This document shows, one piece after another, positions 1-64,000 of a DNA stretch of 64,000 bases. The translations under genes and the position numbers were made by a program. How positions within the stretch are numbered: the stretch's first letter is position 1; every line of letters begins with the position of its first letter. The notes beneath the pieces were generated by a model. It did no database searches. It was not told where the DNA came from and saw nothing but the letters and a program-made list of their open reading frames with translations. The stretch is from Acetivibrio saccincola (GTDB lineage Bacteria > Bacillota > Clostridia > Acetivibrionales > Acetivibrionaceae), in NCBI RefSeq assembly GCF_002844395.1, contig NZ_CP025197.1, forward strand, positions 620,001-684,000, read 5' to 3'.

Positions 1-296
1 CCTGCCATGAAAACCACCTGATAGAGAAGCTGGCAGACAGGGCTATTGTTATATCTAACAAAACCATACACAGCAGCAGGGAATATACAACCAAAGTTAT
101 TCAGTTTAAATGTGAAGATGATCCTATATTATTGAATACATTAGACAGGATGGACGGGGTTATTAAAAGTGATGTACTAAAAGACCAGGTTCATGTTTAT
201 GTAAAAGCACAGTATAGCAACGAGTTATTGAAAAAATTGCTGGACAGGGACTGCTATATTATATCTGTAAACAGTGTTATGGAATATACCGATTGA
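1..296 (+). CDS. ABC transporter ATP-binding protein, C-terminal part (5' end outside window)
   Basis: Codons starting at position 3 stay open to the TGA at 294-296. The peptide starts CHENHLIEKLADRAIVISNK, which resembles the segment after the H-loop in ABC ATPases, where the enzyme is followed by a DRAIVISNG-like strand. A short mixed regulatory tail of about 75 residues follows. The Walker motifs lie outside the window, so the family call rests on this tail and on the membrane protein that follows 28 bases later. Together they look like a two-gene ABC exporter. The substrate cannot be inferred. Confidence 0.6.
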   Translation, partial: CHENHLIEKLADRAIVISNKTIHSSREYTTKVIQFKCEDDPILLNTLDRMDGVIKSDVLKDQVHVYVKAQYSNELLKKLLDRDCYIISVNSVMEYTD

Positions 297-324
297 TGTT
301 TGTGAAGGAAAGGGATTTTTGAAT

Positions 325-1032
325 ATGATTAAGCAGCTTTTGTTTTATAATTTCCGGTATTTTAGCAGATCACATAAATTTATTGTGCCATTGGTGATTT
401 ACCTGGCAGCATTTGCAGTTTTGTATGCCACAAAGCCTCTTGAGGTAATGAATACATATGGAATGACAGCAATGCTCACTTTTATAATTGCTGTATTGGT
501 AGCTTATAGCTTTATGGAAATTGAAGATCCGGTACAGCAGCAAATTGTTTTATTAAGTCTTAGAAATGATAATCTTTATTATTTTTCAAAAGTATTTTTT
601 GTCTGGATTATTGTTTCTATAATGAGTTTTATACTTGTGCTTTATCCGGCTATATTTGGCTTCTTTAATAGTAGTATAAATTTTGGGTACATAATAGTTG
701 CTTTAATAGGTCATCTTCTATTAGGATTTTTGGGAATTTGTGTTTCTGTTTTATTTAACTCAAGATTATTTAAAAACAGGCAGTTTGCGGTTTTGATGCT
801 GATAATTATTGTGCTGGTTTCTGTTGTGCAAAAGGCGATAATATTAAAAAGCCCTGCTACTAAATGGGTGCTTTATATTTTGCCGCCCGTTTCCCTTGTT
901 GTTGACAGGATAACTAATTTTGCGGGGTCAAAAGATATGGTGCCTTTATTTCTTGCCTTTGGAATTTCCATAGTATATTCTTTTGGACTTTTGGTTGCAT
1001 TTATAAAGTTAATGAAAACAAAGGTTTTTTAG
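325..1032 (+). CDS. ABC-2-type membrane subunit, probable partner of the upstream ATPase
   Basis: A 235-residue, very hydrophobic protein with about six predicted membrane spans. It opens with MIKQLLFYNFRYFSR, the cytoplasmic amphipathic lead typical of small exporter permeases. I chose ATG 325 because AGGAAAGG lies about 11 bases upstream at 306-313. An in-frame GTG at 274 is possible, but it would overlap the preceding ATPase gene and has no clear ribosome site. The family is judged from topology and gene context; no signature residues are visible. Confidence 0.6.
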   Translation: MIKQLLFYNFRYFSRSHKFIVPLVIYLAAFAVLYATKPLEVMNTYGMTAMLTFIIAVLVAYSFMEIEDPVQQQIVLLSLRNDNLYYFSKVFFVWIIVSIMSFILVLYPAIFGFFNSSINFGYIIVALIGHLLLGFLGICVSVLFNSRLFKNRQFAVLMLIIIVLVSVVQKAIILKSPATKWVLYILPPVSLVVDRITNFAGSKDMVPLFLAFGISIVYSFGLLVAFIKLMKTKVF

Positions 1033-1377
1033 CTATTGGTCATTTAGTTATTATTTTGTATTTTAACTGTAATTTAGCTATAGTCCGATCATAGTCCAGC
1101 CATAGTCCAGTCATAACCTGATTATAATCAAGCATATGTCTTTTAAATAAAACATATTAAAAGACAATTAATAATGCATAGTTTTTTATTAAGACATAAT
1201 TTAAATTACCGTTTATATCCCCTTAAAGTGCATTCACGTCTTACATTGCCGTGTCAATAAGTTTCAAATCTGATAATTTAAAAAATGAAATGAAGACGGA
1301 TTATACAAGAGTATGAGGAATTAATACGTCAAAAAATAAAGAAATGTAATGATAAATTAAATTATTTAAAAAATTAC
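1033..1377. other. Intergenic region between the ABC operon and rplM
   Basis: No convincing gene. It contains a short run of 11-bp imperfect repeats (1080-1133). A stretch at about 1285-1420 is open in one frame, with the peptide IIQEYEELIRQKIKKCNDKL, but has no start codon. It could be the helical tail of a decayed gene. The region ends at the rplM promoter. Confidence 0.5.
1080..1133. repeat. Five imperfect 11-bp tandem units
   Basis: Units ATAGTCCGATC, ATAGTCCAGCC, ATAGTCCAGTC, ATAACCTGATT and ATAATCAAGC follow one another with no gap. The first three differ at only two or three positions and the last two are more diverged. The period is close to one helical turn. They lie 50 bases past the stop of the ABC membrane gene and about 245 bases before the rplM -35 box. 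Confidence 0.6.
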
Positions 1378-1406
1378 TTGACACACTCCAAGCCCTGTAT
1401 TAAAAT
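1378..1406 (+). promoter_or_regulatory. Promoter of rplM-rpsI
   Basis: TTGACA at 1378-1383 and TAAAAT at 1401-1406, spaced by exactly 17 bases: a near-consensus housekeeping promoter. It leaves a leader of about 80 bases before the rplM start, the place where a ribosomal-protein leader would lie in Firmicutes. I could not fold a convincing leader by eye. Confidence 0.75.
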
Positions 1407-1495
1407 ATTTAGGTATGATTAATTGGTTCTATTTGATTTGAACTGATATAAAATTTTCTATAAATATGGTTTCGGTTAAGGAGGTAAGAGGTTTC

Positions 1496-1930
1496 ATGAA
1501 AACTTTTATGGCTAAGCCCAACGAAGTTAAGAGGAAGTGGTACGTTGTTGATGCTGAAGGTAAAGTACTAGGAAGGCTGGCTAGTGAAGTGGCAAAAATT
1601 CTAAGAGGAAAGCATAAGCCAGAATACACTCCACATGTTGATACAGGAGACCATGTGATAATATTAAATGCAGAAAAAGTTATTCTCACTGGTAAGAAGC
1701 TGGATCAGAAACTTTACAGAAGGCACTCCATGTATCCGGGTGGATTAAAAGAGGTTAAGTACAGACACTTTATGGCTAAAAATCCTGAAAAAGCTATTGA
1801 AATAGCTGTAAAGAGAATGCTTCCTAAAAACAGCCTCGGCAGGGCAATGTTCAGGAAGCTCAAGGTTTACAGAGGCTCAGAACATCCACACCAAGCACAA
1901 AAACCTGAAGTATTAGAAATAAATATTTAA
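1496..1930 (+). CDS. rplM: 50S ribosomal protein L13
   Basis: The 144-residue product [20 protein letters not shown]... has all the L13 landmarks: [16 protein letters not shown] near the N terminus, [18 protein letters not shown] in the middle, and [18 protein letters not shown] near the C terminus. It binds 23S rRNA early in large-subunit assembly. ATG 1496 is chosen over an in-frame upstream ATG (1466) because AAGGAGG sits at 1479-1485, ideally spaced, and family members start at MKTFMAK. It is followed after 27 bases by rpsI, the standard L13-S9 operon. Confidence 0.98.
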
Positions 1931-1957
1931 TTTTGGAAGGGAGGTATAGTTTTTTCT

Positions 1958-2350
1958 ATGTCAAAAGTACAGTATTATGGTACCGGAAGAAGAAAAAAAT
2001 CAGTAGCGAGAGTTAGGCTCGTTCCAGGAAATGGAAAGATTCTTATAAATGACAGAACCCTTGATGACTATTTTGGACTGGAAACATTAAAAGTTATAGT
2101 CAGACAACCTTTACTGCTTACAGATACATTAAGCAAATTTGATGTTCTTTGTAAAGTAAGCGGTGGAGGATTTACAGGTCAGGCAGGTGCTATAAGGCAC
2201 GGAATCGCAAGGGCTTTATTAAAGGTGGACGAAGAATTAAGACCAGCATTGAAAAAAGCCGGTTATCTGACAAGAGACCCAAGAATGAAAGAAAGAAAGA
2301 AATACGGTCTCAAAAAAGCGAGAAGAGCTCCACAGTTCTCAAAGAGATAA
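1958..2350 (+). CDS. rpsI: 30S ribosomal protein S9
   Basis: The 130-residue protein starts [20 protein letters not shown] and ends [12 protein letters not shown], the diagnostic S9 termini. The C-terminal arginine of S9 reaches the P-site tRNA anticodon. A GGGAGG site lies upstream, and the gene shares the rplM promoter. Its stop codon is only about 5 bases from the left edge of the proposed Tn7-like island, so its 3' end would be the attachment gene. The coding sequence itself is intact. Confidence 0.98.
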
Positions 2351-2410
2351 TTGGTTGTTTCATTACACACGAGTTTGTTTACAATTACAAAGTTTGCTTA
2401 TGGCAAGCGC

Positions 2411-2449
2411 CAACCGTCAGGGGGGAGAATTCCCTTTGGCGGTTTTTTT
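2411..2449 (+). terminator. Rho-independent terminator after rpsI
   Basis: A stem of AACCGTCAGGG paired with CCCTTTGGCGGTT, followed by a run of seven T. It lies about 60 bases after the rpsI stop and could end the rplM-rpsI transcript. The same hairpin, nearly identical, follows each TGTTT-type end copy at 28610-28652, 31104-31142 and (diverged) 31585-31620, so it travels with the repeat. Confidence 0.75.
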
Positions 2450-2491
2450 GTGTTCAAAAATAGATATAGAAATAAATAAAAATATGCTAAA

Positions 2492-2580
2492 CGGACGCAG
2501 TTTTCATCCCTCGTAAGCCTGTATAATTCGTATGTGTAGGTGGTTTCGATATTTCCTCCCGTAGGTTATACCCTGCGTAT
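2492..2580. repeat. Conserved 89-bp block, copy 1 (possible structured RNA or protein-binding site)
   Basis: This block differs from 31183-31271 at a single position, while the sequence just outside both copies diverges. Its ends can pair (ACGCAG with CTGCGT), as can inner segments (GTATAA at 2521 with TTATAC at about 2566). No open frame explains the conservation. It lies between the outward-facing end repeats and the inner GAGCAAACT repeats. Confidence 0.5.
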
Positions 2581-2996
2581 GAATACTCATTACCTTCCAA
2601 GAGCAAACTTTGTCATTCTTCACTGCTCACGAGCAAACTCGCTTGTCATTTTCTCATTTTTTATATCTTTTTTTATATTTTTTAAGGTAATAAAACCCGC
2701 GAGCAAACTTTGTCTCTCAAAGTAACTTATGGGCGAGAAGCATTGCAACCACTCGCTTACCAGACGAGCAAACTTTGTCACTCCGTGAGCAAACTTATTT
2801 GTAACTGAACATAGTAATAAATAAAAAATGGCACAAAAATAAGGGTAAATTTCAGAAAAAATTTTATAGTAAGCAAACGCTAATATTCAGCCGTTTAATA
2901 AGTTTTCTATATAAAATAAAGCATTATCCCTGTTGAAAATCCCAGTATACTACGTTAACATCACATCCAAGAAGTATGAAAGAAAGGAAGGTTTAT

Positions 2997-3833
2997 ATGG
3001 CCAAAAGAGATACTTCTTGGACTATGGCAAAGTATAAAAGATTCCTGTCTGAAAACCGTGGTGCAGGTCAATTAGCCTCCTATAAGCCCTGGTTATCCAT
3101 ACAAGACTTCCCGTCAAAAGGCAGGGTTTCACGTATAAAAGGCTGGAAGACAAACAGAATACATCATTTCTTTTCAGATATTCAAACCAGATGTTTTTAT
3201 ATGTTTGAATGGGATGATGAAATAGTAGATATTAGAGAACATTATCCACTTTTAGATTTAGTAGAGGTGGTAAAAGACAATAAAGACCTTAAGCAAGAGT
3301 TTTTTATTAATAAAGAGCCTCCATATATACTAACAACTACATTTCTACTAACTTTACGAAATCACAAATATATTGCAAGGACAGTAAAATCATCGAGTGA
3401 GTTAGGGAAAAAGTCGGTGCTAGAAAGACTGGAAATAGAAAGAAGATATTGGGCAGCAAAACAAATTGATTTTGGCATAATTACCCAAAAAGAAATACCT
3501 ACTAAAATGGTAAAAAACATAGAGTGGATACACTCAAGTTTGTATACCTATGAAGAAAGAGGCTTAACAGAAAATTCATTAGAGAATTATTGCAACATTC
3601 TAATTGATAAATTTAGAGATAATAAACATTCAATCAGAAAAATAACTTCTGACTTTGATAAAGAAAATAATGTATCAGATGGAACAGGCTTATTCATTTT
3701 TAAATACCTTCTAGCATCTAAACATATTTACATTGATATGAATGAATTGCGTATTCCGGATTATCCGGACGGCAGTTCCGGAAACATCCGGACATTAAAC
3801 CGGACTATCCGGACACCTTGTCATTTAATTTGA
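2997..3833 (+). pseudogene. tnsA: TnsA-like transposon endonuclease, 3' end replaced by IS21 sequence
   Basis: The first ~250 residues follow TnsA of Tn7-like elements: FEWDDEIVDIREHYPLLD, IARTVKSSSEL, then LEIERRYWAAKQIDFGIIT and NIEWIHSSLYTYEE. TnsA cuts the 5' strands during cut-and-paste transposition. Numbering from the ATG at 2997 (GGAAGG site just upstream), the residues aligned with the catalytic triad E63, D114 and K132 of Tn7 TnsA are Gln63, Thr115 and Lys131. Both metal-binding acids are therefore gone. The last ~25 codons (TCCGG-rich) are the end of an IS21 element. No tnsB, tnsC or tnsD remains nearby. The gene is probably non-functional. Confidence 0.75.
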
Positions 3834-3877
3834 TTTTATAAAAAAGCTGTACTTAATGCAATTCTTTTCGCATTTTG

Positions 3878-4126
3878 TTAAAGTTTATACTGATACCCCT
3901 CAAGTATTTTATTTAAAAGATTAGCCCTCTTTTTACCTATACGGTTTAACACGGTAGGGTTCAACTCCTGAGCATTAAAAAGCATTTCCGGGTAGCTATT
4001 TGCGTAGTGTAAAACTAGCTTTTTCAGTTCTTCAAGCCCTATTTTCCTAGATAGGTAAGCATCACAAGCAGATTTTATTTCTCCAGCAAGCATTTTAACT
4101 GTAGTTGGATACAATAGAAACGCCAT
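3878..4126 (-). CDS. Small IS21-associated protein of unknown function
   Basis: An 82-residue protein starting MAFLLYPTTVKMLAGEIKSA. The start at 4126 is supported by AGTAGGTG just upstream. It ends NRIGKKRANLLNKILEGYQY, a basic helical tail. It lies inside the IS21 end repeats, downstream of istB and on the same strand, so it is cargo of the element. I do not recognise a domain. The helical, basic character could suit a nucleic-acid-binding accessory factor, but that is only a guess. Confidence 0.6.
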   Translation of the reverse strand: MAFLLYPTTVKMLAGEIKSACDAYLSRKIGLEELKKLVLHYANSYPEMLFNAQELNPTVLNRIGKKRANLLNKILEGYQYKL

Positions 4127-4222
4127 TTTGCACCTACTTTCCGTACGATTTTCGTATTTTTGCACCCATTTTTGTACCGTAATTGTACCTCAAATTCTTC
4201 CTGTTTGCAATATCTTTTATTA

Positions 4223-4981
4223 TTAATCACTATGTTCTGCTTCTCTAATCATCTTTTCAGCCATTACCTCCCGCATAGACTTCTTTGAGTCCAGAGCAAG
4301 GATATATGCATTATGAACTATCCTGTCCATAATTGCATCTGCTATTGTAGGGTCAGGAAACAAATCATACCAATGAGTATGAGGAATCTGTCCGGAAAGA
4401 ATCGTAGAAGCTTTATTGTATCTGCTTTCTGCAACTTCAAGTATATCCCTGCTTTCTTCTAATGTGTATGATTTTAATCCTATATCATCTAAAATCAAAA
4501 GCTTTACATTTTGAAGCTGGTTCATAAACTTGCTATATATATTTTCATTTTTCGCATCTTGTATTTCAAGTAAGAGTTCCGGAATACGGTAGTATTTAAC
4601 GGTATAACCATGACGGCAAGCACTGTTACCCAATGCACATGCTAAAAATGTTTTTCCGCTTCCGGTTTTTCCTGTAATCACTATATTTAATTTCTGAATA
4701 ATGTAGGTACAGGTAGAAAGAGTTTGCAGAGTCTTTTTATCAATCTTCCGGTCCGAAGTATAGTCTATATCCTCAATGCATGCATTAATACTAAAAGATG
4801 CTTTATGTATATATCTTTTGATTCTTGAGTTTTTTCTTGACTCCCATTCTTTTTCAACCATAATACCGAGCCTCTCCTCGAAAGACAACTCTCTTAAAGC
4901 CGGATCTGAATCACTCAGTAGTTGAGCCATAACTTTAAGTTTCATATCTCTTAATTTTTCTATAGTTGGGTTAATTAACAT
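4223..4981 (-). CDS. istB: IS21 transposition helper ATPase IstB
   Basis: A 252-residue AAA+ protein with Walker A GKTGSGKTFLA and Walker B LLILDDIG, the IstB layout. IstB loads on target DNA and activates the IstA transposase. ATG 4981 is chosen because AGGAGGTGG lies directly upstream, inside the end of istA. The two genes overlap by 11 bases, typical of translational coupling in this family. All motifs appear intact. Confidence 0.92.
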   Translation of the reverse strand: MLINPTIEKLRDMKLKVMAQLLSDSDPALRELSFEERLGIMVEKEWESRKNSRIKRYIHKASFSINACIEDIDYTSDRKIDKKTLQTLSTCTYIIQKLNIVITGKTGSGKTFLACALGNSACRHGYTVKYYRIPELLLEIQDAKNENIYSKFMNQLQNVKLLILDDIGLKSYTLEESRDILEVAESRYNKASTILSGQIPHTHWYDLFPDPTIADAIMDRIVHNAYILALDSKKSMREVMAEKMIREAEHSD

Positions 4982-6509
4982 ATATACCACCTCCTGAGTA
5001 AGCACTGCTTCCTCTTACATTTTCATGATGAATAATTGTATCAGCCTGCTTCTTTGAGGAATTGTTAATAACTTGCTTAAGGATAATATTAAAATATTTG
5101 AATGAGAAAACATTTTTATCTATAGCCTCTTTACTGGCAGTTTCCATTATTTCGGCTGAATGACTTTTAGCAAGCCTCATAATACCCATACAAGCGCGAT
5201 AACCCTGAACAGGATAATCACTGTTTTCAAGAATCTTTTTGATTAATTCCCGGGTATTAGGACCGGTTTTTTCTGCCCACGATAGAAAACGTTCAGAATT
5301 CCATGCATAAATTGCTTTATGCTCTTCGGGCATATGTTCCTCTAATGTTCTGTACCGATTAAATTTGTCATAATTCCTGGTGTGTACCGCTATCCTCTCG
5401 TTTCCTATATATACTTCTATAGTTTTTGAAGATGCCCTAACCCAACATTTGTGATTTGCATAGGAGTAATGAACACTGTAGAAAAACCCTTTATATTCAA
5501 CATGATAATTAAATGCAACTCTTGTTTCCACCCAGTCGCAATACTCATATTTTGTTGCCGGCAATGGCTGCAGACAAGGTTTATCTATTTTTTCAAAAGC
5601 CGTCTTCCTGTTGCCCTCCATTTTCTGAAATGGTCTGTTGATAAACTTTTCTAGCTCTTCTGAAATTGCTTGATTTATTTCATATATGCTAAAAAACTGT
5701 CTATTTCTAAGTGCTGCCATTATTCTTCTCGAAACATTACCTACCATGTTTTCATCTGAAGCTTTATCTTTTGGTTTACCTGCTCTGGCAGGTACAATGG
5801 TCGTTCTATAGTGTAAGGCCATTTCTTTGTAGTTTCTGTTTATTAAAGGTTCTACACGGTCTGGTTTGATAACTGCAGTCTTTGTATTATCCGGTATTGT
5901 TATTTTAGGAACCCCACCATAGTACTCATATGCCCTTACATGAGCATCAATCCAACTTTCAATTTTGGTATCACTGTAAGCATAAACAAAGGGATAGTGA
6001 CTTGCAGGAAGTACAGAAACAAAAATGTATGCAGGCTTTAATTCACCTGTATTAATATCTACATAGGACAGGGTATCACCAGCCCAGTCAACCTCCATTT
6101 CTTCACCGGCTTTGTGGTGTTTGTGTAGGGATATTTTATTCAGCTTCTTGAAATTCCTATACCTCTCACAGAATTGAGTATACATGATTCCATCCGGATG
6201 CTTTTCCTTATATTCTTCCCACAAAAGCATCAAAGTCACATTCTTTTTCTTCATTTCATAGAAAACATATTCCATATCAGGCTCTGGAACGGATTTTCTA
6301 GTGTTCGTAGGTGGGTATAGCATGGACATTAACTGTTTATCACTAAGTTCGATTGGCCATGTTATATTTGCCTTTTCTGCTCTTTTAAGCACCTCTGATA
6401 CTGTTGTTTTGCCACAATTGCAAGCTTGGCCAATTTCTCTTAGGGATAATCCTATTTCGTATTTAAGCCTTAAAATTTCTCTTGCTTTTATCATATCTAG
6501 CCTCCTCAT
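4971..6509 (-). CDS. istA: IS21 transposase IstA
   Basis: About 512 residues from the ATG at 6509, which has AAAGGGGG upstream. The N terminus is a helix-turn-helix (GLSLREIGQACNCGKTTVSE). The integrase-fold core shows EVDWAGD with the first Asp, TIPDNTKTAV with the second, and the acidic DEN segment after KDKAS with the catalytic Glu. The C-terminal part has the usual beta-rich region. Full length and intact, so with IstB this element may still move. Confidence 0.92.
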   Translation of the reverse strand: MRRLDMIKAREILRLKYEIGLSLREIGQACNCGKTTVSEVLKRAEKANITWPIELSDKQLMSMLYPPTNTRKSVPEPDMEYVFYEMKKKNVTLMLLWEEYKEKHPDGIMYTQFCERYRNFKKLNKISLHKHHKAGEEMEVDWAGDTLSYVDINTGELKPAYIFVSVLPASHYPFVYAYSDTKIESWIDAHVRAYEYYGGVPKITIPDNTKTAVIKPDRVEPLINRNYKEMALHYRTTIVPARAGKPKDKASDENMVGNVSRRIMAALRNRQFFSIYEINQAISEELEKFINRPFQKMEGNRKTAFEKIDKPCLQPLPATKYEYCDWVETRVAFNYHVEYKGFFYSVHYSYANHKCWVRASSKTIEVYIGNERIAVHTRNYDKFNRYRTLEEHMPEEHKAIYAWNSERFLSWAEKTGPNTRELIKKILENSDYPVQGYRACMGIMRLAKSHSAEIMETASKEAIDKNVFSFKYFNIILKQVINNSSKKQADTIIHHENVRGSSAYSGGGIYVN

Positions 6510-6804
6510 CGATTGGCCCCCTTTAATCATTCTGATTAAAGAGTACCTATATTTTAGTAAATCGACAAGGTGTCCGGATGTGCCGTTACGCTGTCCGGAT
6601 AATTCCGAAATGCTGTCCGCATGTTGTCGGAATCAGTGTCCGGATGTGCCCGAAATATGCAAAGGAGAAAAAATTGAATAAAAGAGATAAAAAATCTAAT
6701 CTCTTTTTAATCGCAATATTTCAAGTTTTATAAGGGGAGGATTTTATATTAAAGAATTAACTCACAATTAATTCTGGTTTTTCAATGCATTTATGATTAA
6801 ATAG

Positions 6805-6813
6805 TGATATAAT
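6805..6813 (+). promoter_or_regulatory. Extended -10 promoter for the BREX operon
   Basis: TGATATAAT (TG, one base, TATAAT) lies 46 bases before the brxA start. No good -35 is visible at 17 bp, as expected for an extended -10 promoter. It sits in the ~200 bases between the IS21 end and brxA, so the IS insertion did not remove it. No inverted-repeat operator is obvious. Confidence 0.55.
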
Positions 6814-6858
6814 GTTTATATAAAAAATGGCCATGAAAAAGAGGTGATATGGTAAAAT

Positions 6859-7455
6859 ATGTTAGAATATAAGTCAACAATTAAGGCAAGATCGTATCTT
6901 TATTTAGAATTGAAAAAGGCTGCAAGCCTTTATTTACAAGGGTTTTCTATAGATGATATAAGACAAAAAGCATTAGTAGAAAATATATTTTCATTAAATT
7001 CAGAGAACAGAATTAAGGAAATTGCTTCAACCGTTTCGGAAAGACTAGAAGCCTTGGATGAAATGTTACTTGATAAATTGGTAAATGGAAATCTTGAAAC
7101 AAGCAAACAGATAGCCCTATATGCTATTTTGAAAACAGACAGGCTTTTTTTTGAGTTTATGCAGGAGGTATATAGAGAGAAATACCTTATAAGAGATTAT
7201 TTAATTACAGATAAGGATTTTGCTATTTTCTTTCAAAGAAAAGCAGAACAAAATCAAAAAGTGGCAGAGTGGAAAGATTATACCTTTTATAAATTAAAGC
7301 AGGTTTACAAAAGAATCTTAACTGAAGCCGGATTTGTAAAGAAGAATAAAAAAGATGTTGAAATAACCAGACCCTTAATGGAGCAAGAATTAATAGATCA
7401 TTTAAATGCAAAAGGTGATGGCATATACCTGCAGGCCATGTTAGGAGGGATATAA
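6859..7455 (+). CDS. brxA: BREX protein BrxA (DUF1819 family)
   Basis: A 198-residue protein, first in the six-gene cluster. The N terminus KSTIKARSYLYLELKKAASL and the central ALYAILKTDRLFFEFMQEVY match the BrxA family, a small helical DNA-binding protein needed for type I BREX. A GAGGTGAT site at about 6840 serves the start. It runs directly into brxB; the TAA is followed within a few bases by ATG. Length is normal and the frame is intact. Confidence 0.9.
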   Translation: MLEYKSTIKARSYLYLELKKAASLYLQGFSIDDIRQKALVENIFSLNSENRIKEIASTVSERLEALDEMLLDKLVNGNLETSKQIALYAILKTDRLFFEFMQEVYREKYLIRDYLITDKDFAIFFQRKAEQNQKVAEWKDYTFYKLKQVYKRILTEAGFVKKNKKDVEITRPLMEQELIDHLNAKGDGIYLQAMLGGI

Positions 7456-8037
7456 ATGAAGACCATTTATGAAAGGCTTGATGAAATTCTACCTATTATT
7501 ACAGATAAAAGATTTAGGGAGAACAAAGGATTAGGCAATGAAATAGGCTACTATATTTTTGATTATGATCCTGAGGATGAAATCATTGTTAGAGAACATA
7601 TAAAGTTCTTAAAGCAGAAAATAAATAATGATGGAATGGATTTTTCTATTAGAGAAATTGACCTTTATGAAATAATGATTGAAATATTAGCGGAAAAGGG
7701 ATATTTGAAAAAAGTCTTTGAAATGGAGAAGAAAAAAGGTACAGATGCAATCCTTAAGCCTATAAAGAATACTTTAAGACTCACCCAGAAAAATGATTTA
7801 GTTGTAGAGTATATCAGAGAAAGAGTACAGGAAAATGATATTGTTTTCTTAACAGGTGTGGGGAAAATATGGCCAATTATCCGATCTCACACTATTTTAA
7901 ATGTTCTACATTCTGTAATAGATCATGTACCTTTAATCATGTTTTATCCTGGAACTTATTCAGGACAAGATTTAAACCTATTTGATAAAATTTCTGACCA
8001 AAACTACTATAGGGCTTTTAAACTGGTGGAAAGATAA
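7456..8037 (+). CDS. brxB: BREX protein BrxB (DUF1788 family)
   Basis: A 193-residue protein. The C-terminal half, VFLTGVGKIWPIIRSHTILN followed by PLIMFYPGTYSGQDLNLF, is the conserved core of the DUF1788 family. BrxB is required for type I BREX. Its biochemical role is not settled, but it is thought to take part in the multi-protein BREX complex. It starts at 7456, immediately after brxA, with AGGAGGG upstream. Sixteen bases separate it from brxC. Confidence 0.92.
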   Translation: MKTIYERLDEILPIITDKRFRENKGLGNEIGYYIFDYDPEDEIIVREHIKFLKQKINNDGMDFSIREIDLYEIMIEILAEKGYLKKVFEMEKKKGTDAILKPIKNTLRLTQKNDLVVEYIRERVQENDIVFLTGVGKIWPIIRSHTILNVLHSVIDHVPLIMFYPGTYSGQDLNLFDKISDQNYYRAFKLVER

Positions 8038-8052
8038 GGAGGATATTTAACT

Positions 8053-11000
8053 ATGAAAATAAAGAAAATGTTTTATAGGGATATTGATAGGGATATTAAG
8101 GGAGTTATCAAGATTGGACAAGATGATGATGCCAATGTTCATCAAGAGTTAGAGGAATATGTAGTTACTAGAGAATTGGCTAGACATTTTAGTACCTTTT
8201 TTGAGGCCTACAGAGAAGCGATTAATAATTATACTGACAAAATGGGAGTCTGGATATCAGGCTTCTTTGGTTCTGGTAAATCCCATTTCTTAAAGATTTT
8301 ATCTTATCTTCTTGAGAATAAAGAGGTAAAGGGTAAACGTGCTATATCCTATTTTGACGATAAAATAGAGGATGCTTCTGTTTTAGCAGATATCAAAGCC
8401 TCAGGGGATGTAAGTGCCGATGTTATTTTATTTAACATAGATTCAAAAGCCGATTCAGATTCTAGAACTAATAAGGAATCAATAGTTAATGTATTCAATA
8501 AAGTGTTCAATGAAATGCAAGGTTTCTGCGGGTCTTTGCCATGGCTTGCAGATCTTGAAGCACAAATGGTTAAAGAAGGTTCTTATGAAGCCTTTAAGTC
8601 AAGATTTGAGGAATTATCAGGGGAATCATGGATTGAAGCAAGAGAAGATTTTTATTTTGAAGAAGATAATATAGTTCAGGCACTGGCAGATACAACTAAA
8701 ATGAGTATAGAAGCAGCCCGAAATTGGTACAATAAGGCTGAAGATAACTACTCTTTAAGTGTCGAAAAGTTCGCTAATAAAGTAAAAGAATATATTGAGT
8801 CCAAGGACAGAGAGCACCATGTCATCTTTTTGGTGGATGAGATGGGTCAATACATAGGGGATGATGTAGGCTTAATGCTTAACCTGCAGACAGTTGTTGA
8901 AGATTTAGGAACTTATTGTGGGGGTAAAGCGTGGGTTATTGTAACCTCACAGCAAGATATAGATACTGTTACGAAGGTAAGGGGTAATGACTTTTCTAAA
9001 ATCCAAGGCAGATTTAATACAAGGCTTAGTTTATCCAGTGCCAACGTGGATGAAGTAATTAAAAGGAGAATCCTTTATAAGAACGAAACCGCTAAAGAGA
9101 CCTTAAAACTTTACTATGCAGACAAGGAAGCAATTATAAAAAATCTTATCACCTTTTCCACTGATACACCGGAAATGAAAATCTTCAAAACAGCAGAAGA
9201 CTTTGTAGATGTGTATCCTTTTATACCTTATCAATTTAGATTACTGCAGTCTGTTTTTACAGCAATTAGACAGCATGGTGCTAGTGGAAAACATCTTTCA
9301 GAAGGAGAGAGGTCTCTTTTATCTGCATTTCAAGAGGCTGCTATCAAATATATGGATAAAGAAGTGGGAGCATTAGTACCATTTTCCGCATTCTACGAAA
9401 CTATAGAGACTTTCTTGGATCATAATATCAAGACAGTTTTTATTCATGCGGAAGATAACGATAGGCTTAATGATATGGATGTGGAAGTACTAAAGGTCCT
9501 ATTCTTAATAAAATGGGTAAAAGAAATGCCAAAGAACTTGGAAAACATTGCAACATTAATGGTTTCAAATATTGACGAAGACAAAATTGAATTAAAGAAA
9601 AAAATAGAAGCATCTTTGGACAGGCTTGTAAAAGAGACACTGGTTCAGAAAAATGGAAATGAGTATATCTTCTTAACTCATGAAGAACAGGATGTAAATA
9701 AAGAAATACAAAATATTTCAATTGATATCAGTGAGATAATATTGAAGATTGGTGAGGAAATATACACAGGAATTTACAGTGAAAAGAAGTTTCGCTATAA
9801 CGTTAGATACCATTTTGATTTTAACAAAATCATAGACGATAGGTATATGTCCTCCCAAAAACACGATATAGGAGTAAAAGTAATTACCCCTTATTATGAT
9901 ACTGGTGTTGAACTTACTGACCATGAATTAAGAATGATGTCAGCCAGAGAAAATAATCTAATAATTAAACTACCTCAAGATACTTCTTTCCTTGAAGAGA
10001 TGGAGAATATATTAAAGATACAGACCTACCTTACAAGGAAAGCAGGTACTATACAAACGGAAGAAATTGAAGAAATAAAGATAAGAAAATCAAGAGAAGT
10101 TGCTGAGCGAAAGGACAGAGTTGTATCCTTACTTAAGGAAGCATTGCAAGAAGCAGACTTCTATGTAAATATGCAAAAAATTGATATAAAATCAAAAAAT
10201 CCTGTTGAAAGAATAAACAGTGGGTTGAAAATACTTATTGAAAATATCTATGACAAGTTAAACTATATTACTGATTTTATTGAAAGCACCAAAGAACTTC
10301 ATGATCTATTGCTTGATGAGGATACACAGATAAATATATTTGGAGAGGAAGAAATCCCAAACAAACTAGCCATAGACGAAGTGCTCTATTATATTGAAAG
10401 AAACACTCAAAGGCATATTCCCATAACTATGAAGACCCTATTGGAACTATTTTCTAAGCCCCCTTATGGTTGGTTGCCAGATGATATTAGAGGTATTGTG
10501 ATTAGATTATTTAAAGCACAGGAAATTAAGATACAATTAGGCAGCGAATATCTTAATACTTCTGATAATAACCTAATCCAATATATGACGAAAAAAGATT
10601 ATATAGATAGATTGCTAATAAAGAAAAGGACTAAAACCCCTGAAAAGTATTTAAATAACGCCAGAATGTTAATTAGAGAAGTTTTCAATTATGCATCAGT
10701 ACCAGGCGATGAAGATGGATTAATGATTCGTTTCAAGGAGTTATCTAACTATGAATTATCAAATATAAGAGAACTGTTAGTCCGTTATGAAGAGAGAAAT
10801 TATCCCGGTAAAGATGTGTTAGAAAGAGGCAAGAGTCTTTTCGAGGACATTTTGCAGATTAGTGATGCTACAGCCTTCTTTGAAAAACTATATGAAGTAA
10901 AAGAAGAATTAATGGACTATGAGGAAGAAGTTTTTGACGTTAAAAAATTCTTTAAAAACCAAAAAGAGCAGTTTGATAAAGCCCTTAAACAACTCAATAT

Positions 11001-11607
11001 ATATGAAAAGAACAAAACCTATGTTTTAGATTCAGAAACCATAAACCTTGTTAAAGAAATAGAAACAATAGTTAAATCAGCAAAACCATATAATCAGATT
11101 TCAAAATTACCTAGTCTAATAAATGACTTTGTTAGCAGATTTGCTATCTTGTTAGAAGAAGAGTGTAAACCTGTAAGGGCTGTAATAGAAAGTGATTGGA
11201 ATAAGGTAAAAGATGAACTGGATTTGTATGATTTTAAGGATGAGTTATCAGGTAAGTTTAACAATAAATTTAGGGAACTTTTGGACAGATTAGATTCATC
11301 TCACAACTTCTATGAAGCCATCGCCATGAAGGAAGAGTCAGATAGGTTGAAAATGAGATGTTTTGAGGAAATTAAGAAAACTGCCTTGGAAAAGAGCAAA
11401 GAAAGGGATATTGAAAAACAACCAGTTACCACTGGGGAAGGCAATGGAGTTTATACACCTAAAAAAACTGTCAATATAAGTATAGCCAATATATTCCATG
11501 GTGCCAAAACCATTGAAAGTGAAGAAGATATAGAAGAACTTCTTGATTATTTAAGAAAGCAATTAAAAACGGAACTAAAGGAAAATACCATATTGAAATT
11601 AATTTAA
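8053..11607 (+). CDS. brxC: BREX ATPase BrxC
   Basis: A 1184-residue AAA-type ATPase. Walker A is GFFGSGKS (residues 70-77) and Walker B is VIFLVDEMGQYIGD (about 257-270). A long helical C-terminal region follows, with many Glu/Lys-rich segments suited to coiled coils. BrxC is the large P-loop ATPase of BREX and is needed for both methylation and phage exclusion. Length and order match type I systems. No frame break was seen across 3.5 kb, which supports a functional locus. Confidence 0.95.
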   Translation: MKIKKMFYRDIDRDIKGVIKIGQDDDANVHQELEEYVVTRELARHFSTFFEAYREAINNYTDKMGVWISGFFGSGKSHFLKILSYLLENKEVKGKRAISYFDDKIEDASVLADIKASGDVSADVILFNIDSKADSDSRTNKESIVNVFNKVFNEMQGFCGSLPWLADLEAQMVKEGSYEAFKSRFEELSGESWIEAREDFYFEEDNIVQALADTTKMSIEAARNWYNKAEDNYSLSVEKFANKVKEYIESKDREHHVIFLVDEMGQYIGDDVGLMLNLQTVVEDLGTYCGGKAWVIVTSQQDIDTVTKVRGNDFSKIQGRFNTRLSLSSANVDEVIKRRILYKNETAKETLKLYYADKEAIIKNLITFSTDTPEMKIFKTAEDFVDVYPFIPYQFRLLQSVFTAIRQHGASGKHLSEGERSLLSAFQEAAIKYMDKEVGALVPFSAFYETIETFLDHNIKTVFIHAEDNDRLNDMDVEVLKVLFLIKWVKEMPKNLENIATLMVSNIDEDKIELKKKIEASLDRLVKETLVQKNGNEYIFLTHEEQDVNKEIQNISIDISEIILKIGEEIYTGIYSEKKFRYNVRYHFDFNKIIDDRYMSSQKHDIGVKVITPYYDTGVELTDHELRMMSARENNLIIKLPQDTSFLEEMENILKIQTYLTRKAGTIQTEEIEEIKIRKSREVAERKDRVVSLLKEALQEADFYVNMQKIDIKSKNPVERINSGLKILIENIYDKLNYITDFIESTKELHDLLLDEDTQINIFGEEEIPNKLAIDEVLYYIERNTQRHIPITMKTLLELFSKPPYGWLPDDIRGIVIRLFKAQEIKIQLGSEYLNTSDNNLIQYMTKKDYIDRLLIKKRTKTPEKYLNNARMLIREVFNYASVPGDEDGLMIRFKELSNYELSNIRELLVRYEERNYPGKDVLERGKSLFEDILQISDATAFFEKLYEVKEELMDYEEEVFDVKKFFKNQKEQFDKALKQLNIYEKNKTYVLDSETINLVKEIETIVKSAKPYNQISKLPSLINDFVSRFAILLEEECKPVRAVIESDWNKVKDELDLYDFKDELSGKFNNKFRELLDRLDSSHNFYEAIAMKEESDRLKMRCFEEIKKTALEKSKERDIEKQPVTTGEGNGVYTPKKTVNISIANIFHGAKTIESEEDIEELLDYLRKQLKTELKENTILKLI

Positions 11608-11624
11608 GTTGAGGAGGGGATATA

Positions 11625-14600
11625 GTGGATAAAACAGCCATTAGAAACTTTGCGGTAAAAGCAAGGCGTAAACTAATAGAAGATATAACCCATAAGGCCT
11701 ATGAGATAGGGATAACAAAAGATAAGATCTTAGATATAGAAACCTTTGAGGGTGGTTTTAGAGTAAAGGGTAGAGAAAACGGCAAAACCTTTAAGAAATA
11801 TGAATTAAAGCAGCGTGATAAGTTGATTCAAAATATTAAATATAAGGGCTTTGAACAAGTTATAGAAGAGGTTGCCTATACATGGTTTAACCGTTTTATT
11901 GCTCTGCGTTTCATGGAAATTAACAACTATCTTCCTACTGGAGTTAGGGTACTATCCTCAATAGAAGAAGGTAAGACTGAGCCTGATATTATCCAAGAGG
12001 CTCTAAACATAGACTTAGATCTTGATCCTGAAATAGTGTATAGACTTCAAGACAGTAACGATACAGAGGATTTATATAGGTATTTGTTAGTTAAGCAATG
12101 CAATCAATTAGGCAAAATTATGCCTTCTGTGTTTGAGGAAATCGCTGACTATACGGAATTACTCCTTCCTGACAAACTTCTTGCTGAAGGCTCTGTAATC
12201 AGAGATTTAGTGGAAGAAATAGAGGAATATGATTGGAAAATAGAACTAAATGAGGAAGAACAGAAGCAGGAAGAAGAAAAGGGAGAACACGGTATAGAAA
12301 TTATTGGTTGGCTATATCAGTATTATATTTCTGAAAAGAAAGATGAAGTTTTTGCAGGCCTTAAAAAGAATAAGAAGATTACAAAGGAAAATATCCCTGC
12401 TGCTACCCAACTTTTTACACCTAAATGGATAGTAAAGTATATGGTAGAGAATTCATTAGGTAGGCTATGGCTGGAATCCCATCCAAATGAAGAATTAAAG
12501 GCTCAATGGAAATATTATTTGGAAGAAGCCGAACAAGAACCGGAAGTTCAAAAACAATTAGATGCACTCAAAGACCCCAACTTAAATCCAGAAGATATTA
12601 AGGTATTGGACCCTGCCATGGGCAGTGGCCATATATTAGTTTACGCTTTTGATGTTCTATATGAGATATACCTATCTGCAGGTTATTCAGAAAGAGAAAT
12701 ACCTACTCTTATATTAGAAAAGAACCTTTATGGTCTTGATATAGACGATCGTGCAGGCCAATTAGCCACTTTTGCACTTTTAATGAAGGCAAGAAGTAAA
12801 AATAGAAGGATTTTTAGGCACAAACCAAAGATGAACTTGTGCTCTATTCAGGAAAGTAACGATATTCCTAGAGAGGCTATCGAATATTTGGTTAATCCAA
12901 AAGAGACTGAACTAGAAAAACATATTCACAGGGGGGACGTTGAATACCTAATCGAAGTCTTCCATGACGCAAAAGAATATGGCTCAATTTTAGATGTGAA
13001 AAAAATAGATTTTGACGCTTTAGAAAAAAGGATTGAAGAGATAAGGAGTAATGTTCCAGAAGACCTTTTTGAACTGCAGTATAGAGAGATAATATTAGAA
13101 AAAATCCCACCATTGATTCAACAGGCAAAGATAATGAGTCAAAAATATGATGTGGTTGTGACTAATCCGCCGTATATGGGAAGCAGAAAAAGTATGAATA
13201 GTTCAATTAAAAAATTTACTGAAAAGAACTACCCTTATTCTAAAGCAGATTTATATGCGTGTTTTATAGAAAAGTGTCTAGAGTATGCAAAAAATAAGTT
13301 ATTTGTATCTATGATAACCCAACAATCGTTTATGTTTACTGATGATTTTAAGTATCTACGTGAAATGCTCCTAGATAATATTAATATAGTTTGCATGGCA
13401 CATTTGGGATCGGGAGTGTTTCCAGAGTTAAGTGGAGAGGTAGTACAAACGACAACATTTATAATGAGGAAGTTATTAATTAATGATTATAAAGGTTTAT
13501 TTATAAGATTAACTGATTTACCAGGGGAACAAAAGGAAGCAGATTTATTGAATTCAAATTATCATTATTCCAAGTATAAAAATTCCGATTTTAAACAGAT
13601 TGAGGGATTTCCGTTTTCGTACTGGATAAGTGATAAGATGAAAACATCTTTTATATGTAATAAAAAGTTCGAAGAGGTTGGCATACCAAGACAGGGCTTA
13701 GCAACTGGTAATAATGAAGTTTTTCTAAGGTTTTGGCATGAAATTAAGTTTTGTGATATCGGATTTGGTTTTGATTCTATAGAAAATTTTCATGAGTCAA
13801 AAAGTAAATTTGCACCATATAATAAGGGGGGGAAACAAAGAAGATGGTTCGGTAACAATGATTTTTTAATTAGGTTCGATAAACCTAATTTTGATATACT
13901 GGCAAATCAAGGCAATAAATTGCCATCTAGACAATTTTACTTTAAACAATGTATCACATGGTCCGATATATCTGGGAGAAACTTTGCAGGAAGGTATTGT
14001 GATAAAGGATTTGTTTTTGATGTCAAAGGATCTAGCGGATTTCCTAATAAAGACAATATATATTATGTTTTGGCCTTTTTAAATTCAAAGGTTGTCCCCA
14101 AATATATAGATGCATTAAATCCTACTTTGACAACACAAGTAGGTGATTTAAAACGAATTCCTATAATACAAACTGATAAAACAGTAAAAAACTTAATATC
14201 TAATACTACTATTGAGAATGTAAAAATATCAAAAACTGACTGGGATTCCTTTGAAACCTCATGGGACTTTAAAAAACATCCACTATTAACCCATAAAAAA
14301 GAGGCGGATACAATAGAGGGAGCATTTACCAACTGGTCTAATTTTGCTGAAAATCAATTTAACCAACTTAAGGCTAACGAGGAGGAACTAAATCGTATTT
14401 TCATTGAAATCTATGGACTACAAGATGAACTTACTCCTGAAGTAGCAGATGAGGATATAACCATAAGTAAAGCAGACAGAGAAAGAGATATTAAATCCTT
14501 TATCTCATATGCCGCAGGCTGCATGTTTGGACGCTACTCTTTAGATGAAGAAGGTCTAATATATGCTGGTGGAGACTTTGATGATAAGTTTAGGCTGCGT

Positions 14601-15287
14601 GATGGACAATGGGAGATTAAGACTAAAGAAGGTTGGAAAAAGTCGAGAGTAAACATAGTAGAACATAATGTTATTCCTATTGTTGATGGAGATTATTTTG
14701 AAGATGGTATTCTGGAGCGTTTTGTAGAGTTCGTAAAGGTATCTTTTGGTGAAGAAACATTGGAGGAAAATCTAGACTATATTGCTGAAACTTTAGGTAG
14801 GAAGGCCAATGAAACTTCAAGACAGGCTATTAGAAGATACTTTTTAAAAGACTTCTATAAAGACCATGTAAGAACATATAAAAAGCGACCTATTTATTGG
14901 CTCTTTGATAGTGGAAGGCAGGATGGGTTTAAAGCCCTTATTTACATGCACCGCTACGATCCTTCTACCGTTGCAAGGGTAAGGACTGATTATTTGCATA
15001 GTTTGCAGAAAAAGTATGAAGCAGAAATAAACCATCTTGATATTTTAATAGATTCGGATATCTCTCAAAGGGAAAAGGCTGCTGCAAGGAAAAAGAAAGA
15101 GACAATTTTAAAGCAGATTGAGGAATGTAGGTTATATGATGAGGCCATAGCCCATATGGCCAATCAAAGGATTGAGATTGATTTAGATGATGGCGTTAAA
15201 GTTAATTATGCTAAATTCCAAGGGGTAGAAATACCTCAAGGAAAAGGCAGAAAGCCGCTAAAAGCAGATTTATTAGCGAAGATATAA
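11625..15287 (+). CDS. pglX: BREX N6-adenine DNA methyltransferase PglX
   Basis: A 1220-residue class I methyltransferase starting at GTG 11625 with GAGGAGGGG just upstream. Motif I is [12 protein letters not shown] (about 328-340) and motif IV is NPPYMG (about 514-519), the N6-adenine type. PglX methylates host DNA at the asymmetric BREX site so that self can be told from phage. The middle region after NPPY (roughly residues 640-900) should hold target recognition and is the part most likely to vary between strains. The C terminus [19 protein letters not shown] is typical of the family. Confidence 0.95.
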
Positions 15288-15300
15288 AGTAGGTGACTAT

Positions 15301-17856
15301 ATGAATTTATTGGAAGTAAAAAAAATATTAGAAGAAATATTTAATAAAGAACCTGTGGAAGGGAAAAAGAGAAATATTGTTTTTTGGTATGATGATGAGG
15401 GAGAATTTGCTGAAGATATTGAAGAACTTAAATTGGATAATGCCAAGATTATCAAACTTGCTGATAATAATTCCTTCTATATAAAGTATCTTCTTGAAAA
15501 AGAAGATACTGAATCTAATTATCTCTTATACTCCCCTTCATCTAAACCAATGCCACGGGATAATTGGCTGTTGGATATTCTGAAATACAGTGAGGAGTTT
15601 TCGACTGACAAGGCAACTTTAATCATGAGGGATTTCAAGGTGGGGGATCCTTCATTAAGAAATGTTTTCAAGGGATATCTAAAATTCTTTGGGAATAAAG
15701 AAAGATATAGAAAGTTTGCCTCCTACCATATAGATAAATTTACTAAAGAAAAGGTAGATATAGCAGTTCTATCTGCTCTATGCAGATTACCTGTAGCAGA
15801 TTTTGAACAAGTTGTAAAAAAGGTTTTGATTGAGGAATTAGAAGGAGAAAATAAATATCTAGAGGCTATTGAGAACTTTGGTAATATAGATGCCTTTTGG
15901 GATTTAGTTGAGAAAAGATATGGATATAACTATGAGGAGAGATCATTAGAAAAATTAACGATTATGCTTCTTGTTACTCACTTATCTTATACTCTCGAAG
16001 AGGATATGCCAACTACATGGGAAGAGTATGTATCTCCTAAAAGGTCAGATGCCATAGTATTTATAAGCAACTTCATGAATCATTCCACCGATGGTAAATA
16101 CTACGATTTACTGGCAGACAGAGCCCAGGAAACATTAAATGTAAAAGGTTATTTAGATAAATGGGATATAGATAAATATATTGAATGTGATACATTGAGG
16201 GCTTTTGATGAAGCAATAATGGATAGGATAATTGGGAACTTAGTAGAAGGTGTCGGAGAATTTGATAGATACCGTAAATTAATCAATAAAAGAAGGACAA
16301 GCCATTGGTTTGAAACATATAGAAATCAATATGAAGCCTTATACTTTGCTAATGAACTCCTTGAAATGGAAAAGAGAATTGGTGGAGTTATTAAGGCTGA
16401 AACTGCCCATGATTTGATTACTGCTTATACTAAAGAATATTATTTAATGGACTATTTCTACAGGAAGTTTTATCTTCATTACGATAAAGTTACTGACAAA
16501 GATCCTTTTGAAAAACTTGCAGAGAGAATTGAAAACACCTATACCCATTGGTATCTGAATGAACTCTCAATAAAATGGTCCGCAGCGGTTCAGGAGGAAA
16601 TGTTAGAAGAATACTCTTTAGTAGGTATTAAACAACAAAGGGATTTTTACAAAGACATTGTTTCTCCATTTACAAGGAATAACGAAAGAGTATTTGTAAT
16701 TATTTCCGATGCTTTAAGATATGAAGCAGCAAGAGAACTCCTTAATCTAATTAATAAAGAGGTAAGGGGTATGGCAGAGATTGAGTTTATGCAAGGAGTC
16801 ATCCCTTCAACTACAAAATATGGTATGGCAAGTTTGCTTCCAAGAAAGGAATTGGTGGTCAATGATAAATCAGATATTATTATTGACGGTATCAGTACCC
16901 AGGGAACAGCAAATAGGGGAAAAATAATCGCCAATTATAGTGATAATACTCAGGCAATATCATTTAGTGACATGGTAGATATGCGTAGGGCAGATTACAA
17001 GGAAGCCTTTGAAGGGAAAAAACTAATTTATATATACCATGACACAATAGATGCCGTTGGGGAAGTGCCTCAGACGGAAAGAGAGGTTTTTGATGCCGTA
17101 GAAAAGGGTTTTGAAGATTTAGTATCGCTAATCAAAAACCTAATAAACCATGTAAGTGCTACAAACATAATAATTACTGCAGATCATGGTTTCATATACA
17201 GACGTTCTCAATTAACAGAAGTAGACAAGATTAGCAGATTTGATGCTGAAACCATAGATGCCGGCAGGAGATATATGCTTGCAGAAATTGATGAAGATAT
17301 TCCAGATACATTACCTATTTCTATGAAATATCTTTTTGGACAGGAGACAAAATTAAAAGCCATTGTTCCAAAAGGTATGATTAGATACAAGGTTCAAGGG
17401 GCAGGAGCCAATTATGTCCATGGTGGAGCATCTTTGCAGGAGATAATTGTTCCTGTAATAAGATTTAAGAATATCCGTAAAGATGAGTATAAAGCCACTA
17501 AGGTCGAAGTGAAGTTAACCAATATTTCAAGGAAGATTACAAATAGAATCACCTATTTGGAGTTTTTCCAAACAGAAGTGGTAGACGAAAAGAAAGTGCC
17601 ATTAAAACTAAAACTTTATTTTGTAGATAAAGAAGGTAACCGTATCTCTAATGAAAACATTATAATTGCTGATAGTAGGTCGAAAAACCCTGAAAACCGC
17701 ACTTATAGAGAGAAGTTTACATTAAGGGATATGGCTTATGACAAGAACAAGGAATATTATTTAATTTTAGAAGATGAAGATGAAACCGTAGAAAAAATAT
17801 ATGAGCGAATACCTTTTACGATAGATTTGCTATTTACAGATGACTTTGGTTTATAA
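15301..17856 (+). CDS. pglZ: BREX alkaline-phosphatase-fold protein PglZ
   Basis: An 851-residue protein with the PglZ core: VFVIISDALRYEAARELL (about 463-480), carrying the metal-binding Asp, and IIITADHGFIYRR (about 622-634), carrying the second D/H pair. Flanking helical and beta-rich domains are of normal size. PglZ is the signature gene of BREX and Pgl systems, has the alkaline phosphatase fold, and is essential for defence. It starts 13 bases after pglX. Confidence 0.95.
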   Translation: MNLLEVKKILEEIFNKEPVEGKKRNIVFWYDDEGEFAEDIEELKLDNAKIIKLADNNSFYIKYLLEKEDTESNYLLYSPSSKPMPRDNWLLDILKYSEEFSTDKATLIMRDFKVGDPSLRNVFKGYLKFFGNKERYRKFASYHIDKFTKEKVDIAVLSALCRLPVADFEQVVKKVLIEELEGENKYLEAIENFGNIDAFWDLVEKRYGYNYEERSLEKLTIMLLVTHLSYTLEEDMPTTWEEYVSPKRSDAIVFISNFMNHSTDGKYYDLLADRAQETLNVKGYLDKWDIDKYIECDTLRAFDEAIMDRIIGNLVEGVGEFDRYRKLINKRRTSHWFETYRNQYEALYFANELLEMEKRIGGVIKAETAHDLITAYTKEYYLMDYFYRKFYLHYDKVTDKDPFEKLAERIENTYTHWYLNELSIKWSAAVQEEMLEEYSLVGIKQQRDFYKDIVSPFTRNNERVFVIISDALRYEAARELLNLINKEVRGMAEIEFMQGVIPSTTKYGMASLLPRKELVVNDKSDIIIDGISTQGTANRGKIIANYSDNTQAISFSDMVDMRRADYKEAFEGKKLIYIYHDTIDAVGEVPQTEREVFDAVEKGFEDLVSLIKNLINHVSATNIIITADHGFIYRRSQLTEVDKISRFDAETIDAGRRYMLAEIDEDIPDTLPISMKYLFGQETKLKAIVPKGMIRYKVQGAGANYVHGGASLQEIIVPVIRFKNIRKDEYKATKVEVKLTNISRKITNRITYLEFFQTEVVDEKKVPLKLKLYFVDKEGNRISNENIIIADSRSKNPENRTYREKFTLRDMAYDKNKEYYLILEDEDETVEKIYERIPFTIDLLFTDDFGL

Positions 17857-17880
17857 AATTGCAAAGGTGGTGAAAAGGCA

Positions 17881-19923
17881 GTGGACAGGGACAATAGAGA
17901 TTTAAATAAAAAATTGAATCAATACTTTCCGGGCAGGGTTGTCCGTAAGGATCTAACTCAAAAAATAAAAGAAGGGGCAAATGTCCCCATATACGTCCTT
18001 GAATATTTACTTGGCATGTATTGTGCTACTGATGATGAAGATTCCATAAATGAAGGAGTTAATAGAGTAAAAGCAATACTTGCAGAAAATTATGTTAGGC
18101 CAGATGAAGCGGAAAAGATTAAATCCAAAATTCGAGAATTAGGTCAGTATACAGTCATTGATAAGTTGACCGTAAGGCTCAATGAAAAGAGAGACGTTTA
18201 TGAGGCAGAGTTTTCTAATTTAGGGTTAAAGGGCGTAGAAGTAGAAGCGAATTATGTGAAAGAATTTGAGAAACTTCTTGCTGGTGGTATATGGTGCATT
18301 CTTAAAATTCAATACTATTATGACGAAGAGTTAAGGAATGCGAACCCTTTTATTATAAATAGTTTAAAACCCATTCAAATTCCAAACTTGGATATGGATG
18401 AGATATTGAGTGGAAGAAAATATTTTACCAAGGATGAATGGATTGATATCCTTTTAAGATCCGTGGGCATGGAACCTACTCAATTAGAGGAAAAAGTTAA
18501 GTGGCACCTTCTTGCCCGAATGATTCCTCTTGTTGAGAACAACTATAATCTCTGTGAATTGGGGCCAAGAGGGACAGGTAAATCTCATATATATAAGGAA
18601 ATATCCCCAAACTCTATTCTAATATCGGGGGGACAAACTACTGTAGCCAATTTATTTTACAATATGAACACCAGGAAAATCGGATTAGTCGGCTTATGGG
18701 ATGTAGTAGCCTTTGATGAAGTGGCTGGAATTACCTTTAAAGATAAAGACGGTATTCAGATTATGAAGGATTATATGGCTTCAGGTTCGTTTGCCAGGGG
18801 AAAAGAATTGAAGAATGCTTCTGCCTCTATGGTTTTTGTTGGTAACATCAATCAATCTGTGGACGTTCTTTTAAAAACATCCCATTTATTTGAACCATTT
18901 CCAGAGGCAATGGCATACGACTCTGCTTTTTTTGATAGAATGCACTATTATATTCCAGGTTGGGAAATACCTAAATATAGGCCAGAGTTTTTTACTAATG
19001 AATATGGCTTTATTACTGACTATATTGCAGAGTTTTTTAGGGAAATGAGAAAAAGATCCTATGGCGATAGTATAGATAAATACTTTAGACTTGGCAACAA
19101 CCTAAACCAAAGAGATGTTATTGCGGTAAGGAAAACTGTATCAGGACTGATCAAATTAATTTATCCCCATGGGGAATTTAATAAAGAAGATATAGAGGAA
19201 ATCCTAAGGTATGCCTTAGTTGGAAGAAGACGAGTAAAAGAACAATTAAAGAAAATTGGTGGCATGGAGTTTTACGATGTTCATTTTTCCTACATAGATA
19301 ATGAAACCTTTGAGGAAGAATTCGTATCGGTTCCAGAACAAGGTGGCGACAAACTGATACCTGAAGGAATGGGAAAACCAGGACATATTTATACAGTTGC
19401 CCATGGTGATTCAGGGATGATCGGAGTATATAAAATAGAAACCGAGGTTGTCTCTGGGACGGGGAAGTTTGAACGGACAGGATTGGGGACTAGTAGGGAA
19501 GCAAGGGAGAATTTAAATACTGCCTTTAACTATTTTAAAGCAAACAAAAAGAATATTAGTGGAGCAATTTCTTTAAACAACAATGACTTTTTAATGCATG
19601 TTCAAGATTTGCAGGGGATTGGTATGACTTCGCAATTGACTTTAGCAGCCTTTATTGCCCTTTGTTCTGGAGCATTAAAAAAACCTGTATTAAGTCAACT
19701 GGTGGTATTGGGCTCAATGAGCATAGGGGGAACCATTAATAAGGTGGAGGAACTGGCATCTACACTTCAAGTTTGTTTTGATGCAGGAGCGAAAAAAGTA
19801 CTCCTACCTATGGCTTCTGCCGCAGACATTAACACAGTTCCGCCAGAGTTATTTTCTAAATTTCAGATATCTTTTTACCAAAGCCCTGAAGATGCAGTAT
19901 ACAAAGCATTGGGAGTTGAATAA
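17881..19923 (+). CDS. brxL: BREX protein BrxL (AAA+ with Lon-like C-terminal domain)
   Basis: A 680-residue protein starting at GTG 17881. The AAA+ core has Walker A GPRGTGKSH (about 227-235) and Walker B VVAFDEVAGI (about 274). The C terminus has the Lon-like fold segment SIGGTINKVEELASTLQVC, then DAGAKKVLLP. BrxL defines type I BREX. Homologues are studied as ring-forming DNA-binding ATPases acting in the exclusion step. I cannot see a clean Ser-Lys protease dyad, so protease activity should not be assumed. It is the last gene of the operon and a terminator follows. Confidence 0.94.
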   Translation: MDRDNRDLNKKLNQYFPGRVVRKDLTQKIKEGANVPIYVLEYLLGMYCATDDEDSINEGVNRVKAILAENYVRPDEAEKIKSKIRELGQYTVIDKLTVRLNEKRDVYEAEFSNLGLKGVEVEANYVKEFEKLLAGGIWCILKIQYYYDEELRNANPFIINSLKPIQIPNLDMDEILSGRKYFTKDEWIDILLRSVGMEPTQLEEKVKWHLLARMIPLVENNYNLCELGPRGTGKSHIYKEISPNSILISGGQTTVANLFYNMNTRKIGLVGLWDVVAFDEVAGITFKDKDGIQIMKDYMASGSFARGKELKNASASMVFVGNINQSVDVLLKTSHLFEPFPEAMAYDSAFFDRMHYYIPGWEIPKYRPEFFTNEYGFITDYIAEFFREMRKRSYGDSIDKYFRLGNNLNQRDVIAVRKTVSGLIKLIYPHGEFNKEDIEEILRYALVGRRRVKEQLKKIGGMEFYDVHFSYIDNETFEEEFVSVPEQGGDKLIPEGMGKPGHIYTVAHGDSGMIGVYKIETEVVSGTGKFERTGLGTSREARENLNTAFNYFKANKKNISGAISLNNNDFLMHVQDLQGIGMTSQLTLAAFIALCSGALKKPVLSQLVVLGSMSIGGTINKVEELASTLQVCFDAGAKKVLLPMASAADINTVPPELFSKFQISFYQSPEDAVYKALGVE

Positions 19924-19961
19924 CATATATAAATGGAGTTGAATATAGTTTGTGAGATGTT

Positions 19962-20000
19962 AAAGTCAAAGGCAATTTGCCCTTGGCTTTTATTTTTGTT
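19962..20000 (+). terminator. Terminator of the BREX operon
   Basis: AAAGTCAAAGGCA pairs with TGCCCTTGGCTTT (with G-U pairs) across a short AATT loop, followed by TTATTTTTGTT. It begins about 40 bases after the brxL stop. Confidence 0.75.
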
Positions 20001-20129
20001 GTAGATGTAAAATAAAAGGATGAAAAATTATAGTTTCATGCAACAAATAGATATCAAGTATGGAAGTTATAAGAAAGTGATGGTACACTGTATACGCTTT
20101 AAACAAATTAGAGAACGGGAGGGAATATT

Positions 20130-20465
20130 ATGCATGAAATTAAGAATTTAGATGCTTTAGAACTATCCGAGTCACTATTAGATACTTATAAATGCGTTCA
20201 TGGTTTTGGATTTAATGGCCATTTTATATCACTAATGCCAACAAAACATTATTATTATTTAGCCTATAAACATAGGGACAGTCTTGATGAACACAGGCTT
20301 TTCAAATTTGTTGAAGTCAAGGAATCATATGAAGAAGGTGAAATTTATAATGTTTTACTGGAGATTAGAAAAGAGTATGGTCATGACCATGAAAATAGTG
20401 AATATGATGAGGATTACAAGGAACTAATAGATTATCTGATAAGTAGAGGTGATAAGGGGATTTAG
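20130..20465 (+). CDS. Small acidic protein of unknown function
   Basis: A 111-residue protein starting MHEIKNLDALELSESLLDTY, with an AT-rich leader and GGGAGGG before the ATG. It is soluble and rich in Tyr, Glu and His, with no signal peptide or membrane span. I do not recognise the family. It has its own upstream gap and a terminator after it, so it is a single-gene unit. Its position just past BREX, inside the island, makes it a candidate accessory or anti-phage gene, but nothing in the sequence proves that. Confidence 0.6.
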   Translation: MHEIKNLDALELSESLLDTYKCVHGFGFNGHFISLMPTKHYYYLAYKHRDSLDEHRLFKFVEVKESYEEGEIYNVLLEIRKEYGHDHENSEYDEDYKELIDYLISRGDKGI

Positions 20466-20560
20466 GAAAATTGTTCAAAATATTGCTGCCAAAAAATTTG
20501 ACAGAATGAGTAGTTTGAAATATCATTATAAGTGATAATAAAATAATCTTAAATCAAAGT

Positions 20561-20616
20561 AAACTAACATAGCAAATTTGCCCGGAAAAGAGGGTTTTGC
20601 CGTGTTAGTTTTTTGT
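20561..20616 (+). terminator. Long-stem terminator or attenuator before the next small gene
   Basis: AACTAACATAGCAAA pairs with TTTTGCCGTGTTAGTT around a loop containing GCCCGGAAAAGAGG, followed by TTTTTTGTTT. It lies about 100 bases after the small gene ending at 20465 and only about 25 bases before the next gene. It could end the first transcript or control entry into the second. Confidence 0.65.
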
Positions 20617-20641
20617 TTATTTAGAAAGGAGAGATGTTTTA

Positions 20642-20998
20642 ATGAGAAGGGTTAATGTTTATGAAAGTGAATTTTGCAATAAGATTGTTGCCAGAGTAAA
20701 ATATAATGAAAAATTAGATTACTGGAATGGACGTAACTGGGGTAATGGAGGTTTAGGAATGCATAAAGGCATTACCAAGTTAAAAGACGGCAGGTTTGTT
20801 ATTATTATAGGTTCTCAAATTCAAGGCTCAAAAGACTATGCCTATATAGTAAGTAAAGAAGAGGCATTACAGGAAGTTTTAGAGTCAGGTAATGTGGAAC
20901 TATTAGAAGAGCAAAAATTTGCTGAACTAAAAACTCTGTATGAGAAATTATGTGATTTAGAAGAAATTGATGAGGCAGAAACTACTTCAGAGCAATGA
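20642..20998 (+). CDS. Small protein of unknown function
   Basis: A 118-residue protein starting MRRVNVYESEFCNKIVARVK, with AGAAAGGAGAG immediately upstream. It contains a Trp/Gly-rich stretch (YWNGRNWGNGGLGMHKGI) and a beta-rich centre, then a Glu-rich helical tail that ends EAETTSEQ. I do not recognise the family. It is flanked by terminators on both sides. It sits between BREX and a tyrosine recombinase, so it may be cargo of the recombinase or a BREX accessory. Confidence 0.6.
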   Translation: MRRVNVYESEFCNKIVARVKYNEKLDYWNGRNWGNGGLGMHKGITKLKDGRFVIIIGSQIQGSKDYAYIVSKEEALQEVLESGNVELLEEQKFAELKTLYEKLCDLEEIDEAETTSEQ

Positions 20999-21021
20999 AA
21001 AGGTTATAAAGGGTTATGTAG

Positions 21022-21053
21022 GGAGTCGGGCTATAAGCCTAGACTCCTTTTTA
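21022..21053 (+). terminator. Rho-independent terminator
   Basis: GGAGTCGGGCT pairs with AGCCTAGACTCC (one bulge each side) with a short loop, then TTTTT. It ends the transcript of the small gene at 20642-20998. Confidence 0.8.
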
Positions 21054-21066
21054 AATTGCAACTGCT

Positions 21067-21125
21067 TTCGTAGATTACCCTAATTTATATTTGTAATACT
21101 TAGCCTACGAAGAGATTAGGGCTAA
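21067..21125. promoter_or_regulatory. Interleaved inverted repeats upstream of a recombinase
   Basis: TTCGTAG (21067-21073) and CCCTAAT (21078-21084) are followed by their complements in the same order, CTACGAA (21105-21111) and ATTAGGG (21115-21121). TTAGCC (21100) also pairs with GGCTAA (21120). The a-b-a'-b' order allows a pseudoknot or two competing cruciforms. CAACATAAT is repeated at 21135, 21208 and 21243. A recombination site with arm sites, or a regulatory RNA leader, would both fit. Confidence 0.4.
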
Positions 21126-21267
21126 AAAATATTTCAACATAATATAAATTATGCTGCCGAAGGACCTGACTTTAGTTTCAAAAAGCGGTAACATCGATAT
21201 ATAAATTCAACATAATTTTCGGGAATTTAGAAACTTGATTGGCAACATAATTTATGGAGGTGAAATT

Positions 21268-22098
21268 TTGTTAGAGGCATTTAGAGAGTATTTAACATTA
21301 CAAGGAAAAAGTAAAAACACTATTAATAGTTACTATTTGCATATTAAAGGTTATTGCCAATGGTATTTGGAGTCCTTTGACAGAGAATGTTCGGTGCTAT
21401 ACCGGGAAAACGTCTTAGATTATATCAGTTATCTTCGTAACATAAAGAAAGATAATGGGAGAACAATAAATTGCAAGATCAGTGCATTAATAAAGTATAA
21501 TGAATTTTTAGTTGAGAATGGCATACAACAGGACCAAGTAGTTTCAAAGAAGGATAATATTAAGGTTCAGCAGACATATGCAAATCCTTCGGATATAACT
21601 AAACAGGAAGTAGATGCTTTTAGACAACAACTATTACAAGATGGGCACCGGGATATTTATTGTTTGGCGACATTGTTAGCATACGCAGGTCTAAGGATTA
21701 GTGAAGCACTTCATATTCAGTTAACAGACTTCAATTTATCAGTTGGAGAGTTAAAGGTTATGGGTAAGGGAGATAAAGACAGAGTTGTTTATTTAAATGA
21801 TAAGATTATTAATAGTATAAGAGAGTTCTTAAGAGTGAGAGAAAGTGAAAGTTCATATTTATTTGCAAATAGTAATGGTAATGTGATTCATAGGTCAACA
21901 GTTAATAAGGTTTTTAATAAGTATAGCGATAAGATCACGCCTCATACATTACGACATTTTTTCTGCACAATTGCATTAGAAGGTGGGCTTTCGGTTCACG
22001 AGGTCGCATACCTAGCAGGGCATAGCAACATTCATACAACACTTCTTTATTTAAATCCGAGTAGAGAATCAATGAGAAATAAAGTAAACCAATTATGA
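21268..22098 (+). CDS. Tyrosine recombinase / integrase
   Basis: About 276 residues from the TTG at 21268, chosen because GGAGGTGA lies 5 bases upstream. It has an N-terminal SAM-like core-binding domain (LTLQGKSKNTINSYYLHIKG) and a catalytic domain with all active residues visible: Arg in AYAGLRISEAL (about 145), Lys in VMGKGDKDR, H-x-L-R-H in TPHTLRHFF, His in LAGHSN and the Tyr nucleophile in LLYLNPS. It resembles XerC/XerD-sized phage-type integrases. It may have brought in, or may still move, part of this island. Confidence 0.88.
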   Translation: MLEAFREYLTLQGKSKNTINSYYLHIKGYCQWYLESFDRECSVLYRENVLDYISYLRNIKKDNGRTINCKISALIKYNEFLVENGIQQDQVVSKKDNIKVQQTYANPSDITKQEVDAFRQQLLQDGHRDIYCLATLLAYAGLRISEALHIQLTDFNLSVGELKVMGKGDKDRVVYLNDKIINSIREFLRVRESESSYLFANSNGNVIHRSTVNKVFNKYSDKITPHTLRHFFCTIALEGGLSVHEVAYLAGHSNIHTTLLYLNPSRESMRNKVNQL

Positions 22099-22112
22099 TA
22101 TTTCAATATTTA

Positions 22113-22143
22113 GACTATGGTAACCAGCCATGGTCATTTTTTT
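22113..22143 (+). terminator. Terminator of the recombinase gene, T-run used as IS target
   Basis: GACTATGG and CCATGGTC pair (one G-U) around AACCAG-type loop bases, followed by a run of seven T. The ISLre2 element that follows inserted in this T-run: ATTTTTTTA is its duplicated target. Confidence 0.75.
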
Positions 22144-22265
22144 AGTTAGCGTAAAGTTATTGTAGGGAATGAGACATAAAATACCATATATAATTGAAAA
22201 GAAGATGACATCCTGTTAAGATATTAATTAACCAAAAATAATAAATAGAAAGGATGACATCTTCT

Positions 22266-23705
22266 ATGTATAATAGTATACAACATTTTAATGAATTTGG
22301 GGTAAAAAGAATTGAAAAAAAGATAAAAAATTTTATTGAAGAAGGAAAAGACTTAGCTGATCTTGTTCTTGGTCTAAAAGAAGATTTATTTAAACTTGGA
22401 CGCGATATACTTAAAGAAGTGCTTGAAGATATGGATGAATATTTCCGTAACTGTGAAATAAGGAAACAGTATTGGGAAATTATAAGAAAAGATAAAACAG
22501 CTATTTTAACGACATTTGGAACACTAAGTTATAACAGGACATATTTTAAGCATAAGGAAAATGGTAATAGACAACACCTAGTCGACAGGATTGTAGGTGT
22601 AGAACCACATGACAGAGTAAGTGCCGATGTTGTAATTAATGCAATAGATGAAGCAGCTGACAGCAGCTACAGAAAGGCAGGAGAAAAGGCGACATATATT
22701 GATGAAATCAGCAAACAAGCAGTGATGAATAAAATACATAATATTGAAATAGTTGAGCCTGAAATAAAAGTAGATAAAAAGAGAGAAGTAAAAATATTGT
22801 ATGTTGAGGCCGATGAGGACCATGTAGCATTACAACAAAAAAGTATATTGAGACAGAATGAGAAGGGCAAGAGAAATACAATTATGCCAAAACTTGTATA
22901 TGTGCATGAGGGAATTGACTTTGAAAAAAGTAATAAGAAGAGAAAAGTATTAAAGAATGTTCGATATTTTGGGGGAGTGTATAAGAATTCAGAAGATTTG
23001 TGGCTTGAAGTATCGGAATACATATATAAACAATATGACGTTGATTTTTTAGAGACGGTGTATATATCAGGAGATGGGGCGTCATGGATAAGGCAAGGAG
23101 TTAACTGTCTTTCAAAAAGTAAATTTGTACTTGATAGATACCATCTTCAAAAATACGTAAGAGTTGCGACCACACATTTAAATGATGAAGCAATAAGCCA
23201 AGATTTACAGGAGGCTTTGAATTTATCTGATAAAAAAATGCTAACAAAGGTTTTTAAAAAGATAATTGAAAAGACAGGCGATAATGAAAATAAAATAAAG
23301 GCTATAAAAAATGCAAAGCGATATATTTTAAATAATTGGGATGGTATAGAAATAAGGTCAAACAGAGGAATAGTGGGTTGTAGTGCTGAAGGTCATGTGA
23401 GTCATGTATTTTCATCCCGTTTAAGTTCAAGACCTAAAGGCTGGTCGAGAAAAGGTGTAGAAAAGATGTCAAAGCTAATAATATACAAGAAGAATGGCGG
23501 TAAGGTATATGACATAGTTATGGCACAAAAACAAAAAAAGTTAGCATCTAGTAGGCAAGAAATTCAGGAAAAATTAATTAAGGAATTAAAGAAGTCATCA
23601 AACAGGTATGAGAGTGTATGGAATAGTAATTTAACTGTTATTCATAAGGGGTGTAAAACTGGTTTATATAAAGAATTAAGGCGTATTATAGGTATATGCG
23701 GATAG
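22266..23705 (+). CDS. ISLre2-family transposase (UPF0236-like)
   Basis: A 479-residue protein starting MYNSIQHFNEFGVKRIEKK, with GAAAGG about 13 bases upstream of the ATG at 22266 (an ATG 12 bases earlier is also possible). Family landmarks include FGTLSYNRTYFKHKENG, LYVEADEDHVALQQ, ISGDGASWI, FVLDRYHLQKYV and GCSAEGHVSHVFSSRLSSRP. The acidic residues in VEADEDH, GDGA and the SAEGHVSH region would form the active site. It differs at about a dozen residues from the copy at 45054-46493. Confidence 0.92.
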   Translation: MYNSIQHFNEFGVKRIEKKIKNFIEEGKDLADLVLGLKEDLFKLGRDILKEVLEDMDEYFRNCEIRKQYWEIIRKDKTAILTTFGTLSYNRTYFKHKENGNRQHLVDRIVGVEPHDRVSADVVINAIDEAADSSYRKAGEKATYIDEISKQAVMNKIHNIEIVEPEIKVDKKREVKILYVEADEDHVALQQKSILRQNEKGKRNTIMPKLVYVHEGIDFEKSNKKRKVLKNVRYFGGVYKNSEDLWLEVSEYIYKQYDVDFLETVYISGDGASWIRQGVNCLSKSKFVLDRYHLQKYVRVATTHLNDEAISQDLQEALNLSDKKMLTKVFKKIIEKTGDNENKIKAIKNAKRYILNNWDGIEIRSNRGIVGCSAEGHVSHVFSSRLSSRPKGWSRKGVEKMSKLIIYKKNGGKVYDIVMAQKQKKLASSRQEIQEKLIKELKKSSNRYESVWNSNLTVIHKGCKTGLYKELRRIIGICG

Positions 23706-23846
23706 GGATGAGGTAATAATAAAGCAAAAATTACGGGAAAGTTTACAAGTAAGCCTATCCAATAGGAATTATACATATCTGGAAAAAAGACAAAGAAAAA
23801 GAAAAAACATAAAAAAAGAAAAAGAAAAGAAAAAAGCAAAACTTTA

Positions 23847-23930
23847 GTACCATGACCCGCGGAGCCCTACTACTTGTCAAGGCCGGGCTTTGCCCGCTTG
23901 TTTTAGCCTTGACAAAATGGAAAATGGTAC
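23847..23930. other. Nested hairpin in the 3' part of ISLre2 copy A
   Basis: GTACCAT (23847) pairs with ATGGTAC (23924), TTGTCAAGGC (23874) pairs with GCCTTGACAA (23905), and CGGGC-TTT-GCCCG forms an inner hairpin at 23884-23896. A purine-rich run (23780-23840) precedes it. The inverted copy at 44543-46612 keeps the fold. It lies between the transposase stop and the right end, a length with no gene, so it is likely a bidirectional terminator or part of the transposition end. Confidence 0.5.
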
Positions 23931-24229
23931 AATAGAAATACTTTTTTCTTTTAAAAGTAGCGTTAAAATGTGAAGGAACATAGATAACAAAACGTACTAA
24001 TTTGTCACAAGTATTGAGTAAAATGAATTCTTTATAGAAAGAAAGAGTTATATGGTATAATAGACAATAAGTTAGAGGAATTATAAAAGAAAATAAGGCT
24101 CAAAATGATGTAAAACACTTTCGTTACTAAGAGACCGTTATTTGAAATAGTTGCACAAATAAAAAATGGGATGCCATCTACTTTTCTTTTTCCTACAATA
24201 AATTGACGCTATCATTTTTTTAAGAGAAA

Positions 24230-24259
24230 ATGACAAAATATTTCTATATGTTGTATAAT
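24230..24259 (+). promoter_or_regulatory. Promoter of hamA-hamB
   Basis: ATGACA at 24230-24235 and TATAAT at 24254-24259, spaced by 18 bases, 36 bases before the hamA ATG. The ISLre2 right end lies only 16 bases upstream of the -35, so the promoter is intact but any upstream control region has been displaced by about 2 kb. Confidence 0.6.
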
Positions 24260-24295
24260 TAAATTATGTAGAACTGAGGGTGTTAGGGGGATACT

Positions 24296-25150
24296 ATGAG
24301 AAGGTGGTTAAAAGAGATTAAGAGAGAAGAGTATATTGAGTATTATATAAGGTTTGATTATATTATTGACGAAAAAGAAGCAGATAAAGAATTAGATAAA
24401 GAATTAAAGATGGAAGAGTTTAAAAATGCCTTTCTATCGTATTTTCTAAGTAAAAATATTTCAAAGGATTATCTAATAGATGATGATAAAAATATTTGTA
24501 TAAGTAACATTTCGCCAGAAAATAGAGAGTTAGTATCACAAATCATTTCAAACATTTTTGAAAGAGAAAATAAAGAAAATAATATAAAAGGTTTAATCGG
24601 AGAAAGTATATGTACTTGGCTATGTGAAACTTTTGATTCTAAGCCTATTTTATTTCAACCTGTTAAGAGGGGAAATGCTTCTGAACAAGGCACTGACAGA
24701 TGGGAACTAAGATATAATAATGAAAGCAAAATAATACTAAGGATATGGAGTGCTAAATGCACAGAAAACAGACCATCAACAAGAGCAGCAGAGATCAGAA
24801 AGAATGATTTTTCGTCTGTAGAAGTAATTGGGATATTAGATCAGGTAACTGACTTGATACAGCATAGCAGAGGTATTAATTTGAGATTAGAGGATATAAA
24901 GAAAATACGATTATCTGCCTTAAAGCCAGATTCTCTTTTATCTTTTGGAGTGGCAATGATAATTGATTGGAAGTTATATGAAGATATGTATGGAGAAACT
25001 CGTGGAAGAAGGTTAAATATATTTACTCAACCTTTTGCAGATAATGCAGAAAAGATAGTACGCATGGTACCAATTGGGGATTTGAAAGAATACGTTTCAA
25101 CTTTCGATATTAATTTAGAAAATGAATTGGCAGGTGAATATTATGTCTGA
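24296..25150 (+). CDS. hamA: Hachiman nuclease-like subunit HamA (DUF1837 family)
   Basis: A 284-residue protein. The region GLIGESICTWLCETF (about 100-115), GNASEQGTDRWELRY (about 135-150) and ILRIWSAKCTENRPSTRAAE (about 152-172) follows DUF1837, the HamA effector of Hachiman. HamA is a PD-(D/E)xK-like nuclease that HamB holds in check and that degrades DNA when phage is sensed. I read W-S-A-K where an ExK would be expected, so the Glu may be Ser here. GGGGGAT precedes the start. It overlaps hamB by 8 bases. Confidence 0.75.
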   Translation: MRRWLKEIKREEYIEYYIRFDYIIDEKEADKELDKELKMEEFKNAFLSYFLSKNISKDYLIDDDKNICISNISPENRELVSQIISNIFERENKENNIKGLIGESICTWLCETFDSKPILFQPVKRGNASEQGTDRWELRYNNESKIILRIWSAKCTENRPSTRAAEIRKNDFSSVEVIGILDQVTDLIQHSRGINLRLEDIKKIRLSALKPDSLLSFGVAMIIDWKLYEDMYGETRGRRLNIFTQPFADNAEKIVRMVPIGDLKEYVSTFDINLENELAGEYYV

Positions 25151-28100
25151 TTTGCTTACCATTGAATCACTATGCCAAGGGTTGAATGGTTATAAGAATC
25201 ATATAGAAATTAATCATAGAATAAATGAAATTCATTTTTTAATTACAAAGTATTTATTAAGTATTGATAATGATATCGATACTATTGAGTACATAGATTT
25301 AAAGAAACTTAAAGAAATAGCCCTATACCTTTTTGATATAGTTATAGATGACCTGTTTTTAAGAGATATTGAGCCAGAATCAAGAAAGACTATATTTACT
25401 CTATGTCAAAATATTTTTGAACAGTTATGCAAAATATATCAAAAGGATTATGATAGATATAAGAATGAATACTTTGAATTAACATTTATGGCAATAGCAT
25501 GTGCATCCATAGGTAAGAATCCTGCTAAATCATTTGTGCTTTTCAAAAAATATGTAGATGGTTTCATCACTATTAATACTATTGAAGAAAAGATATTACT
25601 TTTACTTAATGCATATTTGGCAAAAGATTATAAGTTTGTAGAAAATAAGAAGACTGACATCCTAGTAAGCATTAAAAAAGGGGATATTCAAGATGATCTC
25701 AATAAAGTATTGATTAAAATATTTTTACAAACATTAAAAATGATAAACTATTTTAAAACAGGAAATGAAAAGTTAATTGCACATGCAGTGAAAGAATTGG
25801 AAGAGATAAGACAATATTGCCTAGACAATGACTATTACAGAGAAATATGGATAATAAAAGTTCTTATTAAGCACATAAATGTTTCTGTTAGAAATTCCAT
25901 GTGGAAAGTTTTAGGCCCATTTCTAAGTCCTGATACTATAAAATTGTTTGTAGAAGATCAGGAAAGACCTCTTTTTGAACTATGGGAACACCAGAGAGAA
26001 ATTGTAGAATGTTCACTTTTTACAAATGAACACAAGATAATTCATATTCCAACAAGTTCTGGAAAAAGTTTGATAGCACAATTAACCATATTAAAAGTTT
26101 TGGAAGAGACTGAAGATGCTACATGTGTATATGTAGTACCTACGAATGCTTTGTTAAATCAGGTTAGAAATGATTTAAATAGTATATTAGGTAAGATGAA
26201 TCTTAATGTAGAAACTTTAATATCTGGATATGATGTTATCAACTCAGATATTGAAGAAAATCAACTTGATACATCAAGAGTAATAATTGTAACTCAAGAG
26301 AAATTAGACAGTTTAATAAGAAGAGAAGACGATTTTATTAAAAAATGTAAATTGTTTATTTTTGACGAGTTCCAAAATATTTCACAAGGATCCAGAGGTC
26401 TATTATTGGAGTTAATTGTTACAAAAATAAAGTGTTTTAATATCGGAAATCAACCTAAATTAGTATTTCTATCTGCTGTTTTGCCTAATATACTTTCATT
26501 TAAAAAGTGGATAGGTGAAGATATAACTTGTGATTACTCAAATATAGATTGCAGGCCAACGAGGCAAGTGAAATCTATAGGGTATTTTAAGAGAAGTATG
26601 CCTTCAAAAGGTAGAACAACTAAATATAATGAGACTATTGATAGTAACTTAAGAATATTTTATGAAAATGATGGCGTAGGCAATATTAAACTTCCAACAA
26701 TTGAAAGACAATTAACTAATAAGTCAAAGTATTATAGAATGCAGAATTTCTGTGCAGACTTATCAGAGAGATTTGCTAACATAGGAAATGTATTAGTCTA
26801 TTTACCAAATACAAGATGGTTTAAATCATTTTGTAATGCTATGTGTGAAAAAGATTTAATGATTTCAACACATGAAGCATTAGTTTTAAAAGATATAGCA
26901 GAATATGTTGCTTTAACCATGAAGGTCGACCATTATCTTGTAAATTCTATAAAAAAGGGAATAGCATACCACCACAAAAATTTACCAGATAATGTAAAGA
27001 GAGTTATTGAAGTATATTTTAAAAGAGGAATTATAAAGGTTCTCGCATCAACCAGCACATTAGCACAGGGACTTAATTTTCCCATTTCCACTATCATTGT
27101 TGGTTCTTTAAACGTTGGAGGTAATGTCTTAACACCTGCTGATTTCCAAAATCTAGTTGGAAGAGCAGGTCGAGCAATGAGAGAAACTGAAGGATACGTT
27201 GTATTAGCATTGCCGATAAAATCTGAATACTCGCAAAATTATAATGAAAGATATATTGATAGAATAAACAGTGAATATTTATCTATTAATACTGAAGATA
27301 TAGTAGTTAAAAGCACAATTCAAAATTTGATTGAGGTTTTAAAAAAGCAGGAATCTGATCTTGACAGGCAAGAAAAAGAACTAATTAGGACATATAACTC
27401 TATTATATTTGATTTGGAGCAGACTGGTTTGCTTGAGGAAGATGAATCATATGATAGTATAATAAACTCACTATTTTTTAGTGTAGAAGCAACTGAAGAA
27501 GATAAGAATGATTTAAAGTCATTTACAAAAGAAATGGTTGCTGCAATAAAGTTTAAGATTTCAGCCATTGAAGATACTTCTATGAGAAAGATACTTAAAC
27601 AATCGGGTTTAAGCCTAGATAGTTCAATTGTTATTTATGAAGCCATTATTGAATTTTATAATAACAATATAGGTTCGGTTTTTGAAAGTAATAGATTAAA
27701 TAAGCATTTTATTAGTTTAATCGACAGTGTTAAGAATATTCCTGAGTTTTATATAGATAAGGACGGAGAGTTTATATTCAATTGTATAAATTCTTGGATA
27801 TTTCTTTCATCCTATAAAGATATATGTGAACAATATTTTGGTGGCAACTATGATAATTGTATAAATTTTATCAGTGAAAATATTGTATACAAATCAGCAT
27901 GGGCATTTAGTATAATATATCAAATTTTTGAAAGGTTATTATTGGATCAACTTGATGAACTACCTTATAATAGTGACTTTATTAGATTGTTGACAGATTT
28001 TAGTTATTTACCAGCATATTGTAAGTTTGGTGTATATAATAGAAATATGATTGAAATATTAGAAAGTGGTCTGTACGAAAGAGAATTGCTGATAAAAGTT

Positions 28101-28550
28101 CATACTTTATTTGAATTGCATACTCAGTTAGTAGAGTATGACCTACAATTATTCTATTCTTGGGCATCTGCTGTCACTCTTGTAGATGTTGAAGATAGAA
28201 ATATTAAGATAAGTAAACATGAAAAACAAATGTGGAATGATTATAAGAAATCAATACTTGGAGAGATCAAATTAGAAATTGATATAGTGTCTGTTTCAAT
28301 AAAAGGATATGGTATGTATGATAGAAAATATTTGGTTAGGGGTGAACCATTAATATTAATACATGAACCAGAAAATCAATATGATCCTAATGCAATTAAG
28401 ATATTATCATTAGATAATAAAATGTTAGGTTATGTTCCAAAGGGGCAAACAGAAATAATAAACGACTTTATTATTAATAAAAAAGCATGGATGGTCTTCA
28501 ATAAAGTTGATAAGGGAGAACGTGTATGTTACTTATATATAATAAAGTAG
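25143..28550 (+). CDS. hamB: Hachiman helicase subunit HamB with C-terminal HIRAN-like domain
   Basis: A 1135-residue superfamily 2 helicase. A helical N-terminal domain (1-290) precedes Walker A IHIPTSSGKS (about 300-309), a DEFQ box in IFDEFQNIS (about 405-411), LVFLSAVLPN (motif III) and QNLVGRAGRAMRE (motif VI). Residues about 1049-1125 look like a HIRAN domain: LILIHEPENQYDPNAIKI and then MLGYVPKGQ. HIRAN domains bind DNA ends. ATG 25143 is chosen for the AGGTGA upstream and the overlap with hamA. The pair forms the two-gene Hachiman layout. Confidence 0.78.
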   Translation: MSDLLTIESLCQGLNGYKNHIEINHRINEIHFLITKYLLSIDNDIDTIEYIDLKKLKEIALYLFDIVIDDLFLRDIEPESRKTIFTLCQNIFEQLCKIYQKDYDRYKNEYFELTFMAIACASIGKNPAKSFVLFKKYVDGFITINTIEEKILLLLNAYLAKDYKFVENKKTDILVSIKKGDIQDDLNKVLIKIFLQTLKMINYFKTGNEKLIAHAVKELEEIRQYCLDNDYYREIWIIKVLIKHINVSVRNSMWKVLGPFLSPDTIKLFVEDQERPLFELWEHQREIVECSLFTNEHKIIHIPTSSGKSLIAQLTILKVLEETEDATCVYVVPTNALLNQVRNDLNSILGKMNLNVETLISGYDVINSDIEENQLDTSRVIIVTQEKLDSLIRREDDFIKKCKLFIFDEFQNISQGSRGLLLELIVTKIKCFNIGNQPKLVFLSAVLPNILSFKKWIGEDITCDYSNIDCRPTRQVKSIGYFKRSMPSKGRTTKYNETIDSNLRIFYENDGVGNIKLPTIERQLTNKSKYYRMQNFCADLSERFANIGNVLVYLPNTRWFKSFCNAMCEKDLMISTHEALVLKDIAEYVALTMKVDHYLVNSIKKGIAYHHKNLPDNVKRVIEVYFKRGIIKVLASTSTLAQGLNFPISTIIVGSLNVGGNVLTPADFQNLVGRAGRAMRETEGYVVLALPIKSEYSQNYNERYIDRINSEYLSINTEDIVVKSTIQNLIEVLKKQESDLDRQEKELIRTYNSIIFDLEQTGLLEEDESYDSIINSLFFSVEATEEDKNDLKSFTKEMVAAIKFKISAIEDTSMRKILKQSGLSLDSSIVIYEAIIEFYNNNIGSVFESNRLNKHFISLIDSVKNIPEFYIDKDGEFIFNCINSWIFLSSYKDICEQYFGGNYDNCINFISENIVYKSAWAFSIIYQIFERLLLDQLDELPYNSDFIRLLTDFSYLPAYCKFGVYNRNMIEILESGLYERELLIKVHTLFELHTQLVEYDLQLFYSWASAVTLVDVEDRNIKISKHEKQMWNDYKKSILGEIKLEIDIVSVSIKGYGMYDRKYLVRGEPLILIHEPENQYDPNAIKILSLDNKMLGYVPKGQTEIINDFIINKKAWMVFNKVDKGERVCYLYIIK

Positions 28551-28557
28551 ATTCCTT

Positions 28558-28652
28558 TGTTTATTTACACACGAGTTTGTTTACAATTACAAAGTTTGCT
28601 TATTGCAAGCGCCAACCGTCAGGGGGGAGAATTCCCTTTGGCGGTTTTTTTA
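28558..28652. repeat. Solitary TGTTT-type end copy plus terminator
   Basis: TGTTTATTTACACACGAG begins 8 bases after the hamB stop and continues through the same two RTTACA/AGTTTG units and the same hairpin as at 2356-2449. There is no inner GAGCAAACT cluster. The hairpin can terminate hamAB. The copy marks the boundary between the Hachiman genes and the ArsR-ABC genes. Confidence 0.75.
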
Positions 28653-28754
28653 TGTGTAAAAATTGAAAAAACTTTTGTGTAAATGGACTTTTTGACCCAA
28701 AAACTCCAAAATGTAAGATTTTATGAGATCAGGGTCAAGGGTGAAGGGGTTGAA

Positions 28755-28820
28755 TTTAATTAAGTATTGACTTAAATAAAAAGTGGGTATATACTTTAAT
28801 TAAGTAGATACTTAATTAAA
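28755..28820 (+). promoter_or_regulatory. Promoter and operator of the ArsR-ABC operon
   Basis: TTGACT (28767-28772) and TATACT (28790-28795) are 17 bases apart. A perfect dyad with 12-bp arms (TTTAATTAAGTA and its complement, 2-base centre) spans 28795-28820, directly after the -10. A third TTTAATTAAGTA half-site abuts the -35 at 28755-28766. An ArsR-type repressor bound here would block RNA polymerase, so autoregulation is likely. Confidence 0.82.
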
Positions 28821-28837
28821 TAGAATGGAGGTTAAAT

Positions 28838-29206
28838 ATGAAGATAACAAAGGTACTTAAAGCCATAGCCGATGAAACGAGATTTAAAATGCTTAAATTA
28901 CTTTTACAACATAATTATTGCGTAAGAGCATTGTCAAGAAAACTTGAGTTGTCGGAATCGGCAATATCACAGCACATAAAAGTTTTAAGGGAAGCAGGTC
29001 TGCTTATAGGAGTGAAAAAGGGTTACTACATGCATTATGATGTAGACAGAAACACCCTGCATAAACTCTCTTCTAAAATTGAAGAACTTGCTGTAATTGA
29101 ACGGAAAGTTTGTAATCCTGAAAATGTAGGGTGTGAATCTTTTGAACGGAAGATGTGTCATGTACAAAGTAGGGGTCATAAGTGTTCTAATGAAGTACAG
29201 TCCTAA
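28838..29206 (+). CDS. ArsR-family transcriptional repressor with Cys-rich tail
   Basis: A 122-residue winged-helix protein. The HTH is SESAISQHIKVLREAGLLIG and the wing is KKGYYMHYDVD. The last 35 residues hold four Cys (KVCNPENVGC, then KMCHVQSRGHKC), which could bind a metal or sense redox state. It is first in an operon with an ABC ATPase and permease and has a dyad operator at its own promoter, so it probably represses the exporter until an inducer binds. GGAGG lies upstream of the ATG. Confidence 0.88.
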   Translation: MKITKVLKAIADETRFKMLKLLLQHNYCVRALSRKLELSESAISQHIKVLREAGLLIGVKKGYYMHYDVDRNTLHKLSSKIEELAVIERKVCNPENVGCESFERKMCHVQSRGHKCSNEVQS

Positions 29207-29246
29207 TATTATGCTGAACATAGAGAGGAAGGATGTGTAGACAATC

Positions 29247-30206
29247 ATGGAAATTGTCAATGTCACAAATCTTAAAAAAGTATATGGAGAAATTCAAGCA
29301 GTTAATGGAGTTTCTTTTAATATTGAACAGGGCGAAGTTTTTGGTTTCTTAGGTCCCAATGGAGCAGGAAAAACCTCAACAATTAATATGATGATTGGGC
29401 TGTCCAGGCCTACTAGCGGCCACATAGTGATTGATGGAATTGATGCGATAAAATACATTAAAAAAGTCCAAAAAATTATAGGAATTATTCCTGATGAAAA
29501 TAATTTATATGATGAAATGGACGGCTTTGATAACCTTTGCTTTTGTGCTTCGTTATATGGGATACGTAAAGCAGAGCGTGAAAAAAGAGCAACGGAGTTG
29601 TTGGAACAATTTAATTTAACTAAAGCAGGGAAACGTCCTTTCAAAACGTATTCAAAAGGAATGAAACGAAAACTCACAATAGCCGCTGGAATTATACACG
29701 ATCCTAAAATATTATTTTTAGATGAACCTACAACAGGCATAGATATTGAAAGTGCAAGACAAATAAGGGAACTAATATTGGACCTAAAAAAACAAGATAA
29801 AACTATTTTTATTACCACACATTATATTGAAGAGGCTGAAAGAATCTGTGATAGGATTGCTTTTATTGTAGATGGTAAGATTGTAAAAAATGGTACGGTA
29901 ACTGAATTGATGGAAAGCGCAGAACGTGAACATAAAATTAGGTTGCAACTTGACAACAGCATAAAAGAGATGAAGGAGGAACTAGAAAATAATCTTGTAA
30001 ATTGCAGTATACATATTCCAGATGAAAATTCTTGCCTAATTATTTCTAAAGAACGTATTGCCTTATCTCCTATTTTACAACTACTTGACAGTAAAGGTAT
30101 TTCTGTTTACGAAGCAAAAGAAGTAAAACCATCATTAGAAGATGTATTTGTTAAAATAACGGGTATTGAGGCCTCAAAACTAAAAAATGAAAAGGTGGGG
30201 AAATAG
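29247..30206 (+). CDS. ABC exporter ATP-binding protein
   Basis: A 319-residue ATPase with Walker A GPNGAGKTS, Q-loop region IGIIPDENNLYDEMDG, signature YSKGMKRKL, Walker B ILFLDEPTTGID and H-loop ITTHYIEEAE. It is of the CcmA/DrrA type, with a C-terminal ~80-residue regulatory extension. It pairs with the membrane gene that starts right after its stop. GAGGAAGG precedes the start. The substrate is unknown; similar ArsR-controlled pairs export drugs or toxic compounds. Confidence 0.9.
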   Translation: MEIVNVTNLKKVYGEIQAVNGVSFNIEQGEVFGFLGPNGAGKTSTINMMIGLSRPTSGHIVIDGIDAIKYIKKVQKIIGIIPDENNLYDEMDGFDNLCFCASLYGIRKAEREKRATELLEQFNLTKAGKRPFKTYSKGMKRKLTIAAGIIHDPKILFLDEPTTGIDIESARQIRELILDLKKQDKTIFITTHYIEEAERICDRIAFIVDGKIVKNGTVTELMESAEREHKIRLQLDNSIKEMKEELENNLVNCSIHIPDENSCLIISKERIALSPILQLLDSKGISVYEAKEVKPSLEDVFVKITGIEASKLKNEKVGK

Positions 30207-30941
30207 ATGCAAACTTTAATTGCATTTTGGAATATCCTAAAAAAAGATATAAATAATTACTATCTAAAACCACCTAACATCAGTTGGGGAATTATATTTC
30301 CACTTTCTTGGACACTAATGCAACTTATCCGTTCACAAGGAGATATTGGAATTGCAGAGTTGCTTCCAGGCTTAATGGCAATGAGCGTGTTGTTTGGGAC
30401 TACTTCAATGCTGGCTGTCACAATCACATTTGAGAGAAGAAGTCGCTCATTTGACAGGTTGTTAGTTGCGCCGATAAGTATAAGTGCCTTAGTCATTGCT
30501 AAAATTCTAGGAGCAATCTTATTTGGAATTCTCAATGCATTTGTACCAGTTATCTTTGCAGCATTCTTTATGAATTTAATGGAAATTAACTGGGGAGTTA
30601 TACTTGTTGCAGTAATTTTAATAGCAGTTACTTCTGCTTTACTGGGGTTGCTAATTGCTGTATCTTCGAAGGAAGTATTTGAGGCCCAAACATTTTCAAA
30701 CTTTTTTAGATTTCCAATGTTATTTTTATGCGGCTTATTTATATCGATTGATAAGTTGCCAGTCATATTAAGACCAATATCATTTTGTTTACCTCTGACC
30801 TACGGAACGGATATACTTAATGGCATGATTACAGGTAATTCTATCTTTACAACTACATTTAGTGTTTTTATCATGTTAGTTTTTGTTTTATTATTATTTT
30901 ACTTGTGTTTGAGAAATATTAATAAAAAGTGGATTCATTAA
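30207..30941 (+). CDS. ABC-2-type exporter permease
   Basis: A 244-residue protein with six predicted membrane spans. The central ITFERRSRSFDRLLVAPIS is the conserved cytoplasmic loop of ABC-2 permeases such as DrrB/NodJ, and the later FFRFPMLFLCGLFISIDKLP is the conserved C-terminal span. It starts at the base after the ATPase stop, so the two are translationally coupled. It forms the membrane pore of the ArsR-controlled exporter. Confidence 0.88.
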   Translation: MQTLIAFWNILKKDINNYYLKPPNISWGIIFPLSWTLMQLIRSQGDIGIAELLPGLMAMSVLFGTTSMLAVTITFERRSRSFDRLLVAPISISALVIAKILGAILFGILNAFVPVIFAAFFMNLMEINWGVILVAVILIAVTSALLGLLIAVSSKEVFEAQTFSNFFRFPMLFLCGLFISIDKLPVILRPISFCLPLTYGTDILNGMITGNSIFTTTFSVFIMLVFVLLLFYLCLRNINKKWIH

Positions 30942-31048
30942 TTAGTTTTAGAAACTCAGTGAAATAAGATCTACTAATGTGAATAAATGAAAATATTAAA
31001 GTTTGATATAATTTAGAGAATGATGTTCAATGAATAATTAAATGTTCT

Positions 31049-31523
31049 TTGTTTCATTACACACGAGTTTGTTTACAATTACAAAGTTTGCTTATCGCAA
31101 GCGCCAACCGTCAGGGGGTTCATTCCCTTTGGCGGTTTTTTGTTGTGTAAAAAGCATATAAGAATGTATAAATTATTAAATCCGGACGCAGTTTTAATCC
31201 CTCGTAAGCCTGTATAATTCGTATGTGTAGGTGGTTTCGATATTTCCTCCCGTAGGTTATACCCTGCGTATCACTGTCCTTATTTTTCCACGAGCAAACT
31301 TTGTCATTCTTCACTGCTCACGAGCAAACTCGCTTGTCATTTTCTCATTTTTTATATCTTTTTTTATATTTTCTCAGTAAAGGCAACCCGCGAGCAAACT
31401 TTGTTACTCGAAGGAAATAAACAGCGAGAAGCCTTGAAACAACTACATTTCAACACGAGCAAACTTTGTAACTACGTGAGCAAACTTTGTAACTACGTGA
31501 GCAAACTTATTTGTAACTACACA
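31049..31523. repeat. Right-end block of the proposed Tn7-like island
   Basis: It begins TGTTTCATTACACACGAG like the left block, with the same hairpin (31104-31142) and the same 89-bp block (31183-31271). GAGCAAACT units then start at 31292, 31322, 31392, 31457, 31478 and 31499. The last three are exact 21-bp tandem repeats of GAGCAAACT-N5-6-GTAACTAC type, and the block ends ACTACACA at 31523, followed by ATTGG. Closely packed 21-bp sites next to an ACA terminus are what a Tn7-family right end looks like. Confidence 0.65.
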
Positions 31524-31528
31524 ATTGG

Positions 31529-31621
31529 TGTTTCATTACACTCGAGTTTGTTTACAATTACAAAGTTTACTTATTGCAAGAGTACAACCGCCACAGGCTA
31601 TTTACCTTTGGCGGTTTTTAC
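31529..31621 (+). repeat. Fourth, diverged TGTTT-type copy with terminator
   Basis: TGTTTCATTACACTCGAG and the two RTTACA/AGTTTG units are kept, but the hairpin differs (AACCGCCACAGG with CCTTTGGCGGTTTTT). It may be the original rpsI downstream sequence or the end of an older insertion. It is followed by ordinary chromosome. Confidence 0.6.
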
Positions 31622-31758
31622 ATAATGTTTTATTAAAATGCATTATAAATTTATTACAAAATATTGTGTAAGTATAAAAACTGTAAAAAATCCATTGAAT
31701 AAATTAGCAATATAAACTATAATTAAAGCAAAACTTAATTCTAGGAGGATGACAATTT

Positions 31759-33006
31759 TTGGATCCGAGTATATCGTGGAAGATTGTTACATTAATTGTG
31801 TGTTTAACTTTATCTGCTATGTTTTCAGCATCTGAGACAGCTTTAATGTCATTGAGTAAAATTCGCATTAAACAAATGGTTGAAAATAAGGAAAAAGGTG
31901 CAGATAGAATTAACAAATTATTAAGCGATCCAAATAAACTTATAAGTTCTATACTTATAGGAAATAATGCAGTAAATATAGCTGCATCATCGTTGATGGC
32001 ATCTTTAGCTATTGAAAAATTTGGCAACAGTGGAGTGGGTATAGCAACAGGGATAATGACTTTATTAATACTTATATTTGGAGAAATAACTCCAAAATCT
32101 TTAGCAGCGCAGAAAGCAGAGAAGCTTTCAGTAAGGTTGTCTGGTTTTGTTCAATTCTGCATGACTGTTTTATCTCCTATAAGCTTTGCCTTGTCTAAAG
32201 TAACTAATTTTATGATTAAAATATTGGGAGGACATGTAGATAAAAACCAGCCTTTTATCACCCAGGAAGAATTAAAAACAATAGTTAGTGTAAGTCACAA
32301 AGAAGGTGTTTTAGAAGGCGAAGAAAAAGATATGATATATAATGTTTTTGATTTTAGCAATTCCCGGGTTAACGATGTTATGATTACACGTACAGAGATG
32401 GTGGCTATAGATGTAAAATCATCTTATGAAGAGGTTATCCGCATAATTAGTGAAGAGCAGTATTCCAGAATACCGGTATATGAAGATACAATAGATAATA
32501 TAATCGGTATTTTATATGTAAAGGATTTGGTATTTTTACAAGGTCAAAAAGATGCTGGCTTTGATCTAAGGGAATATATCCGTAAGCCCCATTTTACTTA
32601 TGAGTTTAAGCCTACAAAGGATTTATTTGAAGAGATGAGAGCAAACAGAATCCATATGGTGATTGTTGTAAATGAATATGGCGGGGCTGAAGGTATAGTA
32701 ACCATGGAGGACTTGATAGAGGAAATAGTAGGGGATATAGAAGACGAATATGACAAGGAAACAAATGATATAGAAGTAATAAAAGAAAATGAATATGTGG
32801 TAAATGGAAATACCAGGATAGAAGAAATTAATGACTTGATAGGAACTCATATAGAGTCAGAGGACTTTGATACTATAGCAGGATTTGTAATTGGTCTTGT
32901 CCATAAAATCCCGGAATTAAAACAAGAAATAGAATATGAAAATATAAAATTTATTGTAGAAAATGTAAATGGGAGCAGGATAGAAAAGATTAGAATAATA
33001 AAGTAA
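31759..33006 (+). CDS. CNNM/CorC-type membrane protein (DUF21, CBS pair, transporter-associated domain)
   Basis: A 415-residue protein starting at TTG 31759, with AGGAGG at 31743-31748. Residues 1-170 hold three or four membrane spans of the DUF21 domain (LTLSAMFSASETALMSLSK, then FGEITPKSLAAQ). Two CBS motifs follow (MITRTEMVAID; MVIVVNEYGGAEGIVTMEDL), then EEIVGDIEDEYD and a CorC_HlyC domain at the C terminus. The family takes part in magnesium or cobalt efflux; hemolysin is an old label. It is intact and of normal length, probably the first resident gene past the island. Confidence 0.92.
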   Translation: MDPSISWKIVTLIVCLTLSAMFSASETALMSLSKIRIKQMVENKEKGADRINKLLSDPNKLISSILIGNNAVNIAASSLMASLAIEKFGNSGVGIATGIMTLLILIFGEITPKSLAAQKAEKLSVRLSGFVQFCMTVLSPISFALSKVTNFMIKILGGHVDKNQPFITQEELKTIVSVSHKEGVLEGEEKDMIYNVFDFSNSRVNDVMITRTEMVAIDVKSSYEEVIRIISEEQYSRIPVYEDTIDNIIGILYVKDLVFLQGQKDAGFDLREYIRKPHFTYEFKPTKDLFEEMRANRIHMVIVVNEYGGAEGIVTMEDLIEEIVGDIEDEYDKETNDIEVIKENEYVVNGNTRIEEINDLIGTHIESEDFDTIAGFVIGLVHKIPELKQEIEYENIKFIVENVNGSRIEKIRIIK

Positions 33007-33349
33007 GTTAAGGGTATGTGTAAATTTTCAAATTAAATTAGATAATATTTTCAAATTATTTTAGGTCAATTTTACCACAAATTAGTGAATATTTTCAAAT
33101 TAAAATAGGAACGCGATAATCAAATTTTCAAATTCCAGTAGGATTCAAAATAAAATTTGGAAAAATAAGTATTGCATAACACTTTCAAATTTGTATAATA
33201 AAAATGAGCAGATTAACTGCTCTTAAAATTTTAATCAAAATATTGATAATAGAAAACTTTTAAGTATAAATTCAATAAGTTTACAACATTTATTACTTAA
33301 ACGGTTTATAACCGTTGTACTAAGGCTGCCGGTTAAAGATAAAAGTATT

Positions 33350-34150
33350 TTAGATATCAAAGTCTTTTTGTCCTTGGTATACGATTTCTTCATCTACATG
33401 CTTTTGCTTTATTGAACAAGCATACATAAGGCTTGAGGTTGCAAGACTGTTAACAAGGCGGGGTACGCCTTTTGATGCAGAATAAATAGCTTCAATTGCA
33501 GCCTGGGTAAATATATTTTCATGTAAACCGGCAGACTTTAGCCTTGTAAAAATATAGTCTGAAAGTTCCTCAGGCTTTAACCCCTGCATTACGTATTTTA
33601 CGGCTATACGCTGCTTTAAAGGTGCATTTACCGCTAACTGTAATTTGTTCCTGATTTGCGATTGCCCCGACAATATTAATATAAAAGGATTTTCAGAGTC
33701 CATTTTAAAGTTAAATAAAAGCCTTAATTCTTCAAGTATGCTGTTTGACAGCATCTGTACCTCGTCAAGGATAATAACCGGAGTAATTTTTTGATTATAG
33801 TACAAAGACATTATTGCTTGTTGTATCTGATGAAACATTGTAACCTTCTTATGTGAAGGCACTTCTCCTAAAGATATTAAAAGACCCCGGTAAAAATCCA
33901 TAACGGTAACTGTTGAGAGAGAAAAATAGCAGGGTTTGTAAAGTCCCGGATTTAACCCGGCTGAAAATTTTCTTAAGGCGGTGGATTTTCCCATTCCCGG
34001 TTCACCGACTAAAAGAAACATTCCCCGGATGTTTTGAATATATTTAAATCTTGAATTTAATTCCTTAATATCTTCACTTTCATAAACATCAGAAATATCA
34101 ATTTCTTTTCCAAAAGGATTGTATTTTAGTCCAAAAAACTGTCTGAACAT
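33350..34150 (-). CDS. TniB/ExeA-like AAA+ ATPase of the transposon
   Basis: A 266-residue ATPase starting MFRQFFGLKYNPFGKEID. Walker A is VGEPGMGKSTAL, Walker B is PVIILDEVQML, sensor 1 is LILSGQS, and the arginine-rich RIAVKYVMQGL and GVPRLVNSLA segments are typical of ExeA/TniB ATPases. Such proteins choose target DNA and activate the DDE transposase. The stop of the transposase gene overlaps its start region, so they form an operon. The frame is intact. Confidence 0.82.
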   Translation of the reverse strand: MFRQFFGLKYNPFGKEIDISDVYESEDIKELNSRFKYIQNIRGMFLLVGEPGMGKSTALRKFSAGLNPGLYKPCYFSLSTVTVMDFYRGLLISLGEVPSHKKVTMFHQIQQAIMSLYYNQKITPVIILDEVQMLSNSILEELRLLFNFKMDSENPFILILSGQSQIRNKLQLAVNAPLKQRIAVKYVMQGLKPEELSDYIFTRLKSAGLHENIFTQAAIEAIYSASKGVPRLVNSLATSSLMYACSIKQKHVDEEIVYQGQKDFDI

Positions 34151-34152
34151 AA

Positions 34153-35210
34153 TTATTTCTCTCCTTCCATAATTGTTTTAAATGAAATTGTTTGTTTTGA
34201 TTTAGGCATGTCAGCATGTGTTACAGATACTTCGTTATTTTGTAAATCCACTATTAACTCAGAATTTTTAGGTCTGCCCCTTCGTTTCATATGGGCATTG
34301 TCATGAAAATTAACCTGCAAGGCTTCACCGATTTTCTTGCCTTCATAGTATATGAATACCGGGTCTTCTAAACTCTTAATTTTATTCATATTAAGTTGGG
34401 ATAAAAATCTTTTTCTAACTGTTAAAAAGAACCTTTCTATTTTTCCCCGGCTATGTGCAACAAAGGGTTTCGAATGTATAAGAGCGCATCCTACGTCCGC
34501 GCACATAAATTCAAACTGCTGTGAACGGTAAATCTTCCCATTGTCCGTATAGAGCAGGGAAGGTATGCCTCTTCCTGTATGTAAGGTCCATACATTAAAT
34601 CCCCATACCACAACTCATTTATATATTGATGTGCAAATCTTTTAATTTCTTTTTTCTCTTCAGTTTCATAAATGCTTTCATGATTTGAAAATTTTAAAAA
34701 CCTGTATAGTGTGGTAAGTGATATTTGCCCTTCTTTTAATATGCCTTTTTTTATTAGTTTATCATAGATGATTGTAGTAGGCGCTTTAGGATATTTTCTT
34801 TTCGTCTCAAGGATTTTTTCAGCAAGTTCTGTATCTATTTTTCTACAATTACCCCTGTCTTTCCGGTATCCGGGTTTTAATGCATCCAATCCTCCACGCA
34901 TGTAATCACAGTACCAGGACTCTATTGTTTTAGGTGAATATTTTCTTATGCCATAGTGTGGCATTTCTACGGGTTTTGATGAAATTTGAGCATAATAGTC
35001 CTTACGATTATTCACTTGTCCATTTAGGATCGGACTTATCAGTGAAAATCTTTTTAACGCAATGGCATTTCTTACCTCTTCACTTAACATATTCCTGACC
35101 TCCTGTTGCATTTTTAGGAAGCCATGACCGGTCAGGCTGTTCTTTACCACGGATGTTACCATAGTTATTTGCTCAAGTAAAGGAAAATATGGTGTTGCGG
35201 TTGATTTCAT
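34153..35210 (-). pseudogene. DDE transposase (integrase core), internal deletion and frameshift
   Basis: The N-terminal part ends at the first catalytic Asp segment (INELWYGDLMYGPYI). The reading frame then breaks, and a second frame resumes at GIPSLLYTDNGKIYRSQQ, with the second Asp, and AHSRGKIERFF, with the Glu. About 40 residues expected between the first and second catalytic blocks are missing, with the join at about 34560-34600. The enzyme cannot work as read. The N terminus (34700-35210) has the HTH and linker regions of this group. Confidence 0.78.
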
Positions 35211-35259
35211 TAAAAATTTTTCATAAGACGCTTTTTAAAATCCTATTTTAATGTTATAA

Positions 35260-35430
35260 TCATGCTGCAAGAAATGTTTTGGCGGTAGCTTGATAATGTT
35301 TACGGAAACGAACTAATTTATTGCATTTTGGATTGTGACATCTTTTAGTTGGTGGCGGTGGAAAAGGATAATTTCTCTCAAGTTTAATATATTCATGAAT
35401 TCCTTCATGAACATTGAAGATATATTGCAT
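35260..35430 (-). pseudogene. Remnant of a small CxxxxC protein common in this transposon type (DUF6431-like)
   Basis: Translation from the ATG at 35430 gives 56 residues: MQYIFNVHEGIHEYIKLERN, then a proline run and CHNPKCNKLVRFRKHYQATA, ending at TGA. The start and the Cys pair fit a small zinc-binding protein that I recall beside such transposases, but full versions are longer and continue after HG-YY. I infer truncation. The family name is from memory and not certain. Confidence 0.45.
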
Positions 35431-35578
35431 TTTTACATCACCCTCCGCAATATATTATAAAAAATAATCCTACTGTAAAGTGAAAATATTTTTTCAAATT
35501 GCGGTAGGGTTAAAAATTTTTTTCACCTATTTTAATGTGATAAAATAAGGGTATATTAACCTAAATTAAAATAAAAAT

Positions 35579-36110
35579 CTACAGTACTCCTCCAAAATAT
35601 TTAAACGCCTTTTTGTGACAATCTATGAATGTGGAAACACTCTGGTCAAATACGATTTGAACATACATATATCTGGAATAGCTGAGTTCCATTACAAAAA
35701 TCCAAGCCTTCTTATACTTACCATCTGGCAGTTTAATATTGCCTATATAGCCAAAGTCCACTTGTGCCTCTTCACCAGGAAGACTGTGTAGTACCATATA
35801 TGCTTTAGGTGGAGATTTTTTTATTTTAACAACATATTTTTTTACAGTATCATAACTGCCCTGAAATCCAAATTCTCGTACTAAGTCCTGGTAGATTCTC
35901 ATTGCTTTTAAGTCTTTATTTACTTGTATTTGAATATATTCCTTATATGGATCAAGTATTGAACAAGTTTCTTTTCTCTCAACACACCCTTTCTCATTAA
36001 GTTCATTAAGAATCCGTCTTACAGTCTTTCTGTCAATTTCAAGTATTTTTGCAATTTGTGTTTTGTTATACCCTTTTTTTTGATAAAGTTTGTATTGTTG
36101 TATGCATTGC
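35579..36110 (-). pseudogene. IS21 IstA fragment (N-terminal half)
   Basis: Reading left from about 36095: QYKLYQKKGYNKTQIAKILE (helix-turn-helix) and DRKTVRRILNELNEKG, then AMRIYQDLVREFGFQGSYDT, GEEAQVDFG (first catalytic Asp) and AFKYFGGV, where the match ends. The DDE/AAA+ element begins at this exact place, so that insertion or a later deletion removed the rest. No istB partner is present. It is a different IS21 type from the element at 3757-6660. Confidence 0.75.
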
Positions 36111-36213
36111 TACCCCCAACATTTTATAATCAACTCCCACTTGTTTAATTAACATAATGTTAATCTACAAGCAAAAGTTTATAAACAGGTGGGGAATTTT
36201 CTTTCCCGAAACC

Positions 36214-38118
36214 GGGTAATTAAATGGTTCTTTCCATAGTTAGTTGAATAACCTCATTTTTTCAAGCTGGAGAATTTTGGTTTTTAATGTTTCAAAACTA
36301 CAACGGCCATACATAATTCGTTTTATTACCTTTAGTTTATTAATACACCCTTCTACAAGCCCATTACTATATTCATATTTTATCGCATTTCTTACAGCCT
36401 CCATATCTCGTTCAACTCCATTTATAAAACTGTTTATTTCCGATATGTTTAGATTTTTAGCCCGCTCTATCCATTTATCGAAGGCTTCAATATTTTTATT
36501 AGTTAGCATATCCTTAAATTCCTATGTTATTTTATATATTTTTTCAAAAAACGGATATTCTTTGCATATCATTTCAAATTGTTTCTCACTGATTATTTTT
36601 ACTTTTTCTATTGGGTGGTACAATAGCTTAAATATATTTTCTCTTTTTATTATTTCTGTTTTTGTCCCATCTTCTCTACTTCTATCGTAATATTTTTTTC
36701 TCCGTTTCTTCCAGTCTGTCATATAATGCCGCACAGTTGATGACGAACCATCATATCCCATTTCATGTATCTTTTCCACAATATATGAACCCATCATTCC
36801 TCTCTCAAGGTATTCGTCAATCGTTTTTATATATGGTGTCAGTTTCCCATTTCTCTTTTTGCCATAGGAAGCATGAACCGGATTAAAGTTTTCATCAAGA
36901 TATCTTCTAACTGTTTTTCTATCAAGTCCGGTACGTTTGGATATCTCTATATTACTCAAACCTATTCTCTTTAACTCCCGCACCTCATTTATACGTTCCA
37001 TTTTTTGCTTTACTTTTTCTTCATGTATGATCATATTTTTTGTCTGGAACAACTTTTCCCTTTCTTCAGGGGTCATTGCTATTAATTTATCATAAGCTCG
37101 TATATCCATATTTAAGCTTCGGCAAATTTCTGTCTTACATCTTCCTTCTAATGAAAGTTGTTTTATCTTTTCATATTTTTCTTTCAATGTGAGTTTTCTG
37201 TTCTCATTCGCCTGTTTTATTGTTTCTACCTCTTTAATTTCCTGACTGACAGATTGTATTGAAACTTGCGGTTTTAATCTCTTTTTTAGATACTCTGTTA
37301 CATAGGAAGTCAAATTCTTTAGCAAATGAAAACGGTCACTTATTTGTAAAGCTTCCGGGTGTGCACCTGTAATTGCATTATTATAGGTGACAGACCCATC
37401 TCTTGATATTATACGAAGATTTGGATATGATTTTAACCACTCACAAACAGTCTCATAATCCCTTGAGTCAATCATATCAAGTATTTGATGCGTAAAAATG
37501 TCTACCATAATTGTTCCATAGCTTCTACGCTTTTTAATAGCAAAATCATCAATACAAACAGCTGTTATAGTCTTTTTATCAATTACCGGTGTTTCTTTTT
37601 TTTAAAAGATTACAAACTGTACTTTTACCAATATCCACAACATTTTCCTTTAGTATTTTTGATGCTGTAATGGAACTGCAATTTATTGATAGTCGCACAA
37701 TTTCATCCTCAAGACGGCGGGTTTTCTTCGCTTTATAGGAGATAAAATCAAACCTTTCTGCAAAGGTAGTATGATTACAATCAGAATTATCACAAAAAAA
37801 TTTTCTGTTACGTATAATAATAAATACCTTATTACCTTGTACTGGAAGGTCCTGAAAGGTTCTGTTATATGTGGAATGTATTCTGGATGATGGCCAGCCA
37901 CAAAATGGGCATGTTACTTCTTTTCGATTGGAAGTTACTGTTATATAGCATTTGCCATCTTTTATTTCATGACTAATATAGTCTAAGTTTGGGTCTAATT
38001 GTTTAATAAATTCATCCATGGAATATAATCCTCTTTTCTTTTGTTTAATTTTCATTTATTTTATCATATATTGTCATTTAATTCAATTAACCCTGGAAAG
38101 AACCAATTAAATTTTACC
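36214..38118 (-). mobile_element. ISL3-family insertion sequence
   Basis: The ends are imperfect inverted repeats: GGTAATTAAATGGTTCTTTCC at 36215 and, read on the complement from 38118, GGTAAAATTTAATTGGTTCT followed by TTCC. The 1.9-kb element holds a single transposase gene on the minus strand. It cut a ferredoxin-type gene on its right side. No target duplication is clear. Confidence 0.8.
36240..38019 (-). pseudogene. ISL3 transposase with one frameshift and one amber codon
   Basis: The N-terminal part from MDEFIKQLDPNLDYISHEI (38019, with AGAGGATT upstream) holds the zinc finger CPFCGWPSSRIHS and CDNSDC. The frame breaks in a run of eight A (complement of about 37596-37603) and resumes at the IDDFAIKKRRSYGTIMVD block with the catalytic Asp. 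An in-frame TAG at 36522-36524 splits off the last ~90 residues (DKWIERAKNL; NGLVEGCINKLKVIKR). Both lesions are small, so sequencing error at the A run cannot be excluded. Confidence 0.82.
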
Positions 38119-38316
38119 ACTGACACCCAATTTGCTTTTGGATTTTACAGTGTTATGCTTACGTCTACAATTTTGGAACTTTTAACAATGTTTTTCTTCA
38201 AACCCCGCTCATGGTGCGTTTATTGTCCCATGGGTACAATGACTCAAGGGATAAGCATGCTAAAGTACAGAAGGATGGTGAATCAAAATGGAGCAGCAAG
38301 CAAAAGAAATAGCTGA
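38119..38316 (+). pseudogene. C-terminal remnant of a 4Fe-4S membrane protein (NapH/YccM-like)
   Basis: About 65 residues read in frame after the ISL3 right end. A hydrophobic span (FGFYSVMLTSTILELLTMFF) is followed by PRSWCVYCPMGTMTQGIS, a C-x-x-C-P iron-sulfur motif typical of NapH-like ferredoxins. The 5' part is lost at the IS junction. The stop lies inside the next gene, which it overlaps by about 29 bases, so the two were probably an operon. Confidence 0.72.
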
Positions 38317-38578
38317 ATTGCTTAAAGTTATGGCAAATCAGCATAGATTAATGATATTATGCTATTTGATAGAAAGACCAATGAATGTTAGTGAAATACA
38401 CGAAAAAATACCTGTTATATCTCAATCGGCTTTATCTCAAAATTTAGCCATGCTAAAGGCACACGGTATTTTAGACTCTAACAAATACGGTCTTCAGAAC
38501 GTTTATCATATAAAGGATGACAGGATTAAAAAGATTATTCAAGTACTCAGAGAAACCTATTGTAACCCAAAAGTATAA
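38288..38578 (+). CDS. ArsR-family transcriptional regulator
   Basis: A 96-residue winged-helix protein: ELLKVMANQHRLMILCYLIE, the HTH VISQSALSQNLAMLKAHGIL and the wing YGLQNVYHI. This is the small ArsR/SmtB type, resembling SoxR/BigR-like redox regulators that sit beside membrane ferredoxins. Two Cys are present (positions ~25 and ~92), as in persulfide-sensing BigR proteins, though I cannot confirm the pairing. Its upstream partner was cut by ISL3, so its promoter may now lie in the IS end. Confidence 0.85.
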   Translation: MEQQAKEIAELLKVMANQHRLMILCYLIERPMNVSEIHEKIPVISQSALSQNLAMLKAHGILDSNKYGLQNVYHIKDDRIKKIIQVLRETYCNPKV

Positions 38579-38669
38579 GAGGCAATTCATATGCTTTTAC
38601 CTGATAGGAAAGTGAATCCTTAATGGTATAGGTTACTGGGGATAGAATAGGTTTAAGACAGAGAAAGAT

Positions 38670-38867
38670 GTGGAGTTGGATGAGGTTATTCCGCCGGAGA
38701 TATTATGGCACGGTACAGGAGAGAAATACGTAAGTTCCATTGATGTGCAGGGATTAATACCAAAGAGCAGGTTGTATGTGCATTTATCCAAGGATGAAGA
38801 AACAGCAATCAAGGTTGGTACCCGCAGACCAAAACCCGCCTATAATCACATATATGAAAATTTATAA
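38670..38867 (+). pseudogene. Fragment of RNA 2'-phosphotransferase (Tpt1/KptA)
   Basis: Sixty-five residues with PPEILWHGTGEKYVSSIDVQ, GLIPKSRLYVHLSKDEETA and KVGTRRPKPA: the NAD-binding core of Tpt1/KptA, including the H-G-T and V-H-L-S motifs. The N-terminal winged-helix domain and C-terminal third (family length about 180) are absent. The fragment cannot be active. It shows that this region has lost a resident or horizontally acquired gene. Confidence 0.7.
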
Positions 38868-38876
38868 AATATTCCC

Positions 38877-38936
38877 TTGACAATTATGTTCTACAGATGT
38901 AGAATACAATTAAAATGATGTTCTGCATATGTAGAG
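38877..38936 (+). promoter_or_regulatory. BlaI-type promoter with two operators
   Basis: TTGACA (38877-38882) and TAGAAT (38900-38905) are 17 bases apart. TTCTACAGATGTAGAA (38889-38904) is a perfect dyad overlapping the -10. A second, weaker dyad TTCTGCATATGTAGAG lies at 38921-38936. Both fit the TACA-NN-TGTA core bound by BlaI/MecI repressors. They lie just over 100 bases before blaI, which probably represses itself and blaR1. Confidence 0.82.
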
Positions 38937-39041
38937 CGAAAGAAAAAACTCTATATTATTTAGTGTACTAAATGACAGGACATGGTTTTTAGCAGTGCTG
39001 AAAACACTTTAAAGATTGAACATATAAGGAGGAGAATGAGC

Positions 39042-39416
39042 ATGAAAAGGCTGTCTGAAAGTGAATTGGAGATTATGCTGGTTATATGGAGAGCCGATGG
39101 ACCGGTTAATTCTAATTATGTGAGGGAAGCAATGAGTGAGAAAGACTGGGCAAAAACCACTGTGCTAAATTTTCTTGCCAGATTAGTTGATAAAGGTTTT
39201 TTAAAATGTGAGAGCCAGGGCAAAAGCAATATCTATACCCCTTTGGTGATGGAAGAGGATTACATGAAATTAAAAAACGAAAATTTTTTAAAAAAGTTTT
39301 ACAATAACTCCATAAAAAATATGGTGGCAGCATTGTATCAAGATCAGATAATCAGCGATGAAGACTTAGAAGAATTAAAGCAGTTTATTGAAGAAAAATC
39401 AAAGGGGGAGGTGTAG
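39042..39416 (+). CDS. blaI: BlaI/MecI-family repressor
   Basis: A 124-residue protein, MKRLSESELEIMLVIWRADG..., with winged-helix DNA-binding region NYVREAMSEKDWAKTTVLNF and the dimer tail AALYQDQIISDEDLEELKQF. These repressors are cleaved when the partner BlaR1 senses an antibiotic or cell-wall stress. ATG 39042 is chosen for AAGGAGGAG just upstream. It is followed 3 bases later by blaR1, with operators upstream. No beta-lactamase gene is visible near it, so the regulated target may be elsewhere or lost. Confidence 0.9.
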   Translation: MKRLSESELEIMLVIWRADGPVNSNYVREAMSEKDWAKTTVLNFLARLVDKGFLKCESQGKSNIYTPLVMEEDYMKLKNENFLKKFYNNSIKNMVAALYQDQIISDEDLEELKQFIEEKSKGEV

Positions 39417-39419
39417 TAA

Positions 39420-41195
39420 GTGGTTGAAATGCTTTTTCAAACCATTGTGGAAATCACCCTGACTGTGTCTGTTATAATTGTACTATTGCTTGTTTTTTCA
39501 AAACTTTTGGACAAAAACTATACCGCTAAGTGGAGATATTGGGTGTGGTTGGTTTTGACAATACGACTTCTGATACCTTTCAACATTTCATTGCCTGATG
39601 CTCCCATACAGCTGTATCAATCTGAGACCACAAAAACTATAAACAGCGTTAATCACCATCAAAGTGTACGGCTATCAATTGAGGAAGATAAAGAAATAGA
39701 GGGAAGATCGTATGAAATTGAGGGAAGGCCGGATAAAAATACAATAGATGAGAATTCTGAGAGTTCCGGTGACAAAAATTATACTGAAAATTCCCCGGTG
39801 TTTTCTAATAATGAAACCACACATCATAAAGTACCTGTCCCTGACGGTTTTAACACAATAAAAATATTAAGCATCGTATGGATATTAGGCGGTATTTTAT
39901 TTTTATCATACCATCTGATTATATATTTTTCATACCGCAGGAAAATAAAATTTTCCTCATGGCATGCTACAAATGAGGAACTATTGGACACTTACAGAAG
40001 AGTGTTGGAAGATATGGATGTTAATAAAAATGTACCTATAATGATGTGCAATGCAATTAAAAGCCCTATGGTTCTAGGTTTTTGGAATCCAATTCTTTTA
40101 TTGCCGGATATAGATTTTACAAAGGAACATTTACAAATGATACTTCGCCATGAAGTTATTCATATAAAACGCAGGGATATTTTATACAAGACAGTGATTT
40201 TATTTGCCAGGGCAGCTCATTGGTTTAATCCTTTAGTACATATTATGTCGGTGGAAGCAAACAAAGATATAGAATTGTCTTGTGATGCTGCAGTGGTTGA
40301 GAATCAAAACGTAGATTATCGCAAAGATTACAGCGAGGCAATACTTATGTCAGTTTATAAAGGGAATAGAAGAAAGACAGTGTTTTCAACGTATTTTGGA
40401 GGAGGAAAGAAGATGCTTGAAAAAAGATTTGCAATTTTATTTGATTTGCGTAAAAAGAAAAAAGGTATAATTTCATTAATACTTGTAGTTTTACTCTTAG
40501 GTATTATGGGTTTATGTATAAGCTGCAATGAGACTACAGGTGAAAGAGATGATAATTTTATTGAACAAGAAATTAAAGAGGCTGTAATGGACTATTATCA
40601 AAAAAGGCTGGCTTATAGGGAGGGATATGAAGCAGTTCAAAGGGATAATTATATTATTGTGACTGATCTTAATCTTAGTTCTAATAATGTAAGAGAATTT
40701 GAAGTAACCATTTATAAAATAAAGGCATTTGGGGATAAATATCTTGTTCTTGCTAAATGTTATGATGGGGAAGGACACCCTCAAAGTGAATTGCATTTAT
40801 TACAAAAAACTGATGATAGGTATACAGTTTCAAAGACGGTATTTGGAGATATTCCAATGAGTATGGCTTTTGTCATAAATAGCGTAGTCTATAAAAATAA
40901 CACAATTTTGTTCGGTGTACTGGGAGACAGGACATGGCTTCCGGGGACGGATGAATCAAAAGAAGTTTCTTTTGATTATATTATAACTGAATTTGAAAAC
41001 GGAGAATCCATAAAGGAAACAGTTACAGGGGATAAAGGTTATATAATTGTATTAGAGGGTGTTTCAGATGTAAAAGACATGAAGTTATATAATAGTGAGG
41101 GAGAACTGCAAACTTCATTGGAAGACCTTGACAAATATGGTAGTAGAGGCCGTGATTCAGAGTTTAGCAGTGTGGAAAGTTTTACCAAAAAGTAA
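39420..41195 (+). CDS. blaR1: BlaR1/MecR1-like membrane metalloprotease sensor (M56)
   Basis: A 591-residue protein from GTG 39420, with GGAGG about 10 bases upstream. There are membrane spans at about 5-35, 145-170 and 345-365. The M56 peptidase site is LRHEVIHIKRRD (HExxH, about 240) with ELSCDAAVVE following. The extracellular C-terminal domain (about 225 residues after CISCNE) is not a penicillin-binding domain, so the ligand differs from classical BlaR1. An Rhs fragment follows in the same frame after the TAA. Confidence 0.85.
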   Translation: MVEMLFQTIVEITLTVSVIIVLLLVFSKLLDKNYTAKWRYWVWLVLTIRLLIPFNISLPDAPIQLYQSETTKTINSVNHHQSVRLSIEEDKEIEGRSYEIEGRPDKNTIDENSESSGDKNYTENSPVFSNNETTHHKVPVPDGFNTIKILSIVWILGGILFLSYHLIIYFSYRRKIKFSSWHATNEELLDTYRRVLEDMDVNKNVPIMMCNAIKSPMVLGFWNPILLLPDIDFTKEHLQMILRHEVIHIKRRDILYKTVILFARAAHWFNPLVHIMSVEANKDIELSCDAAVVENQNVDYRKDYSEAILMSVYKGNRRKTVFSTYFGGGKKMLEKRFAILFDLRKKKKGIISLILVVLLLGIMGLCISCNETTGERDDNFIEQEIKEAVMDYYQKRLAYREGYEAVQRDNYIIVTDLNLSSNNVREFEVTIYKIKAFGDKYLVLAKCYDGEGHPQSELHLLQKTDDRYTVSKTVFGDIPMSMAFVINSVVYKNNTILFGVLGDRTWLPGTDESKEVSFDYIITEFENGESIKETVTGDKGYIIVLEGVSDVKDMKLYNSEGELQTSLEDLDKYGSRGRDSEFSSVESFTKK

Positions 41196-42014
41196 ACCGA
41201 AACAATTAGGTATAACGGAGAAACAATAGTTAATACTTATGAAAACAACGAACAAAATCGTTTAATAAGGGTAGTTACAAGAGTTAACGGAAGTGTAACG
41301 GAAACGACAGTATATACATATGACAATAACGGTAACCAGCTTGCAGCTACAACAAATGGCAGCAATGTACAGAGCAATACCTATGATGAAAAGAATCAGT
41401 TAATTAAAACCGTGGCCGGTGGGAAAACCGTTATAAACACTTACAATGGTGAAGGTTTAAGGGTAGCAAAATCAGTAAACGGTTCTTTGACAAGATATTT
41501 ATATGAGTATGACAAGGTAATCTTAGAGGGAAACGGAAGCGGAAATCAAATTGCCAGAAACCTCTATGGAATAAATCTGCTTATGAGGACTGTTGACGGT
41601 GAGTCATACTACTACATGTACAACGGTCATGCAGACGTTACGGCATTGGTTAATGCGGCAACGGGAGAAGTGGCTGCAACATACTACTACGATGCATTTG
41701 GCAATATATTGGAGTCTACAGGAGATGTAAACAACAATATAACTTATGCAGGATATCAGTATGATGAAGAGACAGGGCTGTATTATCTCAATGCAAGAAT
41801 GTATGATCCAAAGATAGCAAGGTTCTTGCAGGAGGATACATACAGGGGAGACCCAATGGATCCGTTGTCACTTAACTTGTATGCTTACTGCGCTTATAAC
41901 CCTATAATGTACTATGACCCAACAGGACATAATTATATAGGAATTTTTGGCATACCTTTTGGGAATCCAATAGAAGGAATTAAAACCGTATTTAAGGAAT
42001 TTTGGACAAGTTAG
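41196..42014 (+). pseudogene. Rhs/YD-repeat protein fragment
   Basis: The frame is open from the codon after blaR1 to 42014 without a start codon near the beginning. YD repeats (YTYDNNGNQL; NTYDEKNQLIKT; YLYEYDKVILEG) lead to the conserved Rhs core YDEETGLYYLNARMYDPK, then RFLQEDTYRGDP and NLYAYCAYNPIMYYDPTG. The N-terminal bulk is missing, and after about 45 residues of variable tail the sequence runs into a copied response-regulator segment. It is a remnant of a large secreted toxin-type protein. Confidence 0.82.
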
Positions 42015-42363
42015 AAGAAAATCCTGATATCATACTTTTAGATATAAATATGCCGGGGATAGATGGATTTGGAGTATGTAAAGAGATTCGTAATAAACAA
42101 CTTCCCCAATACTGTTTTTAACTGCAAGAGGCTCTGAAACCGATAGGGTTAAGGAATTAATGATAGGCGGGGATGACTATATTGTAAAGCCATTTTCCTT
42201 AAATGAGCTATATGCCCGAGTCTACTCTCATTTGCAAAGAGATGAACGAAAAGAAATAGCAGCAAATAATAAATTATCACAACTTATAATTGACTATAGC
42301 TCAAGAACTGTTCATTATAAAGGGAAAGAAATAATCTATAATAATAGAGTTTATAATATGTAG
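42003..42363 (+). pseudogene. Duplicated piece of a response regulator
   Basis: From GGACAAGTTAGAAGAAAATC at about 42003 the DNA is about 95 percent identical to 55046-55385 of the response-regulator gene: PDIILLDINMPGIDGFGVCK, GGDDYIVKPFSLNELYARVY, then YSSRTVHYKGKEII. One base is lost at about 42100 (RNK to QLP), breaking the frame, and the C-terminal DNA-binding part is absent. A block of the 55-kb locus was copied here and then decayed. Confidence 0.85.
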
Positions 42364-42541
42364 TTAAATAAATTATATAAGAGAATACACTAGCCATAAT
42401 TATAAGAATATATAACTATAGAAGATGGAAATGATATTTTTGGTATATTTGCTGTTAAAATACAGAAAGACATAATGAATTACAAGTGGGAATAGCAACT
42501 TTAATTAAAGCATAAAATATATTTATAAAGGAGAGATAGTT

Positions 42542-43378
42542 TTGAGAATTGGTGGAGGAATAGAAAAACCCTATAGCAATCCGGAAGAATGGTATAAATT
42601 AGTAAAAGAATTGGGATACAGGACAGTTCTGGCGCCTATTGATTACCGCGCAAGCAAGGAAGAGAGGCAGGCTTACCTGCAATGTGTCCGGGAACACGAT
42701 TTAGTAATTGGCGAAGTTGGTGCCTGGAAAAATGTTATTTCCATAAATGAAGATGAACGAAAGGAAGCAATGGAGTATTGTAAAAATCAATTGGAATTGG
42801 CAGAAGAGCTGGGTGCAAATTGCTGTGTAAACATAACAGGAAGCAGAGGAGAAATTTGGGATGGTTTTTATAAAGAAAATTATTCAAAGGATACCTATGC
42901 ATTGATTGTTGATTCAATAAGAGAGATTATTGATGCCGTAAAGCCAAAGCGGACCTTTTATGCGATAGAGACCATGCCTTGGATGGTACCTGATTCACCG
43001 GATGAATACCTTCAATTGATTAAAGATGTAGATAGAAAAGCTTTTGGAGTGCATTTAGACTTTGTTAATATGATAAATTGTCCTAAAAGATATCTCTTCT
43101 GTGATGAATTTATTGAAGAATGCTTTACTAAACTTGGCAGGTATATTAAAAGCATACATGGTAAAGATGTAATTATGGAGTATTCCTATACTACGGTAAT
43201 CTGTGAAGTTATGCCGGGAAAAGGAAGGATAAATTATCAGAAAGTTGCCAGATTATGTGAGTCACTAGGGCCAGATACAACATTGTTTGTAGAACATCTG
43301 CCTGATTTTGAAAGCTATAAAAAGGCAGCAAATTATGTAAGGGAACAGGCTGCTTTAGCCGGTGTTAGAACCTGCTAG
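42542..43378 (+). CDS. Sugar phosphate isomerase/epimerase-like TIM-barrel protein
   Basis: A 278-residue protein from TTG 42542, with AAAGGAGAG upstream. The fold is that of the xylose-isomerase-like TIM barrel (AP endonuclease 2 superfamily): ELGYRTVLAPIDYRASK, NCCVNITGSRGEIWDG, YAIETMPWMVPDSP, GVHLDFVNMINCPKRY, IHGKDVIMEYSYTTV and VEHLPDFESYKKAANY. The His, Glu and Asp in these blocks are the usual metal ligands. The substrate is unknown. It is alone, with AT-rich gaps of about 160 and 130 bases on the two sides. Confidence 0.85.
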   Translation: MRIGGGIEKPYSNPEEWYKLVKELGYRTVLAPIDYRASKEERQAYLQCVREHDLVIGEVGAWKNVISINEDERKEAMEYCKNQLELAEELGANCCVNITGSRGEIWDGFYKENYSKDTYALIVDSIREIIDAVKPKRTFYAIETMPWMVPDSPDEYLQLIKDVDRKAFGVHLDFVNMINCPKRYLFCDEFIEECFTKLGRYIKSIHGKDVIMEYSYTTVICEVMPGKGRINYQKVARLCESLGPDTTLFVEHLPDFESYKKAANYVREQAALAGVRTC

Positions 43379-43510
43379 CTCCTTTATATTAGAAATTTAT
43401 AGTGAAATATACACAAGATGCATACATAAAAGTAGTTTACTAACAAGAATTCAATAAAGCTACATATGAATTTATAAACTATAAAAATCTATGAGCTTAA
43501 GGAGGAAAAA

Positions 43511-43765
43511 ATGGGAGTTGCGTCATTAGTATTAGGTATTCTTTCAACACTAATAGGTTTATTTAGTGCAGGTGCCCTAGGTTAGCTTGGAATTATCCTG
43601 GGTATCATTGGTATTGTTCTTGGCGCTTTAGGCAGAAAAAATCCGGATAGCAAAGGCATTGCAACAGCTGGCTTAGTACTTTCAATTGTAGGCTTAATAC
43701 TAAGTGCAGTTTTATACATAGCATGTGCTGCATGCATTGCTGGATTATCAAGTACTGGATCTTAA
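43511..43765 (+). pseudogene. DUF4190-like small membrane protein with internal amber codon
   Basis: Starts MGVASLVLGILSTLIGLFSA with AAGGAGGA upstream. TAG at 43583-43585 (codon 25) interrupts the frame, and the remainder LGIILGIIGIVLGALGRKNP and KGIATAGLVLSIVGLILSAV is in the same frame to the TAA at 43763-43765. Two membrane hairpins with a short GRKNPDSKG loop match DUF4190-type proteins. One base change would restore 84 codons. I know of no reason to expect amber read-through here. Confidence 0.7.
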
Positions 43766-43898
43766 TTTTATTTAGTGTTATCTAAATTTTAGTCTTTCTT
43801 AAATAGAAAAGGAAGTGTGTTATATGCTTCCTTTTTTTACTGCCTATGATAGTATATTGTATTTCATAACAGACAAAATCAGGAATGAGGTAGTTTAG

Positions 43899-44663
43899 AT
43901 GTTAAGTGGTTTTTATATTGGTAATATATTCATACCCTACTATGGATTTATGTTGGTATTGGCAATATTAATGGCAGGTGCCTTGGGATTTGTATTAACT
44001 AAAAGGTATAATATACTTTTTGAAGACTTTATAATACTTTTCGCTTATGTAGGTGGTTTTGCCTTATTAGGAGCAAAAGTTTTATACTTAATTGTTATTG
44101 CAGACCAAATTGATTGCTCAAGGATTATGGAGCCTGACTATCTTAATAATTTAATGTCAGGCGGCTTTGTATTTTTTGGTGGGTTGATTAATGGCATTGT
44201 AGCTTTGCCTGTAGTCAGAAAAGTACATAAATTAGATGTTCTTAAAATTATTAGAGTTGTGGTGCCATGCATTCCATTGGCTCATGCTTTTGGACGTATT
44301 GGCTGCCACTTGACAGGATGCTGTTATGGTGTAAAATATAGTGGGATTTTTTGTATAGTATATCACAATAATCTTTTTGCCCCCAATAACATAGGTCTAT
44401 TTCCAGTTCAATTAACTGAGGCTGTTTTTAATTTCATATTGGCAGCCGTACTTCTTATATACTTGCGGAAAAAAGGACCTGTTATAGGCACAATATATAT
44501 ATATATTATTAGCTATTCAGTTGCAAGGTTTATATTGGAATTGATAGCGTCAATTTATTGTAGGAAAAAGAAAAGTAGATGGCATCCCATTTTTTATACA
44601 ACTATTTCAAATAACGGTCTCTTAGTAACGAGAGTATTTTGCATAATTTGCATGCTGAGCTAA
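43899..44663 (+). pseudogene. Lgt-like prolipoprotein diacylglyceryl transferase, cut by ISLre2
   Basis: Residues 1-215 are native: IPYYGFMLVLAILMAGALGF, GGFVFFGGLINGI and the Lgt signature region PLAHAFGRIGCHLTGCCYG. The usual N-x-E in that motif is replaced by HLTGCC, as in clostridial Lgt paralogues rather than the housekeeping enzyme. At 44543 the ISLre2 end begins, and the last ~40 codons are IS sequence. Lgt has seven spans and a C-terminal region that is missing here, and no second half appears beyond the IS. Confidence 0.82.
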
Positions 44664-46612
44664 TTATTTTCTTTTATAACTCCTCTAACTTATTCTCTAT
44701 TATACCATATAACTCTTTCTTCCTATAAAGAATCCATTTTACTCAATGATTGTCACAAATCAGTACATTTTGTTATCTATGTTCCTTCACATTTTAACGC
44801 TACTTTTAAAAGAAAAAAGTATTTCTATTGTACCATTTTCCATTTTGTCAAGGCTAAAACAAGCGGGCAAAGCCCGGCCTTGACAAGTAGTAGGGCTTCG
44901 CGGGTCATGGTACTAAAGTTTTGCTTTTTTCTTTTCTTTTTCTTTTTTTATGTTTTTTCTTTTTCTTTGTCTTTTTTTAGATATGTATAATTCCTATTGG
45001 ATAGGCTTACTTGTAAACTTTCCCGTAATTTTTGCTTTATTATTACCTCATCCCTATCCGCATATACCTATAATACGCCTTAATTCTTTATATAAACCAG
45101 TTTTACACCCCTTATGAATAACAGTTAAATTACTATTCCATACACTCTCATACCTGTTTGATGACTTCTTTAATTCCTTAATTAATTTTTCCTGAATTTC
45201 TTGCCTACTAGCTGCTAACTTTTTTTGTTTTTGTGCCATAACTATGTCATATACCTTACCGCCATTCTTCTTGTATATTATCAGCTTTGACATCTTTTCT
45301 ACACCTTTTCTCGACCAGCCTTTAGGTCTTGAACTTAAACGGGATGAAAATACATGACTCACATGACCTTCAGCACTACAACCCACTATTCCTCTGTTTG
45401 ACCTTATTTCTATACCATCCCAATTATTTAAAATATATCGCTTTGCATTTTTTATAGCCTTTATTTTACTTTCATTATCGCCTGTCTTTTCGATTATCTT
45501 TTTAAAAACCTTTGTTAGCTTTTTTTTATCAGATAAATTCAATGCGTCCTGTAAATCTTGGCTTATTGCTTCATCATTTAAATGTGTGGTTGCAACTCTT
45601 ACGTATTTTTGAAGATGGTATCTATCAAGTACAAATTTACTTTTTGAAAGCCAGTTAACTCCTTGCCTTATCCATGACGCCCCATCTCCTAATATATACA
45701 CCGTCTCTAAAAAATCAACGTCATATTGTTTATATATGTATTCCGATACTTCAAGCCACAAATTTTCTGAATTATTATACACACCCCCAAAATATCGAAC
45801 ATTCTTTAATACTTTTCTCTTCTTATTACTTTTTTCAAAGTCAATTCCCTCATGCACATATACAAGTTTTGGCATAATTGTATTTCTCTTGCCCTTCTCA
45901 TTCTGTCTCAATATACTTTTTTGTTGTAATGCTACATGATCCTCGTCTGCCTCAACATACAATATTTTTACTTTTCTCTTTTTATCTACTTTTATTTCAG
46001 GCTCAACTATTTCAATATTATGTATTTTATTCATCACAGCTTGTTTGCTGATTTCATCAATATATGTCGCCTTTTCTCCTGCCTTTCTGTAGCTGCTGTC
46101 AGCTGCTTCTTCTATTGCATTAATTACAACATCGGCACTTACTCTGTCATGTGGTTCTACACCTACAATCCTGTCGACCAGGTGTTGTCTATTACCATTT
46201 TCCTTATGCTTAAAATATGTCCTGTTATAACTTAGTGTTCCAAATGTCGTTAAAATAGATGTTTTATCTTTTCTTATAATTTCCCAATACTGTTTCCTTA
46301 TTTCACAGTTACGTAAATATTCATCCATATCTTCAAGCACTTCTTTAAGTATATCGCGTCCAAGTTTAAATAAATCTTCTTTCAGACCAAGAATAAGATC
46401 AGCTAAGTCTTTTCCTTCTTCAATAAAATTTTTTATCTTTTTTTCAATTCTTTTTGCCCCAAATTCATTAAAATGTTGTATACTATTATACATAGAAGAT
46501 GTCATCCTTTCTGTTAGATTTTTTTTGTATTAATATCTTAACAGGATGTCATCTTCTTTTCAATTTTATATGGTATTTTATGTCTCATTCCCTACAATAA
46601 CTTTACGCTAAC
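44543..46612 (-). mobile_element. ISLre2-family element, copy B (inverted, no target duplication)
   Basis: The ends GATAGCGTCAATTTATTG (44543) and the complement of GTTAGCGTAAAGTTATTG (to 46612) equal those of copy A. The flanks ATTGGAATT and CTTTGACAC do not match, so a deletion or later rearrangement took one side; IS1634 abuts the right end directly. The element inactivated the lgt-like gene. Confidence 0.9.
45054..46493 (-). CDS. ISLre2-family transposase, copy B
   Basis: A 479-residue protein on the minus strand, intact. It differs from the copy at 22266-23705 by scattered substitutions (for example ISGDGASW to ILGDGASW, and QGVNCLSK to QGVNWLSK). The change next to the GDGA motif is worth noting, but the acidic residue itself is kept. 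A start at 46493 is preferred by analogy. Both copies could be active in trans on either element. Confidence 0.92.
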   Translation of the reverse strand: MYNSIQHFNEFGAKRIEKKIKNFIEEGKDLADLILGLKEDLFKLGRDILKEVLEDMDEYLRNCEIRKQYWEIIRKDKTSILTTFGTLSYNRTYFKHKENGNRQHLVDRIVGVEPHDRVSADVVINAIEEAADSSYRKAGEKATYIDEISKQAVMNKIHNIEIVEPEIKVDKKRKVKILYVEADEDHVALQQKSILRQNEKGKRNTIMPKLVYVHEGIDFEKSNKKRKVLKNVRYFGGVYNNSENLWLEVSEYIYKQYDVDFLETVYILGDGASWIRQGVNWLSKSKFVLDRYHLQKYVRVATTHLNDEAISQDLQDALNLSDKKKLTKVFKKIIEKTGDNESKIKAIKNAKRYILNNWDGIEIRSNRGIVGCSAEGHVSHVFSSRLSSRPKGWSRKGVEKMSKLIIYKKNGGKVYDIVMAQKQKKLAASRQEIQEKLIKELKKSSNRYESVWNSNLTVIHKGCKTGLYKELRRIIGICG

Positions 46613-46745
46613 CTTTGACACTTAGATAATTAAAAAATCGCTGAAAGCCTTATAGGGCTTTATTTTTTTTGTCAAATTTTCTATTTAGGTATTGCGTAAT
46701 ATTTGGTAATATGATATAATATAAGGAATTTAAGGAGGTGGCCCT

Positions 46746-48476
46746 ATGAGATTATCAATATCAAAATCTAAAAATTCAACTTCACTTTATGTAATAAAGT
46801 CTACCTATGAAAATGGTGTACGTTCATCCAAGGTTGTAGAAAAGCTTGGCACAGTAAAAGAATTAGAAAAAAAATTAAACGGCCAAGACCCCATTGAATG
46901 GGCAAAAAAATATGTTGATGAACTAAATAAGAAAGAAAAAGAGCAATCCAGAAATGTTATTGTAAAGTATAGCCAGTCAAGACAAATTGAAAAGGGAGTG
47001 CAGAAATCTTTTAATGGTGGTTATTTGTTTCTACAACAAATATATCATCAGTTAGGATTACACAAGATTTGTAAAGACATTTCTACTAAGTATAAATTTA
47101 CATATAATCTAGATTCCATTCTTTCAAGGCTGATTTATGGAAGAATCCTTTTTCCCTCCTCAAAACTTAATACATGTCAGGAATCAAGCTGCCTGTTAGA
47201 ACAACCTGATTTTGAATTGCATCAGATATACAGAGCTTTAGAGGTAGTCTCTAAAGAAACAGATTTCATTCAGTCAAAACTTTATGAAAACAGTTTATCT
47301 GTTTCTAAAAGAAACGACCACATTCTTTACTATGATTGTACTAACTACTTCTTTGAAATTGAGGAGGAAGACGGTCTTAAGCAATATGGCTTTGGTAAGG
47401 ATCATAAGCCTAATCCAATTGTGGGAATGGGATTATTCATGGATGGTGATGGCATCCCTCTTGCATTCAGTATCCATAGTGGCAATACAAATGAGCAGAC
47501 AACACTTAAACCATTAGAGAAAAAGATTCTCAAAGATTTTGAGCTATCGAAATTTATTGTGTGTACCGATGCTGGTTTATCATCAACAGAGAATCGCAAG
47601 TTTAACAACAGGGATGGAAGAGCATTCATAACTACCCAATCTGTAAAAAAGCTGAAAAAACACTTAAAGCAATGGGCTCTTGCTCCCACAGGTTGGCATA
47701 TTCATGATGGCAATGATTCATATGACATTAGTTTATTGGATAAAGACGAAGAACTCTATGAAAAGCACAAATCAGATACTTTTTACAAAGAACGTTGGAT
47801 AAAAGAAGATGGTTTGGAACAAAAACTTATTGTCACTTATTCTTTGAAATACAGAGATTATCAAAGACAGATTAGAAGCAAGCAATTAGACCGCGCAACT
47901 AAATTAGTTGAGACCAGGCCTTCAGATATAACTAAGAAGAATCAAAATGACTATAAACGCTTTATCTCATCAACCAATATTACTAAGGATGGTGAAATAG
48001 CTGATAAGGTGATATATAGCCTAGATAGAGATGCCGTAGCAAATGAAGAAATGTACGATGGATTCTATGCAGTATGTACAAACCTTGAAGACGATGCTAC
48101 AACTATCACAAAGATCAATCACAGACGTTGGGAAATTGAAGAATGTTTTAAAATCATGAAATATGAATTTAAGGCTAGACCTGTCTATTTAAGCAGAGAC
48201 GATAGGATACAGGCGCATTTTACTACATGTTTTCTTGCACTAGTTGTATATAGATACCTCGAAAAAATCCTAGGTGAAAAGTTCACTTGCCATGAGATTA
48301 CAAGTGGCTTAAGGAATATGAATTTTTATCACATCCCTACCGAAGGATATGTTCCAACATATACCAGAACTGATTTTACGGACGCTTTACATGATGCATT
48401 CGGTTTTAGAACTGATACTGAAATTGTTAGTAACAAAGTAATGAAAAATATTATCAAAAATATGAAAAAGAATTAA
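46746..48476 (+). CDS. IS1634-family transposase
   Basis: A 576-residue protein starting MRLSISKSKNSTSLYVIKST, with AAGGAGGTGG just upstream. The IS4-superfamily DDE residues lie in ILYYDCTNYFFEIEEED, IVCTDAGLSSTENR and RRWEIEECFKIMKYEF (the Y-R-W-x-I-E type motif). The length is normal and no break is seen. It is probably functional. Confidence 0.93.
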   Translation: MRLSISKSKNSTSLYVIKSTYENGVRSSKVVEKLGTVKELEKKLNGQDPIEWAKKYVDELNKKEKEQSRNVIVKYSQSRQIEKGVQKSFNGGYLFLQQIYHQLGLHKICKDISTKYKFTYNLDSILSRLIYGRILFPSSKLNTCQESSCLLEQPDFELHQIYRALEVVSKETDFIQSKLYENSLSVSKRNDHILYYDCTNYFFEIEEEDGLKQYGFGKDHKPNPIVGMGLFMDGDGIPLAFSIHSGNTNEQTTLKPLEKKILKDFELSKFIVCTDAGLSSTENRKFNNRDGRAFITTQSVKKLKKHLKQWALAPTGWHIHDGNDSYDISLLDKDEELYEKHKSDTFYKERWIKEDGLEQKLIVTYSLKYRDYQRQIRSKQLDRATKLVETRPSDITKKNQNDYKRFISSTNITKDGEIADKVIYSLDRDAVANEEMYDGFYAVCTNLEDDATTITKINHRRWEIEECFKIMKYEFKARPVYLSRDDRIQAHFTTCFLALVVYRYLEKILGEKFTCHEITSGLRNMNFYHIPTEGYVPTYTRTDFTDALHDAFGFRTDTEIVSNKVMKNIIKNMKKN

Positions 48477-48506
48477 ATATTACGCACTTTCTAAAAAACA
48501 CAAAAA

Positions 48507-48545
48507 CTCTGGAATGCCTGTATCACTAGGTTTACCAGAGTTTTA
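48507..48545 (+). terminator. Terminator at the 3' side of IS1634
   Basis: AAACTCTGG pairs with CCAGAGTTT around a ~20-base loop, followed by TATTGT. It lies 30 bases after the transposase stop, inside the IS end. Confidence 0.6.
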
Positions 48546-48565
48546 TTGTCTCACAAGTGTCAAAG

Positions 48566-48761
48566 ATAGGATTATATAACATAATATGTATGCAGTCAAG
48601 AAAGCTATGAAACTTTTTTGTCAAATTTACAAACTTAGAGTAAAATTAAAGTATGCAATTTTTCAAAAAAATATGGGAAGAAGTTAAAAAACCCCTTCCC
48701 ATAATCACGTCTTTCCTGTATATTGATTAGTTGAAAATACCATCAAATGAGGTGACGTGAT
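48566..48761. other. Gap between IS1634 and the decayed ISLre2-type element
   Basis: AT-rich, without an open frame. It contains AACTTTTTTGTCAAATTTACA at about 48610-48630, which may be the left end of the next element, and ATCACGTC / GACGTGAT, a dyad around 48700-48760 that ends next to the transposase start. Confidence 0.4.
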
Positions 48762-49975
48762 ATGAATATTTTAAATCAAAAAGAAATAACATTCAAGGAT
48801 TTAGAAAGATTTTTTTTTGAAATGGGTGTAAAATAGCCAAAGGCTTTCTACAAGAGTTTCTTGAGCAAACAGACAAACAGCTTGCCGAGAATAGAAACAA
48901 AAAGGAATTACGGCATGGAGGTAAAAAAATAACTACTTTGAAAACTTTAATGGGTGAAGTTACTGTAAAAAGAAATGTTTATAGAAAAACAGATGAAAAT
49001 GGTCAAGTTCAGCATATGTATTTACTTGACCAATTCCTTGGTTTTGAAACAATAGGGTTGATATCTCCTAATTTAGCAGAAAAAATATTAGAACTTAGCT
49101 GCCAAAAATCTTACCGTCAGGTGGCTCAAACTATTTCGGAGTTAACAAACCAAACAATAAGCCATCAGGGGGTCTGGGATGTAATTCAAACTGCGGGGCA
49201 AAGGCAAAAGAAAGCTGAATATGAAGAAATTAAGGCTTATAAAAATCACCAGTTAAATGGCACTAAAGAGGTACCTGTTCTTTTTGAAGAAGCAGATGGT
49301 GTTTGGTTATCCATGCAAGGTAGAAGTAGAAAGAAGAGGGGAAATGGTCGTAAAGAACTAAAAATAGGCATAGCTTATGAAGGATGGGCTCCAAGGTACC
49401 CATCTTCGCAAGAATATAAAACAATTGGCAAGATGGTTTATGCTGGATATCATAAACCTAGTGAATTTCAAGAGCTAAGAGAGGCTAAGGTTGCAACTAA
49501 ATATAATGTGGATGAAATAAAATATCGTATTTTAAATGGGGATGGGGCGGCCGCATGGATTAAGCATGCTCATGACCCAGAAACAGGGGTTTTTCAGCTT
49601 GACCCATATCATCTTTCTCAAAGCATAGTAAGAAATGTATCTGATAAAAAAGCAAGATATCATATCAAAAGGTGGCTTAAAACTGGTCAATTTGATAGGG
49701 TGTACGAGAAAATAGAGGAATTGAGATATGAATGTGGTGGGCTTATTAGTGAGATTAAAAAACTAAACAACCTTGAAACCTATATCAGAAATAACGAAGA
49801 TGGCATCATCAGTTACAAAGATAAAAAAGAACTAGATATACCCACACCACCCCAAGGGTTAGAATACAGAAATCTAGGTACTATTCCCTTCACTGGTTGC
49901 AAAATGACAAATGGTAGACGAGCCATCCGTAATATTTTTAATATACAGGATTTTAATAGTTTAACTTATCGCTAA
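48762..49975 (+). pseudogene. ISLre2-family transposase (second type), frameshifted and 3'-truncated
   Basis: It starts MNILNQKEITFKDLERFFFE (GGTGACG upstream). A one-base loss in the A run at 48830-48833 gives a TAG at 48834. The corrected frame reads MGVKIAKGFLQEFLEQTDKQ and runs on through LGFETIGLISPNLAEKILEL and NGDGAAAWIKHAHDP to CKMTNGRRAIRN. There the family match ends, where a conserved tail with further catalytic residues should follow. The deletion at about 49930 is real; the frameshift may be a sequencing error. Confidence 0.82.
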
Positions 49976-50338
49976 AATGAATTTGCTTGAGCTTGTTAGA
50001 AAAAGAAAACTGTGTGAGGGCTTTTGTAGGGTTAAATTGGCTATTAGAAGCCTATATAAGGAGTTTGTTGGACCTTGCCACTTTAAATTGGTGTGGTTTT
50101 GAAGCAAAAAAAAGTAATTATATTTTTGATGTATTACTAAATAAATTTTAACGGAGCAAAGCCTGTTTAGCCTGTTTAAAAAGTCAAATTAAATTGTTTT
50201 CAGGAAAGATAGAAAAGTTGCACACTTTTACTTGACACAAACATTAACGTATATTCAATTGTTAGATATGATGATTCTTGTTATGATTAAAGTAGCAAAT
50301 GCCAGTGCTTATCATAACAGAATCAGGAGGTTATTTAC
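49976..50338. other. Gap after the decayed transposase
   Basis: No supported gene. It contains AACTTTTACT/TTGACACAAACA-type sequence near 50220-50240 that may be the right end of the decayed element. A TTGACA at 50232-50237 could serve as a -35 for the following regulator, but the matching -10 is weak. Confidence 0.4.
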
Positions 50339-51364
50339 ATGCAGATAGGTGAAGTAATACGAAAGTACAGAAAAAGAAAAAATATGACTCAGGAGGAAAT
50401 AGCAAATCGCCTTGGAGTCACAGCTCCGGCAGTTAATAAGTGGGAAAATGGAATTTCACAGCCCGATATTATGTTATTGGCTCCTATTGCCAGATTGCTC
50501 AACATTACTCTGGATACTCTACTGTCTTTTCAAGAAGAGCTTACAGTAGAAGAGATAAACAGTATTGTTCATGAAGTTGACGCCAAATTAAAAAACGAAA
50601 CCTATGAAGAGGCATTTCAGTGGGCAAAAGGGAAAATCGAGCAATATCCTAATTGTGAACAGTTAGTTTGGCAAATGGCACTGATTTTTGATGCATGGCG
50701 TTTAGCAAAAAACATTCCGGATTCAGAGAAATATGAAGCTTATATAAACGATTGGTATGTACGTGCATTAGATAGCGAGGATGAAAATATTAGGAATAGA
50801 GCAGCTGATTCGTTATTTGGATTTTATTCAAGGAAGAAACAGTACGAGAAAGCAGAGGAGTATCTGAAATATTTTTCTAGCCAGGATCCGGAGAGAAAGA
50901 GAAAACAAGCATTTATTTATAGCAATACAAATCGGGTGAATGATGCCTATAAGGCATATGAAGAATTACTGTTTTCGGGTTATCAAATGATGAGTATGGT
51001 ATTTCAAAGTATGTATGTATTAGCTATGCAGGATAAAGACAGGGAAAAAGCCTTTATACTTGTTGAGAAGCAAAGAGAATTAGCAAAGATTTTTGAAATG
51101 GGCGAATACTATGAGGCATCGTGTAGACTTGACTTGGCAACAGCAGAGAAAGATGTGGAAGCAACTATAGAAACGATGGAGAGAATGCTTGCTAGTGTTG
51201 ATAAAATATCTGCTTTTACAAAGGCCCCCTTATATGAGCATATGGAATTTAAAGAACTAGATGAAAAATTTATTACAGAACTGCGTAAGAACTTGCTGAC
51301 TAATTTCTGTGATAAAGAAACATATGGCTATATGAAAAAAATAAACGTTGGCAGGAGTTGGTAA
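50339..51364 (+). CDS. XRE-family regulator with TPR-like C-terminal domain
   Basis: A 341-residue protein. Residues 5-60 form a helix-turn-helix of the Cro/CI type (KRKNMTQEEIANRLGVTAPA, then NKWENGISQPDIMLLAPIAR). The rest is all-helical with TPR-like pairs (EEAFQWAKGKIEQYPNCEQL; EKAEEYLKYFSSQDPERKRK). Such proteins in Clostridia often regulate a neighbouring ABC exporter or respond to a peptide. The adjacent gene here is a toxin-antitoxin pair on its own promoter, so no target is evident. AGGAGG lies upstream. Confidence 0.88.
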   Translation: MQIGEVIRKYRKRKNMTQEEIANRLGVTAPAVNKWENGISQPDIMLLAPIARLLNITLDTLLSFQEELTVEEINSIVHEVDAKLKNETYEEAFQWAKGKIEQYPNCEQLVWQMALIFDAWRLAKNIPDSEKYEAYINDWYVRALDSEDENIRNRAADSLFGFYSRKKQYEKAEEYLKYFSSQDPERKRKQAFIYSNTNRVNDAYKAYEELLFSGYQMMSMVFQSMYVLAMQDKDREKAFILVEKQRELAKIFEMGEYYEASCRLDLATAEKDVEATIETMERMLASVDKISAFTKAPLYEHMEFKELDEKFITELRKNLLTNFCDKETYGYMKKINVGRSW

Positions 51365-51604
51365 GAAGTAATTCAAACTTGTTGATAGATTAGCTTAGTG
51401 ATAACTTTTAATAATATTTATGTTTAATTGCATAAGTGCTCAATTTTACAATAAAAGTTTTTACTAAATTGATGGAGCTGTTGCTACTATTATGGCTCTT
51501 AACCGAGCAATCTGAAAAGGTGGTTTAGAAAACTCTGTTTATGATAAAAAAAGGCTTTTAGCTTTTTAATAAAAGAAATTTTTCAAAAAAATTTGATATT
51601 TTTA
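51365..51604. other. Gap between the XRE regulator and HigBA
   Basis: No gene. A weak hairpin, AAAAAGGCTTTTAGCTTTTT at about 51547-51567, with a T-run may terminate the regulator transcript. The rest is AT-rich. Confidence 0.4.
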
Positions 51605-51670
51605 TTGCGAGAAAGGGCAAACTATTATATAATATAATTAACCAAAAAGTTAAGTTAACTAAAAGGTTAA
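51605..51670 (+). promoter_or_regulatory. Promoter and palindromic operator of higB-higA
   Basis: TTGCGA (51605-51610) and TATAAT (51628-51633) are spaced by 17 bases. Directly downstream, 51638-51670 is a 33-bp dyad centred on G51654: TTAACC-A4-AGTTAA on the left and TTAACT-A4-GGTTAA on the right. The outer and inner arms pair perfectly and only the A tracts do not. It covers the likely transcription start, as expected for autorepression by the XRE antitoxin. Confidence 0.8.
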
Positions 51671-51694
51671 TTTAATTGAGGGGGATTATTATAG

Positions 51695-52042
51695 GTGCTA
51701 TTTGAATATGAGAATGATTCTGTTAAAGAAATTTTTACTAATTTTGAATTAATGAAAAAGAAAATTGGATATGAAAAAACAAAAACTATCAAGAAAAGAT
51801 TAGATCAGCTAAAAGCGTCTCCTAACTATAGTATTTATCTAATGACCGGGCTAGGGAAACCCCACCCGTTAACTGGAAATTTGAAAGGATATTATGGGAT
51901 TAGCATAACTGGCAATGTTAGACTTGTAATCAAGCCAGATTCAATAAACTTAGAGCCTGAAGAGCTAAAAAAATGTGAAACAGTAATTATTAAGGGAGTG
52001 GTGGATTATCATGGCGGAAAAATTAATTGGTTTATCTCCTGA
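51695..52042 (+). CDS. higB: HigB/RelE-type toxin
   Basis: A 115-residue protein from GTG 51695, with GAGGGGG about 10 bases upstream. The fold motif GLGKPHPLTGNLKGYYGISI and TGNVRLVIKP match HigB/RelE-superfamily ribosome-dependent mRNA interferases, in which basic residues in the central strand contact RNA. It is upstream of its antitoxin, the inverted order typical of HigBA. The last 32 bases overlap higA. Confidence 0.85.
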   Translation: MLFEYENDSVKEIFTNFELMKKKIGYEKTKTIKKRLDQLKASPNYSIYLMTGLGKPHPLTGNLKGYYGISITGNVRLVIKPDSINLEPEELKKCETVIIKGVVDYHGGKINWFIS

Positions 52043-53132
52043 TCTTATTATACATCCGGGAGAAACTTTAAAAGAAATGTTGGAAGATAAAGAAATGAGT
52101 CAACGAGAGTTAGCTATACGAACAAGCGTAACAGAACCCTATATCAGTAATATTGTCAAAGGTAAAAAACCTATATCTGTTTCATTTGCAAAAAAACTAG
52201 AATATGCATTGGGGGTTGATGCAAGCTTCTGGATAAATCTCCAGTCTAACTATGAAAAGGAATTGGCAGATTATGAGGAGTTAAATGAAATATCTAGTGA
52301 AGAAATTAATATTCTGCAAAAAATAAAAAAGCTAACAGATTATGCTAAAGAAATTGGTCTAATTGCTTCTGATATAGAAGGTTCACTTTTAGTTATTGAA
52401 TGGAGAAAGCTATTAAATATAAGCAAGCTGACTCATATTAGTGAAATCTCACAGTTAGGTGCTTACCGTTTATCATCCTCTGATAATATTGAGGCAGATA
52501 TTCTATTTACTTGGCTTAGAATTATTGATTTAATCACAAAAAGTCAGCAATTAGATGTTGAGTTGAATATTGAGTTATTAAAAGAGAAGCTTCATTTAAT
52601 CAGAGCCCTTACATTTGAAGATATTGAAACAATTCATATCAAGTTGAAAGAATATCTAGCTGAATGTGGGATTAAATTTGCTATAGTCAAGCATTTTACA
52701 GGAGCACCTGTTCAAGGTGTGATTAAGAAAGATAGTGATGGTACACTAAGTCTTATAATGACTTTACGAAGAAAATTTGCAGATGTTTTTTGGTTTACTT
52801 TTTTCCATGAAATTGGGCATATAATAAATGGTGACATAAAAGATCGTTTGATTGATTACGAAGGAGTTGAAAATGAAACCGAAATTAAAGCAGATAAATT
52901 TGCAGCAGATTTTTTGATAGATCCGATTATATACAAAAAACTTGTTAAGTCTGGGGATTTTTCGCTTTCAACAATCAAGGAATTATGTGAAAAAATGAAA
53001 ATACCGTCATTTATCTTAATTGGAAGATTGCAGCGAGAAAAGCATATAGAATATCATTGTTTTTCAGATGAAAAAGTCAGATATGAACTTGATGAGATTG
53101 AAAGAAGGCAAGTCCAATCAAACTGCTGTTAA
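52011..53132 (+). CDS. higA: HigA-type antitoxin fused to an ImmA/IrrE-like metallopeptidase domain
   Basis: A 373-residue protein. The N terminus is a HigA helix-turn-helix (HPGETLKEMLEDKEMSQREL; EPYISNIVKGKKPIS). The C-terminal half holds FWFTFFHEIGHIINGD, an HExxH zinc site of the ImmA/IrrE (COG2856) family, and KADKFAADFLI, where the third metal ligand should be. Such fusions may cleave or sense partner proteins under stress. The length is well over plain HigA (~100), as expected for the fused class. Confidence 0.88.
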   Translation: MAEKLIGLSPDLIIHPGETLKEMLEDKEMSQRELAIRTSVTEPYISNIVKGKKPISVSFAKKLEYALGVDASFWINLQSNYEKELADYEELNEISSEEINILQKIKKLTDYAKEIGLIASDIEGSLLVIEWRKLLNISKLTHISEISQLGAYRLSSSDNIEADILFTWLRIIDLITKSQQLDVELNIELLKEKLHLIRALTFEDIETIHIKLKEYLAECGIKFAIVKHFTGAPVQGVIKKDSDGTLSLIMTLRRKFADVFWFTFFHEIGHIINGDIKDRLIDYEGVENETEIKADKFAADFLIDPIIYKKLVKSGDFSLSTIKELCEKMKIPSFILIGRLQREKHIEYHCFSDEKVRYELDEIERRQVQSNCC

Positions 53133-53467
53133 GCGTAGAGGAAATGGTGAAGCTGCTTAATCCTGAAATTATCGGCATGAGAAATTTTAACCTGATTTTA
53201 AAATAGCACTTCCAATGTTATGTCACTTACCCATAGATATTTTACAAACAACCAATTACCATGTGTTTTTCCAATTAGACCAGCAAATTTTATAAATACC
53301 TAGACAATTTGGTCTATTTGATATAGACTTATAATACAAAGTCTATATCAAATAGACCAGGGAGTGCAGCAATGAGTGAAATGTTTCTTACTGTTTTAAA
53401 TATGAGCCTTATGGGGTGTGGTTGCTTTTCGCCTTTTAATTCCATTCTCCTTTGAGAGCATGTTTAG
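53133..53467. other. Decayed region with a long palindrome and a blaR1 start fragment
   Basis: The 50-bp palindrome at 53310-53359 is listed separately. At 53372 the peptide MSEMFLTVLNMSLMG resembles a BlaR1 start (compare MSELFLT at 54136) but runs into a stop after about 27 codons. The rest is non-coding. The region is likely the remains of a blaI-blaR1 unit. Confidence 0.5.
53310..53359 (+). promoter_or_regulatory. Perfect palindrome with 21-bp arms (operator or hairpin)
   Basis: Bases 53310-53330 and 53339-53359 are exact complements (TGGTCTATTTGATATAGACT... and its reverse), separated by the loop ATAATACA. The inner part (AGACTT-N8-AAGTCT) resembles a BlaI dyad, and TATAAT spans 53330-53335 (arm end and loop). 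It lies 13 bases before a blaR1-like start. A strong repressor site is the simplest reading. Confidence 0.6.
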
Positions 53468-53728
53468 CCTTATGCGTGGAATACAAATGCTCCGAAATTT
53501 GGTATTGAGCAATTTAAAAAGGTCATGAAGAAAAAGGGGTATAGTTATGAAATTATTGATGTTGCAAAGGACTTCATTCCAACTATAAGGAAGAGAATGA
53601 TAATAGACGATGAAGCAATAGATATTTATTTATTTAATAGCAATAAGGAGATGGAAAACGAATCAAGTAATATTGATAGAGGTGGAGCCAGCTATAGTAA
53701 TGGTTCTGAATCAGTCTATGTAGTATAG
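53468..53728 (+). pseudogene. C-terminal fragment of a clostridial lipoprotein-type domain
   Basis: The open frame begins after a TAG with no good start (first ATG at 53525): PYAWNTNAPKFGIEQFKKVM, then GYSYEIIDVAKDFIPTIRKR, DIYLFNSNKEMENESSNIDR and GASYSNGSESVYVV. The order of these blocks resembles a domain at the C terminus of many clostridial lipoproteins. That domain normally continues for another ~25 residues, so this is truncated at both ends. The family recall is not certain. Confidence 0.45.
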
Positions 53729-53770
53729 ATTGTACATAAGTCGGTGTCTTATAGACTAAGGAGGTTTGTT

Positions 53771-54133
53771 ATGAAAGAATACAAACTTACAGAAAGTGAA
53801 GAAAAGTTTGCAGAATTAATCTGGCAGAACGAGCCGATTGGCTCAGGCAATCTTGTCAAGCTATGTGAAAAAGAAATGAATTGGAAAAAGTCCACAACAT
53901 ATACAGTACTTAAAAAGCTATGTGAAAAAGGCATTTTTCAAAATAAAAATGCTGTGGTTTCATCTCTGATTTCAAAGGATGAATATTATGCCAAGCAAAG
54001 TATTCGTTTTGTAGAGGATACCTTTGGAGGGTCACTGCCAAAATTTCTAGCATCTTTTATCAGTGGTAAAAAATTAACTAATCATCAAGCCGAAGAGTTA
54101 AAAAGATTGATTGATGAGCACAAGAAGGTATAG
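53771..54133 (+). CDS. BlaI/MecI-family repressor, second copy
   Basis: A 120-residue protein from ATG 53771 with AAGGAGG at 53758. It starts MKEYKLTESEEKFAELIWQN, the wing-helix region is KKSTTYTVLKKLCEKGIFQN, and the C-terminal dimer region is HQAEELKRLIDEHKKV. It is closer to the clostridial BlaI type than to the copy at 39042. Only a few codons of blaR1 remain after it (MSELFLTHKYFD at 54136), so the sensor half of the operon is lost and this repressor may be uncontrolled. Confidence 0.88.
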   Translation: MKEYKLTESEEKFAELIWQNEPIGSGNLVKLCEKEMNWKKSTTYTVLKKLCEKGIFQNKNAVVSSLISKDEYYAKQSIRFVEDTFGGSLPKFLASFISGKKLTNHQAEELKRLIDEHKKV

Positions 54134-54265
54134 CAATGAGTGAACTATTTCTTACTCATAAATACTTTGATTTTGACTATCTCATTGGCTATACTATAAT
54201 AGATTTTGAAAATTTTTTAGTGTTTTACTTATGTGAAAAGAAAATAGCAACAAAAAGGAGAAAAT

Positions 54266-54838
54266 ATGTTGAGAATAAAAATATCATTTAGTAGTTTACT
54301 AATTTTAATTATATTAATTTTAAATGGATGTAATAATGAAATAAATCAGGTAGAAATTGATGAAGATAACACCAATATTTCTATAGAAAATATAGAAACG
54401 GGTTCTGATTTTACTTTAGATGATATCAAAGAATTTATACTGTTTGCTGATACACTTGCTGATAAAATCACTGATCAATATACATTATCCAACAAAATAA
54501 TTGGGAAATATGATGGTATTGATGTAGGGGAAATCAAAGGGGAATACGACACTTTTACAAAGGTTAGGGAATTAATAGGAGATTATTATACTGATGAAAT
54601 TATAGATCTGGAGATAAGGCAAAGATATCTGGTAAATCTATATGGGAAAATTGGTAGAATTCATGCTTCGGGAGAAAAAACAATTGAAAAATCCCTTGAA
54701 GATGGAATTTTTGATTATCAGATAATTGATTTTGAAAAAGTTATAGATGTTAAGAATATAATAATAACAATTTTAGAAGTCTACCCGGGTAATAAATATA
54801 ATGATACTTGTATTTCAGAGATAAAAATTTACAGATAA
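54266..54838 (+). CDS. Lipoprotein of unknown function
   Basis: A 190-residue protein. The N terminus MLRIKISFSSLLILIILILN with the lipobox LNGC gives a lipidated Cys at about 23, so it should be anchored outside the membrane. The middle (DTFTKVRELIGDYYTDEIID) has the look of small secreted inhibitor-type domains such as IseA, but this is a weak resemblance. The last 25 residues (ITILEVYPGNKYNDTCISEI) match the last strand of discoidin-like glycan-binding domains. It could be a fusion left by a deletion. Confidence 0.65.
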   Translation: MLRIKISFSSLLILIILILNGCNNEINQVEIDEDNTNISIENIETGSDFTLDDIKEFILFADTLADKITDQYTLSNKIIGKYDGIDVGEIKGEYDTFTKVRELIGDYYTDEIIDLEIRQRYLVNLYGKIGRIHASGEKTIEKSLEDGIFDYQIIDFEKVIDVKNIIITILEVYPGNKYNDTCISEIKIYR

Positions 54839-54931
54839 CAACATATATTGAGCCCTAGTATATGAAAACTAAAATGTATTAAGTTGATAAAATCTTGGAA
54901 TTTATAAGATATACTTAAACTGGTGATATAT

Positions 54932-55630
54932 ATGAAAAAGAAAATTTTAATTATTGATGATGAATTAGATATGGTAAATATGTTGAGGAATTTTTTTAGG
55001 TTAAAGGACTTTGATACTATTGAAGCATATAGTGGTGAAGGAATTTTGGACAAGTTAGAAGAAAATCCTGATATCATACTTTTAGATATAAATATGCCGG
55101 GGATTGATGGATTTGGAGTATGTAAAGAGATTCGTAATAAAACAACTTCCCCAATACTGTTTTTAACTGCAAGAGGCTCTGAAACCGATAGAGTTAAGGG
55201 ATTAATGATAGGCGGGGATGACTATATTGTAAAGCCATTTTCCTTAAATGAGCTATATGCCCGAGTCTACTCTCATTTGCAAAGAGAAGAACGAAAAGGA
55301 ATGGCAGCAGCTAATAAATCATCACAACTTATAATTGACTATAGCTCAAGAACTGTTCATTATAAAGGGAAAGAAATAATCTTCACTAAGACGGAATTTG
55401 ATATAATTGAGCTGCTTTCATCCCATCCTAAAATGGTTTTTGACCGTGAAAAGATATATATATCTTTATGGGGTTATGAGGCAATGGGAGATAATTCTGT
55501 AGTGGCTGAGCATATTCGAAAAATTCGGGCTAAAATATCAGAGTTTACAGATAAAGAGTATATACAAACTGTTTGGGGAGTAAGGTACAAATGGGTTGGT
55601 AAAAAAATCTTTCATCAAAATGGAGTCTAA
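54932..55630 (+). CDS. OmpR-family response regulator
   Basis: A 232-residue protein. The receiver domain has acidic pocket IIDDE, phospho-acceptor Asp in ILLDINMPGIDG (about 52), Thr in LFLTARG and Lys in DDYIVKPFS. The C terminus is a winged helix (FTKTEFDIIELLSSHPKMVF; VVAEHIRKIRAKI; TVWGVRYKW). It heads an operon with a sensor kinase and ABC exporter genes. A piece of this gene is copied at 42003-42363. ATG 54932 is preferred over GTG 54923. Confidence 0.93.
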   Translation: MKKKILIIDDELDMVNMLRNFFRLKDFDTIEAYSGEGILDKLEENPDIILLDINMPGIDGFGVCKEIRNKTTSPILFLTARGSETDRVKGLMIGGDDYIVKPFSLNELYARVYSHLQREERKGMAAANKSSQLIIDYSSRTVHYKGKEIIFTKTEFDIIELLSSHPKMVFDREKIYISLWGYEAMGDNSVVAEHIRKIRAKISEFTDKEYIQTVWGVRYKWVGKKIFHQNGV

Positions 55631-56712
55631 AAAAGAGTTTTGTTATTTATTTATTAATATTTCTGATATTAGGTATTGCTCTGGCTAAGATAACTTCCAT
55701 TTTGATTGAAAACTATGAGTTCAAAAGTATAAATAAATATATTAGAAGTGATATTATAGATGGAAGAGAATATTATACTCCATCAAAACAGAATTTATCC
55801 GGTTTTAAAAACTATATGTATAAAGTGCTGTTTCTTTATAAAGACCTTGCTGTAATTATCCATAGCATATTATTCTCTTTAATTGGATTTTATATATATT
55901 ATTTACATAAATTACGGGAGCCAATTAATTATATTTGTAATATCAGAGAAGATAATATTGATGATATACCTGATGGAGACAATGAGCTTATATTTGCATG
56001 TAAAAAGATTACCAATGAGATGAAAAGCCTGCAGGAAGAAAAGATTAAGGTTTGGAATCAATATGATGCTTTTAATCACATGGTGTCATCTATGAGCCAT
56101 GATATGAAAAATCCTCTAGCTATAGTAAAGGGCAACGTAGATATATTAGAAATGATAGATATAGAAAGTGATAACAATATAAAATCAGAAACTATACAGT
56201 CTATAAAGAAGAATTTAATTCGGATAGAAAAATATTTAGATCGTGTTAATTATCTGCAGTCTATGGATCAATTAAAAATAAACAAAAAGTCTATTCATAT
56301 TTTGGATTTTATTGAAACATTAAAGAATAATGTTAAAATGTTAAATTCCAATAAACATATCCATTGGATTATTCCTAAAGAAGATATAATCATAAATATT
56401 GATACACATCACATAGAAGAAGGCTTTGAGAATGTATTAAATAATGCATTAACCTATGCAAATTCAAATATCTATATAAATATAGAAGTAAAGGATAAAA
56501 AAATGTTAATATCCATCAAAGATGATGGCAAAGGATTTAGCGGAGAAGCCCTTAAGTATGCAACTCAAAAATTCTATTCAGAGAATTCACAGTCCGAAAA
56601 TATGGGATTAGGTCTAAATATAACAAAACATATACTAAAGAAGCATGGTGGAGAATTAATAATAAAAAATCACAATAATGGAGCATTGGTAGAAATGATA
56701 ATTAATTTATAG
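55620..56712 (+). pseudogene. Sensor histidine kinase with a one-base frameshift near the start
   Basis: The likely start is ATG 55620, overlapping the regulator stop. The six-A run at 55629-55634 puts the rest out of frame; with five A the protein reads MESKKSFVIYLLIFLILGIA, an expected membrane span. All later parts are intact: second span (AVIIHSILFSLIGFYIYYL), H-box SHDMKNPLAIVKGN (His ~150), N-box FENVLNNALTYANSN, G1 DDGKGF and G2 GLGLNITKHIL. Without the fix, only the frame from TTG 55702 is translated. Slippage or sequencing error is possible. Confidence 0.8.
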
Positions 56713-56776
56713 AACTTGAAAAAGAATTGAAAATTATTTGTTACACTCTTCTTAAAGAAAAGGAGAGTGTATTTTT

Positions 56777-57655
56777 ATGTCAGAAAGAATTGAAATAAAA
56801 AATTTAAATGTTAGCTATGGAAATAAACAAGTATTATTTGATGTATCTCTAACAATAGATAGGGGTATGTTTGGCCTTTTAGGAAGAAACGGAGCCGGCA
56901 AATCTACCTTGATGAAGGCATTAGTTGGGCTGGTTCCCATCAAATCCGGGGAAATAAGCATATGTGGTATTTTAAGTGAGAACAAAAAAGATATACGCTC
57001 TATAATTGGGTATTTACCGCAGGAATTTAATATGTATCCTAATATGAAAGTGGATGAGGCTTTGGACTATTTAGGAACATTATCGGAAATGAGGTCTAAA
57101 GTGTTGAGGAAGAGAATAGAAGAGATTTTAGAAATTGTAAATCTTAAAGAGGACAGGAATTTGAAGATAAAGACTTTATCCGGAGGAATGAAAAGAAGAT
57201 TAGGTATTGCTCAAGCAATACTTCATAATCCAAAGGTATTAATTGTTGACGAACCTACAGCCGGACTTGATCCTGAAGAAAGAATTCGATTTAGGAATCT
57301 ATTGTCTAATTTAGCTGAAGATAAGATAGTTATTTTATCTACTCATATCGTTGGAGATATAGAAATGACCTGTAACCGATTATCCGTTTTAAACAATGGA
57401 AAAATCATATTTGATGGAACTACAAAGGAAATTGTAGATTCTGCTAAAGGATTTACCTATGAGGTAAAAGTACCAAAATCTCAAATTTATGATTTTAAGA
57501 ATCGGTATGTAATAACTGCACAAAAGGATTTTGGAGATTATGTAGAAATGAAATTGCTTTTTAAAGGAAAACCGGATGACAAATTTGTGCCGGTAAATCC
57601 TACCATTGAAGATGGATATTTAAACTTACTCTATGATATAGGAGGAACCAAATAA
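56777..57655 (+). CDS. ABC exporter ATP-binding protein
   Basis: A 292-residue ATPase with Walker A GRNGAGKSTLM, Q-loop IGYLPQEFNMYPNMK, signature TLSGGMKRRLG, Walker B VLIVDEPTAGLDPE and H-loop STHIVGDIE. AAAGGAGAG precedes the start. It lies 65 bases after the histidine kinase and overlaps the next permease by one base. It resembles exporters of lantibiotics or antimicrobial peptides controlled by an adjacent two-component system, but no substrate is evident. Confidence 0.9.
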   Translation: MSERIEIKNLNVSYGNKQVLFDVSLTIDRGMFGLLGRNGAGKSTLMKALVGLVPIKSGEISICGILSENKKDIRSIIGYLPQEFNMYPNMKVDEALDYLGTLSEMRSKVLRKRIEEILEIVNLKEDRNLKIKTLSGGMKRRLGIAQAILHNPKVLIVDEPTAGLDPEERIRFRNLLSNLAEDKIVILSTHIVGDIEMTCNRLSVLNNGKIIFDGTTKEIVDSAKGFTYEVKVPKSQIYDFKNRYVITAQKDFGDYVEMKLLFKGKPDDKFVPVNPTIEDGYLNLLYDIGGTK

Positions 57656-58902
57656 TGAGACTTTTTATATTGGAAATCAGACGATGTTTAAAAAATCCAT
57701 TCTTTTGGATTGTTAGTATAGTACTGTTTCTTTTTGTTAACTCTCAATTTTCAGGGGATGCATCCGGGTGGAGCATAAAAAAACCGGTCCCGGGACAAGA
57801 AAGTTATGGAACATCTATCACAGAGGACATGAGTGTAATTCGTCAGCAATCCTTAGTAAATTTATTAGCAGAGTACTCAAACAATAGATATACTACTTAT
57901 CCTTATGGATTTTATAGAAATATAGAATTGAATACAAAGAAAAATGAGGCAATGGAGAAGCTTTTATCAGCCCTAACAGGCATGTCAATTGAAAAAATTA
58001 AATCTATTCAAAGTTTTTCAGAATCTGGCCATAGTGCCATAGAAGGGGATAAGGTATTGTTCCCTGAAGAGGTAGATGAAGTGGTAAATTCCACCAAAAA
58101 CAATATAACTGATGATGATTATTTAAATTTAATGGATAAAGTAGACCAATTACTTGGAGGAGGCAGTCCTTATTCAAAAAGACTCATTGCTTCAAGGTTT
58201 GGGAGAATTCCTAAGAGTTATGAAGAAGCTTTACAGGAATACAACGATATGCTTTACAAAGATAAAATAACCGGTGCTTTTGCCAGGCTATTTTGTGATT
58301 ATGCAGGAATAGCAGTTGGATTTTTACCTATATTTTTAGTGGTAGCATTTTGGTATCAGGACAGAAAAACAAATATAAGTCATACACTGTATTCAAAAAA
58401 AGCATCTTCATCTAAGCTTATATTATCAAGATTTTTTGCAATGCTTATATTATTTACATTTATTATTATGCTTATGGCAACTTTCTATAATATAAAAATT
58501 ATAGGTGTAAACGGAATAGAAAACACTGACCCTTTTGCCTTTTATAAATATTCTTTCCTTTGGCTGATACCAACTTTAATGGTAGTTTTGTCAGTTGGTA
58601 TGTTTACAACAATATTAACAAATTCTCCTGTAGGAATTATAGCTATGTTAGGCTGGTGGTTTATAGCCATGTTTGGAAGCGAAGCTAACATGCGGGGTGG
58701 ATATGGTTTTCAGTTATTCCTAAGACACAACATTTTAGGTGATACGAAAGTTTATCTAAATAATATTCATATAGTCCTATTAAATCGTGGAATTTATATA
58801 ACAATAAGTGCAATTCTAGTTCTAATATCTATAAAAATATACAATAAAAAGAGAAAAGGGGAGATTTATAGTGGAAGCAGCAAGAAAAATAATAAAAAAT
58901 GA
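57655..58902 (+). CDS. ABC-2-type membrane permease
   Basis: A 415-residue protein. The first span (FFWIVSIVLFLFVNSQF) is followed by a ~190-residue extracellular loop, then at least five spans (VGFLPIFLVVAFWYQ; FAMLILFTFIIMLMATF; LIPTLMVVLSVGMFTTI and so on). A start ATG at 57655 overlaps the ATPase stop. It forms the membrane part of the exporter together with the next gene. Confidence 0.85.
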   Translation: MRLFILEIRRCLKNPFFWIVSIVLFLFVNSQFSGDASGWSIKKPVPGQESYGTSITEDMSVIRQQSLVNLLAEYSNNRYTTYPYGFYRNIELNTKKNEAMEKLLSALTGMSIEKIKSIQSFSESGHSAIEGDKVLFPEEVDEVVNSTKNNITDDDYLNLMDKVDQLLGGGSPYSKRLIASRFGRIPKSYEEALQEYNDMLYKDKITGAFARLFCDYAGIAVGFLPIFLVVAFWYQDRKTNISHTLYSKKASSSKLILSRFFAMLILFTFIIMLMATFYNIKIIGVNGIENTDPFAFYKYSFLWLIPTLMVVLSVGMFTTILTNSPVGIIAMLGWWFIAMFGSEANMRGGYGFQLFLRHNILGDTKVYLNNIHIVLLNRGIYITISAILVLISIKIYNKKRKGEIYSGSSKKNNKK

Positions 58903-59485
58903 GATTAAACATCATACCTATGGTCCGATTATTACCTCTTTTATTGTGTATTTATTAATATTTGTGCTATTTGGACTGGTGGAGTTAAAGAAGGATATAG
59001 TGATTATGATTGTGGAAAGATTTTTGCCGTTAATGGGAATAATATTAATTTCTCCATGCTTTCAATATGAAATGGATTATGGAATAGAGGATGTTATACG
59101 CTCAAAGTCAACCGGTATTCTTACAACTTATTTAATAAGGCTAATATTAAGAATATTTATCTATGGAATGCTTACCTTTTTATTTATTGCATTAATAAAA
59201 ATTACAGACTCCCAAGTGGAAATGGCATTATATTTCTTTCAATCATTTTCATTAGGGTTATTGTTAGGGTCGTTAGGTTTTTTTGCATTTGGTATTAGTT
59301 CTAATTTAATAGGGGTATACTTAGTTCCAATACTATATTATTTACTAAATTGGATGCCTAATTGGAAAGTCCTTGGAGACTTTTATCTTTTTAGATTAAG
59401 GTATGGTCTTGAACCTAAAATAGGACTAAATATTTTTATAGCTATAATATTTCTAACTGTTGGGTTATATGCTAATAGAAAATAA
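58871..59485 (+). CDS. Second ABC-2-type membrane subunit
   Basis: A 204-residue hydrophobic protein from GTG 58871, with GGGGAG upstream, overlapping the previous gene by 32 bases. Six spans are seen (ITSFIVYLLIFVLFGL; FLPLMGIILISPCF; GMLTFLFIALIKI and so on). It is shorter than its partner. Two unequal permeases after one ATPase are common in clostridial peptide-type exporters. It is the last gene of the two-component/ABC operon. Confidence 0.8.
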   Translation: MEAARKIIKNEIKHHTYGPIITSFIVYLLIFVLFGLVELKKDIVIMIVERFLPLMGIILISPCFQYEMDYGIEDVIRSKSTGILTTYLIRLILRIFIYGMLTFLFIALIKITDSQVEMALYFFQSFSLGLLLGSLGFFAFGISSNLIGVYLVPILYYLLNWMPNWKVLGDFYLFRLRYGLEPKIGLNIFIAIIFLTVGLYANRK

Positions 59486-59539
59486 ATTAATGGAATACTC
59501 TAGTAGAATTAGTAAGTTAGATGTTATAATGAGTTAAGA

Positions 59540-59754
59540 TGGTCAAGTTGGCAGTTATTCGTCAATATGCTGACGGTGATACAGTTATCTCAGAATTTAT
59601 TATGGAGGGTACTCATCGCACCGGTAGTGATTCCTGTTCTTGCAGACAAATCAATTCCAACCTATGTGTACGATGACAGCCTTGTTTTAGGCAATATGAT
59701 GCTCGCCGCTCATTCTTTAGGGCTGGGAAGCTGCTGGATACATCGAGCAAATTA
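59540..59754 (+). pseudogene. Nitroreductase remnant
   Basis: IAPVVIPVLADKSIPTYVYD followed by DSLVLGNMMLAAHSLGLGSC and WIHRA is the conserved C-terminal half of FMN nitroreductases. The N-terminal part is absent, and the sequence runs straight into a radical-SAM fragment. No start codon or ribosome site is convincing. The piece is too short to fold as a nitroreductase. Confidence 0.75.
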
Positions 59755-60470
59755 TAAATGTACTTCTATGTGCAGACACTGCTGTTATTCCTGTTCTCCA
59801 AAGTGGCCTGATGACTATATGACATCTGCTGTGGCGGATGAGGTATTTTATATATTAAGAAGTTTAGGCTGCTATCATGTGCATATCGGTGGCGGAGAGC
59901 CCCTTATTAAGCCTGATAAAATTCTGGATGTTCTTGATGCTGCCCGGAAAAACAATATTGAAATTGAATATATTGAAACAAATTCCTCGTGGTACAGGGA
60001 TGAAACGTCAACAAATGCCATACTTAAAGAGTTAAAAGATCACGGGGTAAACACACTGCTTATATCCATAGACCCGTTCCACAATGAATATATTCCGTTT
60101 TAGAAGGTGAAAGCTTTAATTAAGGCCTGTTCAAAGGCGGGAATGAACGTATTTCCCTGGTTGATGGAATTCTGGGATGATATTGATGCCTCTGTACGGA
60201 AACTTCATTCCCCAGTCGTGCCCGGGCTTTTCAATCCCTTTAAGGGAACTGGTGCATGGGGCAGACCCTGGAAAATACCCGATATTTAACAGTCTGAAAT
60301 CTGAAGGTATAGGCGGCTTTGTAGAACTTGCCGTAAAGGAATATGGATATAAGCCAAGAGAAGAGTATGTAGAAAAATGCGATCTGTGTTATGATATAAG
60401 GAATTACCTGGTTTTGGAGTTAGGGCTGGACCTTGCTGACCTGAAGCCGGTAAACCATTATAAATATTAA
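59755..60470 (+). pseudogene. Radical SAM protein remnant with two breaks
   Basis: YKCTSMCRHCCYSCSPKWPD has the C-x3-C-x2-C cluster that binds the 4Fe-4S and SAM, followed by the GGGEPL motif. A stop at 60100 (after DPFHNEYIPF), a gap, then a frame change at about 60200-60280 separate the later parts (LIKACSKAGMNVFPWLMEFW; GFVELAVKEYGYKPREEYVE; CDLCYDIRNYL), which match the C-terminal half of such enzymes. It is a decayed gene fused at its 5' side to a nitroreductase piece. Confidence 0.78.
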
Positions 60471-60739
60471 ACAGTTTAGGAACGGTGCAATCGTAAAGAA
60501 GAAAACAAAACAATGCACTTATACAGCCTCATTACCAGTAAGAGTTACAAAAAGCCTGCAGGCAAATAAATATCCCTCATACAAAAAATGCATTCATAAA
60601 CCTAATTTTCTACTTATAAGAGCTAGAAAAAATAACTGATCAGAATTGGATAGCTTTTTTAATGTCCTGTTACAATTTTAGGTTTTTATTCTTAAGTAGT
60701 TGATTTATAAATGCTTCAGTTTCATTTTTATATTATAAA
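60471..60739. other. Gap between the radical-SAM remnant and abiE
   Basis: No supported gene. There is a weak inverted repeat, GAGCTA / TAGCTTTTTT at about 60629-60660, which could be a terminator. The rest is AT-rich and leads to the abiE promoter. Confidence 0.4.
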
Positions 60740-60828
60740 GTTAATGTTTTTATTAATCTATTGTAAAAATACAAAACTTAAATTATAATAGTATTAAATT
60801 ATACTGGAAAGTTAATGATATTATTAAC
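60740..60828 (+). promoter_or_regulatory. abiE promoter with two matching operators
   Basis: TTGTAA (60761-60766) and TATAAT (60784-60789) are spaced by 17. Two dyads of the same kind, GTTAAT-N6-ATTAAT (60740-60757) and GTTAAT-N6-ATTAAC (60811-60828), flank the promoter 71 bp apart on centres. AbiEi antitoxins are known to repress their own promoter by binding paired inverted repeats, which fits. Confidence 0.75.
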
Positions 60829-60860
60829 CTAAAAGAAAAATATGAAACCGAGTGATTAAT

Positions 60861-61619
60861 ATGAAGTATTACGAAGATTTTTTGAAACTTGAGGTGTTTA
60901 ACCTTGAAGATGCTCAAAAAGTTGTAGGGAGCACAGAAAATGCAAAAGTCATATTAAATTCATATGTAAAAAAAGGCCTTATAAAACATGTGCGTCGAAA
61001 CTTGTATTGTGCTGTTAACTTGGAAAACAGAGAAGCTACGGCTGACCGGTATTTAGTTGCAAGCAAAATAAATAATAATGCTTATTTGACTTACCACTCT
61101 GCTTTTGAGGTCCATGGATTATCCCACCAAGTAAGTTTTTTAGTATATGTAGCATCCGAGCAAAAGATATCTGATTTTGAATTTGAAGGCGTTTTATACA
61201 AATATGTAGGCATAGGAATTCAGGAAGGAATTACTCACTACCGTCTGAATAATAAAATTAGGCTTACGGACCTTGAAAGAACAGTTGTTGATTCACTGGA
61301 TAGATTAGATTATTGCGGCGGTGTCTATGAGCTGGATGAGATAATAAAAATATGCAGGGTTCTTGATGAAGCAAAACTGGCAAAATATCTTGAAATGTAT
61401 GATAAACAGATACTTTATAAAAAAGCAGGTTATTTTCTGGAACGATATCAGCAGTCTTTAGGGATAACAGATGGTTTTTTGAGTCAGATAGAAAAAAGGA
61501 CAGGGAATACGAAAAGTTATTTAGATGAAGAAGCAAAAAACGGTAACGGTATACTCATAAAACGCTGGAGTCTCATAGTGCCAAAACCTCTGGAAGGAAA
61601 GGGTGATGTTTTTGTTTAG
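60861..61619 (+). CDS. abiEi: AbiEi-family antitoxin
   Basis: A 252-residue protein. The N-terminal winged helix (FNLEDAQKVVGSTENAKVIL; KKGLIKHVRRNLYCAVNLEN) and the central AYLTYHSAFEVHGLSHQVSF plus LTDLERTVVDSLDRLDYCGG match AbiEi. The antitoxin acts as an autorepressor and protects from the nucleotidyltransferase toxin (type IV-like system). ATG 60861 is chosen; GTG 60852 is an alternative. It overlaps the toxin gene by 14 bases. It is intact. Confidence 0.85.
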   Translation: MKYYEDFLKLEVFNLEDAQKVVGSTENAKVILNSYVKKGLIKHVRRNLYCAVNLENREATADRYLVASKINNNAYLTYHSAFEVHGLSHQVSFLVYVASEQKISDFEFEGVLYKYVGIGIQEGITHYRLNNKIRLTDLERTVVDSLDRLDYCGGVYELDEIIKICRVLDEAKLAKYLEMYDKQILYKKAGYFLERYQQSLGITDGFLSQIEKRTGNTKSYLDEEAKNGNGILIKRWSLIVPKPLEGKGDVFV

Positions 61620-62265
61620 GTCAGATAAAAAATATTACCTCGAACTTTCTGAAAAGACAGGATTTCACAAAGATGTAATAGAGAAAGTTCACCGACTAAT
61701 ATTGATACTGGAATTTATAAATAGCAATGCTTTTTTAAGAGAGCGATTAGTTCTAAAGGGCGGAACTGCTTTAAACCTAACCGTTTTTGCTTTGCCCAGA
61801 TTATCTGTGGATATCGATCTGGATTTTCACTCCTATGATAACAGAGAGAAGGTGCTTGAGGAACGGATAAGGGTAAGAGAAATACTACATGGATACTTAG
61901 AGAGGGAAGGATATGGTATTTCGAAAAAATCCAAAGATTATTTTGCTTTGGAATCCATTGTAGCTCGTTTCCAAAACAATGCGAGTAATTATGATAATAT
62001 AAAAATTGAAATCAACTATTCCTTAAGACATCATATTTGGCTACCTGTGATGAGAAAAATAAATACAGAGATTTTTGGCATTAGGGGAGAAGTTAAAACA
62101 TTACACTATATCGAGCTTTTAGCTGCTAAAACAGCAGCCTTGTTTAACCGTCTTGCGGCAAGGGATTTTTATGATTTATATAATGTGAAAAAGTATAGTA
62201 TCCTTTCTGAAAAGGTCTTGCAAAATATTTGGCAAAGTACATGGCATCACCACCAATCAGTGTAA
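61606..62265 (+). pseudogene. abiEii: AbiEii-family nucleotidyltransferase toxin, C-terminally truncated
   Basis: The first ~210 residues carry the AbiEii core: VLKGGTALNLTVFALPRLSV and DIDLDF with the catalytic G-x-T and D-x-D, then AAKTAALFNRLAARDFYDLY. Normal length is about 280-300. After LSEKVLQNIW the frame enters an IS91-type fragment and ends QSTWHHHQSV. The toxin is possibly inactive. The catalytic residues are all present, so reduced or altered activity cannot be excluded. Confidence 0.78.
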
Positions 62266-62768
62266 GGAGAATCATCAGATATGACGGTGAAACAGTAACA
62301 TATTGGTATAATGATCATGAAACAAAAGCTAGAAAAGAAGAGAGTTTGGATGTGTTGACCTTTATAGGTCGTATGGTACAGCATATACTTCCGAAGGGAT
62401 TTCAACGTATAAGATATTATGGTTTGCAGGCAACAAAAACATATGAAAAATGGAGTCAAGTGATAAAAGAAGGTCTTAAGAACTTTTGTAAAGTAGTACA
62501 AGGAGTTTATGAAGTAATTGAATCTAGGAATTATAGACAAAGATATAAAGAAAGTAGTGGGAAGGACCCGTTAAAGTGTCCTTTTTGCGGGAGTGAAATG
62601 AAAGTATGGAAAATATGGCATCCGATATATGGAGTAATATATGACGAAGAGAAAAATATCAGACAGGGAAAGTATGAAAAATATTCTAAACCAAGAGATA
62701 GAGGAGGATGTACCCTTCGGGGGTGCACCAGAATATTACAAATATCGATGTTCTCATTGTCACTTTGA
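62229..62768 (+). pseudogene. IS91-like Y2 transposase, C-terminal fragment
   Basis: KYMASPPISVRRIIRYDGET, TFIGRMVQHILPKGFQRIRY and YGLQATKTYEKWSQ match the C-terminal half of IS91-family rolling-circle transposases. CPFCGSEMKVWKIWHPIYG is the usual zinc finger. The N-terminal HUH part is absent. The frame may go off near its end (KPRDRGGCTLRGC...). It truncates the AbiEii gene at about 62235. Confidence 0.75.
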
Positions 62769-62901
62769 GAACACAATGAATGAGGCCAATGTAGATGTGG
62801 CTTTCGGTTGGACTAAGAAAAGGACAAAATGTTCAAGGGGGTTAATGCCCGTACTTGAATGTCCCATTTGTTCATGCTTAACATATGAATGTGTGGATTA
62901 A
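62641..62901 (+). CDS. Small zinc-ribbon protein overlapping the IS91 fragment
   Basis: An 86-residue protein. ATG 62641 has GGAG six bases upstream; ATG 62674 is an alternative. The core is YRCSHCHFENTMNEANVDVA and LECPICSCLTYECVD, a CxxC...CxxC zinc ribbon, preceded by a short acidic lead. It overlaps the transposase end by about 128 bases in another frame. Small zinc-ribbon proteins do occur beside transposases of this kind, but no function is known to me. Confidence 0.6.
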   Translation: MTKRKISDRESMKNILNQEIEEDVPFGGAPEYYKYRCSHCHFENTMNEANVDVAFGWTKKRTKCSRGLMPVLECPICSCLTYECVD

Positions 62902-62931
62902 AAAAGTCCGCCCGATAGGGCGATAAGTTCA

Positions 62932-63792
62932 ATGAATAATGCAATGGCATACATTGAGGAGCACTTAACTGATGATATTGATTATAGTGAAGTATCAAAA
63001 ATTGCTTGCTGCTCAGAGTATCATTTTAAAAGGATGTTTTCTTTCTTATCAGGAATTGGTTTGTCAGAATATATTCGAAGAAGGAAATTAACGCTGGCTG
63101 CCCTTGATTTGAAAGGTACAAATTTGAGAATAATCGATGTTGCTGTTAAATATGGTTATGATTCAGCTGATGCATTCTCTCGTGCTTTTCATTCCCTGCA
63201 TGGCATTCTTCCTTCTGAAGCAAGAAGTGAGAACACACAGTTAAAAGCCTATCCTCGAATGACCTTTCAATTATCAATTAAAGGAGGATGCGAAATGAAC
63301 TATCGTATTGTTGAGAAAGGACATTTTAAGATCGTAGGATTTAAGAAGAGAGTTCCAATTATTTTTAATGGTGTAAATCCGGAGATTGCAAAAATGACCG
63401 AACTTTTAACACCAGAGGTTATTAAACAGTTAAAAGCAATTTCAAATGTAGAACCAACAGGTATTATTAGTGCTTCAGCTAATTTTCCGGAAGGTAGAAT
63501 GGAAGAGAAAGGAGAATTAGACCATTACATCGGGGTAGCAACAACAAGTAATGAAACTGCAGATTTTGATGTATTAGAAATTGATGGTAGTACCTGGGCT
63601 ATATTTGAATCGATTGGACCATTTCCGGAAACACTTCAAAATGTGTGGGGAAGAATATACTCAGAGTGGTTTCCGTCTTCAGGGTATGAGGCAGCCCCAG
63701 GTCCTGAAATTTTGTGGAACGAGAGTCCTGATACTGGAAATCCAAAGTATCGAAGCGAAATCTGGATTCCGGTAAAGAAAAAAGACTATTAA
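62932..63792 (+). CDS. AraC-family regulator with GyrI-like effector domain
   Basis: A 286-residue protein. Residues 1-100 are an AraC HTH pair ([40 protein letters not shown], with [15 protein letters not shown]). Residues 120-286 are a GyrI-like domain ([57 protein letters not shown]), a fold that binds small hydrophobic drugs. The usual first few residues before the HTH (a W-I/V-E-R helix) are not seen, so the 5' end may be slightly shortened; no strong ribosome site precedes ATG 62932. Similar proteins activate multidrug exporters. Confidence 0.85.
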
Positions 63793-63883
63793 TTACAGAA
63801 ATATTTTTGATTGAGGGAACTTCCTAGTTAAGTACCCTTTTCATATACAATACAGGTAAAATCTTAAAAAGTGACAAGAAAGT
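63793..63883. other. Gap before the window end
   Basis: No gene seen. The sequence leads into a fragment read at 63884. Confidence 0.5.
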
Positions 63884-64000
63884 GGTGTAACCATACCCTG
63901 GAACACTCTTGTCTTATCAGTAGTATTGTTTGTTGTTATCCCGCTGGCTGGTGGTATAATTACCCGTAATTACATCACAAAAAAGCGAGGACTCGATTAC
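63884..64000 (+). pseudogene. ACR3-type arsenite transporter fragment (runs off the window)
   Basis: One frame reads GVTIPWNTLVLSVVLFVVIP followed by LAGGIITRNYITKKRGLDY to the window end. This matches an internal membrane segment of ACR3 arsenite carriers, including the IPLAGG loop. A TGA at 63873-63875 lies just upstream and no start codon is visible, so the 5' part is missing or displaced. The rest of the gene may continue beyond the window. Confidence 0.55.

Follow-up and report, generated by a model that had tools for sequence, protein, structure and literature searches.

Organization of the rpsI island

The window, a stretch of 64,000 nucleotides from the genome of Acetivibrio saccincola (G000), carries a gene island directly behind rpsI (Table 1). 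The island opens five bases after the rpsI stop codon with a non-coding module, M1, and is closed by a second module, M2, in the same orientation, and between the two lie tnsA, BREX genes, a tyrosine integrase gene and ABC transporter cargo, together with a UPF0236 gene and a gene for a DEAD-helicase with a HIRAN domain. Among the ORFs searched in the island, tnsA is the only Tns gene, and tnsB, tnsC and tnsD were not found there. The match of its product to the TnsA of a related genome, G044, ends at residue 258 of 285, and an imperfect 47-bp inverted repeat (77%) at 3776-3822 and 6564-6610 constitutes the ends of the adjoining IS21-like element.

Other repeated and mobile sequences occur in the same genome. 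The element bearing the UPF0236 gene is present in two inverted copies, one inside the island (22145-24217) and one outside it (44539-46612), which are about 97% identical over their main stretches. Also outside the island, direct repeats 13 kb apart (41994-42359 and 55038-55404) share segments of about 265 and 104 bp at 93% and 99% identity. A second Tn7-like element lies elsewhere in the genome (G000:C1:160678-162792; L154, L162), with a TnsB 49% identical to that of G044 and a TnsA before it.

Table 1. Features of the rpsI island, in coordinates of the window
Feature	Position	Strand	Basis
rpsI (ribosomal protein S9), insertion point just behind stop codon	1958..2350	+	Pfam Ribosomal_S9
M1, complete R-block-L module, 456 bp	2356..2811	+	aligned with homologous modules
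R-type end of M1 with TGT terminus and a pair of inverted TnsB-like sites (near 2371, 2391)	2356..2405	+	motif positions
Intrinsic terminator in R end of M1, 15 pairs, T tail	2412..2444	+	terminator prediction
Variable spacer, unlike M2	2452..2491	+	module alignment
89-bp block, copy 1	2492..2580	+	genome search, copy comparison
L-type end of M1: five GAGCAAACT sites (2601, 2631, 2701, 2766, 2787), ACA terminus	2601..2811	+	motif positions
tnsA, C-terminus replaced at join with IS21-like element	2976..3833	+	Pfam TnsA N and C domains
IS21-like element, istA/istB	4223-6530		joined to tnsA
BREX cargo: BrxA, BrxB, BrxC, methylase (PglX-like), PglZ, BrxL	6859..19923	+	domain searches
Tyrosine integrase, 287 aa	21235..22098	+	91% identical in G044
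Additional R-type end preceding the ArsR-ABC cargo; has terminator, lacks block	28558..28666	+	
ArsR-type regulator, ABC transporter genes	28838..30941	+	
M2, complete R-block-L module, 474 bp	31050..31523	+ (orientation as M1)	aligned with homologous modules
89-bp block, copy 2	31183..31271	+	genome search, copy comparison
ATTGG, outer target duplication; repeated at 2350-2354, one base off M1 terminus	31524..31528	+	
Older, degenerate R-type end with terminator, outside island	31529..31620	+	past M2 and ATTGG

An 89-bp block at the centre of a two-ended module

Each of the two modules, which begin with TGTTTC in the window, consists of an R-type end, an intrinsic terminator (at 31106-31137 in M2), a variable spacer, an 89-bp block and an L-type end, the labels R and L following Tn7 convention. 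The L-type end of M2 has six GAGCAAACT sites and an ACA terminus. The block, which the initial annotation had placed at the two ends of the island, does belong to the ends of a mobile island but is not at their extremes, being enclosed between an R-type and an L-type end within the repeated module. A search of the whole host genome (one 3.6-Mb contig, E <= 0.001) yielded these two copies only, and a 36-base piece taken from the block has an expected count of 0 in shuffled sequence even when 3 mismatches are allowed.

As the initial annotation had reported, the two copies differ at one of 89 bases (C at 2505, A in the second copy), and their immediate neighbours mismatch at once on either side. 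Its description of the flanks as strongly divergent holds for the adjoining spacer, where 16 of 46 columns differ between M1 and M2, but not for the outer flanks, which are homologous, with 4 of 86 columns differing for R and 40 of 231 for L. For this pair, the block is conserved above the spacer (Fisher P 6e-8) and above the L side (P 2e-5), whereas its conservation is not significantly different from that of the R side (P 0.21). Since the R and L flanks are homologous further out, the block represents the best-conserved part of a longer duplicated module rather than an isolated sequence.

The absence of an open frame, also claimed initially, is correct only in the sense that no conserved coding frame was seen: short ORFs of 25-64 aa do cross the block. 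Two frames are common to both copies inside the block, beginning at GTG codons at 2540/31231 on the plus strand and 2623/31314 on the minus strand; both run into the variable flanks, where their sequences and lengths change (61 versus 49 aa and 39 versus 64 aa), and in other modules the flanks that these frames enter show a 10-base length change.

Distribution among Clostridia-like bacteria

The search of other genomes that had been proposed for the block gave a total of 12 genomes with a full-length copy (G000, G044, G062, G015, G014, G006, G012, G013, G011, G237, G343 and G210, all collected loci considered), while four others carry its first 55-63 bases only (G009, G008, G010 and G005); by contig coordinates, G007 duplicates G062, G136 duplicates G006 and G212 duplicates G011. 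In G010/L017 and G005/L010 the copy breaks off within the block and continues into other DNA. An exact 18-base scan of genome contigs returned 14 stretches, 11 of which carry the block with module context and come from Clostridiales, Clostridiaceae, Tissierellia, Peptococcaceae, Petromonas and other Bacillota or Clostridia MAGs; the remaining three (L011, L016, L023) share little past the 18-mer and were discarded as chance. The module recurs in several genera with an unchanged order of parts.

Within the order, 22 of 58 genomes scanned had a match to M2, the longest being full modules (G000, G044) and the shortest covering about 30 bases. At the level of the class, at least 38 of 391 genomes matched and at least 11 of 391 matched over the block, four of those only partly; these counts are lower bounds, because two candidates per genome were scored as opposed to up to eleven in the order scan, and the shortest matches may be due to chance. 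A weak L-like match in G010 (L087) was judged on inspection to be of that kind. No match to M1 was found in plasmids and phages at E 1e-5, and in viral contigs there was a single exact match to a 16-base piece (L138, scoring 16/89 against the whole block) and none to a 20-base piece. Ten loci have an R end without the block (L107, L111, L113-L115, L117-L119, L148 and L149; best score <= 13/89).

The most complete relative is G044, in which a single contig reads rpsI-M1-TnsA-(IS)-TnsB-TnsC-TnsD-cargo-integrase-M2. Its M1 and M2 are identical over 456 bp; between them are Mu-transposase C, TniB/AAA and TniQ plus TnsD domains, and its cargo includes BrxC-like, methylase, PglZ and helicase genes. 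Its tnsA and tnsB are separated by an IS of three ORFs (188, 444 and 270 aa, the 444-aa one bearing an rve domain), and close to the island's other side an oppositely directed set of three ORFs has matching sizes (L081:11045-13820, L079:12984-15759).

Tn7-like insertion behind rpsI

The element shares several hallmarks of Tn7-like transposons, including a TnsA-type endonuclease gene, a 5-bp duplication, a specific site behind a conserved gene and, according to predicted sites at motif positions, repeated transposase-type sites in asymmetric TGT...ACA ends. Exact 5-bp target duplications were present in six of the nine end pairs examined (TCTTT in G044, ATTGG in G013, AAAAT in G015, TTTGC in G006, GTTGT in G011 and GCAAG in G008), where the pairing of ends is inferred for draft genomes with the two ends on separate contigs; in the window and G343 the outer 5-bp flanks match with a shift of one base, and in G237 they do not agree. 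The exact duplications indicate that the island moves as one rpsI-targeted Tn7-like transposon, with the outermost R of M1 and the outermost L of M2 defining the mobile unit. The M1 of G013 is preceded by ATTGG and followed by ATTAT, and none of the modules examined was a solitary one carrying an exact target duplication of its own.

A gene of the Pfam S9 family precedes the R end in many loci, including L017, L018, L020 and G044. Of six further genomes, four (G001, G004, G018 and G019) lack an R end within the 260 bases of rpsI flank inspected in each, and two (G017 and G024) have an R end with terminator and no block. Such persistent R ends probably now act as the terminator of the rpsI operon, keeping it properly ended after insertion. 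Of 24 genomes searched, only G044 and G122 (the latter with a fragment) have a TnsB about 95% or more identical to that of G044, so that most rpsI islands look non-autonomous, with the caution that the genomes are mostly drafts. The remaining TnsB matches are 41-53% identical to that of G044 and probably belong to other Tn7-like elements.

Inspection by eye indicates that the start of ArsR-ABC-like cargo with its own R-type end also occurs directly behind rpsI in G427 (L118), and that the right flank of ArsR-ABC cargo, followed by an R end, recurs in G103 (L131). From these two loci and window positions 28558-30941, small islands seem to stack at the rpsI site. Also by eye, related words (ATTAAATGTTCTT-like, or AATTGTTCAT) stand ahead of inner R ends despite different cargo, in the window (31036-31049), G044, L110 and L131 as well as in L019 and L129.

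Conservation and mosaicism of the modules

In the nine modules that have R, block and L parts, pairwise identity averages 98.5% in the 3' half of the block, 87% in its 5' half, 81% in R, 77% in the spacer and 85% in L, making the 3' half the best conserved of the segments compared. The 5' half exists in two main forms, a canonical one and a second one found in G210, G237, G343 and others. The alleles of R, the spacer, the block's 5' half and L have been combined in numerous ways. For 20 modules, many of which are partial, aligned over 503 columns, the four-gamete rule requires a minimum of 22 recombination intervals, a figure that homoplasy and alignment error may inflate. Given such highly mosaic ends, hitchhiking of the block or a role in recombination has to be considered.

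In the strongly diverged end of G047, 17 bases of the block (GGTTATACCCTGCGTAT) are kept, with a score reached by none of 2000 shuffles. The idea that the outer parts of the block are the inner inverted repeats of both ends, lying apart in G047 and G050, was abandoned, as only these 17 bases on the L side of G047 were significant. In G122, TnsC and TnsD are 98.7% and 96.7% identical to those of G044 and TnsB is about 95% identical over 99 available residues, and in its two end modules the block survives only as a diverged remnant (local match P 0.0075, one copy tested). Near-identical TnsC and TnsD alongside a diverged block would argue against strict recognition of the block by TnsB, provided that the end modules and the tns genes of G122, which are separated by contig breaks, belong together.

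Possible roles of the block

The initial annotation had suggested a cis-acting role for the block, either as a binding site for a transposition protein or as a small structured RNA. Conserved DNA at the ends of a mobile island bears out the general idea, and a cis role in transposition is the best reading. A direct TnsB site is unlikely, as the best motif match within the block is 10/18, a score reached by 56% of shuffles. Regarding RNA, the complementary letters noted at the block termini and inner parts are present, but inverted similarity within the block is at chance (P 0.23), which also led us to reject a recombinase core formed by such an internal repeat. For each strand of each copy, the folding energy is no different from that of shuffled sequences (z 0.37, 0.56, -0.14 and 0.40). 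The 12 pairs initially put forward, for which covariation had been proposed as a check, never change on both sides among 12 distinct copies, and for each helix three of the copies have one or two of its six pairs broken. The minimum free energy structure contains one compensatory cell, a count equalled in 116 of 500 shuffles; RNAalifold gives a covariation term of -0.03; and no Rfam 15 family matches the block above its gathering score. Besides the complementary hexamers, the reading as a structured small RNA can draw on an RNAalifold hairpin, CGTAGG-TTATAC-CCTGCG, present in 12 of 12 copies with one C-G to U-G change; however, this hairpin hardly varies and therefore says little, and the block also lacks a promoter-like site. 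A structured RNA is thus largely refuted and highly improbable.

It is also doubtful, if less so, that the block serves as a promoter or operator for the cargo genes adjoining the module. A TANAAT-like word does occur in the canonical form (TATAAT), the second variant (TAGAAT), L110 (CATAAT) and G122 (TAAAAT), yet it has no -35-like partner, promoter consensus scans gave no match within either block, and the tnsA start lies about 400 bp away with the L end in between. Slightly greater weight, though it is still improbable, can be given to a docking function, whereby direct copies of the block or module would allow excision or exchange of cargo between rpsI islands through the tyrosine integrase or homologous recombination. 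The R-block-L modules at both ends would then form a docking/exchange unit in which recombination at the block swaps cargo and reshuffles ends and TnsABCD moves the result. This possibility accords with the M-cargo-M direct repeats of G000 and G044, the widely shuffled module alleles, the joining of cargo inside the block after GGTGGTTT in L010 and L017, and the integrase carried in the window and in G044 and adjoining a module in L019; tyrosine integrases inserting at the rpsI 3' end have been reported for streptococcal ICEs (PMC4701971). However, the integrase (E <= 1e-40) was detected in only 4 of 26 genomes with modules or module parts, and four of the six class genomes encoding it (E <= 1e-45) have no module match, a poor co-occurrence for which the block was dismissed as the attachment site of the island's integrase. 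Furthermore, the complementary half-block of the L010 and L017 junctions was not found in their genomes, and the chance-level inverted similarity inside the block likewise speaks against docking.

A stronger competitor, though still on the unlikely side, is hitchhiking, in which the block has no function of its own and modules spread recently and recombined, one allele having been swept or gene-converted. Extreme mosaicism with its many recombination intervals, the identity of M1 and M2 in G044, and related ends that lack the block or have it replaced are all in keeping with this scenario. It is harder to reconcile with a 3' half conserved at about 98.5% while segments on either side reach only about 77-85%, or with the persistence of GGTTATACCCTGCGTAT in the much diverged G047 end.

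The block is the centre of a non-coding module that forms both direct-oriented ends of Tn7-like islands behind rpsI. We infer, with a probability of roughly 0.45, that it acts as a double-stranded DNA cis-element of the transposon end. The recurrent module, the conserved 3' half, the target duplications, the placement of TnsABCD between identical modules in G044, the rpsI genes without such an end in G001, G004, G018 and G019, the failure of RNA structure and the lack of a promoter-like match are consistent with this reading. Counting against it are the diverged block of G122, the copies cut inside the block, the ten R-only loci without it, its position deep inside the transposon end, and its conservation in the window pair, which does not differ significantly from that of R. 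As a subterminal cis-element, the block might assist in the folding and pairing of both ends within the transposase complex, and it would most likely be bound by a DNA-bending protein, host or accessory, rather than by TnsB. In a type I-F CAST, an IHF site between TnsB sites of a Tn7-like end is reported to be needed for efficient transposition (PMC10201428); it is similarly a conserved non-TnsB segment inside such an end, but it lies between the TnsB sites of the L end and matches IHF, whereas the block lies between R and L and its binder is only putative.

Relation to known elements and implications

The element is an rpsI-targeted variant of a Tn7-like transposon with duplicated two-ended modules. 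It resembles Tn7 and Tn7-like (TnsABCD) elements in its TnsA in the window and TnsABCD in G044, TGT...ACA termini, repeated transposase-type sites, asymmetric ends, 5-bp duplication, conserved-gene target and defence cargo. It differs in using rpsI as the target and in having complete R-block-L modules in direct repeat as both ends, whereas the usual Tn7 layout has one R end and one L end. Composite transposons and MITE-like elements similarly have two copies of a short two-ended element that flank and move cargo, but the flanking units here are non-coding Tn7-type modules whose independent movement is hypothetical. The streptococcal ICEs at rpsI share the chromosomal address and a tyrosine integrase; they are reported to integrate via the integrase into the rpsI 3' end (PMC4701971), in contrast to the Tn7-type ends and 5-bp duplications seen here. 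Within the parts of the Tn7-like literature searched, rpsI is not named as a target, and an rpsI-targeted Tn7-like transposon with duplicated modules is not described (including in PMC10293859 and PMC8649781), which does not prove its absence from print.

The block provides a simple marker for finding rpsI islands. In addition, the ends of Tn7-like elements are usually described as one left and one right; in this family from Clostridia-like bacteria, each flank holds a complete two-ended module, alleles are shuffled freely from island to island, and a conserved segment is present that does not correspond to a transposase site. If the block is a required accessory site, it would point to an end-pairing factor not yet known. 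If it is instead an exchange site, it would explain the swapping of defence cargo such as BREX at a single chromosomal address, where cargo would circulate by two routes at once.
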